From Rhododendron vialii (Eukaryota > Streptophyta > Magnoliopsida > Ericales > Ericaceae): 64,000 nt of DNA. Shown here piece after piece: positions 1 to 64,000 of the stretch. Position 1 is the first letter of the stretch. Every line of letters starts with the position of its first letter. The position numbers and the translations under genes are program-made. Where the stretch lies: NCBI RefSeq assembly GCF_030253575.1, contig NC_080557.1, positions 23,731,501 through 23,795,500 of the forward strand, written 5' to 3'. The notes under the pieces are model-generated. The model made no database searches, had not been told where the DNA came from, and was given only the letters and a program-made list of their open reading frames with translations.

Positions 1-1388
1 TGTTGACACACCGATGCCTCATCGTAGTGGGAGGGTTGTTGTCCCACCCAATCGGTATACGTTCTCGGGAGAATCTTATGATATGATCCCTGAAGTACAA
101 CATGTTGAACCCTGCAACTACAATGAGGAACTAGAAGGTAAAAATGCGGAATTTTGGCAAAAGGCTGTGAAATCTGCATCCACATAATGGAACCAGATGG
201 ATTCATAGCAAAGGGTCAAGAGCACATGTTGTGCAAGCTTAAGGAGTCTATTCGTTGACTCAAGCAAGCATTTAGATCTTGGAGCATCCATTTTGATCAA
301 GCAATCAAGTTTTTTTTTTAATCAATGTCCGGATGATTCATGTGTGTACAAGAAGCGCAATGGAAAAGTGGTGGTGTTCCTGGTACTATATGTAGATGAT
401 ATTCTGCTAATTGAAAACGATGTGGGAATGTTGTTTACAATAAAGGTGTGACTATCTAGCCAGTTCGATATGAAAGACTTTAGAGAAGTCGGTCACATCC
501 TTGGGATTAAGCTTATGTGAGATCACAAGTATAGGATGTTGGGCTTATCATAAGCTACTTATATCGATGAGATCCTTGCTCGTTTTAGCATGTAGGATTC
601 CAAGAAAGGGTTCCTCCATTTTTAGACATAGAATCAACTTATCCAATGATCAATGTCGTAAGACACCTAAAGAGATGGAGAAGATGAAGGCAGTTCCTTA
701 TTCCTTGGCAGTAGGAAGCCTTATGTATGCTATACTGTGTACTAGACCTGATATTTGCTTTGTCGTTGGCATAGTTAGTAGATTTCAGTCTAATCTAGGG
801 CAAGAGCGTTGAACTGTAGTGAAACATATTTTCAAGTATCTGAAAAGAACTAAAGATTATATGTTGGTTTACCAGTCAGATAGTCTGATACCTTATGGGT
901 ACACAGACTAAGATTTTGTGTCAGATAAAGATTCTAGAAGTATAACTCGAGATATGTGTTTACCTCAGAGGTAGAGCCATAAGTTGGAGGAGTATCAAGC
1001 AATCGTGCATTGATTGATTCCACCATGAAGGTCGAGTATGTGGTGGCTTTTTAAGCAGCCAAAGAGGCCGTTTGGCTTAGATACTTCTTGATGGATCTAG
1101 AAGTGATTCCTTTAGTGCAATTAACTATTACATCTATTGTGACAATAGTGGTGCAATTGCTAACTCTAAGGAGCTATTGTTTCATAAGAAGGAAAACACG
1201 TCGAGAGTAAGTATCACCTGATTCGAGAGATCGTTCAGCGATGTGGTGTAAATGTGTCCAAGATCGCATCAGTAAACAACCCAGCAGATCCTTTTACGAA
1301 CAGCTTACAAACTAAGACTTTTGATAGTCATGTAGAGGAACTGTGAGTGAGATGCGTGGCAGTATGACTTTGAGTCTTAGTGCGAGTT
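1..1388 (+). mobile_element. Ty1/copia retrotransposon, 3' part of internal region (decayed)
   Basis: Translated pieces match the integrase-RT linker, reverse transcriptase and RNase H of a copia element. The RT active-site string YVDD lies at about 389-400, within VFLVLYVDDILL. The RNase H end is recognisable near 1020-1330 (STMKVEYVVA, then KIASVNNPADPFT). The element enters from the left edge of the window, so its 5' LTR, gag and most of integrase are outside. It is old and carries many breaks, so it is treated as a fossil. The direction is plus, and the right LTR follows directly. Confidence 0.88.
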
Positions 1389-2687
1389 TGTTAGAAAATT
1401 ATACTAAAAGTCATGCTTTTATGTAATGAATTAATATTTGACTGCTATGTATTAATCAGTTTTATTCATTGTTTGAAGAGAATATTTTATGGGTAATATT
1501 TGCATAATATTTTTGTATGTTGTGCATATGTGTCTTTTATTTTACAAAGTAGATGATCCAGTGTGTAGAGTTCGGCTTACACACAGAAGATCAGATCATC
1601 GGTTCTTATGAAATATAAGATATGGGTCACAGTCTTAGATGGAACTGGACACACCATCAGTACGACTGTAGTACAATGTTTAGTAGGTTTGTTTTGACTA
1701 CAAGGATCGGTCTAATTCCAACTCATTGTGCTAATACACTTTGTGTGTATTAAACGGGATCGTATTAAGGTAATTGTCTTTGTACTAATTCTATAAGACA
1801 ATTGGAACCTTATGGTTATTATGAATGCTTATACTCTTAATCCAAAGATAATTATTAGAGGTATATATTTAATGTTGTTGACTTTGATTCATTAAAGAGT
1901 GAGATCTTTATACGGTCAATAGTCTCGGTAAGTTGGGTCGCCACATTATGTATATGACAATTATTAATTATTAATGGAATCCACATCCCGATAGGGATTG
2001 ATGATACCCCTTGAGTAAGCTTATATGTTTCGAATATGTCAAAGCTTGCAGGTGGATTTTGTATCCGACATATTGAATAAGTTAAGCGAATAGTCTCAAG
2101 ATAAGATGTTGATTAAGTGAGAGATTGTTAGTAATTTATTTTAATCAACGGGTATCTGTAATTTTAACGTGGGGAGATTATTAAGTATTTAATAACATGG
2201 AGCTCGAAATATAGTTGAGATAAGGACGAGAGTGCAATTATAATTTTGTAGTTGGGTGAATTATAATTAGTGAAATAAGAAATAGAATCCCGGTGGGATT
2301 AGGTTTTCTTATTTACAATGGGAGCCCAGACTTATTACTCCTTAGGTCCCTATCGTAGCCTTATGTATACATGTTATGCTCTCAAGGTCAGATTAAAGTT
2401 TTTATTATTATTTAGTAAATAAAGGCAGGCTTAGAGAGAGCCAACAGATCACGAAAGGTACGGTCGAAGATCATAATTCCAGACATGCGGGGAATACAGT
2501 AGAAGATCATAAGGTACGGTTGAACAGTATTTGTGGCATATAGTAAGGTGTGCTGTAACAAGTTCAACCAGCATTCGTGACGCAGGAGTTGTGGTAAAAC
2601 CCTAATTCCACCTTGTAAGGTTTTGCAGTTTTTGTTGTCTAATCTGTACGCGTCATTACTGGGTCTTGGGGATTCAGTTTTCCAACA
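1389..2687 (+). repeat. Right (3') LTR of the copia element
   Basis: The segment starts TGTTAGAAAA right after the RNase H end and finishes TTTTCCAACA, giving the near-perfect short terminal inverted repeat TGTTAG/CCAACA typical of copia LTRs. The length is 1299 bp. The left LTR is outside the window, so neither the target duplication nor the age can be read. The borders are inferred from the terminal motif and the end of coding similarity. Confidence 0.75.
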
Positions 2688-4080
2688 AGACAATCATTCA
2701 CCTTTCCCATATCACCCCGCATAACCAACGACATGAGTACCGCTGTCGTTGCAATCCACCTGCGGGATGGATTACAAATCCGAAGTCGGCAAATCAGGGG
2801 CTAAATCCGAGTAGGGTTTTTGGTTGCCAAAGACCGGAGAAGAGGAGGAGGCAGAGAAGTAATCAACCCGCGTCCCAAATCCACCTCTATATCCGGCATC
2901 CAAACAGGCTGTGTGTGTGTAAATAACATGTCTATTTGGCACTTTTACCTAAGTATTTTGAGAAATAACCACTTTTTAGAGCAAAAATGTCAGTGCTAAA
3001 AAATGATTATTTCTCAAAATAGTTGGATAAAAGTAAAAAAAAAAATTACTTTTCGGATTCCTCTCGTCGAAACGAATCAATACTTCAAAAAAGTTTGGTG
3101 CAAAATTAACAAATGCAAATTTCAGATTTAAGTTAAGTCCAAAAGAACAAACTTATTTTTTGGTTTGATATATTGTTATTTAGTTAAAATTCAAAATTGT
3201 TAGGAACCAAACAATCCAAATATAACCTCTCACCTATATGTGGGACCAACACGCACTAAGTTTGGCTATTAAAAATGACCATAACCAATTTTTGGGCCTC
3301 ACATATATGTAAGAGATTGTGTTTGAATAATTATATATATAGCACTTTTGGTTAAAATTTGACAAAAGTACCCTAATACTGCTAAAGTCATTATATAGTC
3401 CACTACCACTTAAGCCATTAGGTCATATCTGACATATCACCTCTATTTGAATTGCTCTCAAGAGTCCTAGATCACAACCCTCAGTGTTAAAATCATTATT
3501 TAGTCAAAACCATTGTCACGGCTAAATTTAGCCCAAAAAAATGTGCCAAGTAAATGATCAAGTTATTTTTTGGCTCTCAAAATGACCAATCATTTGGAGG
3601 AGTAAATTTGGGTCTTCAAGCTAATGTTTGACTTTAGCTCTCAAAATGATTGTCCGATGGAGATGTTCTAACTTCTAACCTTTCATATGAAAACAAATAA
3701 CAATTGTAGACATGTTGTTATAGTTCTCAAATACTAAAAAATTGTGATAGTGGCAAGAATAAAAACTATTATTATTGTTGCTGATTTAACAACGAATTCG
3801 ATATATTATTCTTTTTGGGAATTGATTTTAACACTCCCTTTTGGTTTTAATTTGATATAAATTTACTATAATACCCCTCCATGTGTGGATTAGTGAACTT
3901 AAAAAGGGTAATGAAGTAAATTCACATGAATAAAGACAAAAAAAGAGAGTGCGAATGGTAAAAAAGTGAAAATCAATACCCTTATTTTAATACATTTGTT
4001 AGACTGAACAAGTTCTGAAACAATTTTAACCTCTGCATATTAGTTTGATGGCATCAATGAATCTGCACCGCCGTCCTTAA
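2688..4080. other. Non-coding AT-rich stretch
   Basis: I see no gene here. 2688-2925 is more GC-rich, with short unrecognised reading frames; the rest is AT-rich with no long ORF, tRNA-like cloverleaf or clear terminal repeats. It is probably old intergenic or decayed repeat DNA. Confidence 0.5.
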
Positions 4081-4197
4081 GAGTTGGACAAGTTTTTTTT
4101 TTGGTGTGCAAAAGAGAAATTTTATTCAAAACTCGAAAGGGTACATCAATCAAGGGAAAGAGAAAGGATTGATGTACCCTCTCGAGTTGGACAAGTT
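4081..4197 (-). mobile_element. Short LINE-type retroposon, likely twin-primed, with 14-bp target duplication
   Basis: The 14-mer GAGTTGGACAAGTT is present at 4081-4094 and again at 4184-4197. Between them lie 89 bp. Read on the minus strand they end in a run of nine A after TTGCACACC, with an AATAAA-like string before it, so this is a poly(A)-tailed insertion. The other end is inverted: about 20 bp around GGTACATCAATC at 4131-4150 is repeated as its reverse complement at 4167-4186 with one mismatch. A poly(A) tail, long target duplication and inverted 5' part are the hallmarks of LINE target-primed integration with twin priming. The parent LINE family is not identifiable from so short a tail. 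Confidence 0.72.
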
Positions 4198-6048
4198 ATT
4201 GGGTAAATTTCACTTAACCTCGCCTCTCCTTTAGTTGTCGGTTACAGATTCCCCCATGCTATTAGGATATCATTACTAACCTATTTTCATACCCATTTTA
4301 CATTAGGATATCATTACTAACCTTTTTTCATACCCATTTTACGCTTAGAATGTTGATATAACATGAATGCCCTTCACAACCCAAGGTAAAAGTCATTAAT
4401 GTCCCTAATCACATCTTTTTAAAAGAAATATGTACATTTAGTTTTAATTATGCATGTATAAATATTTTATTCGTTTTGAAGCTTCAAGAAAATTTCCCGG
4501 GCATATGTAAGCATGAACACAAAGGAATTAGTTCCCTTTCCTTTTTTTACGATGATTCAAATATTATTGTCAAAGAATAACAAAAACTTCTCAAATATAT
4601 GGCTTTAAGGTAATTTTATTTTGCAACCCTATGCCGGGTATTTTTACAACAAAAACATCATGTTAACAGTTTTAGCCAAAAATTCCTTTTTCTCGAACTT
4701 TTAGACTTTCTGAGCCACATTTTTAAACATCAAAGGCCACATTCATTAAAAAATAAACCTTCAAACACTTTACATTAATATTGATAAAAAAAATCTTTAC
4801 ATTGAAAAAATGAACTCAATTTGATATCGATAAGTATTTGATCATTCTTGGTTTAAACTTTGAGATTAATATTTTGAAACAAGACAAGTGAGCTCGATCA
4901 AACATTTATTTATTTTAGTTCAATGTGTTTGTTAAAATTTAAGGTCTTGGACTAGTTTACTCGTATCTTGATTAATTTGTGGGAGATTAATTTCACTTTG
5001 ATCAAATGTCATCGAAATATTTGATTAAGGCAACAATGTGATGTACAAATAAAACCATCACCGAGCATTATTGGCCTTGGTTAAAAGGCCACTATATACA
5101 TTGCCATCCTTTGATTACTAGTCAATGCGTGCATTTTTAAACTTAAACTTCCTTTCCCTTTATTTTCCAATCACATAACACAACCTACCCTATTAATTGC
5201 CCCATAACCTCCCAGTCACCCCCATTATGTCTGCATCCCTCTCAGCATTCTACTAAATTTACATGTTCCCACAGATATGCAAATAAAATCATTCTAAAAT
5301 AATTATTATTCTATTGTACAAAAATGAAAATAAACTTTTGGCTCAACTAAAATAAGTGCTATGAAAAATATGGAGTTTTACAATATGTTAGTTCAATGTT
5401 CAATAAACCTTATTTGGCTTGTTAGTGAAAGGAAAAAATTAGATGTGAAAGAAATTACAAAAAAATAACTATTCTTTTCGGGGGAGGTATCTATTATTAT
5501 TAAAACCCTCAAAGGAGGTCAATAAAAGGGTAGAAATGAAAATTCATGTTTTTCGTTAAAAGAGGTTAGCTGACAAAACTAATAGGGGAGGTCAGCACAA
5601 TTTCAAAAACTTGAAGGGAAGTTTTTGTCGTTGTCAGAAACCTCAAGGGAGATAAGTGAAATTTATCCCAAGTTCTTTGGTGATTGGGTGACATTACTAC
5701 TTGACTGGATTTGTTAATGAATCACATGTTATTTTATCTCCAAAACACAAACATAGAATCAGTTTTCGAGTTTCGCAAAGGATATTGATTTTCATACTTT
5801 TCTTTTATTCAACTGCATTCAATTTTTTTTTATCTTCATACATGTAGAATTACAAAACTACCATTCATACATTTTTTCCTTCACACATGAAAATGATTAA
5901 TAATGTAATTTTACATTATAACTTGGGATGGAGGGAGTACTATTTTCGTGCAAGAGACTCATAATTCACGCCATATTTACCAAAACATAAAAGAATTTAA
6001 ACGTAAGGAAACATTTTTTGCCCGCAAATTAATAAGTTCTTTTACTAG
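4198..6048. other. Non-coding AT-rich stretch
   Basis: No gene is recognisable. It contains a 41-bp direct duplication (4261-4342), a single MITE-like end (5921-5940) and, at 5991-6048, a segment repeated at 54030-54084. Otherwise it is low-complexity, AT-rich sequence without long reading frames. Confidence 0.5.
4261..4342. repeat. Tandem duplication of a 41-bp unit
   Basis: Two adjacent copies begin ATTAGGATATCATTACTAAC, at 4261-4301 and 4302-4342, differing by about one base. It is a simple local duplication with no sign of function. Confidence 0.85.
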
Positions 6049-6158
6049 TCTCTATTATAAAACAGAAGGGTGTGGGGACAAGTTGTTACTACGGCTCAGA
6101 TTTATTTGATCTAATGGTTGATGTGTGCTCTCTAACTCTTTTAAGAAAGTGCTCATAA
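6049..6158 (+). mobile_element. Helitron type A, 5' fragment (A1)
   Basis: It begins TCTCTATTATAAAACAG, the 5' terminus shared by all Helitrons in this window, and continues with type A sequence (ACGGCTCAGATTTATTTGATC). It stops after GCTCATAA, where type B copy B1 begins. In intact type A copies the sequence here reads CACAATCTTTC, so B1 entered between A and T, the host dinucleotide Helitrons use. Confidence 0.75.
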
Positions 6159-6643
6159 TCTCTATTATAAAACAGAAGGGTGTGGGGACAAGTTGTTGGA
6201 ATGGCTTAGATTCATTTGATCCAACACCTGGACTTCCTTCATTAACTTTCTCTCCCTCACTTCACCCCTCAAAAAATCCTAGCCCCCAAACGCATCCTCT
6301 CTTCTTATTCTCCTCCTTCTCCTTCTCCTACTCTATCTCTCTCTCTCCAGATCCGCTGCCTCTCCTCACCATCTTCTCGCACACCCTTTCCCTCACTATC
6401 TCAATCGTCTCTCTCCCCCATGCCCACAACCACGATTTACCCACTCATACCCATTACCCGCCGCCAGTCCCCTCACTCTCTCGATCGTCCCTCTCTTACC
6501 CCCACACCGACCTAGCCACTCCGACACACCACCACGAGCAGCAGCACCGCACCTCTTAGCACCACCAGCGGCGCCACTCCCACCACTAGTGCACCACCAC
6601 AAGGTATCTCTCTCGAAATTAATTGAGAGGTAGAACTTGAAAA
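6159..6643 (+). mobile_element. Helitron type B, 5' fragment (B1)
   Basis: It starts with the common 5' end and then type B sequence (GGAATGGCTTAGATTCATTTG). The body is pyrimidine-rich (CT and CCA tracts at about 6230-6600) and matches B2 at 21371-21815. It is interrupted after CTTGAAAA by A2; in B2 the same place reads CTTGAACATTGTT, so A2 also entered at an A/T junction. The remaining 3' part of B1 is not seen after A2 ends. The plus-strand reading frame through the CT-rich tract is low-complexity and not credible as a gene. Confidence 0.72.
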
Positions 6644-7113
6644 TCTCTATTATAAAACAGAATGGTGTAGGGATAAGTTGTTGCAACGGCTCAGATTTGT
6701 TTGATCAAAGGGTTGATGTGTGCTATCCAACTCTCTTAAGAAAGTGCCCACAATCTTTCAAATATTTCACAAAAATGTCATCTCTTCTTTTTACCCAATT
6801 TTTGTCGTTGGCATGATAAAAAAAAAATTTCCAGCTCCTGTCGTTTGGATCCCCCCACCCTGCCGCCGCCTCTCTCTCGCTCTTGTCATCTTTTAAATCC
6901 CCACCGAGGTCTACAAATCCCGTCAGAAGCTAGGCTAAGAAAAATTCCTTTCGATTATAAAAAAAAAAAAAGAAAAGAAAAAGAAACATTCATTTGAGAT
7001 TTTTGATTTATTCTGGTGAAGCTGATTGAAGAAAGCTGCGTGAAAGATGCGCCAAGAAAGCTCCATGAAAGCAAAGGAAATGAGTCTAACAAATAAACCA
7101 TTTTTTGAAAGCC

Positions 7114-7118
7114 GTGTG
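7114..7118. repeat. Target-site duplication (left), GTGTG
   Basis: GTGTG precedes the first LTR here and follows the third LTR at 20348-20352. The related Helitron A3 reads GCCGTGTGAAACATTCC at about 54522-54538, with a single GTGTG, which is the empty site. Confidence 0.92.
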
Positions 7119-9606
7119 TGTCACGCCCTTGATTTTCAACATAAATAAGGAATACTCTTTTGATAAATAAAGTCATCGCAATAATACAATTAATACCCAA
7201 AAGATCTTCCTTTCTACTGCTCACAAATAAGATTCAGATATTACATTTTTGGCTCATTTGCCCCAAGTTATCGAAATGCCAATGACCGAAGAAAATAATC
7301 TTACAGTTGTAACAAATGCCTTTCCAAAATACTTCTTTCAAATCAAATGCAAGTAATCGCCTCTTTTATACCTTTGAAAGTCATGATCAACAAGCACGAT
7401 ATGCACGCCATGCCAACTTTCTTGTTTTTGCACCTGAAAATGATAGGGTTGAGCATGCACGCGCTCAGTAGAGAAATCTATACGCAAGTTATAGGAAAAT
7501 ATGATGAGTTATGCATCTAGAGTGAGAGAGTAACGACAGATAAGCCCAAGTACACAAGACTGTCAACAGCAGCACACTATGATCAGGGATTCTAGGCGAC
7601 CTATATGAAGGATCTATCTACTCATATGTCAAACAAGTACCAATAATATTCCTACATCATTCTAAGTAAATAAACAACAGCTTTAGTACCGTTCATTACA
7701 TCTCGTACAATTTCACAATTTTTCACATATCACATTTCATCACCAAATCCCATTTCTCATTATCATCAGTCATCAGAATCTCTTTCATCAACTTTATAAA
7801 CCAATTTTGTGTCATGTGTCTGAGCCTAAGCTCCTGCCAGGCACTTACTCGATAACGAGCCCTGAAAGCAAATGATATGAGCATTTAGCTCCTGCCAGGC
7901 TAATTATGGGACCCTGATATCCCCTGCCAAGCGTCCACCTAGAAGGTTGGACCTTGAGTGTTAAATATGAGCTTTTAGCTCCTGCCAGGCTAATTATGGG
8001 ACCCTGATATCCCCTGCCAGGCACCCACCCGTCGATGGGCCCCGAATGTTCTCGTTGTGTCCGATTGTTATTCACATTCAATTCGTATTTTCAAGTTACA
8101 AGCATCAAACCATCCAGTCATTTCTCCATTTAATCAAACAAGTACTTCTCTACTAATTACGCACGTCACGATATTTCTTATAGTCTACGATGCTCACGGA
8201 CTCTTTTACGCTACTATAGCCTTTATGACGATACTCCAACTATGCTAACGAAAAATCAATGGCACAGACACGTTCGACGAGTCGTACGATACGATCTTTC
8301 AGATATTCTGATTTTCAGCAGAGTAGTCCATGTTCAAAAATTTATTAAAAATAGCATACTCAATATTTTTCAATGATTCCAACACCGAAACATCACCAAC
8401 TTACCCATCTTTAAAACCTATAAGGACCCATAACCAATAGGGTCGTTTAACCATAGCCAAACAATGAAAAACGCTGCACAGTGAGCTGCCCAGATTTTCG
8501 GATTACAGGGCAATCTTCTAAAAATCACTATAAATCGAGTTCTTAATATTTTTGAGTGATTCCAGTCCCAATAGTTGGGCGATTGAATGAACTATGAAAG
8601 ACGCAAAGGAACCCTAGTCAAATCTGCACTCCAAGGGTGGTTAAACAGGGGTTTACCGAGGCTACACGAATCTGCCTGACAGATTGACATACCTCCACTC
8701 AATCGATCATAACTTTTTGTGTACTAAGAGTTTTAAGATGATTCCAGTGGCAAATGAAAGCTGACTTCAAGATCTTCGAACCGATATAAAGTTTGCATAA
8801 AACGGACATCGGACGAGGAAGTTATGGCCGTTCGAAGTGGGCTGAAACCCAGAAAACGAGACAGATTGCAGACCAGTATTTTAGATATCACCATAAATTC
8901 AATTCTCAACGGTTTCGAGTGATTCCAGCAGCACTAGAACGGGCTCTAAGTCTACTCTATTTCATACGAAGGAACCAAAATTCAATCATGAGTTTAAGAA
9001 GGCGTAAAACCCCAAAAACAAAGACCCTGTTTCTGCAGAATTTCGGAAATGGAACAAACAACCTCAAACAACGAAACAAAGCACGATCTAGGTACATAAA
9101 CGCCGTATAAACGCATAACAAGAGTAAGAGATCCCTACCTCATGGGTTTTGAGCAAAACCCGAACCTTTGACCAAGTCAACCAAGCTCCCACGCGGTCCG
9201 ATCATGATTTTTTTTGGATATTCGGAAAGCCCATGCGCCGTATAACAACTTTAATTCTCGGGCCTTGTCCGGAATCACCCCCTAGGTAGATGAAATCGAA
9301 GAGAGAAGAGAGGAGGAAGTTTTTCGGAGTAGAGGAGGAGAGAGAGAGTGCCGAGAGAGTGAGAAAAGAGAAATGGGAGAAAGTAGTCTCCTGGGGAAAT
9401 TGTAGAAGTGGGGAGCAATCCCCCGCTTCTCGCACTACACTCACACGTGCACCCTTCACACAATTACCCTTATATCCTCCCACGAACACGTCACACCGAA
9501 TATCTGCACTGTTTATCTCGACGGGCTATACATTAACAAAACAAAAAAAAAAAATATAGCCTAAAAAAAAAAAAAAATAATAATAATAATAATACGGGTC
9601 TCTACA
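7119..9606 (-). repeat. LTR 1 (left, 3' LTR in element sense)
   Basis: 2488 bp, starting TGTCACGCCC and ending GGGTCTCTACA on the plus strand (TGTAGAGACCC...GGGCGTGACA in element sense). It contains a roughly 90-bp internal duplication at about 7880-8040 built on CTCCTGCCAGGCTAATTATG, and A/T and AAT microsatellites near the right end. Small ORFs here recur in all three LTRs and have no recognisable domain. Confidence 0.92.
7878..8055. repeat. Sub-repeat inside the LTR
   Basis: Two units, each opening GAGC(A/T)TTTAGCTCCTGCC and holding TGGGACCCTGATATCCCCTG, start at about 7878 and 7969, giving a unit of about 91 bp. The same block occurs in LTR 2 and LTR 3. It may be a duplicated regulatory segment of the LTR. 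Confidence 0.75.
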
Positions 9607-12488
9607 TCCTACCCTCCTTAAAGAAATTTCGTCCTCGAAATTTAAATCAAACCTATGAAAACACATCATCAAAGAAAAACTCTAATCCACAAGACCGTGT
9701 CCACTCATGATGTTTCGTACCCATCTACTCTCGTGTCCAAGACGCAATGAACTCTACAATGCCACAATCAATTTGTATCACCTCTTACCAAAGCGATCGT
9801 CAGATCCTAAGGTTCACACACATCGATGAAGGAGCTGCCGTGTTCGTTTGAATCTTACTCGTGTTAGCAATCAGTTTTGGTCTCCCAAACCGTATCCATT
9901 TTCACTCTTTCCGATTAATCAGTTCCGGTTCTAAGGATAGTATCCAAACACAAAGGAGAACTTCATGACATCGTAACTCAACAACTTGCCAAGCCATATA
10001 CAATTAACAAGTTTAAGATTTGCCCTTCTCTCCCTTGAGGTTTATAAGACTCTTTATGTACGCTAATAAAGTGGTCAACTCTCATACGTTTCTATTTCAC
10101 TTCCTTTCTTTTTATTCAACTTACTCTCGCTCTCAAGACTCACATAAGCAAAGCTCTAATGAGCCTCAACGCTAACTCAAGACAAGTTCCCTTTAAAGGC
10201 ATACGTTAGCTCAAAGTCTACGTGTCCGACACAATGAGATTTAGAATTAAACAACAATAATGAGTTTCCCACTCACCATTCTCATAGTAAAAGTGCAATA
10301 TCACACACCTCCAAGCAATTTTGACGGAAAACTTGATCCATTGAAAATTTTAGTTTCCGTACTTGAAAAATCATCGAAACACGTCCACCTTGTGGCAAAA
10401 TTTTATAGAATTTAACAGGAAAAGTTCATTTACAATTTTTTTTTTTTTTGATATTATCACCAATCAATCTTATGCACCTCACCTAGTCTTTAAGGGTAAC
10501 GACAATTTAGACAACATAGTAACGAATTTAAGATAAGGTTCACATCTGCATGACATAGCCGACTCCAAACTTGTATCGGTATTATTTTCCAAAATGAACT
10601 AAACTAAAAATCAACTTTCATACAACATCACTCTCATTCGGAAAAAAAAAAAAGAAAAATAAGTTTTGACTTCAACCCGATCTTCAGATGTATCAATAGG
10701 ACACTTCCATTAACCGAACACCAATAATTTCATACATAGATACTCAATACACATAAATCAAAACCGCTAACCACAATCTCTAACTCACACCTCTTTGTAT
10801 CCCCATAACTCTTTTTACCAATTCTGGACTGCATCTTAAGGGCAAATTTCACACATTCAGATTACACAACAGATCAAGCACTTAAATGAAATACCAACAC
10901 ATTTCATACATGAATATCTCCTGAAAATCAACCGTACAATTTAATGTCTTACACAACACCAACCACATATTCACGCATTAACACTCACTCAATATCCAAC
11001 GGATTCAAAAGGTATTCAACGAACTCCCCAAGTGTCCAACGGACTCACCAAGTATCCACTACTTTATAATTCATGGCTTCAGGAAGCCCAACAGTCATCT
11101 TATTCCTTTTACTTTCACAAAACCTTATACAGTGTCTATTTACTTTACCAATCTCGAGCTTTCTCATTCATTCTGTCAAATCAAATCACGTACTTCTCAC
11201 ATTTACAATCCTAAACGTCATATCATAAATGCACGTATCATCAATACAAATCATTCTTCTATTTTAACAATATTGCAACCTATCAACATCTCATCACTTA
11301 AGAATCAATCTTATTCTAGCAGTCACGCTCACCACTAATTTCGCACCATTCCCACTAAAGGCACCAACTACACTCCACTTCATTATCACCCTTAATAGTT
11401 CAACCTCATATCGCCCTTACTTCAAACAATTTCCTTACCTTGCATATATTGACCATTTGACTTAAGTTACATCACTATCGTTCTACTTTCCCTCTCTCCG
11501 AATAACACAACTAATATTCTCCTACCGATTCCTCATAACATCACCACTACGGCAATCACTACAATGACTACAACAACACCATAGCACATCATTTTCTACA
11601 AAATTTCTATATATAGACATCTGTCTCAAACCTAGAGATCTTACCCCTAAGTATAAACCGAGTGTCCAATTGACTTCCCGAGAGTTCCATCTAGAAGGAG
11701 CAGTGATCAAGCGCATCTTCCAACTGGATCTATTCGGTAGTCGCTTGGGTGTCCAGGAGACACATACTGTATCTAGACACCCTACCTATAACCCTCATCT
11801 TCCTAAGTCAACCTCAGATACTTATAACTCTCCACAAGTGTTCCACCCGCCTTACCAATACTCTAAATCACTACCCCTATAACTACCATAACAATAACAA
11901 ACCACAATCACTACCGCAACAAAATATCATCCCTTCAAACACATTCAAGTCACTCACTAGTTCAATCCTCTAGCTATGATACACCTCACTTCACATAAAA
12001 AATTACTTAAAGTGTTTAAAATTTAACAAGTAATCTGCACAATCCAAATAAAACACATCAAGTACTTAGTTCACAAATCTTACTAACAGTCAAACACTTC
12101 TATTACATACTAACCGATATCATCTCTCACATATCGACCTCGCCACTACGCATAGCGACCACAATCCTTCACGACTTTTCAGCTCATCTAAAAGGTATCT
12201 TACCACGTAGAATCCAGTAACAAGACTGCTAACGGAAACCACAACAATGACAACAAATGCTGCCACACCCCCTACGCACAGACCAAACTTCCATTCTTCC
12301 CAAACAAGGGTCACCAGTATTCCACTTAACAGAGTAAACGTAAATGCAAAGCCACACCGGTGAACAAAAGTCGGTCATGCAAGCACACACATGTTTTTGT
12401 TAAAATATGCAATGACTTTTGAACCCATGAGATTAAAAATCTCCCCACGGTCTCAAAGTATTCAAACCTAGACGCTCTGATACCAAGT
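9607..12488 (-). mobile_element. Internal region 1 of the three-LTR element (no gag-pol)
   Basis: 2882 bp between LTR 1 and LTR 2. It begins with the purine tract side and ends with the primer-binding site. Only short ORFs occur, none resembling gag, protease, RT or integrase, so any mobility would need proteins supplied by another element. I see no difference from internal region 2. Confidence 0.88.
12474..12485 (-). promoter_or_regulatory. Primer-binding site, initiator Met tRNA type
   Basis: The minus strand reads TGGTATCAGAGC three bases inside LTR 2. This is the complement of the 3' end of plant initiator Met tRNA and fixes the element's direction as minus. A second copy is at 17844-17855 beside LTR 3. 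Confidence 0.9.
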
Positions 12489-14976
12489 TGTCACGCCCTT
12501 GATTTTCAACATAAATAAGGAATACTCTTTTGATAAATAAAGTCATCGCAATAATACAATTAATACCCAAAAGATCTTCCTTTCTACTGCTCACAAATAA
12601 GATTCAGATATTACATTTTTGGCTCATTTGCCCCAAGTTATCGAAATGCCAATGACCGAAGAAAATAATCTTACAGTTGTAACAAATGCCTTTCCAAAAT
12701 ACTTCTTTCAAATCAAATGCAAGTAATCGCCTCTTTTATACCTTTGAAAGTCATGATCAACAAGCACGATATGCACGCCATGCCAACTTTCTTGTTTTTG
12801 CACCTGAAAATGATAGGGTTGAGCATGCACGCGCTCAGTAGAGAAATCTATACGCAAGTTATAGGAAAATATGATGAGTTATGCATCTAGAGTGAGAGAG
12901 TAACGACAGATAAGCCCAAGTACACAAGACTGTCAACAGCAGCACACTATGATCAGGGATTCTAGGCGACCTATATGAAGGATCTATCTACTCATATGTC
13001 AAACAAGTACCAATAATATTCCTACATCATTCTAAGTAAATAAACAACAGCTTTAGTACCGTTCATTACATCTCGTACAATTTCACAATTTTTCACATAT
13101 CACATTTCATCACCAAATCCCATTTCTCATTATCATCAGTCATCAGAATCTCTTTCATCAACTTTATAAACCAATTTTGTGTCATGTGTCTGAGCCTAAG
13201 CTCCTGCCAGGCACTTACTCGATAACGAGCCCTGAAAGCAAATGATATGAGCATTTAGCTCCTGCCAGGCTAATTATGGGACCCTGATATCCCCTGCCAA
13301 GCGTCCACCTAGAAGGTTGGACCTTGAGTGTTAAATATGAGCTTTTAGCTCCTGCCAGGCTAATTATGGGACCCTGATATCCCCTGCCAGGCACCCACCC
13401 GTCGATGGGCCCCGAATGTTCTCGTTGTGTCCGATTGTTATTCACATTCAATTCGTATTTTCAAGTTACAAGCATCAAACCATCCAGTCATTTCTCCATT
13501 TAATCAAACAAGTACTTCTCTACTAATTACGCACGTCACGATATTTCTTATAGTCTACGATGCTCACGGACTCTTTTACGCTACTATAGCCTTTATGACG
13601 ATACTCCAACTATGCTAACGAAAAATCAATGGCACAGACACGTTCGACGAGTCGTACGATACGATCTTTCAGATATTCTGATTTTCAGCAGAGTAGTCCA
13701 TGTTCAAAAATTTATTAAAAATAGCATACTCAATATTTTTCAATGATTCCAACACCGAAACATCACCAACTTACCCATCTTTAAAACCTATAAGGACCCA
13801 TAACCAATAGGGTCGTTTAACCATAGCCAAACAATGAAAAACGCTGCACAGTGAGCTGCCCAGATTTTCGGATTACAGGGCAATCTTCTAAAAATCACTA
13901 TAAATCGAGTTCTTAATATTTTTGAGTGATTCCAGTCCCAATAGTTGGGCGATTGAATGAACTATGAAAGACGCAAAGGAACCCTAGTCAAATCTGCACT
14001 CCAAGGGTGGTTAAACAGGGGTTTACCGAGGCTACACGAATCTGCCTGACAGATTGACATACCTCCACTCAATCGATCATAACTTTTTGTGTACTAAGAG
14101 TTTTAAGATGATTCCAGTGGCAAATGAAAGCTGACTTCAAGATCTTCGAACCGATATAAAGTTTGCATAAAACGGACATCGGACGAGGAAGTTATGGCCG
14201 TTCGAAGTGGGCTGAAACCCAGAAAACGAGACAGATTGCAGACCAGTATTTTAGATATCACCATAAATTCAATTCTCAACGGTTTCGAGTGATTCCAGCA
14301 GCACTAGAACGGGCTCTAAGTCTACTCTATTTCATACGAAGGAACCAAAATTCAATCATGAGTTTAAGAAGGCGTAAAACCCCAAAAACAAAGACCCTGT
14401 TTCTGCAGAATTTCGGAAATGGAACAAACAACCTCAAACAACGAAACAAAGCACGATCTAGGTACATAAACGCCGTATAAACGCATAACAAGAGTAAGAG
14501 ATCCCTACCTCATGGGTTTTGAGCAAAACCCGAACCTTTGACCAAGTCAACCAAGCTCCCACGCGGTCCGATCATGATTTTTTTTGGATATTCGGAAAGC
14601 CCATGCGCCGTATAACAACTTTAATTCTCGGGCCTTGTCCGGAATCACCCCCTAGGTAGATGAAATCGAAGAGAGAAGAGAGGAGGAAGTTTTTCGGAGT
14701 AGAGGAGGAGAGAGAGAGTGCCGAGAGAGTGAGAAAAGAGAAATGGGAGAAAGTAGTCTCCTGGGGAAATTGTAGAAGTGGGGAGCAATCCCCCGCTTCT
14801 CGCACTACACTCACACGTGCACCCTTCACACAATTACCCTTATATCCTCCCACGAACACGTCACACCGAATATCTGCACTGTTTATCTCGACGGGCTATA
14901 CATTAACAAAACAAAAAAAAAAAATATAGCCTAAAAAAAAAAAAAAATAATAATAATAATAATACGGGTCTCTACA
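12489..14976 (-). repeat. LTR 2 (middle LTR)
   Basis: Starts and ends as LTR 1, exactly 5370 bp further on. By eye it is identical to LTR 1 and carries the LTR 1 variant at each of the sites where LTR 3 differs. It serves as shared LTR for both internal regions. Confidence 0.92.
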
Positions 14977-17858
14977 TCCTACCCTCCTTAAAGAAATTTC
15001 GTCCTCGAAATTTAAATCAAACCTATGAAAACACATCATCAAAGAAAAACTCTAATCCACAAGACCGTGTCCACTCATGATGTTTCGTACCCATCTACTC
15101 TCGTGTCCAAGACGCAATGAACTCTACAATGCCACAATCAATTTGTATCACCTCTTACCAAAGCGATCGTCAGATCCTAAGGTTCACACACATCGATGAA
15201 GGAGCTGCCGTGTTCGTTTGAATCTTACTCGTGTTAGCAATCAGTTTTGGTCTCCCAAACCGTATCCATTTTCACTCTTTCCGATTAATCAGTTCCGGTT
15301 CTAAGGATAGTATCCAAACACAAAGGAGAACTTCATGACATCGTAACTCAACAACTTGCCAAGCCATATACAATTAACAAGTTTAAGATTTGCCCTTCTC
15401 TCCCTTGAGGTTTATAAGACTCTTTATGTACGCTAATAAAGTGGTCAACTCTCATACGTTTCTATTTCACTTCCTTTCTTTTTATTCAACTTACTCTCGC
15501 TCTCAAGACTCACATAAGCAAAGCTCTAATGAGCCTCAACGCTAACTCAAGACAAGTTCCCTTTAAAGGCATACGTTAGCTCAAAGTCTACGTGTCCGAC
15601 ACAATGAGATTTAGAATTAAACAACAATAATGAGTTTCCCACTCACCATTCTCATAGTAAAAGTGCAATATCACACACCTCCAAGCAATTTTGACGGAAA
15701 ACTTGATCCATTGAAAATTTTAGTTTCCGTACTTGAAAAATCATCGAAACACGTCCACCTTGTGGCAAAATTTTATAGAATTTAACAGGAAAAGTTCATT
15801 TACAATTTTTTTTTTTTTTGATATTATCACCAATCAATCTTATGCACCTCACCTAGTCTTTAAGGGTAACGACAATTTAGACAACATAGTAACGAATTTA
15901 AGATAAGGTTCACATCTGCATGACATAGCCGACTCCAAACTTGTATCGGTATTATTTTCCAAAATGAACTAAACTAAAAATCAACTTTCATACAACATCA
16001 CTCTCATTCGGAAAAAAAAAAAAGAAAAATAAGTTTTGACTTCAACCCGATCTTCAGATGTATCAATAGGACACTTCCATTAACCGAACACCAATAATTT
16101 CATACATAGATACTCAATACACATAAATCAAAACCGCTAACCACAATCTCTAACTCACACCTCTTTGTATCCCCATAACTCTTTTTACCAATTCTGGACT
16201 GCATCTTAAGGGCAAATTTCACACATTCAGATTACACAACAGATCAAGCACTTAAATGAAATACCAACACATTTCATACATGAATATCTCCTGAAAATCA
16301 ACCGTACAATTTAATGTCTTACACAACACCAACCACATATTCACGCATTAACACTCACTCAATATCCAACGGATTCAAAAGGTATTCAACGAACTCCCCA
16401 AGTGTCCAACGGACTCACCAAGTATCCACTACTTTATAATTCATGGCTTCAGGAAGCCCAACAGTCATCTTATTCCTTTTACTTTCACAAAACCTTATAC
16501 AGTGTCTATTTACTTTACCAATCTCGAGCTTTCTCATTCATTCTGTCAAATCAAATCACGTACTTCTCACATTTACAATCCTAAACGTCATATCATAAAT
16601 GCACGTATCATCAATACAAATCATTCTTCTATTTTAACAATATTGCAACCTATCAACATCTCATCACTTAAGAATCAATCTTATTCTAGCAGTCACGCTC
16701 ACCACTAATTTCGCACCATTCCCACTAAAGGCACCAACTACACTCCACTTCATTATCACCCTTAATAGTTCAACCTCATATCGCCCTTACTTCAAACAAT
16801 TTCCTTACCTTGCATATATTGACCATTTGACTTAAGTTACATCACTATCGTTCTACTTTCCCTCTCTCCGAATAACACAACTAATATTCTCCTACCGATT
16901 CCTCATAACATCACCACTACGGCAATCACTACAATGACTACAACAACACCATAGCACATCATTTTCTACAAAATTTCTATATATAGACATCTGTCTCAAA
17001 CCTAGAGATCTTACCCCTAAGTATAAACCGAGTGTCCAATTGACTTCCCGAGAGTTCCATCTAGAAGGAGCAGTGATCAAGCGCATCTTCCAACTGGATC
17101 TATTCGGTAGTCGCTTGGGTGTCCAGGAGACACATACTGTATCTAGACACCCTACCTATAACCCTCATCTTCCTAAGTCAACCTCAGATACTTATAACTC
17201 TCCACAAGTGTTCCACCCGCCTTACCAATACTCTAAATCACTACCCCTATAACTACCATAACAATAACAAACCACAATCACTACCGCAACAAAATATCAT
17301 CCCTTCAAACACATTCAAGTCACTCACTAGTTCAATCCTCTAGCTATGATACACCTCACTTCACATAAAAAATTACTTAAAGTGTTTAAAATTTAACAAG
17401 TAATCTGCACAATCCAAATAAAACACATCAAGTACTTAGTTCACAAATCTTACTAACAGTCAAACACTTCTATTACATACTAACCGATATCATCTCTCAC
17501 ATATCGACCTCGCCACTACGCATAGCGACCACAATCCTTCACGACTTTTCAGCTCATCTAAAAGGTATCTTACCACGTAGAATCCAGTAACAAGACTGCT
17601 AACGGAAACCACAACAATGACAACAAATGCTGCCACACCCCCTACGCACAGACCAAACTTCCATTCTTCCCAAACAAGGGTCACCAGTATTCCACTTAAC
17701 AGAGTAAACGTAAATGCAAAGCCACACCGGTGAACAAAAGTCGGTCATGCAAGCACACACATGTTTTTGTTAAAATATGCAATGACTTTTGAACCCATGA
17801 GATTAAAAATCTCCCCACGGTCTCAAAGTATTCAAACCTAGACGCTCTGATACCAAGT
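14977..17858 (-). mobile_element. Internal region 2 of the three-LTR element
   Basis: Collinear with internal region 1 over its full 2882 bp and apparently identical, with the same short ORFs and the same primer-binding site at its right end (17844-17855). Confidence 0.88.
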
Positions 17859-20347
17859 TGTCACGCCCTTGATTTTCAACATAAATAAGGAATACTCTTT
17901 TGATAAATAAAGTCATCGCAATAATACAATTAATACCCAAAAGATCTTCCTTTCTACTGCTCACAAATAAGATTCAGATATTACATTTTTGGCTCATTTG
18001 CCCCAAGTTATCGAAATGCCAATGACCGAAGAAAATAATCTTACAGTTGTAACAAATGCCTTTCCAAAATACTTCTTTCAAATCAAATGCAAGTAATCGC
18101 CTCTTTTATACCTTTGAAAGTCATGATCAACAAGCACGATATGCACGCCATGCCAACTTTCTTGTTTTTGCACCTGAAAATGATAGGGTTGAGCATGCAC
18201 GCGCCCAGTAGAGAAATCTATACGCAAGTTATAGGAAAATATGATGAGTTATGCATCTAGAGTGAGAGAGTAACGACAGATAAGCCCAAGTACACAAGAC
18301 TGTCAACAGCAGCACACTATGATCAGGGATTCTAGGCGACCTATATGAAGGATCTATCTACTCATATGTCAAACAAGTACCAATAATATTCCTACATCAT
18401 TCTAAGTAAATAAACAACAGCTTTAGTACCGTTCATTACATCTCGTACAATTTCACAATTTTTCACATATCACATTTCATCACCAAATCCCATTTCTCAT
18501 TATCATCAGTCATCAGAATCTCTTTCATCAACTTTATAAACCAATTTTGTGTCATGTGTTTGAGCCTAAGCTCCTGCCAGGCACTTACTCGATAACGAGC
18601 CCTGAAAGCAAATGATATGAGCATTTAGCTCCTGCCAGGCTAATTATGGGACCCTGATATCCCCTGCCAAGCGTCCACCTAGAAGGTTGGACCTTGAGTG
18701 TTAAATATGAGCTTTTAGCTCCTGCCAGGCTAATTATGGGACCCTGATATCCCCTGCCAGGCACCCACCCGTCGATGGGCCCCGAATGTTCTCGTTGTGT
18801 CCGATTGTTATTCACATTCAATTCGTATTTCCAAGTTACAAGCATCAAACCATCCAGTCATTTCTCCATTTAATCAAACAAGTACTTCTCTACTAATTAC
18901 GCACGTCACGATATTTCTTATAGTCTACGATGCTCACGGACTCTTTTACGCTACTATAGCCTTTATGACGATACTCCAACTATGCTAACGAAAAATCAAT
19001 GGCACAGACACGTTCGACGAGTCGTACGATACGATCTTTCAGATATTCTGATTTTCAGCAGAGTAGTCCATGTTCAAAAATTTATTAAAAATAGCATACT
19101 CAATATTTTTCAATGATTCCAACACCGAAACATCACCAACTTACCCATCTTTAAAACCTATAAGGACCCATAACCAATAGGGTCGTTTAACCATAGCCAA
19201 ACAATGAAAAACGCTGCACAGTGAGCTGCCCAGATTTTCGGATTACAGGGCAATCTTCTAAAAATCACTATAAATCGAGTTCTTAATATTTTTGAGTGAT
19301 TCCAGTCCCAATAGTTGGGCGATTGAATGAACTATGAAAGACGCAAAGGAACCCTAGTCAAATCTGCACTCCAAGGGTGGTTAAACAGGGGTTTACCGAG
19401 GCTACACGAATCTGCCAGACAGATTGACATACCTCCACTCAATCGATCATAACTTTTTGTGTACTAAGAGTTTTAAGATGATTCCAGTGGCAAATGAAAG
19501 CTGACTTCAAGATCTTCGAACCGATATAAAGTTTGCATAAAACGGACATCGGACGAGGAAGTTATGGCCGTTCGAAGTGGGCTGAAACCCAGAAAACGAG
19601 ACAGATTGCAGACCAGTATTTTAGATATCACCATAAATTCAATTCTCAACGGTTTCGAGTGATTCCAGCGGCACTAGAACGGGCTCTAAGTCTACTCTAT
19701 TTCATACGAAGGAACCAAAATTCAATCATGAGTTTAAGAAGGCGTAAAACCCCAAAAACAAAGACCCTGTTTCTGCAGAATTTCGGAAATGGAACAAACA
19801 ACCTCAAACAACGAAACAAAGCACGATCTAGGTACATAAACGCCGTATAAACGCATAACAAGAGTAAGAGATCCCTACCTCATGGGTTTTGAGCAAAACC
19901 CGAACCTTTGACCAAGTCAACCAAGCTCCCACGCGGTCCGATCATGATTTTTTTTGGATATTCGGAAAGCCCATGCGCCGTATAACAACTTTAATTCTCG
20001 GGCCTTGTCCGGAATCACCCCCTAGGTAGATGAAATCGAAGAGAGAAGAGAGGAGGAAGTTTTTCGGAGTAGAGGAGGAGAGAGAGAGTGCCGAGAGAGT
20101 GAGAAAAGAGAAATGGGAGAAAGTAGTCTCCTGGGGAAATTGTAGAAGTGGGGAGCAATCCCCCGCTTCTCGCACTACACTCACACGTGCACCCTTCACA
20201 CAATTACCCTTATATCCTCCCACGAACACGTCACACCGAATATCTGCACTGTTTATCTCGACGGGCTATACATTAACAAAACAAAAAAAAAAAATATAGC
20301 CTAAAAAAAAAAAAATAATAATAATAATAATAATACGGGTCTCTACA
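17859..20347 (-). repeat. LTR 3 (right, 5' LTR in element sense)
   Basis: 2489 bp. It differs from LTRs 1 and 2 by about five substitutions and by the length of the AAT/A microsatellite near 20302-20333. It is followed by the second target duplication GTGTG at 20348-20352 and then Helitron A2 sequence (AAACATTCCTTTGAG). Confidence 0.92.
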
Positions 20348-21311
20348 GTGTGAAACATTCCTTTGAGACTTTTTTGGGAGTTTTTGGTGTTTGTTTCTTA
20401 CCAGGGTGCAAGTAGTGTTTAAATTTCAATCTAGTTGCTGTTCCGGGTGGAATTTGTGCCTGTTTCGAGTGTTCAATAAATTTGGGTGATTTTTTTTATG
20501 TGGATGAGTGGGTGTGTTGTTAAATATTACACATAATTGAGTTTTGTTATTTTGACTCCTCTTGACGTTCCATTTTGAATGATAGTTTAGTAGTGTAGTC
20601 CGCACCCAGGTCCATGTGTTTTTAGACTCTTCTTTTTCTTTTCCTCCTTTCCTTTTTTTGTTATCATCGGGTTGCCCGTGCCTACATGGGTAGAAATTGA
20701 ACTTCAAAATAGCAACTCCATGGGTACATAGTTTTCAACAAATTGAGCCAATTTCAATCAGGCTGAGTAGTGCCGTAGGCACGGGCAAACACTATGCTTC
20801 CGATGATCGCTTACACTGAGGTATTTCAACTAAAGCCTAAGTTCTCTGTAGCTTTTTTTGATAGCCTATTTTTTTCTCGTGGTCCGAACTAATTTTTTTA
20901 ACTCTTTATATGGTTAGTTTATGGCATTTGATAACTATTAGTGATTAAAGTTACATTGAGGTTTTTAATTTCTGGGTTCTAATATGTTCTTTCAATTATG
21001 CAAATGGGTTTAATGTATGTGATGAGAGATCTATAGTAGTACTATTTTAACTTTTTTAGTACTATTTTAACTTTTTTACTTGGTATTTACTGAGATTTTA
21101 TAAGCAAATTGATAATTCTTTGTAGCTAGCTTAAAAGTTTAGTTGGGGGAGTGCTGTAAGAACGGGTAATTTTATTTTGTGCCACTAAGAAGAGGATCAC
21201 ATACTACACACTAATGAATTGATTTAGTGTTTGAGCCACTAGCTAGCAAGTGCCATAGGCACGGACAATTCCAACCGGGGTGAGTAGGCCGTAGGCACGG
21301 GTAAGCACTAG

Positions 21312-21370
21312 ATTTATTTGATCTAAGGGTTGATGTGTGCTCTCCAACTCTCTTTAGAAAGTGCCCACAA
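21312..21370 (+). mobile_element. Helitron type A internal fragment between A2 and B2
   Basis: Reads ATTTATTTGATCTAAGGG... to GTGCCCACAA and matches 6100-6158 of A1. It lacks the type A 5' terminus. As in A1, a type B Helitron starts directly after CACAA, so the A-B composite seen at 6049-6643 is present a second time. Confidence 0.7.
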
Positions 21371-23471
21371 TCTCTATTATAAAACAGAAGGGTGTTGGGA
21401 CAAATTGTTGGAACGACTAAGATTATTTTGATCCAACGCCTGCACTTCCTTTATTAACGTTCTCTCCCTCACTTCACCCCTCCTCTGTCTCTGTCTCTCT
21501 CTCTCTCTTCAGATCCGCTGCCTCTCTTCACCATCTTCTCGCACACCTTTTCCCTCACTATCTCAATCGTTTCTCTCCCTCATGCCCACCACCACGACCT
21601 ACCCACTAATACCCATTACCTGCCGCCAGTCCCCTCACTCTCTCGATCGTACCTCTCTTACACCCACACCGACCAAGCCACTCTGACACACCGCCGCCAC
21701 GAGCAGCAGCACCTCACCTCTTAGCACCACCAGCGGCGCCACTCCCACCACCAGTGCACCACCACGAGGTATCTCTCTCTTTCTCTCTCGAAATTAGTTG
21801 AGAGGTAGAACTTGAACATTGTTATTGATTTCTCAAATTGGTAGTCGATCTTTGTGACCCGCTGCACCCCCCTTGGGGTTTTGCAGATGCAAGAATTTTA
21901 AGTGGCTCATACGTAGCACGTTCTGGGCTTCATTCCTACACCATAGAATTTTAAGTGGTTAATTTGTTTGCTCTTTATCCTATTTTGCCTCTTTGAATGC
22001 TTTAATTTGTTCCCTTTAGTGAATGCTTTAGTGATTAATTTGGGACATTACTATTGTGCTTGTACTTTTTTCACAGTCATGACGATAGTGGTGTTAATTG
22101 AGTTGGTTGTTTGGTTTGCAAAGTCTTGGTTATGTGCCGGATTTCACTCTCCTACATTTCTCTCATTAGAAAGGAAGGCTTTACTACTTATTATGAACTA
22201 CCTACGCATTTGTAATTTGTGTGAGAGTGACCGGTTTAGTTATGGGTAAACAATAAGTTGAAAGGTTTGGTTTGTGATTATTTAGATAGTTTTAGTCATT
22301 ACTTAGGAACTGAATTTTTTGTTGTTGTATTCTTAGATGATGAGTAATTGTGAAGTTAGTGTAATAAATATATCGTAAGTCCGTATCCATGCTTGTCATA
22401 GTCTAAAGAATCTTACTGGTACTTTTGGGGGGAGTTCCGTAGGCACGGATAATTCGCTTTGTTATTGGTACTTTGTTGTTGCCTTTTTTATGGAAATTGA
22501 AAAAGATGGTTTTTAAAATTCCGTGCCTTAGGCATGGGTAATTCTTTTCCATGCCAACATGGGATTTGCTTATGTTAGTGTTAGTGACGGAGAGTTGTGT
22601 AGTCTTTGTAACTAAGTAAAATGACAAGGTATTATATTATGTGTTTCTGTGATTGATTTAAATGATAGAAGAACCTTCTATTTTTCTTTATATTCAATTG
22701 TGTTTCCTTTATATTTATCATAAGTCAAAGCCAAGGTGTAGTTTGATTTTGGAAAAAGAGGTCTTCCGAAAGCCCATTGCCTTATGCCTTAATGTTTGAT
22801 GCTTCTTGGGGCTTCTTTGGTGACTTCAAGAGTCCATCACAATTGAATGAATGTTGCGGGTTACTTTCAGGAGTGCCGTAGGCACGGGTAATTCAATATT
22901 TAAGACGGTCCCAGAAGTAGAGGAATATGAGCACACAAACGGAGAAGCTATTATGAATTGTAAGTCCTAGACCTTTGTTAAGAGAGTTTGTTAAATTTGG
23001 AAAAAGGCTAACACCCATCCCACGTTTGCGACAAGTAACTGATTGTGGAGTGATGATATTTGATTAGTGCTTTTTGTTAGTAATATAACAGATTTGACCT
23101 AAATTCATTTTTTTGGGGTTCATAGATGATTTCATTTTGTTCATAGATTATTTTTCAGGTACAATTATGTGGCTGGATGGCTATTAATAAGAAATTCCTT
23201 CAACTTCGTCTTTAATGGGATTTGGCAACTGTAATGTCGTTAAAATCCTTCTTACACTCACTAAGATTGGAGTTGAATTTGTGTTCTTCGGTTGTATTTG
23301 GTAGTTTTGTACTTTGTTAATGTCATTTCCATGGAAATTGAAAAATACGATTTTGATAACAGACTTCTTAGTACCATGTTAATTTTCAGCAATTTGGGCC
23401 ACTATCAAGATTCAAAAGGTAATTCAAATTCCAATCGGGATGGGTAGTGTCGTAGGTACGAGCAAGCACTA
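21371..23471 (+). mobile_element. Helitron type B copy B2
   Basis: 5' end TCTCTATTATAAAACAG at 21371; 3' end with the hairpin GTCGTAGGTACGA then GCAAGCACTA at 23471. The length is 2.1 kb. There is no Rep or helicase, so it is non-autonomous. Extra copies of the hairpin core (CCGTAGGCACGG with AATTC after it) occur at about 22436 and 22875, plus a weaker one near 22520, so several terminator-like stops lie inside. The first 450 bp are CT-rich and shared with B1. The longest plus-strand ORF (21968-22249) shows no domain. Confidence 0.8.
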
Positions 23472-24808
23472 CGGCACTACACACCCCAGTTGGAATTGCC
23501 CGTGCCTACGGTACTTGCTAGTTAGTGGCTCAAACATTAGTGTGTAGTATGTGATCCTCATTTTAGTGGCACGAAAGAGAAAAGAACTATCAATTTGTTT
23601 ATGGAATTCCAGTAAATACCAGCTAAAAAGTTGAAATCAAGCAACATATCAGTTAGTGCTTTGCATCAACGAAATCAGAAAAAATCTAAGCACATCAGCC
23701 AGTTTTCTGCAATTAACAACATATGAGCAGATATAAGCACATTAGCCAGTGCTCTGCATAATAAGGGAATACTTACGGATCTGAAGCATCGTGATTCGAC
23801 ATTCTCTTTCCTTCCAATGCGACCTTCACTTTTCTTCCATTTCACTTTTGTGCACCTTGTTGCCTACAACAAAAGAGTACAAATGTGGATATACGCAACA
23901 CCATTAAAAAAAAGTGCAAGAAAGCCAAACAACAATGTATATAGCTTCATAGCATCAACCAAAAGTTACAATGCATAAGAAAGGTGTGAAGATCTCTAAT
24001 CAAGACAGCTGACCTGTCAACTTGTATATGCAAATAGGCTTCTTGACCACAATTTAAGGGAACTAAAGGAAAAGGACTATCTATCAAATGAATCCTTGCC
24101 ACTGGGTCCCTACATTGTTAGATCTTGACCACAATTTGAGCATATACCAACTCTGTGGAGTTGTATTGCCCAAGAATCTATTGATTTTAGGCCTATGTAC
24201 GCATTCACTACCCGTGATTTCTTTCCAACAAAATGAAGGTACAATGGGAAGGGGAAAAACAAAATGGAGGTACAAAATGAGGTGCAGTAGAATCCGAGTC
24301 TTCCATCAGAGCTCCTTATACAACCCTTGAGTAAAGAGTGTGTGGAAAGACCCAAATTCAGTTCTTGCAAAGTTTTTCGAGTTAATAATCTGAAAAGTGA
24401 GAATCAATAATACCAAGCAGTTCCATATTAGATAGAAGTATGAGGAAACATGAACTAACTACGATAAATTGGACATTAGTCCACAAAATTTTTCTAATAG
24501 AGTTTAACAATTTAACACGCTTCGAACCTCACCGCCTACCTTATGGAGGAGATTGTATCTACACGTGTGTTGAAGGTATATAAATAATAAAGTTTAAAAA
24601 AAAGGTCATAAAGGGACAACAATTCAGGATGATCATGACAAAAGAAAACAATAAGCTGAATATATATAAGCTGAATAGATCGGATCGAATATCAAAAAAA
24701 GTTTTCCTCCTCAATGTCTAACTTCAATCTTCAGGTAAACGAATGAAAAAGACTATTCAATCAAGATATTTAAACTTGTGCATGGATAAATAAAAATTGT
24801 ACCTTTTA
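23472..24808 (-). other. 3' region of Helitron C, no clear gene
   Basis: It begins with Helitron 3' type sequence in reverse (GGAATTGCCCGTGCCTACGG at about 23494-23513). A GT...AG-bounded open block on the minus strand (about 23778-23870; peptide ATRCTKVKWKKSEGRIG) could be a leftover exon of the Helitron or of a captured gene. I cannot assign it. The rest is AT-rich and non-coding. Confidence 0.45.
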
Positions 24809-25577
24809 CTATAGCAAAACCTCGGGATACAAAATGTTTGTTGTAGAACAGGATGCATCATTAGAGAGAAGGACACTTGTACGATCACCAGATGTGCATC
24901 TAGATAACACTACATATAGTTGTCCATGACTAAAGACTGGAGTACGCAAATCAATTCTAACAAAATTGACAGATTGTCCTTGAGATTTATTGATAGTCAT
25001 CGGGTATGCCATTCTGATTGGAAATTGACGCCTTGTCATCTCAAAAGGCATTTCAGAAGAAGAGAGTGTCAAGATATCCTTGGAATAAAGACCAAGTCGC
25101 CAAATTTATCTCCATTTAAAATTGAGTTTCGATTATGCGATTTACACAATTGACAATCATTAATCGAGTGCCATTACACAACCCAGCCTTTGGAGCGATA
25201 TTTCTCAATAACATTATTGGGCAACCAACTTTCAAGTCCAATTTAAAAGGAGGCAAACCAGAAGGATTCAATGAGTTCAAGTACTCATTAGGATACAAGT
25301 TTGTGATAATATGATTATGTGCATCATCAAATGACATTTTGCCAGCTGCAAAATAAGTGGTGGTATCCCCTGGAAAAACATTCAATGCTGCAAGATTGAT
25401 GTAACTAACATCATCATTTCGGGCGGACAGAATTGTGCGTTCATTAAGGAAGGTCTGTGTTATGGTACCCACTACATCCAGTTGCAGATACACAGTAAAT
25501 AACAACTCACTAACGGTTCTGCATTTTTGTATTGTTGACGGAAGCTCTACTACTTCTTCTGGATTGGTCTCAATCTA
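24809..25577 (-). pseudogene. Helitron helicase, C-terminal part (PIF1-type)
   Basis: Two minus-strand frames (25116-25505 and 24809-25072) carry the PIF1 C-terminal signatures: [15 protein letters not shown], then [12 protein letters not shown] with GLCNGTRL, then [10 protein letters not shown] and [12 protein letters not shown]. In plant Helitrons this superfamily 1 helicase unwinds donor DNA during rolling-circle transposition. The two blocks are offset in frame, so the reading frame is broken here. A GT...AG gap (about 25577-25672) separates it from the helicase N-terminal part and looks like a genuine intron: donor GTGATTC after FAEFLNE, acceptor TTTTAG before [12 protein letters not shown]. 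Confidence 0.85.
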
Positions 25578-25628
25578 AAAGTATAATAAATAATAAAAGA
25601 GTCAAGACGATGAAGCAATGACGGAATC

Positions 25629-26256
25629 AAAAGTACTTATGATTTTCTTAAAACAACAATTAAAGAATCACCTCATTCAAGAATTCTGCAAAATTTGAAT
25701 TCGCAAGGTCTATGCTATTTAAGCGCACATTCAAACTCAATGTCAAAATGTGCATACCATTCCATAGTACAGAATGTCTTAACGATGCTCCCATAATTTG
25801 CTCGCAAACTCCTTTTGGTATAACTGGTAGAATTTGTCGAAAGTCTCCCCCGAGAACAATAGTGATACCCCCAAATGGCTTATTATTATCGCAAATGTCT
25901 TGAAGTATGCGATCAACTGTTTCGACACAATATCCATGTTGCATAAGAACTTCATCCCATATAATCAACCTTGTTTTTCTAAACAACTCTGCCTGTAAAG
26001 ATTGCTTGCTAAACGAACAAAATGAGTCTTCCAACACATCCAATGGAATAGAAAATGTTGAATGTGCAGTGCGACCTCCTACTAATAATAATGAAGCGAT
26101 ACCAGATGAAGCAACGCTGACTACGACGTGTCCAAGACTACGACATTTCGTGGCAACAGTATTGTACAAAAAGGTCTTTTCAGTTCTAGCACCCCCATTT
26201 AGAAAGAAAATCATTCCTGTATTCTCAAACACCGAGGTGGTGATTGTAGTGTGCCG
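25629..26256 (-). pseudogene. Helitron helicase, N-terminal part; left arm of palindrome
   Basis: Minus-strand ORF 25660-26262 encodes the PIF1 ATPase core. In order: a degenerate Walker A (GGARTEKTF, where GGTGKT is usual; both inner glycines are replaced but Lys and Thr are kept), SSGIASLLL, Walker [21 protein letters not shown] and LSLNVRLN. This is the correctly oriented copy, leading into the C-terminal part. The lost glycines should abolish nucleotide binding. The same residues are lost in the inverted copy, so decay came before duplication. Confidence 0.85.
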
Positions 26257-26913
26257 AAACACCGAGGTGGTGATTGTAGTGTAAGCGGCACACTACAATC
26301 ACCACCTCGGTGTTTGAGAATACAGGAATGATTTTCTTTCTAAATGGGGGTGCTAGAACTGAAAAGACCTTTTTGTACAATACTGTTGCCACGAAATGTC
26401 GTAGTCTTGGACACGTCGTAGTCAGCGTTGCTTCATCTGGTATCGCTTCATTATTATTAGTAGGAGGTCGCACTGCACATTCAACATTTTCTATTCCATT
26501 GGATGTGTTGGAAGACTCATTTTGTTCGTTTAGCAAGCAATCTTTACAGGCAGAGTTGTTTAGAAAAACAAGGTTGATTATATGGGATGAAGTTCTTATG
26601 CAACATGGATATTGTGTCGAAACAGTTGATCGCATACTTCAAGACATTTGCGATAATAATAAGCCATTTGGGGGTATCACTATTGTTCTCGGGGGAGACT
26701 TTCGACAAATTCTACCAGTTATACCAAAAGGAGTTTGCGAGCAAATTATGGGAGCATCGTTAAGACATTCTGTACTATGGAATGGTATGCACATTTTGAC
26801 ATTGAGTTTGAATGTGCGCTTAAATAGCATAGACCTTGCGAATTCAAATTTTGCAGAATTCTTGAATGAGGTGATTCTTTAATTGTTGTTTTAAGAAAAT
26901 CATAAGTACTTTT
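25629..26913. repeat. 628-bp perfect inverted repeat (palindrome) with 29-bp spacer
   Basis: The left arm 25629-26256 and right arm 26286-26913 are reverse complements; both are exactly 628 bp and the translated helicase segments are identical. The spacer 26257-26285 is itself a third, partial copy of the arm end (AAACACCGAGGTGGTG repeated). Outside the arms the sequences diverge at once. The right arm is thus an inverted extra copy wedged between Rep and helicase. Possible origins are fold-back replication, a hairpin-mediated duplication or an assembly error. Confidence 0.93.
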
Positions 26914-27516
26914 CAATATTGATATTCGCATCTGAACGTTGGGCATCAGAAATGAGTTGTTGATACTCCAATATCAATCTGTTACCCACTATTACACTCA
27001 AATTCCCAATACGCAATGGCATGGGAGGAAAATCTTTTAAATTTTTACCCGATTCCTGAAGCAATTCGTCCAAGAGATATAAACCGTAATCTTCAATCTC
27101 TACTGTAGTTGGATTTAGAATGGAAAACAATGCTTGGATTTTGAATGCTAGATCATCACAAACATGCATTGCAAATTTTTTCATAATACAGCCGGTTGCG
27201 ATGGAGAACATTGGGTAAGAATAACACAAAACAATCTACGCAACTGGTATCCAGTTTTCATAATTGTAGCTTCTTCAAGACATTGCACCTATTCTTCGTC
27301 ATCTTCCAAGAGTCCTCTTACAATACATGCTGATTTGAATGTGTCATGCAAAATATTGTTGACTGTGCGTAAACATTCGTATGATTCTGGTCCTCTAACA
27401 ACACTTAGTAGGAGATGTAAATAAAATATTGCATTAGCATTAGGGCTAACAAAGTACATTCTTCCAATTGCAAAACCCCTTTCTCTTGGTTTCCACTCTT
27501 TTCTGATTTTATCCAA
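26914..27516 (-). pseudogene. Helitron Rep/helicase linker region
   Basis: Minus-strand blocks 27289-27516 and 26900-27229 fit the conserved stretch between Rep and helicase of plant Helitrons (ERGFAIGRMYFVSPNANAIF, LHLLLSVVRGPESYECLRTV, then MKKFAMHVCDDL and GLYLLDELLQ). The blocks lie in different frames. The stretch is cut off at 26913 by the inverted helicase arm. Confidence 0.8.
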
Positions 27517-28457
27517 ACAAAATGTTGTGGAAATTCTTGATAGGTGAATGCACGTGCATCTACATTTGCTTGACTATATGCAAAAAAACTAGTTAATGTT
27601 GTAATATCTTGCTTAGCCCTGGCGACAATGTCGTGCATTAATTCTTCAGTGTTAAATAGGCTATTATGTTTTCCAGGTAAATGAAGTGCCAAACATACTA
27701 CTGTTGGAATCTCTTCATGCATAGAATAACCGAATAGCCGCCAAGCTACTTCTACTGGACCAATATACCTTGCATCGAGATATTCCTTGATCTCATCTAC
27801 TAGTCCCAACACCATTGTTGCACGATCATTCCCTTTGTAGATGTACTTGTAGATATATTTGAAGCATCTCATTCCCGCGCAGACTTCCACATTGATATGG
27901 CAATTGAATAGTCTAGAAAGGTAAGCATTGTATGGAACAACATCCATATTATCAACCGGTTGACCCCTAACAATGTACACCCGACCATCATTACGACGTC
28001 AATAGATTGGATATCAATCTTGGTCCAATGTAGTTGCTTCCGAAAAGGCTTTGGGGTATTTCTTAGTGCATTTTCCATACATGCTGCTTCAGGATTTTGA
28101 GTACCACATGGTCCATGTACCATGCAACCCATAACAATATTAAAAAAAAAATTCATAGTTAGGACATAGAAAAAACCAACAAAAAAAGATTTTCTTATTT
28201 GTTCATACCTTAATAGTATCAAAAAGTGAAGGGTCTTCTATAGGATCTGACAATTCAGCACATACTACTTTACCGACCTGAGCACATGTATGTATTTTGT
28301 CAGGACCTTGAAGAAACAAAAGTAAATGCATATGCGGTAGCTCCCGTTTTTGGTACTCAATTGTATAGACATATCCAACAATTTTGCCAAACACTTGCTT
28401 CTTTTTTATCTCACTCATCAAACATTTTCGCTTCAACTCAAAAACACGTGCAACCAA
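27405..28457 (-). pseudogene. Helitron Rep nuclease (HUH, two-tyrosine) region
   Basis: The metal-binding HUH motif is read as ELPHMHLLLFL (His codons about 28326-28334) in block 28203-28457. The tyrosine motif is KYIYKYIYKG (about 27834-27860) in block 27405-27980, preceded by VRGQPVDNMDVVPYN. These are the two catalytic motifs of the Helitron rolling-circle nuclease, which nicks DNA and covalently holds its 5' end. Between them lies MVHGPCGTQNPEAACM in another frame, so the Rep frame is interrupted at least twice. The catalytic residues themselves remain. Confidence 0.88.
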
Positions 28458-28528
28458 ATCTGGACGATGAACAACTTTCTGATGTGGTAGCAGAGCCTCA
28501 GTAATTTTAGGTCAATTGGGATTGGCAG

Positions 28529-29745
28529 TCATTGTAAGGAAAATGTCTGGATGTTAATTGTGCCGTGTGATAACCATTGAATCCTGAAATATTTGGAACA
28601 TATATCTAGGACATCCAGGGAACGAAGATGGCAAAATAATTCAATTTCAAAAACTTGACCAGGCCCCAACCCATCAGGACCAATATCTGCAAGATCTTCG
28701 TAAAGTTCGGATTGAATTTTTCCTTGGTTCAACCTATGAAAGTTCAATCGATTTTGCTCAGTTGATGCCCAAGCATCTACGATAAACTCTTGGAATAGTT
28801 TCCTAGCTCGTAAAATTGTTGAGTACTCTGAGTTTTGTTGAAACAAACGAAAGCTATAAAATTCCATTTGAGTAAGTCTTTTATTTGTGTATTGTTTGGT
28901 TCGTACATCCCAATGTCTCATCTCAGGTTCCCATCCAAGCTCACCACGAGGAAACAATAGAACATAATGCAATGTTAAATAAGCCGGGTGGCATTCATTA
29001 ACTCGCATTAACCTATTATTTTCTCTCAAATGCAACACAATATCTCTCATTTCACTTTTCTCGATTCAATCGCCGGGTAGAATTATTGCAATCTCATTTG
29101 CTGCTGGAAGATTATACCTCCGATGATCGCTTGATGAACTGTAATGAAGATAAGCAAGTAAATTTTGTCCCACCGATTCAGATTGATTCAAAATCTCAAA
29201 AGCTCTAAGAAATTTATCAGGAAACGGATTAAATGCCAACAAACTATCTTGAATTTTCTTGAGGACATCTCTTCTTAAGTGTGGATTTATGTGATTGCGA
29301 GCATTTAGAGCAAAGTCGGGGTCGTATATGTACAATTGAGAATAAATCGTTTCATGCTCTTGTTGTGGCAGCAATGATCTTGTTCGATGATGTAATTCAC
29401 CATGGATAGTGAACGATAAAGTCCCTCTTCTGTTAAGCACTCTTGTATCTAATTTAGCACCAAGACTTGTAAAAGCATTAGTTGCATTATACTTTCGACT
29501 ATGATGACGAAATGATTTTGATCGCTCATCATTGCCATCGTATAACTCTTGTAGAGCCAACGGAAGTGCAATAAAGGATGGTAGCTTTATCTTTCCTTGC
29601 AGGCAGCAAGTTCCAAAAAGTGGATGTATTAAAGATGAATTGGTCAATTTTTCACCCATCCAATGCAAGGCTTTACAATGAAAACATGATACATCTATCC
29701 CCTTGAGATAATGACGATTGAGATATCTGTTAGCTTGAGGATCAA
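28529..29745 (-). pseudogene. Helitron-like N domain with zinc finger
   Basis: Minus-strand blocks match the N-terminal part of plant Helitron proteins: ANRYLNRHYLKGIDVSCFHC with a CxxC knuckle and ALHWMGEKL at about 29640-29740; then FTSLGAKLD, GELHHRTRSLLP and QLYIYDPDFALNARN (29066-29668); then HPAYLTLHYVLLFPRGELGW and RLTQMEFYSFRL (28529-29050); and TMTANPN just after. The order and spacing fit the family. The gypsy element sits 290 bp upstream, separating this part from the probable first exon. Confidence 0.87.
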
Positions 29746-30032
29746 CCCCTACATTTGTAGATTCATCCTAACTCATCATCAATAGATTGATTTCCAGGAG
29801 GTAGCCTACATATACATGTTAACACATATGTGAAGTTTAAAAAAAAGGGTATAGAAATAGAAACATATCAAAGACAAATGAAAAAATAGATTGATTTCTA
29901 AGAGGTAGCCTTCATATATATGTTAACACATATGTGAAGTAAAAACACACACAAAAAGGTGTAGAAATAGAAACATATCAAAGACAAATGAAAAAAATGT
30001 ACCGATGAATTGGAGCTAAAGATGTGCCCGAC
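29746..30032 (-). other. Helitron C sequence next to the gypsy insertion
   Basis: AT-rich; it holds a near-duplicate of about 90 bp (TTGATTTCCAGGAGGTAGCC at 29789 and TTGATTTCTAAGAGGTAGCC at 29890). It ends in CCGAC (30028-30032), the left target duplication of the gypsy element. Confidence 0.6.
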
Positions 30033-31965
30033 TGTGGGCAGCGTGCCCTTCGGAATTTCCGGATTCCGAGACGCGAGGGGCCCGGATCGGGGGAGCGCGA
30101 GCGGGGAAGCAAGCGCTCGCAAAATACAGAGTCGCCACTCGGCTTTTGAAGGTCCGACACCCAAGGAACCGTATTTCGAAGCACTCGTCGCGCTGTTTGA
30201 TTTGAAAAAGTTAAGGAACCAGTCCGTCATAACCATATCTGGGTTCGGGAGCCAGGTTACGAGAGGGGAAGGGTTTTATGGCACCCCTCTCGCCCAATCC
30301 GGAGATCGGTCTCTACTTAGGCATTGGCGAAAAACGTTTGCGATTCCGTTTGATTAATCAATTTTTAGCCAATTAGGGCGGGGGAACAATTAATCGGGGA
30401 TTAAAACTGTAACAGTTTGCAGGATGTGATAAGATATGGCATGGATCGACGAGATGACAAGTAATAAATGGAATAAAGTTCAAAAATATCGATCAAACAT
30501 CAAAACTGTGCTGTGTATGATTTTGGCACGAACAAACAGCCAGCTTGCATGCGTGAAACCATCTGCATGCCAACAAACCATCGCGCGACACAACCATATA
30601 CTCGCGCGAGACTTGATGCCCTACCAATGGTTTGAATTTTACTCCCTTTGGGGCTCTGGAAGGACCAGTGCACACCCAGGCGCAAACCAAGCAGTTTATA
30701 AGTACTTGAAAGTAAACAATATTACAACAGGCAGATGGAAATATTGTTAAAACACGACCCCTAAACAGTGGGGGTATCTAAACAGAGGCCAAGGCCAAAC
30801 TGCTCATGTAAGGGCAGTCCCTAGAAAAACCCCAAACCGTCGCGCGACATAGTGGTACAGGCGCGCGATTGTTCAGACTGGACTTCCAGGAATTGCTTTG
30901 CATACTTAGGGCTCTGAGACATGTTCAAGAGCATCCCAAGAGCATTCCAAACCAAGAGGAGTTATAAGCTAAGCTAAACCATGATTTTTATCATACAAAG
31001 CAGTGAGCTAATACTTTTAAAAGACTTGAAAAATGACTATGAACACAACAAGAAGCTTAAAGACCAGCATCCCTTCCCCACGTGGTCCAATCTCACGCAG
31101 ACAGAAGTGTCGTGCGAGTGTATGGGACCATCGCGCGAGGGTGTTCCTGGTAACGGCTCTTGAAACCTTGCTAGCTTTAGGGCCAGAATTGGTATTGATT
31201 ACCAGCCTTGACCCTGCCAGCCCCCCTCAGGGGTTCAAACAGTGAGCAGAAAGGTATTATACCTTTGCTTGAGTGTTTTGGAGATGGCTTGAATGAGGTG
31301 GTGAGGCTTGAAAGGTGATTGTGTGGGACAGAGTGTGGTATGAGATGTTTGTGCTTGAGCTTTGCTTCCTCTTTCTTGGAGAAAAAATGGTAACCCTTTG
31401 AAATGAAGCATGGGGGGGGGGGGTTTATAGAAGAATGGGTTGGTTGGTGGCTAGCCAAGGCCTTGTAACCAGCCAACAAGGCTGGTCACAATTGCTTGGT
31501 GGAGAAGTGGGGTGGCAAAGGTGATGGGAGAATGGGGGGTGAGGTGGTGCAAGGGGAGCCCCCCAGAACGCTGTTCAGCCGACGAAAACGGGGTCGCATA
31601 GGCCTGTAGCCCCCTGACCACCACGCAATCCGGGTGAAAATGACAGGTGTTGACCATCGCGCGAGATAGTGAGACCATCACGCGAGGGTCCATCCAACCC
31701 CGCGAGGGTCAATAGTCAAAGCTTTGACTTTGACTACCACCTAGCAAAAGGACCATCGCGCGAGGATACCGGTGTGTCGCGCGATTGTCAAACCCAAGGT
31801 CCAGGTTTTGATTCAAGGGTTTTAGGGCTAAGGATGGGTTCCGCGTACACCAAACTCAAGCCATCCCAAGTTCTCGAGACTGTTTTCGACCTGATTCATC
31901 ATCGGGGAATCAAGAAACCGAAGAACAAAGTAAAACAATCGGGAAGTCAGATCGGGGTGTCTACA
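30033..31965 (-). repeat. 3' LTR of the Tat element (left copy)
   Basis: 1933 bp; on the plus strand it starts TGTGGGCAGCG and ends GGGTGTCTACA, which is TGTAGACACCC...GCTGCCCACA in element sense. It holds five TCGCGCGA pairs with 21-bp spacing. A purine tract (AAAGAGGGACTAC on the minus strand) lies just inside at 31966-31978. ORFs seen here recur in the other LTR and are not genes. Confidence 0.94.
30581..31784. promoter_or_regulatory. Five TCGCGCGA pairs in the left LTR (21-bp spacing)
   Basis: Pair starts are 30581/30602, 30840/30861, 31110/31131, 31657/31678 and 31756/31777. Every pair is spaced 21 bp, leaving 13 bp between two 8-bp palindromes. Three members differ by one base (GCGCGCGA, TCGTGCGA, TCACGCGA), two of them as expected from CpG decay. 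A further degenerate site follows at about 31698. The right LTR has the same five pairs (for example 49307/49328), and some sites decayed here are intact there. Confidence 0.85.
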
Positions 31966-32140
31966 GTAGTCCCTCTTTGACGGCACGTGGAGCACAATTG
32001 GCTGGTACGGGTAACGTCAAAGATTTCTAGACACCCATCCAATCTACCCAAAAGTCGATTTAAACGAAAAGTGCAAGCAAGTATATACAAATATCGTGCA
32101 CCAACGGATCGGTGAGCAGATTGATTGCTGATCCGAATTT

Positions 32141-32557
32141 GGACGGATAGATCGTCGTTGATTGATAATCGGACGGATAGATCGTCGTTGATTTGATAAT
32201 GGACGGATGGATCGTCGCTGGTTGATAATTGGACGGATGGATCGTCGTTGATTTGATAATGGACGGATGGATCGTCGCTGATTGATAATTGGACGGATGG
32301 ATCGTCGTTGATTGAAAATTGGATGGATGGATCGTCGTTGATTGATAATCGGACGGATGGATCGTCGTTGATTGATAATGGACGGATGGATCGTCGCTGA
32401 TTGATAATTGGACGGATGGATCGTCGTTGATTGATAATGGGACGGATGGATCGTCGTTGATTGATATATGGACGGATGGATCGTCGCTGATTGATAATTG
32501 GACGGATGGATCGTCGTTGATTGATAATGGACGGATGGATCGTCGTTGATTGATATA
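32141..32557. repeat. Minisatellite, 14 units of 29-30 bp
   Basis: The unit is GGACGGATGGATCGTCGTTG plus ATTGATAATT. Unit starts are 32141, 32171, 32201, 32231, 32261, 32291, 32321, 32351, 32380, 32410, 32440, 32470, 32500 and 32529. It lies between the antisense PMD gene and the 3' LTR. Most units are 30 bp with no stop on the minus strand, so all three minus frames stay open, with repeats such as SINDDPSVQL; this is a by-product of periodicity. Tat/Ogre elements are known to carry such hypervariable tandem repeats at this place. Confidence 0.95.
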
Positions 32558-32689
32558 AAGGACATCTCGAAGGGTTCCTAAAAGAAAACAATTGCAAGGC
32601 TCGAGCAAGACTCCTGGGCCATCATCAAAGCGATACACATGAACGGGCCTGAACCAGAGGCTAAGCTTAGCGATCGGCCCAGTCGACTG

Positions 32690-32718
32690 TCGCGCGAGGA
32701 TGTCAGAACATCGCGCGA
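32690..32718. promoter_or_regulatory. TCGCGCGA pair upstream of the PMD gene
   Basis: Copies at 32690-32697 and 32711-32718, 21 bp apart, about 200 bp upstream of the first ATG of the PMD gene region. A second pair (33110 and 33131, the latter TCACGCGA) falls in its first exon. Confidence 0.8.
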
Positions 32719-32918
32719 TGGTTTTTCGTCAGGGTCTGGGTTTGCAACCAGCCCAGACCCGGCCCATGGCGTCCTTCTTCCTTTTAATCGACGGGGACGT
32801 TCCCAAACCGCTCACAGCAGTTTCGAACTCCCCCTAACTCTATTCTCTCTCAAGTTTTCCTCTCCAAACACTCGATTTCGTTCCAAAAGCAAGTATACCA
32901 CCATGTATACCATCATCC

Positions 32919-35900
32919 ATGGCAGACCACAGCACTAATCCGGGTAGTGGAGAAGTAGTTGGTTGTCCGGAGGACGAAGGAAGACCAATGGTGGTCGAAA
33001 CAGAGGATCGGCCGCTAGCGGGGGCTGTCGCAGATACCAGTGCAGAGGTAACAGGTGGTGGTGATGGCGAACGGGGTCGCGAGCAGGAGGTGGGTGGCGA
33101 AGGCGATCGTCGCGCGACGCAGTCAGACCGTCACGCGATAGTGGAGATCGGGGTCGTGAGGACTGGAGTCGTGCAACTGGACCCGAGTGAGGCCGTGAGT
33201 GGCTCGGTAGTAGTTGGTGGCACTCCCCGAGGGTGTAGGCAGTGGAGGCGCCGAAGATGGCGCCGCCGGGCCAAGCGAGACTCCGTTAAGGGATCCGGCA
33301 AAAGGCAAGGGTGTGGTGAGCGAGGAAGAGGACACCGTAGAGGTTCCGGAGGAGGAGGTACTGTTTCGGCCAGGGGCAACATCATCGGGCCACAGACCCA
33401 TCACGAGAAAGGACCTTGCAGAGTTTCTGAGCGAGGAGAGACGAACCCGGCTGCTTGAGGAGGATCCCATGATTGGGGCCGCTGTTTTGGAGGCTCGAGA
33501 GGAGCGAGAGCGGGAGATAGCCGCTTCAGAGGTCGCAGAGAGGGCCGAAAGGGCGAGAGCCGCTGAGGAGGAGGTTTTGAGGGATGCGGAGGCCGAGGAG
33601 CGGGTTGGAGCGAGGGGACAGGGGCCCAGGGTGACAGCAGTGTCGGAGGCAGAGGGTTTGACTTGTGCTCCATTTTCGGCAGAGGGATACAGGCCACCGG
33701 TTCCACACCTGTTTGTACCGTCAGGTCTTGCGGCGTACAGGCCACGGCAAGCGGAGTATGACCCCCAGCTTGCTCTGAGAGACCCCGATACCCACATTTC
33801 GAGCAGCTGGGCTGAGGTAAATTTCTGAGAATCCCTCATTTCCTTTTGTGATTGCCATTTTAATACAATGCATGTGCTCAAAAACCGAGGGACGTAGTGT
33901 AATCCTTTGAAGTAGTTTTGAATAGTGAGACTATAGTTTCACGTTGAATGCCATGCATGAGACATAATAACTTGAACCAACCATCTTCTGCCAAGTTGTG
34001 TTGATTACCTAGAACTTGAGAATGAAAGCTTCACATGCTGATATATCCCCTGTTGTTTGTTTCCGTGTCTAATGCAGGAGAGAGCGAGACAGAGAGACAT
34101 CCAAGGTTTTGGGGGCGCCTGCAGCTCCTTGGCGTTGTACCAGGGTTTGCCGGAGAGGGTGAGGCAGTTGGTGGACGAGGCAGGCTTCGAGGAGTTCATA
34201 CAGACCCTGACTCCGGCCAGAAATGACCATGCGGTCTTGGTTGCGCTTGCGGAGAGGTGGAGAGATACCACCAACACCTTCCACCTGCCGCTCGGGGAGA
34301 TGACAGTGATGCCCACGGACTTTGCAGCGATCACTGGTTTGAGGGTTGGAGGCGACCCTATCTCGTTTGACTCGGGCATTCAGGAGGACGAAGCGGCCCT
34401 GGAGTGGTTCTTGGGAGAGGTGCCCAAGGTTGAGGAGGGGATGGCGAGATATGGGCAGTTCACCTGGTACCTTGCAAAGGAGGTGGCGACCGAGCAGGAG
34501 GCGGAGCAGATGGCCCGGGCGTACCTGCTGTACCTTTTTGGTGCTACCCTGTACCCGAACAGGTGTAGTAAGGTTCACCTATCGTACCTGCCTGCACTGA
34601 GGGATTTGAGGACGGCCTCACGCTTTGACTGGGGAGGAGCTGCACTTGGCGCAGCCTATGGCTTCATGGGGGACTCATCGAGGACTGAGATGAGCACTGC
34701 TGGCTACTGGCGGATTTGGGAGGTATGATCATAATAGAGTAAAGTACATTTCCATTATATACTTATCTGTTTGAATACACGAACTGCTCAAAAATATTCC
34801 TGCATTGTACTAATGATTTGAACTTTGATAACTGTGCAGCTCTGGGCCTACGAGGTTTTGAACATGTGCCGTCCAGTGACGAAGAGCCTGGATTTGAGGA
34901 TCCTCCCGCGTGCTCATATCTGGAGCAAGAAGAACATGGGAGAGAAAAGAGGGAGAGGGGACCTGAACGGCTTCAGGATATACCTAGACGAGCTCCGACC
35001 CTCACAGGTATGACGTGACTTTATCAAATAGAAATATGCATCCCTTTTTATTGCTTTAATGCTGTCGCTGACCGACGTTTGCATTGCTTGCTTGTGCAGG
35101 TAGAGTGGGATCCTTGGAGAGTGGCAGAGTCAGAGCCTGAGTACTTGGCCAGGAGCAGGGCCGTGACGGCGAGCAGAGTGCTGCTGGAGTCGGCTTTTGG
35201 TTGGCAGTGGTACTTGGGTGACCGAGTGACACGCCAATCACTTGGCCACGCAGGGTTCCAGGTGCCCGGACCGCTTCCACCACGGGCCTCACACACAGGG
35301 GAGTACACGTTGGCCGAGCTAGAGACCTTCACGCGGCCTGACACCGACTTGACACGCTACTTGCGTCCCGGCATGGACTATGCAGTCTACCAGAGGGAGC
35401 GTTTGGTGGGGCCATTGAGAGTACGAGAGTTCAGGGAGGTCCGGAGTCAGGCCCATGGAGCTGCTGAGGAGAGGAGAGCCGTCACTGCGAGGCAGAGCAA
35501 TGGTGAGAGTCGCGCGAGGCGGGGTCCGAGTGGACCTGCGAGCGGTGGGCCACCAGAGTTAACATGGCATATAGCAGTGGTGGACTCTCAGGGCAATCCG
35601 GCCGAGCTACACCTAGTTCCTGCCAGAGTTGAGCCAGCGCCCGTCACCGTGCCGGTAAGACATTGTATCCTTCATTATTGCACTTCCATAAAATCTTGAA
35701 ACATTGTTCCATTGCTCATATTCAAATTATTCTTGCAGGTGCCCATTGAGTGGGCGAACGAGGCCGTTCGGCGCATGCTTGCACTGGAGAACGTGATAAG
35801 GCGGGCGGCAAGTGGCTTGCCTTTGGACTTGCGTTACCCATCACCGGCAGCTCAGAGATCTCAGGTATATCCTTCAGAGAAACGATACATTCCTGCATTC

Positions 35901-36458
35901 GATACTTGACATATGCATGCTTTGCTCGATACATAGCATACTATAATTGCCGTCAACTTTGAAATTGATTGTACTTGTCTGCAAACATACAACACATAGA
36001 ATATATACTAAATGTGCGAAAATTTTACAATGCAGACACAGGGACGGGCGGCTCCTAGGAGGAAAAACGCGAGAGAGCCTCCACAAAAGAAGCTAGCAAG
36101 CAGGACTCCTGCTCCTCCACCTACTACCAGACCACAGACGCGGGGCGTACACCCACCCATTGCGAGTGAGGAGGCGGCCCGAGAGGCCGTGGCGCGCGCA
36201 GAGGAGAGATATCAATTGAAGATGCGCCAAAGGCCCTCGCAAGACGAGCCGGTCCGCAAGAAGCGGCTGATCCTGCCTGAGGATTCTAAGGAAGAAGAGG
36301 AAGAGGAGGGAGAAGAAGAAGAAGAAGAAGAAGACGAGGAGGCGCCTGACAGCAGCGGCTCAGACGACTCAGCCGACGATCCTGGTTTTAGACAGGATCC
36401 TAGAGAGAGAGACGACGACGACGACGACGGAGATGGCGATTGGTTCGGAGAGGAGTGA
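32919..36458 (+). CDS. Plant mobile domain (PMD) gene carried antisense in the Tat element
   Basis: This plus-strand gene lies opposite to gag-pol. Open blocks are separated by GT...AG introns: first exon ending 33816, then 34078-34722, 34840-35007, 35100-35654, 35739-35864 and 36036-36458. The lengths of the last five (645, 168, 555, 126, 423) are all multiples of three, so all introns are in the same phase. Exon 2 shows the PMD signature RWRDTTNTFHLPLGEMTVMP followed by DFAAITGLRVGG. The last exon is a basic stretch and then a long Glu/Asp tail. PMD proteins (MAIN and MAIL1 in Arabidopsis) are nuclear and help silence or control genes, and relatives are known from transposons. An AATAAATAAA signal lies at 36753-36762. 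The start is unsettled: the first ATG of a long open stretch is 32919, and the N-terminal part is low-complexity. Confidence 0.82.
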
Positions 36459-37413
36459 GGGCTACTAAGAAGCCTCATTTCTCTTTCCACATCTTTGATT
36501 TTTGCTTTTGGGCCTGCGCGCCCGCGTAGATAGATGGAAGGCCGGTGTGCCTTAGTTGATACTTGATACGTGTTTTCGAGGCCTGTGTGCCTTTTTTGAC
36601 TTGATGGGCGAGTGTGCCCGAGCTGACGTGATGACTTTTGACTGGCCGAAGCGCCGCATGCACAGTAGTCTTCTTTACTTTGACATGGATAGATTATGGT
36701 TTAGCTATAAAATTTGCATTTTCGGTTTATTTTACTCTTGTAATGAACTTAGAATAAATAAACGCTTGCCATTAATACCATGCTTGCATTGATAATGTAC
36801 CGAGACTGCTCACGAACGCACGCATACGCACAGACATAATTGACTCAGTGGAAAAACGAAAATGTACCCCAGGATACGGTCAGGATACGAGGATACGAAG
36901 GAATGAAATATTGGACATTCACAAGTCAAAACCTAAAATACCCCAACTTGGATAAGAGGGATGCTTCCGTGAGGTCATGAATATACAAGATGACCTACAA
37001 GAGTTGACAGATTCGAGAAATACCTCCCGAAACACAAAATTGCCCAAAAAACCTTACGAAGGACACGAAAGGGACACGAGATGGAAAAACATGACTCTAT
37101 TATGTCCCGGACTGAAACCGACACCTCCGCACAGTCATACTAGGTCACCATGACTTGTACGGCCTGAGAGAAATGGACACGAACCTTTGGGCCGAGTTTC
37201 GAACTCTCGAAATGCTCATTTGGCCTTGAAACGAGCCACCGAGGGTTCAAAAACCTCGTTAAACGCAAAATCTCGAATCCAATGCTTGGATATGGTTGCA
37301 TATGCTCATAGTGACTTGCTGGAACCATAAAAGTTGCAAAAGTACCCTTGGAACGGGAAGCGACCAAAATTGGACAGTAGCTGGTGCAATCTGTCAAAAT
37401 GCAGGCTGAACCA

Positions 37414-37490
37414 TCGCGCGAGGGAGTGAGTATGTCGCGCGATGGAATGGATCTTATTCACTCGCGCGATGGAATGAGATCATCGCGCGA
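37414..37490. promoter_or_regulatory. Two TCGCGCGA pairs upstream of the DUF7745-like gene
   Basis: TCGCGCGA at 37414, 37435, 37462 and 37483, all perfect; the spacings are 21, 27 and 21 bp. The cluster ends about 205 bp before a TATA-like box and 276 bp before the ATG at 37766, a plausible promoter-proximal position. Confidence 0.85.
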
Positions 37491-37693
37491 TGGTTAGGCC
37501 GTGCCAGGCCACCTTTATTTGACAGTTCCAGATTTTTAGGACGACTAAGCCTTGTCATCACCCTTTTAACTGCTCAAAGTACTTCAGGGCAGGGGGGGGG
37601 GGGGGGAATGCAGAGATGCCTTCACTTTGGAGAAGAGAATGCCACGTTGCATGGATATTTGCACTGGGAAAGTAGAACATTTCACGTATTCTG

Positions 37694-37702
37694 TCTATAA
37701 AG
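37694..37702 (+). promoter_or_regulatory. TATA-like box of the DUF7745-like gene
   Basis: TCTATAAAG, 64 bp before the ATG at 37766, a normal distance for a plant TATA box with a short leader. Confidence 0.5.
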
Positions 37703-37765
37703 AGGCCAATGCTTTGCTGATGAAAGGCATTCCTCATACAGTTTGAGAGTCCCACGAGAAGCAGA

Positions 37766-39028
37766 ATGGCGAATAATCTTCCGGCCTTGATTAGCCCATG
37801 GCTCACGGCCTTTGTTGCTGGAGATTGGCTGTCATTCCGGTTTCACGGGCTGGCCGCATTCCGTTTCCTCCGCAATGTGAGGGTCCGTCCTGAGTTTCTG
37901 AGGGCAGCCCTACAATTCTGGGACCCAGAGGTTCACGTGTTCAGGTTTGGGGTTAACGAGCTGTGCCCAACCGTGGAGGAATTCCAAGCATACCTCCAAG
38001 GAGTCGCCTCGAGCTTGATTGTCGTGCCGCCTTATAGGAAAAGCATGCCAAAGCTCTTACAGTTAAGTCTTGGTATCACCCGGGGAGCGGCCGAAAGTTT
38101 GCTAACCGGAGGGCAGATCAACATCATGCGCCTAATGGAGTGGTATGGGCCAGAAGGGGACGTAGAGAATATAGCCGTGCAGGCCCGGCGTCAATTTGCT
38201 CTGGCAATCGGCGTGCTGGCTGCCTATTTGCTGGTATCTCCGAATGGGCAAGTCAACCCCGTGCTGGTGAGTGTTGCAGCTCAAATGGGCGCCCGGAGAA
38301 ATGTGGTACCACTGGTTCTGGCAGAGACACTCATTGGTTTGGATTTGGTTTCTTCCGGCCAAACAGACGTGTTCGGCGGTAGTCCACTACTACTGCAGGT
38401 TAGTTTAGTTCTCACTCAGCTCACCTTTTTTCGGCTTTCGCACGTTCTGTTTTTACCTCGTCTCTCAGCTAAGGCTATATCGAAGCTTCTTACTTGTCTT
38501 TTCTCTCAAGCTTTATGTAACTTCTCACTTGTTTTTCCACTCATGCAGCTCTGGTTATCCGACAAATTGGGATTGCTCACAGCACCGGAAGCAAGCTGGC
38601 CTCATTTGCCCGGCCGAATGCATCAGCGGGGTATGATCTATCCGGAAATGTCTGTGCATCAATGGTGTACATTTATGAGAAAAATGTTGCCGAACGAGAT
38701 CACATGGCGGCATGAAGCCCTAAACATTCCAGACATGGCCCTGAGTTCTCAAGGTTTCGAGAGAATAGTGATAGCCGGGCTGACCGCTTTCACGTTCTAC
38801 ATCCCTGGACGCATCCTTCGTCAGCTAGGAATGAGCCAAGGACTCCACCGAGCTGGGATTGAAGATTTCCAAGTCCCTGCTTTCACTGCCCAGAATCTGA
38901 GAGGATATGAGCACAACTGGGGCCTGCGGCAACTCGGAGGAGCTGACCCAGACTTCAGTACGGAACTCACGCACCGATATCAAACATGGCTAAGAAGGGA
39001 AATCGCAAGCAGGCGAAACAACAATTGA
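37766..39028 (+). CDS. DUF7745-like protein gene carried antisense in the Tat element
   Basis: A plus-strand ORF of 420 codons is open throughout, but an in-frame 150-bp segment (38399-38548, GTTAGT...ATGCAG) has intron borders and hydrophobic, low-quality translation. Removing it joins SPLLLQ to LWLSDKLG, as in relatives, giving about 370 residues. The sequence RAALQFWDPEVHVFRF followed by ELCPTVEEF, and later IPGRILRQLG, resembles the DUF7745 family common beside plant retroelements and distantly related to PMD. The family's biochemical role is unknown. A TATA-like box lies 64 bp upstream and AATAAA at 39155-39160 downstream, so it looks like a complete transcription unit. Confidence 0.78.
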   Translation: MANNLPALISPWLTAFVAGDWLSFRFHGLAAFRFLRNVRVRPEFLRAALQFWDPEVHVFRFGVNELCPTVEEFQAYLQGVASSLIVVPPYRKSMPKLLQLSLGITRGAAESLLTGGQINIMRLMEWYGPEGDVENIAVQARRQFALAIGVLAAYLLVSPNGQVNPVLVSVAAQMGARRNVVPLVLAETLIGLDLVSSGQTDVFGGSPLLLQVSLVLTQLTFFRLSHVLFLPRLSAKAISKLLTCLFSQALCNFSLVFPLMQLWLSDKLGLLTAPEASWPHLPGRMHQRGMIYPEMSVHQWCTFMRKMLPNEITWRHEALNIPDMALSSQGFERIVIAGLTAFTFYIPGRILRQLGMSQGLHRAGIEDFQVPAFTAQNLRGYEHNWGLRQLGGADPDFSTELTHRYQTWLRREIASRRNNN

Positions 39029-39547
39029 CTTCTGACGAACCCTGATGATCTAGAATAAACCGTGAGCCTGTTAAGGCCTCGAGCACTTTATTCTGTTTTC
39101 ATGCTTTACTCTTTTTAAGGCATGCTCAGCCTGTGTAATAGAAGTTATAATTTGAATAAAAATGAAAGTTCGAGAGTTTTCCCCTTTTGATCCAAGTGTT
39201 GAACCGCCGTGTCACCCAAGTATCAAGTCAACTTCTGGTAACGGGAAACCGTGGATCAAGTTGATGGATTGTGACCGAATCTCACAGAGAGATTGCCTAC
39301 GTATCCCCTTTCAGGGAATCAGGTCAGCACGTAGTTCAGGCTAGGGTTCACTCGAGTATTTTAGCTCTCCTTTTACGCTCTAAATTTTGCCTAGTGCTGC
39401 CGCTTTGGGTTTTCAGCCTCGCGAGCTTTGATTGATGCCTATTTATTTTTGCCTAAACCGCCTTCTCAGGTTTTCGGTCTAGCAGGCTTGCTCTAATTTT
39501 TGCTTGGAACCGCCCACCCTTGTGGTTTTCGGCCCAACGAGCTTCTC
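39029..39547. other. Spacer between DUF7745-like gene and integrase
   Basis: Convergent 3' regions of pol (minus strand) and the DUF7745-like gene (plus strand). It holds AATAAA at 39053 and 39155 for the latter and several near-repeats of a CGCCTT/GGTTTTC(G/A)G motif (about 39400-39530), perhaps a decayed short tandem repeat. Confidence 0.5.
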
Positions 39548-42500
39548 TCAAGGATAGTATCGTTTGAGTTGATCCAGGTTAACCAGAGAGCTGAATTCGT
39601 TGCCGTCGAGATCGATGAGCTGAGCCGCTCCCCCAGAAAGGATGGTCTTGATGATGTAAGGTCCGGAACACTTGGGTCGAAATTTGCCGCGGGGGTCGAA
39701 GACTGGTGCCCGAATCTCTTTTGTGACCATGTCTCCTTCGACCAAGTCTCTAGACTTCACTTTTTTATTGAATGCCCGGGCGATTCTCCGCTGATACCCC
39801 TGAACATGATATAAAGCCCGGAGCCTCCTCTGATCAAAAAGCATGAGTTCAACAAATCTCCCACTGAGCCATTCAGATTCCGAGAGTTTCGATTCCACCA
39901 TGATCCTCAAAGATGGTACCTCCAGCTCTATAGGGAGAACTGCTTCCATTCCATAGACCAAGGAATAGGGGGTTGCCCCCGTTGATGTTCGGGTCGACGT
40001 TCGATATCCCCAAAGTGCTAAAGGCAGTTGCTCGTGCCAGTCCCTGGCGGACTCTGCAGACTTCTTAATGATTGTCTCGACATTCTTGTTGGCCGCTTCA
40101 ACCGCTCCGTTTGTTTGGGGACGATAGACCGTTGAGTGATGGACTTGGATCTTGAATTCTTCGAAGAGCTCCAGGACCCTGCCTTTGAAATGACTCCCGT
40201 TGTCTGATACAAACGCTTGCGGAACCCCATATCGGTAGATGATGTTTTTCCTGATGAAGTGAGCGACTTGAACCGCGGTTAGGGTTTTATAAGATTCGGC
40301 CTCCACCCATTTGGTAAAATAATCTATGGCCACAAGGATGAACCTATGGCCATTCGACGCAGACGGTCTGACCATGCCGATGACATCGATGCCCCATACA
40401 GAGAAAGGCCAAGGCGAAGCCATGCCAAATAGGTTAGAGGGTGGAACATGCATTATATTAGCATGAATTTGGCATTTGTGACATCGCCGCACATAATCCA
40501 CACACTGAGATTCCATAGTAGATCAGAAATAGCCTTGGCGCAAGATTTTCCTAGCCAGCATGACGCCGCTCATGTGAGGGCCACAGACCCCCTCGTGGAT
40601 CTCTTCCATGATTCTGACGGCCTCGGTCCCGTTGACACAGAGCTTGTGCATTCCGCAATGAGACCTCTTATATAACTTTCCCCCACAAATGATGTACTGG
40701 GCAGCTATCCTCCGCAATGCAGTCTTGTCCTTTTTAGAGGCCTCGGCCGGATACAAGCCACTCTCGACAAAATTCCATATGTCATGGTACCAAGGTAGGC
40801 CATCATCAACATCATCGATGGCGTTGATATATTGATAAGCGGGGCAGTCCCGCTGTTCGATTAAGACTGGGCGGAGTTTGACTCCCAAAGGTAACTCGAC
40901 CATGGAAGCCAAGGTCGCGAGTGCATCGGCGAACCGATTCTTCAAACGGGTGATGTGGGTGAAAGTCACTTTGTTAAAGCGAGGAATTAGCCCCTCCAAA
41001 TCCTGATGATAAGGTTTCAACCCCTCTTCACGCACCTTCCAGTCCCCATTGGCTTGAGATACAACGAGATTGGAGTCCCCGATGACTTCGAGCCGTTCAA
41101 CGCCAAGCGTGAGGGCAGCCTCCATACCCACGATACAGGCCTCGTATTCAGCTTGGTTGTTTGTAACATCGAAGTTGAGTTTGAATGCAAGCGGAATATG
41201 AGAACCATCGGGGGCGACTAGCAAGACCCCGATCCCAAATCCTTTCTGATTGGCCGCTCCATCAAAGTAAAGAGTCCAAACGTCTTCGACAACTGTTAGC
41301 ACTTCCTCATCTGGGAACACAAAATCTGCATCTTCCGGTCCATCCACAGGGTGATCAGCCAAAAACTCAGCAATGGCTCGTCCCTTCACCGACTTTCTCG
41401 TGACGTATTCGAGATCAAATTCTGCCAAGAGGAGCAACCAACGTGCTAACTTACCAGTGAGAGCTGGTTTCTCAAACAGATACTTGAGCGGATCCATTCG
41501 AGAAATCAATTTCACTGGGTAAGCCAGCATGTAGTGTCTCAACTTTTTAGAGGCCCATACCAAAGCCCAACACGTTTTTTCCAAGGCGGTGTAACGCTCT
41601 TCAGATCCAACCATTTTCTTACTTAAGTAGTAAACGGCCTTCTCAACTCCTTGGTCCCCCTCTTGAGCTAGCAAGCATCCCATGGATGTAGAACTCACGG
41701 ATAAGTATAGAATCAAGGGCTTTCCAGGCACTGGTGGCATCAAGACAGGCGGGTTTTGCAGATAGTTTTGAATTGACGTGAATGCCGCCTGACATCTATC
41801 CGACCATACAAACGGGGTGTCCTTCTTGAGTAGACGAAACATCGGCTCGCAGGTTAAGGTTAACTTGGCGATGAATCTGCTGATGAACTGAACCTTCCCC
41901 AAAAAGCTTCGCACTCCCTTTTCAGTCTCTGATGGCTTCATTTGAAGCACCGCTTTGATCTTTGATGGATCGACCTCAATCCCACGAGAAGTGATCATGA
42001 AACCGAGCATCTTGCCTGCCGTGACCCCAAAGGTGCATTTCTGTGGATTGAGACGCATGCGGAACTTTCGGAGCCTCTCGAAAAACTTCCTCAATACAGG
42101 AACATGCCCCTCCCGAGTTTTTGACTTAGCAATCATGTCGTCCACGTAGACCTCAACCTCTTTGTGCATCATGTCGTGCAGAATGGTCGTAGCAGCTCTC
42201 TGGTAGGTAGGACCAGCATTCTTCAAACCAAACGGCATGACCAAGTAACAATAAGTCCCCCATTCAGTGACGAAAGTCGTCTTCTCACGGTTTTCCGGCG
42301 CCATAAGAATCTGGTTATATCCGGAGAAACCATCCATGAACGAAAGCAGGGCATGGCCCGTCGTATTGTCGACCAATACATCGATATGTGGCAGGGGAAA
42401 ATCGTCCTTGGGGCTTGCCTTGTTCAAATCCCTGAAGTCCACGCACACTCGAATTTGTCCATTCTTTTTAGGAACTGGGACAATGTTGGCAACCCATGTG

Positions 42501-43489
42501 GGGTATTGAGAGACCATAAGAAAACCGGCGTCGATCTGGTTAGTGACCTCCTCCTTGATCCTCTGTACCCAATCCGGCCTCATTCGCCTCAATTTCTGCT
42601 TCACAGGTTTGGCATTTGGTAGCAAGGGGATTCGATGCTCCACTATTTCGGGGTCGATGCCGGGCATGTCTTGATGGGACCACGCAAAAACGTCACTGAA
42701 TTCCGAGAGTAGTTCTTTGAAATCATGATGTTCCTCTGGGGATAAAGTGGAGCCCACCTGAACCATTCGGGGATCATTCTCATCTTTCAAGTTTATTAAG
42801 ACTATTTCTTCTTTTAACGGCTGAGCATGCCTTTCATCTTCCCTTTCGATGAGGGCACGGATTTCCTTAGGAATGTCCCCATCGAAATCCATCCCTTCAT
42901 CGTCGGGGTCGACACAGTTTATATAAAGATCATTCAAGTAGTCAGAAGAGGATTTCTTCATTTCATAAGACCCTGCAGGGTCGCCAAGTACAAGGGAATC
43001 AAACTCAAAGTAAAAGCCATGACGTGGAGGGCCGGGAGGCACAAACTCCGACTCAGAGCTAGACTTAGACTCAAACGACTCAACAGACTCAGTGTCAGAC
43101 TCTGATACATCATCAATGCAAGTAAGGCGTGGTTTGAAAATGCAATTTTTAAGGCTACCCTTTGCTTCTGTGATGAGGGAGAGGGGATCCTTGAGGTCGT
43201 CGGAACCGAGCATGAACACCTCGGCCTCTTCAGCTTCCTTGGCCAAACCCACTTGGGAGAACTCATAAAACAGCTGCTCCAAGCTCCCTTGATCAAAAGA
43301 CATCAGCCAATTAGTCTTCAGCTTGGGCTGGCTAAGCTTCCTTTTGAACTCTGCCCTTGCTGGTTCTTCATCACTAGAGGACCAAGTGTCATCAGCGAAA
43401 ACCTCAAACCCTGGCAGCAATTCCCTAGTGACTGAATCGACAAAAGGCTCAGGTTGCCCGGTGTAGACGTCATTCCCCACTTCGCGCAC
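39548..43489 (-). CDS. Tat element pol: RT, RNase H, archaeal-type RNase H and integrase region
   Basis: On the minus strand the order is: LRRMRPDWVQRIKEEV leading into RT with CVDFRDLNKASPKDDFPLP and the active site VYVDDMIAKS; the first RNase H (ALEKTCWALVWASKKLRHYM); a second RNase H with LYFDGAANQKGFGIGVLL and NNQAEYEACI, whose presence defines the Tat lineage; then integrase with a zinc-binding HHCC-type start (CVDYVRRCHKCQIHANI), the DDE core DYFTKWVEAESYKTLT, VSDNGSHFKG and RPQTNGAVEAANKNVE. It copies the element's RNA into DNA and inserts it. The region is close to whole. It is treated as a fossil, and single defects are not described. Confidence 0.93.
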
Positions 43490-45247
43490 AAAGTAGCTGT
43501 CGGGCTCACCATAGAGAGATCGAGGTTTTCCCGTGCATTTCCTTCTCTTGGCATATCCTTGGTAGAGGAGGAGTACCCCAGACCAAAGCGGCCCTCGCAG
43601 GAAGGAAAGGCAGGGAACTCCGGGATCCCTTGTTGGTGAATCCCAAGACCAAGACCAGGTAGATAGGACATCCTCCTCATGATGTCTAAAGCAACAGAAC
43701 TTATGATGAAGTCCCCATCCACATTGATGGCCAAAACCGAACCAGAAGTATCGAAAGAGAAACCCCCGAGATCAACATCTTCGTCGCCATGCGCAATCCC
43801 CAAAACAGGTGTGCCATCCCTTAAGTGGGCGAATGCCCGAGTCCCCGCAGATAGTCAAAGTTTCGGTAGGGAGTCCCAACATAACCTTTTGGTGAAGAGT
43901 AGACGGTACAGCCATGATGTCAGATCGGTGGAGCCATGGCCTTCCTAGCAGGAGATTAAAGGTGGCCGGGATATCAACCACATGGAACTCGACGTCCATC
44001 TCAAAACCTTCAGTGTCAAGCTTGAGCAGAAGCGTGCCTTCGACCACGCGACGAGTGCTGTCGTATGCCTTAACAGCCAGATTGGAAGGTGCAAAGTCTT
44101 TCTTGGCTAGTCCCAAGCGGTAAGCCACTCTCAAAGGGCAAACATTGATTGCCGATCCGTTGTCGATCAGAACAGTTGGAATCCAGAGTCCCTTACGCTT
44201 AACAGTGATGTGTAAAGGGCGATTGTGATCAACCCCTTCGATCGGTAGATCCTTGTCAGTGAAGACCACGGTGTGCTTAGAAGTAGGCGGGAGAATTATA
44301 GATATCATTGCTTCAGGCGTGACATCCGGTTGAATCTCAAGGCGAGAGAGAGTATGGCAGAACTTCTGACGATGCTCGCGGGAGGAACAGATTAGTCCCC
44401 AGAGTGATATAGCAGCAGGAATCCGCTCCAGCTGCCTCTGAATCATGTCATCATTCGGGGAGCTAGGAGGTACCTCAAACGGTGCAGACCTTGAAAATGC
44501 AGAAGGTTCGTTCCTTTGGTTAGAAGAATTGGACGAGCTCCCGGCCTGCAGATTGGTAGGCTAAAAAATTCGTCCACTCCTCGTAACGTTGAGAACGTTC
44601 TCTAGAGAGGGTATCACTTGAAGGGCTTGACTGTCATTCCAAAGATCAGCAGGGACTTCCCCCAATTTGCGTTTTTCTTTGTCAGAAGGCGGTGGGGCTA
44701 TAGGTGCTTCCATGCCTAGATCGAGGTCTTCAGCTAAATCGTTCAACAGCAGCGACTCCCAAAAGTCTGGCTCTTTACTAGCTACAGCCTCCCCAATGGG
44801 CTCCGTGTTAGCAATGAATGGGATGTCCCAGAGTCCCCCATCGGCAAGAGAGCGGTTGACAGTCCAAACCTCGGACCCAACTTGGATATTAACCACGTCA
44901 TCAACGTCCCAGAGGTCCGCTGGCGGAACAAGGTCTGTAACCATAATGCTGCGATCTTCCTCGGTCGGATAAGGCGGTGCGGGGCGCGAGAGTTCCTCGC
45001 TAACGATGTAGAATGTAGGGTCGTACTTAGTGTTAGTTACAGAGTCAACCAGTCTGTCAAGAGTAGAAGGGAGAAAGCATTCCCCCAAGACGCGAGTTTC
45101 CTCCTGAACAAGACCCTCCTCTATGAACTGAATCTCATGATTGGGCAGCGCGTAACCTTGCAGAGGATTGAGGTCAAACTCTAATGGAAACTGCCACGCG
45201 GGCTCGGGATCCCAATAGTACTCCTCCTCAGGCAGAACGGGTTCAGG
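43490..45247 (-). mobile_element. Tat element protease region and gag-pol linker
   Basis: The minus strand carries the aspartic protease signature VLIDNGSAINVCPL (block 43772-44446) followed by LLLGRPWLHRSDIMAVPSTLH, typical of Tat elements. On either side are long linker stretches of low conservation rich in acidic and Pro/Ser residues. Protease cuts the Gag-Pol precursor in the virus-like particle. A few breaks are likely. Confidence 0.85.
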
Positions 45248-47410
45248 CTATTGAAATAGCATGTTCAAGGAGAATCCATCCAAAGGGTCAAGCATGTCTG
45301 CCTCATAATTAGCCATCCAGGCGTACCAAGCATGGTTAAATGGGACATATTCGGGATTCTGGGGGAAGTCGTCTAATTCTAGCTCCGTCCATTCATTGAT
45401 TATGGGGGCTGCATAGTCATCATTATCGGCAATAGCCCACCCCACTGCTTGCATATCAACTTGCCGTTCCGGTAGAAGAGGGACAGCAGACCTAAAACGG
45501 CTTATCAAATTCGGAGAGGAGTTTGGATCCGTCACATCAAAATACGGGCTGTCCAAGGAAGAAGCAGAGCTGAGCTGCACGAAAGGGATGAACTGGTGAA
45601 ACAGGTCGCTGATGGAAGCGTTGAACGCAAACGTTCCATTTTGCAGGCGTGCGAGGGGCACATCAGGATTGGACGACTGTCCTTCTTCAAGATGGATGTA
45701 GAAGATCTCGGCTTCGGGCTGAGAAGGTATGGGCACGACCGGCTTGGGTTGGTCTGTTGAGGTTATATGGTCGGTGGGGTTGAATATGGTGGAGTTAGGG
45801 TTGATATAAGTGGAGATGAGAGATATTTGGTTGATACGGGGAGCAGCATTGTGCTTTGGCAGGGAGTTGGAAAGGATGTTTGGTTTTTGGGTTGGTGGAG
45901 GTGGAGCGTGGAGAGTCACTTCATCTATAAGATCCTGAATCGCATGTCGGAGACGGAAACAGGAGTCCGTAAGATGTCCAACCCCTTGGTGGTAGGCACA
46001 ATAAAGATTGGCTTTGAAGTTAGGTGAAGGGTTCTTAGGCAGAGGAGTTGGGTCAAGGGGTTTCAGATGCCCTGATTGGATTAACTTCTCCATGACAGAT
46101 GACAGTGGAGCTTCAAATGCAGAGAAACTGCGGGGCTGACTGTGGGGCCGGTTATTTTGAGGGCTTTGCACCTGGTTTATCTCAGCGGTGCGATTGGCTG
46201 CATTTGAAGAAGAGGCGTTAGTGCCGCTGGTTGCTGTGTTGGAAGATCCCCCACTACCAAACAACGCATTGGTGTTCCCTGAGTAGACCCGAGGCTTTGG
46301 TTTCGAAGGGTTAGAGGGCTCCCCTCTTGACAGAATCCCACTTTGTAGCGCATCCTCGATGGCCATCCCAGATTCGAAGAAAGTATCAAAGTTCGAGGAA
46401 GCTTGGACAAGAACCAAATGCCTAGCATAATCAGGCTGAAGATTGCGAGTGATGATTCGGAGCTGATCTCTCTCACTCGGGCGATCGGTCATCTGAGTAG
46501 CCTTCGTCCTCCATCTTTTGACGAAATCCGCAAAGGATTCCTTAGCCTCCATTTTTGTGGACTCAAGCTCTCGGGTTGTCATCTTGAGCTGGGAGTTGTA
46601 ACTATACTGCAAAATAAACGCAGCACCAATGTCCTCCCACGTCCTCCTTTTAGCAATGTCAAACGACAAAAACCAGTGAAAAGCGGGTCCCGAGAGGGTC
46701 TGAGGGAACAGCTAGGACATGGCCTCGGGTTCAACAGCCAAGAGTTTCATGGCGGCATGATAGCCATAGAGATGAGTCTTCGGGTCGCCACTCCCATCAA
46801 ACTTGGCGAGATCAGGCATTTTGAACTTGTCGGGGAGCTTAGCATTGGGATACAAGCAGAGGCGATCTAAATCAATTCCCCCGGCGCTGATCTTTTCGGA
46901 CTTGGACACAGATTCCTCCACATTGACGATCTTTGCCATGAGAGCAGTCATGTTAGGATCCAGAACGGGTCTTGCCACAGCGAGATTCAGATTCGCTGCC
47001 TCCGGGTGAGCCTCTCTCGGGTTGGGCTGAATTATGATCCGCCCTGCATGGTTAGGGTCTTCAACAAAGATTGGTTCTGCATGGTCATCCTCATCGACCT
47101 CGCCTCCCACTTCTGCAGCTGGCGGAAGACGAGTGTTGATAAGGTCATTGAGCCTAGTGAGATTCGCATCAGTCTGAGCACCCCTTTGTTGCATGGTGGC
47201 GATGCTGTTCTGGATGTTCATGAGCATGGTTTCGAGACTCAGTGGTTGCGGATGATCTGCCATAATGGAGGTTCCGGATGAACTTGACGAGGATGGGGAG
47301 GTTGGTGACGCCGGAGACTCAATTTCCTGGAGAACTGACGGTGATCCTAATCGTAAAGCGGCCAACAGGGAGCACGGAGAGTCTTCCGTTGTGACTGACT
47401 GAGCTTGCAA
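45248..47410 (-). mobile_element. Tat element gag region
   Basis: Minus-strand blocks carry a retrotransposon Gag domain: KMPDLAKFDGSGDPKTHL, WEDIGAAFILQYSYN, TTRELESTKMEAKESFADFV with KRWR, and FDTFFESGMAIEDALQSG. A CAYHQGVGHLTDSCFRLRHA knuckle-like motif follows. Gag forms the virus-like particle. The N-terminal part (to 47410) is Ser/Pro-rich. It is near whole with a small number of breaks. Confidence 0.87.
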
Positions 47411-48732
47411 CCTGACTAGCCTTTGAACCGAATTCCGATGCAGACGTTCCCAAGTGGGTTTGGCTCTCTGCCTCGATACTTTCCTTGGCGGCGCAATGGT
47501 TCAGAATCCTGCTTTGCTTTGCTGTAAGAAAAGGTTTGATAAGGGCCCTGCAACAACCTTACTCTAAACAAAAGACTAAAAGTGATAACGCAGCCATCGT
47601 CGTCAGTGTCACCCTTAGACTCTAAGACTACAGACGAGTCTGTCTCATGATGTTCGGACACTGCCAAAATCCTCGGATTTCTTTTCGAGAGTGTATCCTC
47701 GTTTGAATCGAATAATACTAAGAGATGTCAAAAATAGTCTAAGCCTTTGACTTTTCCGTTCTTGAAGTTTCAACTTTGAACTTGGAATAACTCGGGGTGG
47801 ATGACGTGATACCTTAACCGGGGCGGCGTAGGCGACACGGTGCCATAGCCTGAGCGGTGTACGTACTGCGCACGATAACCAGGGTGGTATAAGCATCACG
47901 GCATTCGCTCCGTCGTTCCTTGTTTTCTGTTTGAAACTTCAATTGGGATATAGACAAAGACTTAGAAAGTTTTGATTTCCCAAAGTCTTGCTGATCCTAG
48001 GACTTTGAAAATCTGATAACACACACCGCAAAGATGCGTGACTCTTCATTGGGCCTAGCAGTGTCCTATCAAACATAAGACATACTCGAAAGAGAGACAA
48101 CCTAGAAGCCGCCCTAAACATGCCCTTACGCAAAACGGTATGTATGTACAGTGCATGCGATAGAGAAAGCGGTAACACATAGACAGTATATATGGGGGTT
48201 AGATGCAAGTAATCTTACCCTGTAGGTACCTGTCTTAGTTTGGAGAGTTCAAATGCTTTATATATGCAAAGGCTGGTTTTGGCTTGTAACAGGTTCCTCA
48301 GACTAAGGCCAAAGATATACCTCCCGTTGCCCGCGTAATCGCAGAGCAACAATCGAACGGTAGAATGACCTATCATCTTCGGAGGTTGTTGGTCATTCGG
48401 GGTCCCCGAGCTCCGGTAAACCGTGCCAGATTGCCAAAACGATCCAACGAGGCTTATCCCACATCGATGCAAATGAGAACGCTAAAAATTGATTTAATGG
48501 AACAAAATCACAAATTCGCAAATGTCTTTTCAAATTTGGCTCACTTTATTTAGTCAACGTTTAGAAAAAACTACACGAGAGAACGATCGGAAAAGTCCCA
48601 GATTAGATTGGCCGGACACGAGGTCCCGTTAGATCACCATTCCAACCTTCGGCAGCGCGAAGCTCACCGTTTTGACAAACTTTTGTGGGATCGCTCTTCA
48701 AGTGTATTAAAATCTAAACATAGACCAATATT
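47411..48732 (-). other. 5' leader of the Tat element
   Basis: 1.3 kb between the primer site and gag, without a credible ORF. Long untranslated leaders are usual for Tat/Ogre elements. No TCGCGCGA pair was seen here. Confidence 0.6.
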
Positions 48733-48757
48733 GGTTCGATCCCCTGCAGAGTCGCCA
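48733..48757 (-). promoter_or_regulatory. Primer-binding site, Arg tRNA type
   Basis: The minus strand reads TGGCGACTCTGCAGGGG then ATCGAACC, starting one base inside the 5' LTR. The complement ends in GTCGCCA and includes a full T-arm-like GGTTCGAT. From memory it fits plant tRNA-Arg(ACG) with about two mismatches over 25 bases, longer than the usual 12-18. Arg tRNA priming is known for Ogre elements. Confidence 0.8.
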
Positions 48758-48758
48758 C

Positions 48759-50694
48759 TGTGGGCAGCGTGCCCTTCGGAATTTCTGGATTCCGAGACGC
48801 GAGGGGCCCGGATCGGGGGAGCGCGAGCGGGGAAGCAAGCGCTCGCAAAATACAGAGTCGCCACTCGGGTTTTGAAGGTCCGACACCCAAGGAACCGTAT
48901 TTCGAAGCACTCGTCGCGCTGTTTGATTTGAAAAAGTTAAGGAACCAGTCCGTCATAACCATATCTGGGTTCGGGAATCAGGTTACGAAAGGGGAAGGGT
49001 TTTATGGCACCCCTCTCGCCCAATCCGGAGATCGGTCTCTACTTAGGCATTTGCGAAAAACGTTTGCGATTCCGTTTGATTAATCAATTTTTAGCCAATT
49101 AGGGCGGGGGAACAATTAATCGGGGATTAAAACTGTAATAGTTTGCAGGATGTGATAAGATATGGCATGGATCGACGAGATGACAAGTAATAAATGGAAT
49201 AAAGTTCAAAAATATCGATCAAACATCAAAACAGTGCTGTGTATGATTTTGGCACGAACAAACAGCCAGCTTGCATGCGTGAAACCATCTGCATGCCAGC
49301 AAACCATCGCGCGACACAACCATATACTCGCGCGAGACTTGATGCCCTACCAATGGTTTGAATTTTACTCCCTTCTGGGCTCTGGAAGGACCAGTGCACA
49401 CCCAGGCGCAAACCAAACAGTTTATAAGTACTTGAAAATAAACAATATTACAACAGGTAGATGGAAATATTGTTAAAACACGACCCCTAAACAGTGGGGG
49501 TATCTAAACAGAGGCCAAGGCCAAGCTGCTCATGCAAGGGCAGTCCCTAGAAAAACCCCAAACCGTCGCGCGACATAGTGGTACAGGCGCGCGATTGTTC
49601 AGACTGGACTTCCAGGAATTGCTTTGCATACTCAGGGCTCTGAGACATATTCAAGAGCATCCCAAGAGCATTCCAAACCAAGAGGAGTTATAAGCTAAGC
49701 TAAACCATGATTTTTATCATACAAAGCAGTGAGCTAATACTTTTAAAAGACTTGAAAAATGACTATGAACACAACAAGAAGCTTAAAGACCAGCATCCCT
49801 TCCCCACGTGGTCCAATCTCAAGCAGACAGAAGTGTCGCGCGAGTGTATGGGACCATCGCGCGAGGGTGTTCCTGGTAACGGCTCTTGAAACCTTGCTAG
49901 CTTTAGGGCCAGAACTGGTATTGATTACCAGCCTTGACCCTGCCAGCCCCCCTCAGGGGTTCGAACAGTGAGCAGAAAGGTATTATACCTTTGCTTGAGT
50001 GTCTTGGAGATGGCTTGAATGAGGTGGTGAGGCTTGGAAGGTGATTGTGTGGGAGAGAGTGTGGTATGAAATGTTTGTGCTTGAGCTTTGCTTCTTCTTT
50101 CTTGGAGAAAAAATGGTAACCCTTTGAAATGAAGCATGGGGGGGGGGGGGGGTTTATGGAAGAATGGGTTGGTTGGTGGCTAGCCAAGGCCTTGTAACCA
50201 GCCAACAAGGCTGGTCACAATTGCTTGGTGGAGAAGTGGGGTGGCAAAGGTGATGGGAGAATGGGGGGTGAGGTGGTGCAAGGGGAGCCCCCCAGAACAC
50301 TGTTCAGCCGACGAAAACGGGGTCACATAGGCCTGTAGCCCCCTGACCACCACGCAATCCGGGTGAAAATGACAGGTGTTGACCATCGCGCGAGATAGTG
50401 AGACCATCGCGCGAGGGTCCATCCAACCCCGCGAGGGTCAATAGTCAAAGCTTTGACTTTGACTACCACCTGGCAAAAGGACCATCACACGAGGATACCG
50501 GTGTGTCGCGCGACTGTCAAACCCAAGGTCCAAGTTTTGATTCAAGGGTTTTAGGGCTAAGGATGGGTTCCGCGTACACCAAACTCAAGCCATCCCAAGT
50601 TCTCGAGACTGTTTTCGACCTGATTCATCATCGGGGAATCAAGAAACCGAAGAACAAAGTAAAACAATCGGGAAGTCAGATCGGGGTGTCTACA
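48759..50694 (-). repeat. 5' LTR of the Tat element (right copy)
   Basis: 1936 bp, collinear with the left LTR, followed by the second CCGAC at 50695-50699. It contains the same five TCGCGCGA pairs. The length difference from the left LTR is mainly in poly-G runs. Confidence 0.94.
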
Positions 50695-51508
50695 CCGACA
50701 TGGCAAGAAGTTCTTTGTCAATATTCTGTGGAGGAGTTGCAATGGCTAGAAACTCTTCCCCGAGATTCCAAGGAGGCATTGAAGGATGACACATTTCAGA
50801 ATCAAATTCTTCGATAATGCTCGGCATAGCTACAGATTCTTCGATATTCAATATCTCATGTTGGCGTGTATGTGAAACTATTGCTCAGTTTGGTGCTGGA
50901 ATTTCTATAGATGTAGAAGTTAGTTAATTGCTATTTGTTGCCATCATGCCACGTTCTAGGCATGCATGTCGATGACGACTTGGTGTTAAAGATGGAAAGA
51001 ATGTGGGCCGCCTCAGTTGAATGCATTCTCCTTCTCTTTCTCGTTCACGTCGTAAGCATTGGGCCTTTGATATAATATTATCATTAGGTGCCTACACGGT
51101 GGATGAATAACTTTACAGTTTTGATATAGAAAAGACAATAAAAATGATTGGTCCAACAAAAAAAGAGAGAGAACTTGAAGGATGTGTACAAAATCATACC
51201 ACTTTAGGTGCAGCATTTTCTTTACCTCCACAAATTACTATTGCCTTTGCCTTTTCCTTAAGAAAAGAATAAGATTAACAGTATTTCAGAATATATGTAC
51301 TAACAAACATGCTGATGTAATTAATAGGCATACCCATGCATGCGAATGTGATTCAATTCTCGCTCATCACGGATCACTACCAACATTCTTTTCTTGAAGA
51401 AACCTAACCTATACAATAGAAAATGAAGAACAGTGATCAATAGAAAATGAAAAATGAAGACCAGTGATCAGTAGAAAATAAAAAATGAAGAGTTAAAGTT
51501 TATCTTAC

Positions 51509-51592
51509 AGTTTTCTCCAAATCACCATCCAGCATAGATTTCTTTCCATTGGCTACGCAGATGGCCTTCCCTTTCCCTTTAGAAAGCTCCAT
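51509..51592 (-). CDS. Probable first exon of Helitron C protein
   Basis: ATG at 51592 on the minus strand opens 28 codons (MELSKGKGKAICVANGKKSM then LDGDLEKT) ending exactly at a GTAAG splice donor (51504-51508). The position, 2.4 kb from the Helitron 5' end and upstream of all other coding blocks, fits a first exon. The peptide is basic and has no known domain. Confidence 0.5.
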
Positions 51593-53776
51593 TGCTCCTG
51601 GAACGCAAAGCGACAGTTAGGATAAAAGAGTTTTCACTGGAACACAAAACCTTAAAAATTGGAAAAAATAAACTCATAGAGATGAGAATATCAAGATGCT
51701 TCAAGGGAAGAAGGATGCTAGCTCTAACCTAGCTGTGATCTTCATAATGTTTGCCGATTGGAAAAAAAAAACCTCTATGAATCCCACACTGTCAAAGTCC
51801 CCTAAAACTAAAAAGTCCGCCGAAGTGCCCTAAAACTGACCAGTCCTCCCTACAAATTAATTTTAGACCATATTGGAGTGTTATTGGAGAAAGAGCTCTC
51901 GCTAAAGGTCACCTTCGGCGAGGAATGAAAGAGTGATTGGTCAAAAGCAGAGAAATCAAAAAAGCCTAAAAAAGCGTATTTCTCGCTAAGGAAGCTTCGA
52001 ATCTTGATAATGATGGTAGTATTAGAGGGCGATTATACTCTTGCCCTTATCCCATACAATTACCTGGAAAGAGAAAAAATGAATTAGCATCAAGAACGAC
52101 TATAAAATGATGGGCCACAAATGCATAACAGTAATGCGAAACCAAAGTGATTTTGAAAGGTTAAACCCCAGAAGCCACTATTTCCTACCACAATGCTTCT
52201 GATCTTAGAGCCCAAAACAAAAGATGAAAAAAAAAACCAATTTTATACCGTGATCGAGTGTTTGTCCATGACACTGAAAAATGAAATTGATTGCCAATGT
52301 TGGGAAAGATGGTTATGGAAATTGACAGTAAAGCAAAAGTTAATTCACTTAGACTCTAGCATTCTACTTGCTGACGTACTGCACCTCACCAACAATGCGA
52401 ATAATTCGATCCCCATCATAGATATACCAAAAACATAAAATGTGGAAAAGTAAGTAGTTTTCAAATAATTCAAAAAGAGGCTCTTTGAATGTTTCTCTTC
52501 TTGTGGCTGATATTGTATCGTCTCTATAAGAGTGTGTGTGAGCTTGATCAGATGCAACGTGCAAATGAAATAAAAAATGAAGTGGAAATTAATATTTAGC
52601 AAAAAAGTAAACTTGTTTGGACAGTGACTGTAGTAGGTGTGGATAGTATCGGCAGAGCTTTAGAGCAGCCTATGAGTGTAGGTGCGAGTAGTAGGTATGG
52701 ACGGTGACTGTCAATGCTTAGTTGTAAGAATGCACCAGTGAAACTGACCACCGACTCACTGCCCTGCTGCTGACCAGTTCACCGTCTGACCACCTGACCA
52801 TTGTAAGAGAAAGTCACCCGTAGAAGATGGGCACCTACTACTACGTGCACGTAACTGCAACTTAATATTTATTCAATGTCTTTGTAATATATTTTCTCCT
52901 TTTCATAACCTTCCACAAAAAACTAACGCACAATCACATTCACAACAGTTTGATTGAAAGTGCATAAATTAAGGGAGAAAATCCACACACAACTCAGCGG
53001 GAATGTGAACTCCACTGATAAGTTGCCCGGTAACTAAATGACAGCTTTAGATTTTATACATCACTTTCTATCCTGTAAATAAGTTATGGTCGTTTTGAAC
53101 CTTTCCTCCACTATTTTCTGTTTTTCCTCGGGGCCTATTCTGCTTAATTGGCTTAAGAATACTTCTCTTGCACCAGAATTGCCAGTAAGTACTGATCAAA
53201 AAAATAATGCTGGTAGGTCTTTTTTCCTTTGAGTTCTGTTTTTCGTCTACAATTTGCTGCTTATTTCATTTTTTTATTTTTATTTTCAAAAGGGATGGGA
53301 AGAAATGCCTGAATGGGGGAAAAGAGCTTATAAGCTGGGGAGTTTTGAATGATGTTTGGAATTTGAAGAGCCCATAAATTTTTTGCTTTTGTTTCCTTGC
53401 CCCCGATGCTAATTATTCAATTTTTTAAAGATGTCTGAATGGAGTTCATTCTATTTCTACCATGCATTTTAACAAACACCTTGAATGCAAATGTATGCCA
53501 TGGTTGATTAATAAGAAACTGAAAAACCAGCAATAATTGCAAACTTCAAAATGAAAAAGGGTACTAAACGAATAAAACATTGAACTTACAAAGGTTGTTT
53601 GATATGTATGAATCAGAGAAGGACTGCAATGGATGGAGGAGGCTAGGATAGATGACAAATTGGTGGTCGGGGATGCTCAGAGACAAAGGAGGGTGGACAG
53701 AGAAAGTTGGGGGTTAGGGTTTTTCCTGAGAATAAGACGGGAGTGGGAGAGAGGACGATGGTGATGGAGGTGGTGC

Positions 53777-53779
<3 letters not shown>

Positions 53780-53817
<38 letters not shown>

Positions 53818-53827
53818 GAGAGAGAGA
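53780..53827. repeat. GA microsatellite
   Basis: About 17 AG dinucleotides with one late interruption, inside the 5' region of Helitron C. Confidence 0.95.
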
Positions 53828-54029
53828 TTCTGGCATGGGGGTTTCAAAAGACGAAGTATGATGAATACGTTTTGGAATGTGGTGGCGAGGCATGTATGGT
53901 AGTTGTGTAATTAGCTTTAAAATGTGGGCTTTTTAATGAGATTAGGAGAATGCCTCTCAGCCGTTGGATCAAATCAATCCTAGCAATTCCAACAACTTGT
54001 CCCCACACCCTTCTGTTTTATAATAGAGA

Positions 54030-54084
54030 AATTTAAACGTAAGGAAGCATTTTTTTCCCGCAAATTAATAAGTTCTTTTACTAG
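54030..54084 (+). repeat. Flank repeat shared with 5991-6048
   Basis: AATTTAAACGTAAGGAA... to TTCTTTTACTAG occurs at about 5995-6048 and again here, each time directly before a type A Helitron 5' end. Either a segment including Helitron and flank was duplicated, or this is the tail of another repeat that ends in CTAG. Confidence 0.8.
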
Positions 54085-54290
54085 TCTCTATTATAAAATA
54101 GAAGGGTGTGGGAACAAGTTGTTACAATGGCTCAAATTTATTTGATCTAAGGGTTGATGTGTGCTCTCTAACTCTCTTAAGAAAATGCCCACAATCTTTC
54201 AAATATTTAACAAAAATGTCATCTCTTCTTTTTACCCAGCTTCTGTCGTTGACATAATAATAATAAAAAAATTTCAACTCCTATCGTTTG

Positions 54291-54334
<44 letters not shown>

Positions 54335-55481
54335 GCTCCTATTCTCTTTTGAATCCCCACTGAGGTCTACAAATCCCGTCGGAAGCTAGGCCAAGAAACA
54401 TTCATTTGAGATTTTTGATTTATTCCGGCGAAACTTGTTGAAGAAAGCTACGTGAAAGCTGCGTCAAGAATGCTCCGAGAAAGCAAAGGTAATAGGTTTA
54501 ACAAAGAAACCATATTTTGAAAGCCGTGTGAAACATTCCTTTGAGAGTTTTTGGTGTCTGTTTCTTTCCAGGGTGCAAGTAGTGTTTAAATTTCAATCTT
54601 GTTGCTTTTCGAGTGGAATTTGTGCCTGTTTCGAGTGTTCAAGAATTTTTGGTGATTTTTTTGGTTTTGGTGTAGGTGGGTGGGTGTGTTGTTAAATGTC
54701 ACACATAATCGAGTTTTGTTATTTTGACTCTTCTTGACATTCTGTTTTGAATGATAGTATAGTAGGGTAGTCCGCGCCCAGGTCCATGTGTTTTCAGACC
54801 CTTCTTTTTCTCCTTTCCTTTTACTGTTATCATCGGGTTGCCCGTGCCTACATGGGTAAAATTGACGCAAGTCTTTTCAAAAATTGAATTTCAGAATAGT
54901 AACTCCATGGGTACATAATTTTTAGCAAATTGAGCCAATTCCGATCGGGGTGGGTAGTGCCGTAGGCATGGGCAAACACTATGCCTCCGGTGATTGCTTA
55001 CACTGAGGTATTTCAACCAAAGCCTGAGTTCTCTGTAGCTTTTTTCGATAGCTTGTTTTTTTCTCGCAGTCCGAACTAATTTTTTTTTTAACTCTTTATA
55101 TGGTTAGTTTATGGCGTTTGATAACTATTAGTGATTGAAGTTATATTGAGGTTTTTGATTTCTGGATTCTAATACGTTCTTTCATTTTTGCAAATGGGTT
55201 TAATATATGTGGTGGGAGATCCATAGTAGTGCTATTTTAACTTTTTTACTTAGTATTTACTGAGGTTCCATAAACAAATTGATAGTTCTTTGTAGCTAGC
55301 TTAAAAATTAGTTGGGAGAGTGCCGCAAGCACAGATAATTTTCTTTCATGCCAATAAAAAGAAGATCACATACTACACACTAATGAATTGATTTAGTGTT
55401 TGAGCCACTAGCTAGCAAGTGCTATAAGCACGGGGAATTCCAACCGGGATACGTAATGCCGTAAACACGGACTCACACCAG
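54085..55481 (+). mobile_element. Helitron type A copy A3 (uninterrupted)
   Basis: 1397 bp from TCTCTATTATAAAATAG to a decayed 3' hairpin (GCCGTAAACACGG, then ACTCACACCAG), followed by T. It is collinear with A2 minus its LTR array. It holds a TC microsatellite (54292-54332), an internal hairpin plus CACTA at about 54955-54985 and a second hairpin-like copy at 55319-55336. It is non-autonomous. At about 54522-54538 it shows the empty target site of the three-LTR array. Confidence 0.82.
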
Positions 55482-56031
55482 TTATTAATAAGAAAGAGAC
55501 TGTTAAGGTAATTGCAAGGAAAATTTACTGTTCTCACTATTGTGTTTTACTATTTTCTCTCATCTTTACTCTCAAACAAAAATTTGCTTCCTTTCTCAGA
55601 GTTTCTCTTCCTTTCCTCAAAGTCCAAACAAAACCCTTGTTTTTTACTATCTTTTTTTCAGAGTAAATAATAACAATTCTCATGGCTGTTGTGTTGGAGC
55701 ATGTCCCGGAGCACAAATTACGTATTATACTCTGGAAAAAAAGCGAAATATCTTATATTTAAGTCAAATAATGTGCGAGTAGATATGCGTTACGTAAACT
55801 TGAACGCGTCTTCTAAATTTTTTTAAACAATTAAAATTCTTGATAGTGAAAATTGAGAGCGCTAGCACAAAGCAAAAATTAAGAACAAAAACAAAAATTA
55901 TTTTAAAAGATTATGTAACTAAGATAAGATCATGACTTGATGCAAAAGGAATATGAACTATGAACAGTCGATTCCCTCAAACCGTTCCCAACCCAGAAAA
56001 CCCAACCGAACAACAGAAACACTTGCCTTGT
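55482..56031. other. Non-coding stretch
   Basis: AT-rich DNA with no recognisable gene or repeat ends. Confidence 0.5.
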
Positions 56032-56040
56032 TTTTGAGTA

Positions 56041-56211
56041 GAGAATAAATTCTTTACACTGTCGGTGTAAATATTTGTTTTCTCTAAATCAATTGCATTG
56101 CGACATGTGTCAAAATAGTGATCCCAATTAATAAAACATGGAGATGTGGCGCAATGCAATTGATTTTGAGGAAACAAATATTTACACCGGCGGTGTAAAG
56201 AATTTATCCTC
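56041..56211. mobile_element. MITE with Mutator-like 9-bp target duplication
   Basis: 171 bp, nearly all of it one long inverted repeat: GAGAATAAATTCTTTACAC at the left end and its counterpart GAGGATAAATTCTTTACAC read from the right, with arms continuing for about 70 bp through GTGTAAATATTTG and CAATTGCATTG. TTTTGAGTA flanks it at 56032-56040 and 56212-56220. A 9-bp duplication with long arms fits a Mutator-type non-autonomous element. No coding capacity. Confidence 0.9.
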
Positions 56212-56220
56212 TTTTGAGTA

Positions 56221-57099
56221 TTGTCTTTGTTCAAATTTCTTTTCCGTTTTTTAGTTTTGCATCAAATTTTGTGAATTTTTGATTTGTCTTGTCGAGGCGA
56301 ATCGAAAAAGTAAAAAATTATGAATTTTACACAAATATTTTGAAAATATATAAGATCTTTTTGGAATAAGTACAAAACTCAAACCACACACCCCCAACCC
56401 CAACCAAAAAAAGAAAAGAAAAGAAAAGAGAGAGCTCCTAAAACTCTTAATTTTGTAAGCAAACATTAGATTGTTCAGACACATAAATATTCCAGCGAGC
56501 AAAGCATATATTGTCACGGGAGAAATGAATGGGTAATGTCTAATAACTCATTTTTCTCTTTTGAAAAATACTACAGTATTAAATTAAGCTTTTATTGATA
56601 TCTGATGAGCTTGATTTTTTGAAATAGACGAAAAACATGCATAGATTTACAAAATAAACGGATTAGGTCGTCAAATGGGACAGTAAGAGGGTCTGAAGTC
56701 TCAATTTGTATCACATTATGTCACATGAGAACATCTTAATTCCTAAGAGTTCACGGGAAATCTTCTATTCTCAAAATTGCTTAAATTATCCAATGTCCGA
56801 AACGCACTATAACATAATGCTCCCGCGCATTTGAACAAGGAAGAAATAGTTTTTGTGACAGCGAAAAAGTATTTAGATTTCTCACCAACTCTTGATGGGA
56901 AACATAAAAGGAGAGGATTTTTTGGACAAATAATTAATTCGAAAAATTCAAGTAAAAAACTGAACAAAAAATTGAGAAAAAGTAAGAAAATACAGAAATT
57001 TTTTTTACAAGAACTCGGCCTTAATTTAGTTGAAGTGCCTTGATCATCACCAATTACTAGATTTCATTTTCAGAACACCCCAATCGAACAACAAAAACA
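56221..57099. other. Intergenic region, probable promoter of the 57132 gene
   Basis: AT-rich, with an A/AAAAG-rich tract at 56406-56426. No ORF of interest. It should contain the promoter of the plus-strand gene, but no TATA box stands out clearly. Confidence 0.45.

Positions 57100-57126
<27 letters not shown>
57100..57126. repeat. AG microsatellite in 5' leader
   Basis: About 13 AG repeats directly before the ATG at 57132. CT/GA tracts are common in plant 5' leaders and may influence transcription start. Confidence 0.9.
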
Positions 57127-57130
<4 letters not shown>

Positions 57131-57131
57131 C

Positions 57132-57668
57132 ATGGACATGGTGGCAGAACTGGTGGCATCTCTAGAACAAGCAACCCTAATGTCCAAACAACTCCTAAAC
57201 ACCTCCGACCCATCCAAAATCACCCAAATCTACTCCACCCTCCACTCCGCCCACTTCCACCTCTCCTCCTTCCTCTACCAGTCCTTCCAACACCCACCAC
57301 CTCCCCAACCCTCTCTCCCCCCTCCTCCTCCTCCTCCTCCTCCTCCTCTCGCCCACGAGAATTCTCTCTCCTCGGCCGCCGCCAACCACAACGATGACGA
57401 ACCCATGCAAGTTGCGGACGAGGACGACGAGGAGGAGCAGGGAGAATCCAATTCGAAGCCCACGATTGACGGGGTTGAGGAGCGGATGAGGGATTTCTTC
57501 ATCCAGAATAAGCGGCTGAAGCGGCCGCTCTCACCAGCTGCGGCTGCCGCAGCGGAGGATCGGCAGCGGCTGTCAGATGAGCGTGATTTGGTGAGGGGTT
57601 CGGTGGGGTTTGATCCGCTGGGGACGAGGTTGAGGGCTTTGGATCTTATTTATCAGTTCCATGGTTGA
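57132..57668 (+). CDS. Uncharacterised plant protein, intronless
   Basis: ATG at 57132 (second ATG two codons on) opens 178 codons. The open frame extends upstream to 57030 but only through the AG repeat without an ATG, so 57132 is chosen. The N-terminal part (about residues 1-55) is helical: MDMVAELVASLEQATLMSKQ, then THSAHFHLSSF-like heptads. Then come a proline run (about 60-80), an acidic stretch (DEDDEEEQGE, about 98-110), VEERMRDFFIQNKRLKRPLS with a basic nuclear-signal-like KRLKRP, an alanine run and the ending GFDPLGTRLRALDLIYQFHG. I recall this C-terminus as conserved in plants in proteins of unknown function. Nuclear location is inferred. The gene is convergent with the PFC1-type gene, about 550 bp apart. 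Confidence 0.8.
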   Translation: MDMVAELVASLEQATLMSKQLLNTSDPSKITQIYSTLHSAHFHLSSFLYQSFQHPPPPQPSLPPPPPPPPPPLAHENSLSSAAANHNDDEPMQVADEDDEEEQGESNSKPTIDGVEERMRDFFIQNKRLKRPLSPAAAAAAEDRQRLSDERDLVRGSVGFDPLGTRLRALDLIYQFHG

Positions 57669-58216
57669 TAATTTTCTTTTTGTGGTGTTTAGCCATGGTT
57701 GAGAATTTTCATATGTGACATATAGCAAATTCTATCTGATTTTAAGTCCCTAAGATGAACACACTTTAACACTTGCAAGATTGTGCTTTAAGATTCACGT
57801 ACGAAATACTGTATTAGATTTCAATCATTCAAATCTCATGACATCGTGTGGCCCGAAATACATTGGTACACGAGACACCAGAGTAAGGAGAGAGAGTGCT
57901 GCGTGTATTGAAGGACCACTCCTTATCTTCATTAAGGGTAGTGATGAAACTACGGAGGGCTTTCATTTACCCATGAATAATGAGAAGCACTGTAGGGTAT
58001 ACATTTGTGCTTCTGCATAAAGAGATTAAAGATTCTTGCTGGAAACTCAACTGTTCTCTTTCTGAAAACTGATGCTGGAGCTCTAGATTGAAGAATGGCA
58101 AAGGCATTCTTCATAAGTGATTTGCCTTTGCCCTGATAATAACACCTGCATTTTCTAGCACCATAAGGACAGCACATATCTTTGTTGATTTCCTTGTCTC
58201 AACCCAATCGAGAGCA
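57669..58216 (-). other. Convergent 3' regions of the two host genes
   Basis: Holds the 3' UTRs of the unknown gene (plus strand) and of the PFC1-type gene (minus strand). Short ORFs on either strand show no domain. Confidence 0.5.
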
Positions 58217-61200
58217 CTACGTCTTTGTTACCAAGTTATGCAGCTTCACAAAATTGTCTAAAGTGAGTTCCTCCGGTCTCGACTACAACAGTAACAAAAG
58301 GGTGAGGGCATTAGTAGACAGAGATGATGCCTATGCAACAGTCAGATATAAACGGTCCCTGATTACATACTGTCGCTGGAAGACCAACATTTTCAAGGGC
58401 TGCCTCAATCTCAGGGGATGTGCAGATATGCTGGAGTGATCTCCGCAACATCTTCCTTTTACCATTGAATGCAGAATTGACCTAAATCCATAATAACCAC
58501 GACATCAGGAGCTATTTTCTCAAGGAAGAAGTTAATGCTTAATGGAGAAAGAAAGGAAAGGACGAAGTTAATTTTTTTGCGTCTGTTTTTGTTTTGGTAT
58601 TACATGAGGACTGTTATTGTTGTAGTTGTAGTTGCGGTATTGAAGAAGTAAAAGTAACACATCGAGTAGGTATTGCAAGCACATTGACTTTTGGCACTAG
58701 GAGAGCCTTAACCACAATCATAGCTATAAATAAACTAAGCTCGTGACCAATAGGATGAACATCGGATGGTAAAAAGTATCTAATGAAATACACAATAGAG
58801 ATCGGGAATAACCATTGAGAAGAAGCTTTTAGTAGAGGAAACTGGAGGATAATCTGCAGTCTGCTTCAGCCGAAATGTAACCACTGCTGCATCAACCTAC
58901 CAACAAGAACGTAAAGGTAAAGCCAGATTTCTTTATACTTAGAACATAAATCATGATGCAGAAACACAATTGAATATTCGTCAGATTGTAACAATCTGGC
59001 CATTGATTTCCACCTACATGCATGATTGCATTTAGGAAAGTATAAACAAGATAGTGTCAAGACTTATAAACCTAGAAAGCAGTATCAGCAATGGAGAGAC
59101 AAAAGTTTAAAAGTCGATAGAAAGGTAATGGCAAAGCACCATTTCAAAGGCAGCAAGGATCCGGCTAATGCCATAACTTTAGCAGTTGATGCATTACTTA
59201 AGTTACTCATAGTGATAAGGTTTGGAAAGTACCATTTTACTGTGATAGTGGTTGTTGTTGTCCAAAAGAATAAGATAGAGAATGCAAGCAGTGGAAATTT
59301 TTACGATTATTACATGTTCACTTAAACAATTTTAGCCAGTTTAACTCCAAATATTGTAATGGAAAAATTCGAACTTCGGTGTCCAACAAAATCAAATGTG
59401 CTTTGATTTTCCTAGAAATGTCTAATCCCTGGAAAAACACAGATTTTAAAGGTCCCGAATTATGCTTTTTGGGTGGTAATGAGTTGCTATCAGCAAGTGA
59501 TCATACGGCCATGATACTGAAAACTCATGCGGAATACAAAATAGTCACAAAAATGGCGGACAAGAAAAAGCAGCAGGAGGAAGAACATGAACTAACTCAC
59601 AACCTAATTGCAAAAATTAGTATATCCAGTTATGCAGTAATTCAACATTATACAATGCATAGAAAGCACTAACTGAAAATAAAACCAAATACTTACGTTA
59701 GGTTGAGGGAAGAAATTCGATCTGGGGACCTTAAACATATATTCAGGATCTGAGAAAGAAAAGCACAAACAGCAGAAAAAGTGACCCTAAATTTGACGTA
59801 TAGATTCCAAAGTCCAATAGAGATTATAGAATTGTGGCAGATCCTAAGACCTGTATGCACCCCTGCACAGGGCTGTAGGGCAGTATCCTAAGAGTCCATC
59901 TCAACAATCAATGGTCCGGATTTCTAAAAGACTCTTCCAGGGAAGAATAGTCAGATTTAAAAAAGACTTCCTATTCTTCCCTCGAAAAGTCTTTTTAAAT
60001 CCGGACCATTGAAAACACTTTTGGATGGCTGTGATGCTGCCCTACAGCCCTATGGTGCAGGGATGCACTACAGGGTACCCGATTCTAATTGTGGCAAAGA
60101 TGCTGGCAATTGGAATCTAAAGGAATTTGAGGCATAAGTTTTCAACCTTTAGTTATGCATCTTAACTACAGAAAGGAAAGTAGCATAAAGCGAACCAATT
60201 GTCCTTGTATCTATGGCTGCATATTTTGAGAAGGCATATTGCGTCCAGAATGAAATAAAGCTAAAAGCCAATAAGAAGAATAAAACTGGGTAAAGAGTCA
60301 AAGACATGCAAGGACGTCAACCATAAAGCTAGGGACTAGGTAAAAAATCCCTTCCATTTACGAGCTCTGAAGGCTACAAACAAGAGCCACATCCTACTAC
60401 ACTTGACGCCAAAGTAGGATTCATCACCCCGAAAGTAATAAATTGGTATTTCATCCTGCGAATACCTGAATAAAAGTTTATGAAGATACTAATGGGTCGA
60501 TATTCAGATGTCCTCAAAGATGAATCCACCAAGCGTAAAGCTGTCTCCTCCTAAACATATAGACCAAGATTGTATGTCAGTAGGCTAGTCAAAGCACGTG
60601 AATTTTGATGGAGAATCATAGCGTGGCCAAGGCTTCACTACATTTTTCCGTGTCAAAATTGTCCTAGACATACTGTTGTTGTTCAAAAGTAAGTCCCTTG
60701 TGTTGTTTTCGATAAAAAATTCAAGGAGCAAGTCTTTTTTATTTCTTCATTTCATTGGAGCTCTCCAATCGGCAATCAGTTACCTTTTTCCCTAATTATA
60801 GTGTGGAATCACCTCTTGTCCACAGCTTATACCTAGCTTATAGTAGTAATTATCCTAGAAATTAAACAAACAAGGATTAAAAAAAAATGTTTAAAAGGAT
60901 AAATTAATGGAAAGTCGTAAAGTTTGACAAGAACCTGGAGTAAGAGAACAACATCAGAGAAAATGTCACCCATTGGAAGCAGCAGTTTGACTACATCCGT
61001 AGTTATATTAAAAGGTATATTTGATACAACCTGAAAAGTAAAGCGAAATAAGGTCATGGTAATGGGACTATAGAACCCACTTCATCTTGAGGAGGAGCTT
61101 TGCAGAATTTGACATCAAGTTAGAATCGAAGGAGATGCTTGATTAGCAGTCAACAGAGGGAGGTCATTACAAGTGCAATACCAATCTGTTTAAACCAAAA

Positions 61201-63156
61201 AATAAAGATAAAAACCCACAAAAATAAACATAATAATCACATGTAATAGACAAAAATAAAAACAATGAACTGTTGGGGTTGCAAAGTGTTCCAGGTACAA
61301 TTCTCAGACCTTACAACACTTCACTCACAGGCAGAACCACAACCCAGCCCAACACTTCACTTAAAAATTAATAATAATAAAGAAATTAAAATAATGAAAT
61401 ATAGTAAATAAAAAATACGTAATTTTGGTTTAATCTCGGTAAATTTCAAATTCTTTTTTATTGTCTTTTAAAATTTTCTAATTTCTATCATAGACAAAAA
61501 GTAAGTACAAGGGTGTCTTAGGTTTTTTTTATTTTTTATTTTTTATCATAGTGTCTTAGTTGACTAAAGCAAAAGAACAATATAATTTTATGTAATGGTT
61601 GCTGCATTGAGTCTGAGTAATTTCAGTATCCAATGTATTGTATTAGATTGTGAAAGCTACATAATATAATGACTCTATTTTCAGGGGGAAAATATGTCCT
61701 TTAGTTCAGGTCCCTCAGGCCAAAACCCTGGCTTCAACTCATGGATACAGGAAAAAGTTTCAAGGAGTTCGGCTAAAGATTAATCATATTTTACCTTCAC
61801 AAAAAGAATAGCAATTTTTCCATTATTTCAAACTACAAAATGCCTTTTGTCAACTTAAAGGAAACCAAACAGGAACTAAAAAACAAAATAGCGTTTATGG
61901 TTTCTGTCCATGTGCCATATATTCATACGATACAAGCTCATGCCAGGTCTGCGAAAAGTATATCAACACACACCAGTAACAAGGATTGCTTCAATGACCA
62001 AGTGGTTGTTAAATTTAAGATGAGGCCATGACAGTGCAGTAACACAACAAAGGAAAGTATATAAATGAGGTAGAGTTCTCACCTTGGCATATCGTGATTC
62101 TCCATCCAATGACTTTTGACATCCCCCCAATGAGATCAAATGTGAGTGAATGTGACATTTTGTGAAATCCTCTTGCAAAACCTGCATGGTTCGGCAAAAC
62201 ATGTTGGGATGCAATCCGATACGCATTTTGCCGGCTAGAAGTGCGCGCAAGAATATTTTCCAGATGTATATATAGACCTACGGAAATGAGGACAAACACA
62301 CAACATGCATGGACCCTTATGACACTGATGTTCAAAGTGAAAACTCTACCGACAACTGGAAAGATTCATCATTAAGGAAAACTTTGCAAGAACGGTCTCA
62401 ATGTGCATGCAATGCATATACACACGCACACCTGCTGACGTATACACCACATGCAATGGACCACCCTCGTGATAATGACGTTCAAACTGAAATTCCAGCA
62501 AGAATGATAATCAATGACCGTTAAGATAACTGTTGCACATGACATAAGGAGAAAAGTGGAAGAGGATAAATCATTCACTTCTTTTACATGCTTTGAAGTA
62601 CATAATTTTTGCAGATGAATCATCAAAAGGAAACAGCAACCCTTTGATATCATGTGCAAAATAATATGAGACAAAATATTTGTGCAACTAATTGCAATAC
62701 TCATATTAAGGCCACTGTCGCATTCATGTAGTGACGAAAAACGACAAATTATTCAGTAGATTGTAAACAATTTTAGCAACAAATATGAGGTGCTTCTAAT
62801 ATCATGTGACAATACGACCTGAAAAGATAACTGCTGTTAATATTTCTCATCTTTGGAAGCAAATACAAAACTGATTGTGAACTGCTTTCTTTCTTTGTAA
62901 AATAAATAGTCCAAATCAAGCAATTCCACGATTTAAGTGGATAACACTTTAAAATTTTGAACTTCCAATGTCCTTGCTTGTCCTAGTACTCAACGGGAGT
63001 TTCAAAAAGAAAAAAAGATTATTACTCCACAAACAAACTACTCAAGACAAAAAAAAAAAATTGCTTACAGACCAATTATTTACTGAAAGTATAGTTTACC
63101 TTCACCCGATCTGTACTTGCAAACCTTTCTGTCACAAGTGCAGCCATGTGTGGATC
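58217..63156 (-). CDS. PFC1: Chloroplast rRNA small subunit dimethyladenosine transferase (KsgA type), 3' eight exons
   Basis: Minus-strand exons: 63100-63156, 62083-62181, 60935-61030, 60466-60550, 59697-59749, 58813-58896, 58371-58481 and 58217-58282 (stop TAG at 58217-58219). All have GT/AG borders and the frame is continuous. The product segments run DPHMAALVTERFASTDRVK, VLQEDFTKCHIHSHLISLGG, VVSNIPFNITTDVVKLLLPM (motif IV, NIPF, with the catalytic Asn-Ile-Pro-Phe), EETALRLVDSS with INFYS, PEYMFKVPRSNFFPQPN, VDAAVVTFRLKQT, VNSAFNGKRKMLRRSLQHIC and SRPEELTLDNFVKLHNLVTK. This matches Arabidopsis PALEFACE1, which dimethylates two adenines near the 3' end of plastid 16S rRNA and supports cold-tolerant chloroplast development. 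The transit peptide and SAM-binding N-terminus lie beyond the window. No break is seen. Confidence 0.95.
59840..60086. mobile_element. MITE in an intron of the PFC1-type gene
   Basis: About 247 bp with roughly 90-bp imperfect inverted arms: left GCACAGGGCTGTAGGGCAG with AATGGTCCGGATTT, right the reverse complement (AAATCCGGACCATT with CTGCCCTACAGCCC). AATTGTGGCA occurs at 59830-59839 and 60087-60096, a likely 10-bp target duplication. It lies in the intron between exons 60466-60550 and 59697-59749. The family is uncertain; the duplication length points to Mutator-like. Confidence 0.8.
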
Positions 63157-63788
63157 CTAAAGCTCATAGAAAGTGCACAATATAAGTCCACATACAGTAA
63201 ACAGATAAGAAGACAAAACCAAATGGAGTTGCATATATACCCACCAAACAAGCACCAATATGGATAGGGGATACGGAAGGACACGATACAGACATGCAGA
63301 TAAGTTATTTCTCCAAAATGTAGGACACAAACACGTTGTTGGTACGTCTAGTAATATATTTGCATATACTAGTATGTACTATGTACATAAATATTATATA
63401 CCATCATTAATTTACATCCTAAATTAAATAATTGAGAAGATAAAATGAGTTCTGAAGAATCAATTACCCCGAAAAATGTTTTGAAGAATCTAGGAATCCG
63501 TGGGAAACCTTTTAAAATTTTATCTACGTATTAAAGTAAATATTAAGATGATTACTCCTAGAATTTATCATCTTTCCAGCTTTGTACAACATAATACTAT
63601 GATAAATTCCTGAATATTTTGTGATCACATGCTGACAAGTGTCTAAGAAATGTCTATGCCATAGTAATTTCTTAGTCATAGATACCAAAGAAGTGCCAGA
63701 CAATTCACAAAAAAGAGTGTCTGACTCGTGTTCGAATTATTATGTTTAATTACTGCTTACAAATGTCCGTGGAATGTCAACGTCAGAC
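63157..63788 (-). other. Intron or upstream part of the PFC1-type gene
   Basis: No further exon was found upstream of 63156 within the window. The sequence is AT-rich, with GACACG-like words near 63280-63330 that may come from an old repeat. Confidence 0.45.
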
Positions 63789-64000
63789 TGTTGGAAAAGT
63801 AAACTTGATTTTAGGTAATTCTAGGGAGTCGTGGAGACACATGATACATGAATGTGGTGTGGTTCATGTATGTAGCTGAAGATTCATTTGTTAGTTCAAG
63901 AATCATTATTGTTATTCATGTATGGAGTCCAAGGGTCAAGAGTCATCTAGTAGTTTGTGTACTTGGTAAGATTCATGTATCTAGGAGTCTATAGATACCT
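63789..64000 (+). repeat. Probable start of a copia-type LTR, cut by the window edge
   Basis: TGTTGGAAAAGTAAACTTG is a typical plant copia LTR start, followed by repeats of ATTCATGTAT-like words and, near the edge, GTCTATAGATACC, which resembles an LTR TATA box. The rest is outside the window. It would be an insertion in an intron of, or upstream of, the PFC1-type gene. Confidence 0.45.

What the first reader, a model, noticed from the sequence alone, without database searches (positions are those of the whole stretch)
30581..37490. TCGCGCGA palindromes occur in pairs with constant 21-bp spacing in LTRs and near the antisense genes
Seen: nine pairs on the left side (30581/30602, 30840/30861, 31110/31131, 31657/31678, 31756/31777, 32690/32711, 33110/33131, 37414/37435, 37462/37483) plus the five matching pairs of the right LTR. 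All are 21 bp start to start while the 13-bp spacers vary. I saw none in gag-pol. Some members differ by CpG-type transitions, and sites decayed in one LTR are intact in the other. Inferred: 21 bp is two helical turns, so two dimeric factors would sit on one face. Each pair could also fold into an 8-bp stem with a 13-base loop. The pairs upstream of both antisense genes suggest co-regulation with the LTR.
Basis: partly seen in the sequence, partly recalled or inferred. Interest (0 to 1): 0.85.

Follow-up and report, generated by a model that had tools for sequence, protein, structure and literature searches.

The report
Paired operator-like sites in plant retrotransposon
A large plant jumping gene carries the same 37-letter, mirror-like DNA signpost at nine distinct places, in its end repeats and beside or inside two genes on its opposite strand, which suggests that a dedicated protein, perhaps one made by the element itself, uses it to recognise and control the element.

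Summary
TCGCGCGA pairs 21 bp apart occur 14 times in the window (9 distinct sites plus 5 in the second LTR) against 0.01 expected from shuffles. All lie in one Ty3/gypsy Tat-type element (30033-50694, minus strand), in its LTRs and in the block with two antisense genes. There are none in gag-pol or in 43 kb of flanks.

The unit is larger than reported. It is 37 bp with outer A-C...G-T edges and a degenerate core in the spacer. Both borders are sharp: pairwise identity is 0.25-0.26 in the 20 bp outside. Its corrected information is about 39 bits. Nothing else in the window scores near it (14 sites at 33 bits or more, next 3.6). The hairpin idea fails a covariation test.

Antisense gene 1 encodes a plant mobile domain (PMD) protein with basic stretches and an acidic tail. 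Gene 2 encodes a DUF7745/PMD-like protein.

Best reading: an operator-like site for a two-dimer DNA-binding complex that co-regulates the LTR and the antisense genes. The binder is probably, but not shown to be, an element-encoded PMD protein, comparable in logic to VANC/VANDAL. No other copies could be examined, because no plant collection was available.

The parts
30033..31965 (-). 3' LTR of a minus-strand Ty3/gypsy element; five 37-bp sites
   Evidence: TG...CA ends, 1933 bp, 36 substitutions against the other LTR; flanking 5-bp duplication CCGAC
48759..50694 (-). 5' LTR; five 37-bp sites starting at 49303, 49562, 49832, 50382, 50481
30577..30613 (.). 37-bp composite site 1 (8-mers 30581/30602), downstream of the chosen LTR TATA
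30836..30872 (.). 37-bp composite site 2 (30840/30861; second 8-mer GCGCGCGA)
31106..31142 (.). 37-bp composite site 3 (31110/31131; first 8-mer with a CpG-type transition, intact in the other LTR)
31653..31689 (.). 37-bp composite site 4 (31657/31678), 228-256 bp upstream of the LTR TATA-like box at 31429 (-)
31752..31788 (.). 37-bp composite site 5 (31756/31777), 327-355 bp upstream of the same box
32686..32722 (.). 37-bp composite site 6 (32690/32711), 201-229 bp upstream of the first ATG of antisense gene 1
33106..33142 (.). 37-bp composite site 7 (33110/33131), inside the first exon region of antisense gene 1
37410..37446 (.). 37-bp composite site 8 (37414/37435), 254-282 bp upstream of the gene 2 TATA box
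37458..37494 (.). 37-bp composite site 9 (37462/37483), 206-234 bp upstream of the gene 2 TATA box; forms a local 21-bp array with site 8
35510..35517 (.). lone exact TCGCGCGA in an exon of gene 1, no partner at 21 bp
32919..36458 (+). antisense gene 1: PMD protein with introns; exons 34078-34722, 34840-35007, 35100-35654, 35739-35864, 36036-36458 give one open frame with GT/AG borders; first exon region up to about 33816 has a frame break in this copy
   Evidence: Pfam PMD 150.2 bits, cutoff 34.9; splice frame
37766..39028 (+). antisense gene 2: 370-aa DUF7745/PMD-like protein, one 150-bp intron (38399-38548); TATAAA at 37696
   Evidence: DUF7745 39.9 bits, cutoff 26; PMD 17.6 bits, below cutoff
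39548..47500 (-). gag-pol region (gag, RT, RNase H, second RNase H, integrase); no 37-bp site
   Evidence: Pfam
32140..32555 (+). 30-bp tandem array, 14 copies, between 3' LTR and gene 1; a different repeat from the 37-bp site

Best explanation
The pairs are one 37-bp, roughly dyad-symmetric operator-like site: A C C/T A/G - TCGCGCGA - 13-bp spacer with a W R Y S R K W core - TCGCGCGA - K R G T. It occurs nine times in the unique part of a Tat-type Ty3/gypsy element. SHOWN: motif, fixed 21-bp phase, sharp borders, confinement to LTRs and antisense block, and no hairpin covariation. Placement: two sites 206-282 bp upstream of the gene 2 TATA, two 228-355 bp upstream of the chosen LTR TATA, one 201-229 bp upstream of the gene 1 ATG; the promoters themselves are predictions. 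INFERRED step 1: a sequence-specific complex of two dimers (or a tetramer) lies on one face of the DNA, each dimer on one 8-bp palindrome, and is compulsory in pairs. INFERRED step 2: the complex is encoded by the element itself, most likely the antisense PMD protein(s). Gene 1 has a PMD, basic stretches that look like nuclear localisation signals, and a long acidic tail. INFERRED step 3: the complex drives or unsilences the LTR and feeds back on the antisense genes, so that all copies of the family are addressed together.
For: 14 matches against 0.01 expected. 9 of 9 distinct pairs are at exactly 21 bp; between 9 and 60 bp the only other spacings among sites with at most one mismatch are 48 (twice) and 27 (once), both from the local array. 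Edge bits 5.2 and 4.4 and spacer bits 10.5 each exceed all 5000 random draws, while the 20-bp flanks are at the null (p 0.46 and 0.09, 8 of 9 sites). Left-out sites score 33.5-44.5 against a best of -3.7 in 30 kb of flank; scored on the positions outside the 8-mers alone, each of the nine beats at least 99.99% of 30,000 flank 37-mers. About 38.8 bits after small-sample correction, more than the roughly 31 bits that single out a place in a 1-Gb genome (own arithmetic). That is more than I would expect a host factor to require, and is natural for self-recognition. No exact 8-mer in gag-pol or the flanks. The antisense genes are PMD and DUF7745/PMD-like; the gene 1 tail is visible. Published context: a review proposes that TEs may make PMD proteins as counter-silencing (PMC8616336, passages). 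In main, mail1 and pp7l mutants 25 of 26 commonly downregulated genes share a promoter motif; binding was not shown (PMC7156037, passages). The Grande antisense gene makes a nuclear protein from its own promoter (PMC7264820, passages).
Against: No binding or expression data. I know of no report that PMD binds DNA; the PMD exon has no sequence match among solved structures up to E 1, and single-sequence folds were useless (mean pLDDT 36.5 and 37.7). Only one copy of the element was available, so co-evolution of motif and PMD is untested; searches with the PMD exon and the pol frame confirmed no relatives in viral or prokaryote contigs. Two of the nine sites are tandem neighbours and five share one LTR, so they are not fully independent. 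Gene 1 has a frame break in exon 1 in this copy. After insertion the sites were not protected: 4 of 36 LTR substitutions hit motif CpGs. Three of the five LTR sites lie downstream of the chosen TATA, one site and the lone 8-mer lie in exons, and no TATA-like string was found for gene 1.
Confidence: 0.42

Rival explanations
1. The 37-bp unit is a binding site for a host transcription factor (paired dimers) that the element has collected in its LTR and antisense promoters; the antisense PMD genes are merely co-regulated.
For: LTRs commonly recruit host factors (general knowledge); five sites sit about 200-360 bp upstream of a TATA box or a start codon; binding by some protein is the common core of this and the best reading.
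Against: About 39 bits of specificity and compulsory pairing exceed what a host factor needs (inference). Search of 5.39 million papers for the 8-mer gave 120 papers, 40 of them listed, and none of the listed titles concerns a plant factor motif; the 4-term search gave 15 papers, 13 listed, again none by title. Recalled CAMTA and E2F consensus sites do not fit TCGCGCGA with these flanks (recalled, not tested against a motif library).
Confidence: 0.33
2. The pairs are CpG-dense marks that recruit or escape DNA methylation (a silencing or anti-silencing nucleation site read by methyl-CpG or CXXC-like proteins), not a classical operator.
For: Six CpGs per intact unit; motif 8-mers hold 60 of 186 CpG positions of the LTR alignment in about 4% of its length, and all 4 motif changes between LTRs are CpG transitions.
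Against: CpG density alone needs neither a fixed 21-bp phase, nor conserved edge and core positions without CpG, nor sharp borders. The CpG substitution rate in motifs does not differ from other CpGs (4 of 60 against 5 of 126, p 0.47). This could be combined with the best reading.
Confidence: 0.12
3. The pairs are remnants of dispersed or tandem 21-bp repeats without function.
For: A local array of period 21, 3.6 copies, at 37412-37493; VANC target repeats are known to spread by tandem duplication (PMC5735166, passages).
Against: No clear third unit beside the pairs: of 18 outward positions, each tried at the exact phase and one base either side, 17 have at least 3 mismatches and one has 2, at a 20-bp step. 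Flanks have no residual similarity (0.25-0.26). Neutral decay would not keep 14 of 18 8-mers exact while spacers fell to 0.42 identity.
Confidence: 0.08
4. Each pair works as a DNA or RNA stem-loop (8-bp stem, 13-base loop).
For: Two identical palindromes can always pair.
Against: No within-site compensation at edges or spacer; G at 30861/49587 breaks a pair in both LTRs; some sites lie upstream of the chosen TATA box, where no RNA from that promoter is expected.
Confidence: 0.03

Closest known systems
VANC / VANDAL21 anti-silencing system (Arabidopsis MULE transposons)
   Same: TE with its own extra gene and an element-specific short motif repeated in its non-coding regions; motif density gives specificity (PMC5735166, PMC10398659, passages).
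   Different: VANDAL is a DNA transposon and its targets are same-orientation motifs, often in tandem repeats. Here: LTR retrotransposon, PMD genes, spaced palindrome pairs with fixed phase. VANC21 motif YAGTATTAY is at chance level in this window (2 matches, 1.76 expected).
Antisense accessory genes of Grande, RIRE2, Retand (Tat elements)
   Same: Antisense ORFs between pol and 3' LTR, tandem repeats there, own promoter and nuclear protein in Grande; a regulatory role has been proposed (PMC7264820, PMC11963269, passages).
   Different: Those in Retand mostly encode TRP28; here PMD and DUF7745. In the passages read, no cis-site shared by the LTR and the antisense genes is described.
MAIN/MAIL1/PP7L (host PMD proteins) and their DOWN motif
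   Same: PMD proteins linked to a promoter motif and to TE silencing (PMC7156037, PMC5418596, passages).
   Different: Host genes (PMD-C clade). Direct binding of the DOWN motif was not shown; its letters are not in the passages I saw (S5E Fig), so it could not be compared.
Paired operators of bacterial repressors (general knowledge)
   Same: Palindromic half-units at two helical turns, cooperative dimers.
   Different: Eukaryotic retrotransposon; binder unknown.

Membership tests
Ty3/gypsy LTR retrotransposon, Tat clade | LTR pair with target-site duplication | tested here: met
   LTRs 1933 and 1936 bp, 5-bp CCGAC on both sides
Ty3/gypsy LTR retrotransposon, Tat clade | gag, RT, RNase H, integrase in gypsy order | tested here: met
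   Pfam hits
Ty3/gypsy LTR retrotransposon, Tat clade | additional RNase H domain (PMC6317226, PMC9289625, passages) | tested here: met
   RVT_3 beside RT_RNaseH, 1e-21; no tree was built
Ogre versus Retand subclade | RT phylogeny, primer type, eORF type | tested here: inconclusive
   PMD found in 57% of Ogre, Transposase_28 in 23% of Retand elements (PMC6317226, passage); no Transposase_28 hit at E 0.01 among the proteins scanned; primer tRNA not identified; no tree
Plant mobile domain (PF10536) proteins | score above Pfam cutoff | tested here: met
   Gene 1 150.2 bits, cutoff 34.9
Plant mobile domain (PF10536) proteins | gene 2: score above Pfam cutoff | tested here: not met
   17.6 bits, cutoff 34.9; it passes DUF7745 with 39.9, cutoff 26
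VANC/VANDAL anti-silencing system | VANC21 motif YAGTATTAY enriched | tested here: not met
   2 matches in the window, 1.76 expected
VANC/VANDAL anti-silencing system | TE-encoded protein removes methylation from copies bearing the motif | not testable with these tools
   needs plants
Targets of a PMD protein | direct binding of PMD protein to the site | not testable with these tools
   no binding data; folds failed

The most novel reading that the evidence does not exclude
Retrotransposon-borne PMD proteins are sequence-specific DNA-binding self-recognition factors. The antisense PMD genes of this element encode proteins that bind a 37-bp paired palindrome in its LTRs and in their own promoters, forming a self-addressed activator or anti-silencing loop. 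The silencing role of the host proteins MAIN/MAIL1 would then be the domesticated counterpart.
Probability: 0.3. Interest if true: 0.87.

Novelty: new variant of a known kind. Interest (0 to 1): 0.64.

Why it matters
The function of the PMD, carried by many plant Ty3/gypsy elements and present in the host silencing proteins MAIN and MAIL1, is described as unknown (PMC8616336, PMC9289625, passages). A compact candidate target with strong internal statistics, placed in the LTR and around the PMD genes, turns an open idea (TE-made PMD proteins as counter-silencing, PMC8616336) into a simple binding test. If a host factor binds instead, it would still be an unusually specific paired-palindrome regulatory site in plants.

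Tried and rejected
Hairpin reading: rejected by the permutation test of within-site pairing. Tandem-array remnant: outward third units sought at 18 positions; one 2-mismatch string at a 20-bp step, the other 17 with at least 3 mismatches. Dyad versus direct repeat: the outermost two edge positions fit an inverted arrangement best (0.81 and 0.71 between sites, against 0.72 and 0.40 for direct); the inner positions do not decide, so 'dyad-symmetric' is an outer-edge statement. Methylation decay rate: no difference between motif CpGs and other CpGs.

Relatives: the exact pair pattern in viral contigs gave 23 stretches, each with one exact pair only and GC 0.48-0.69; several are the same sequence in different contigs. 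None shows a family of sites; the best similarity to the 37-bp profile was 30.1 (L007), with the profile built on a uniform background. The PMD exon matched patterns in 2 viral and 39 prokaryote stretches and the pol frame in 5 viral stretches; tblastn confirmed none. The LTR has no match in plasmids. No plant collection was available, and the window's own genome is not held. No Rfam family at the gathering threshold and no tRNA gene in the window.

Structure: two single-sequence folds failed (pLDDT 36.5 and 37.7) and were not searched further. The first included a few intron-encoded residues at its start, the second a whole in-frame intron.

Literature: all 10 searches used. Nothing in these listings describes this motif or a shared LTR/antisense-gene site by title or abstract start; several listings were capped. 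Papers were read as passages, except one short section.
Full report
THE ELEMENT. The window holds a Ty3/gypsy element on the minus strand from 30033 to 50694. LTRs are 1933 and 1936 bp with 36 substitutions (about 1.9%) and a 5-bp CCGAC duplication on both sides. Pfam finds gag, RT, RNase H, a second RNase H and integrase on the minus strand. The second RNase H marks the Tat clade according to PMC6317226 and PMC9289625 (passages). I did not build a tree, so Ogre versus Retand stays open. The sequence left of the element holds Helitron domains.

THE OBSERVATION. All nine pairs and the five second-LTR pairs exist as stated. Matching TCGCGCGA-N13-TCGCGCGA with up to 3 mismatches gives 14 places, against a shuffle mean of 0.01 and maximum 1 in 100 shuffles. 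In the unique part of the element the 8-mer occurs exactly 15 times, against a mean of 0.195 and maximum 2 in 200 shuffles. It is the commonest 8-mer there once the 30-bp tandem array is set aside. By region: left LTR 7, antisense block 8, gag-pol with 5' leader 0, outside the element 0 in 43,338 bases. Of 21 sites with at most one mismatch, 18 are in the nine pairs; the three singles are 35510, 44376 and 46477.

WHAT THE UNIT REALLY IS. Aligning the nine distinct pairs shows conservation that extends 4 bp outside each 8-mer and then stops. With the tandem neighbour 37462 left out (8 of 9 sites), the left edge carries 5.2 bits, the right edge 4.4 and the spacer 10.5; each exceeds all 5000 random draws. 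The 20-bp flanks are at the null: 6.5 bits against 6.4, p 0.46; and 7.9 against 6.4, p 0.09. Pairwise identity (35 of 36 pairs; the pair of tandem neighbours left out) is 0.25 and 0.26 in the flanks, 0.54 and 0.59 in the edges, 0.42 in the spacer and 0.53 in its 7-bp core. The 37-bp unit carries 49.1 bits raw, 38.8 after correction for nine sequences. A symmetrised profile finds the 14 sites at 33.1-47.7 and nothing else above 3.6 in the window. Left-out sites score 33.5-44.5, while the best 37-mer of the first 30 kb never exceeds -3.7. So there is a clean class of sites without a tail of decayed ones.

NOT A HAIRPIN. If the pairs acted as stem-loops, bases next to the 8-mers should complement each other within a site more than between sites. 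They do not: 17 of 36 edge positions pair, against 20.6 when partners are swapped (p 0.998); 17 of 54 spacer positions pair, against 18.3 (p 0.68). Symmetry exists between sites at the outermost two positions (0.81, 0.71), as expected of a protein site.

POSITION. Of four TATA-like strings found on the minus strand of the 3' LTR I chose TATAAA at 31429; the matching box is not found in the 5' LTR copy. Two sites lie 228-355 bp upstream of it and three lie 291-848 bp downstream. Gene 2 has TATAAA at 37696 and two sites 206-282 bp upstream. Gene 1 has one site 201-229 bp upstream of its first ATG and one at +191 to +219 within the first exon region; no TATA-like string was found for it. These start points are predictions.

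THE ANTISENSE GENES. Gene 1: five exons from 34078 to 36458, joined at GT/AG borders, give one open frame with a PMD of 150.2 bits. By eye it has basic stretches near the C terminus and a long acidic tail. Its first exon region is interrupted by a change of frame in this copy. Gene 2: two exons, 370 residues, DUF7745 39.9 bits, PMD only 17.6 bits and below its cutoff. PMD genes in gypsy elements are known (PMC5418596, section read; PMC6317226, passage). Antisense genes with their own promoter are known in Grande (PMC7264820, passage).

AGE AND DECAY. Between the LTRs 4 of 36 substitutions fall in the 80 motif bases, all CpG transitions; none fall in the 65 spacer bases. Motif CpGs mutate no faster than other CpGs (4 of 60 against 5 of 126, p 0.47). 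The decay is what one expects of a methylated, silent copy. I infer that the conservation was enforced in the active lineage before this insertion.

MECHANISM. A factor or factor pair that occupies two palindromes two helical turns apart explains phase, compulsory pairing, borders and absence of loose sites. I rate some protein-bound regulatory site at about 0.8 overall (best reading plus host-factor reading, partly also the methylation reading). Who binds is open. The element's own PMD protein is my first choice (0.42) because the sites accompany the LTR and the PMD genes and carry more information than a host factor would need. A host factor is next (0.33). The closest analogy is VANC/VANDAL21 (PMC5735166, PMC10398659, passages), from which it differs in element class, protein and site architecture; the VANC21 motif itself is at chance level. 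[quoted passage not shown]

LIMITS. One copy of one element; no plant collection; relatives sought in viral and prokaryote contigs and plasmids without success. Nine sites are not fully independent. No binding, expression or methylation data. Single-sequence structure models failed.

Noticed in passing
25629-26256 and 26286-26913: Perfect 628-nt inverted repeat with 29 nt between the arms; the right arm encodes a PIF1 helicase fragment and the left arm is its reverse complement. Recent inverted duplication or assembly artefact.
   Followed up: partly
7119 to about 20300: Head-to-tail repeat of a 5370-bp unit: exact run 7119-12834 against +5370 (5716 positions), then nearly identical to about 14800. 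Very recent amplification or assembly artefact.
   Followed up: partly
32140-32555: 30-bp tandem array, 14 copies, 91% matches, between the 3' LTR and antisense gene 1; tandem arrays in this region are described for Retand elements (PMC11963269, passage).
   Followed up: no
31412-31423 and 37592-37606: Long G runs near the chosen LTR TATA box and upstream of the gene 2 TATA box; the LTR run differs by 3 bases between the LTRs.
   Followed up: no
36036-36458: The last exon of gene 1 encodes a very acidic tail preceded by basic stretches, an architecture like a nuclear regulator.
   Followed up: partly
28529-29065: Helitron_like_N domain on the minus strand just left of the insertion; with the target duplication it suggests that the element landed in or beside a Helitron.
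   Followed up: no
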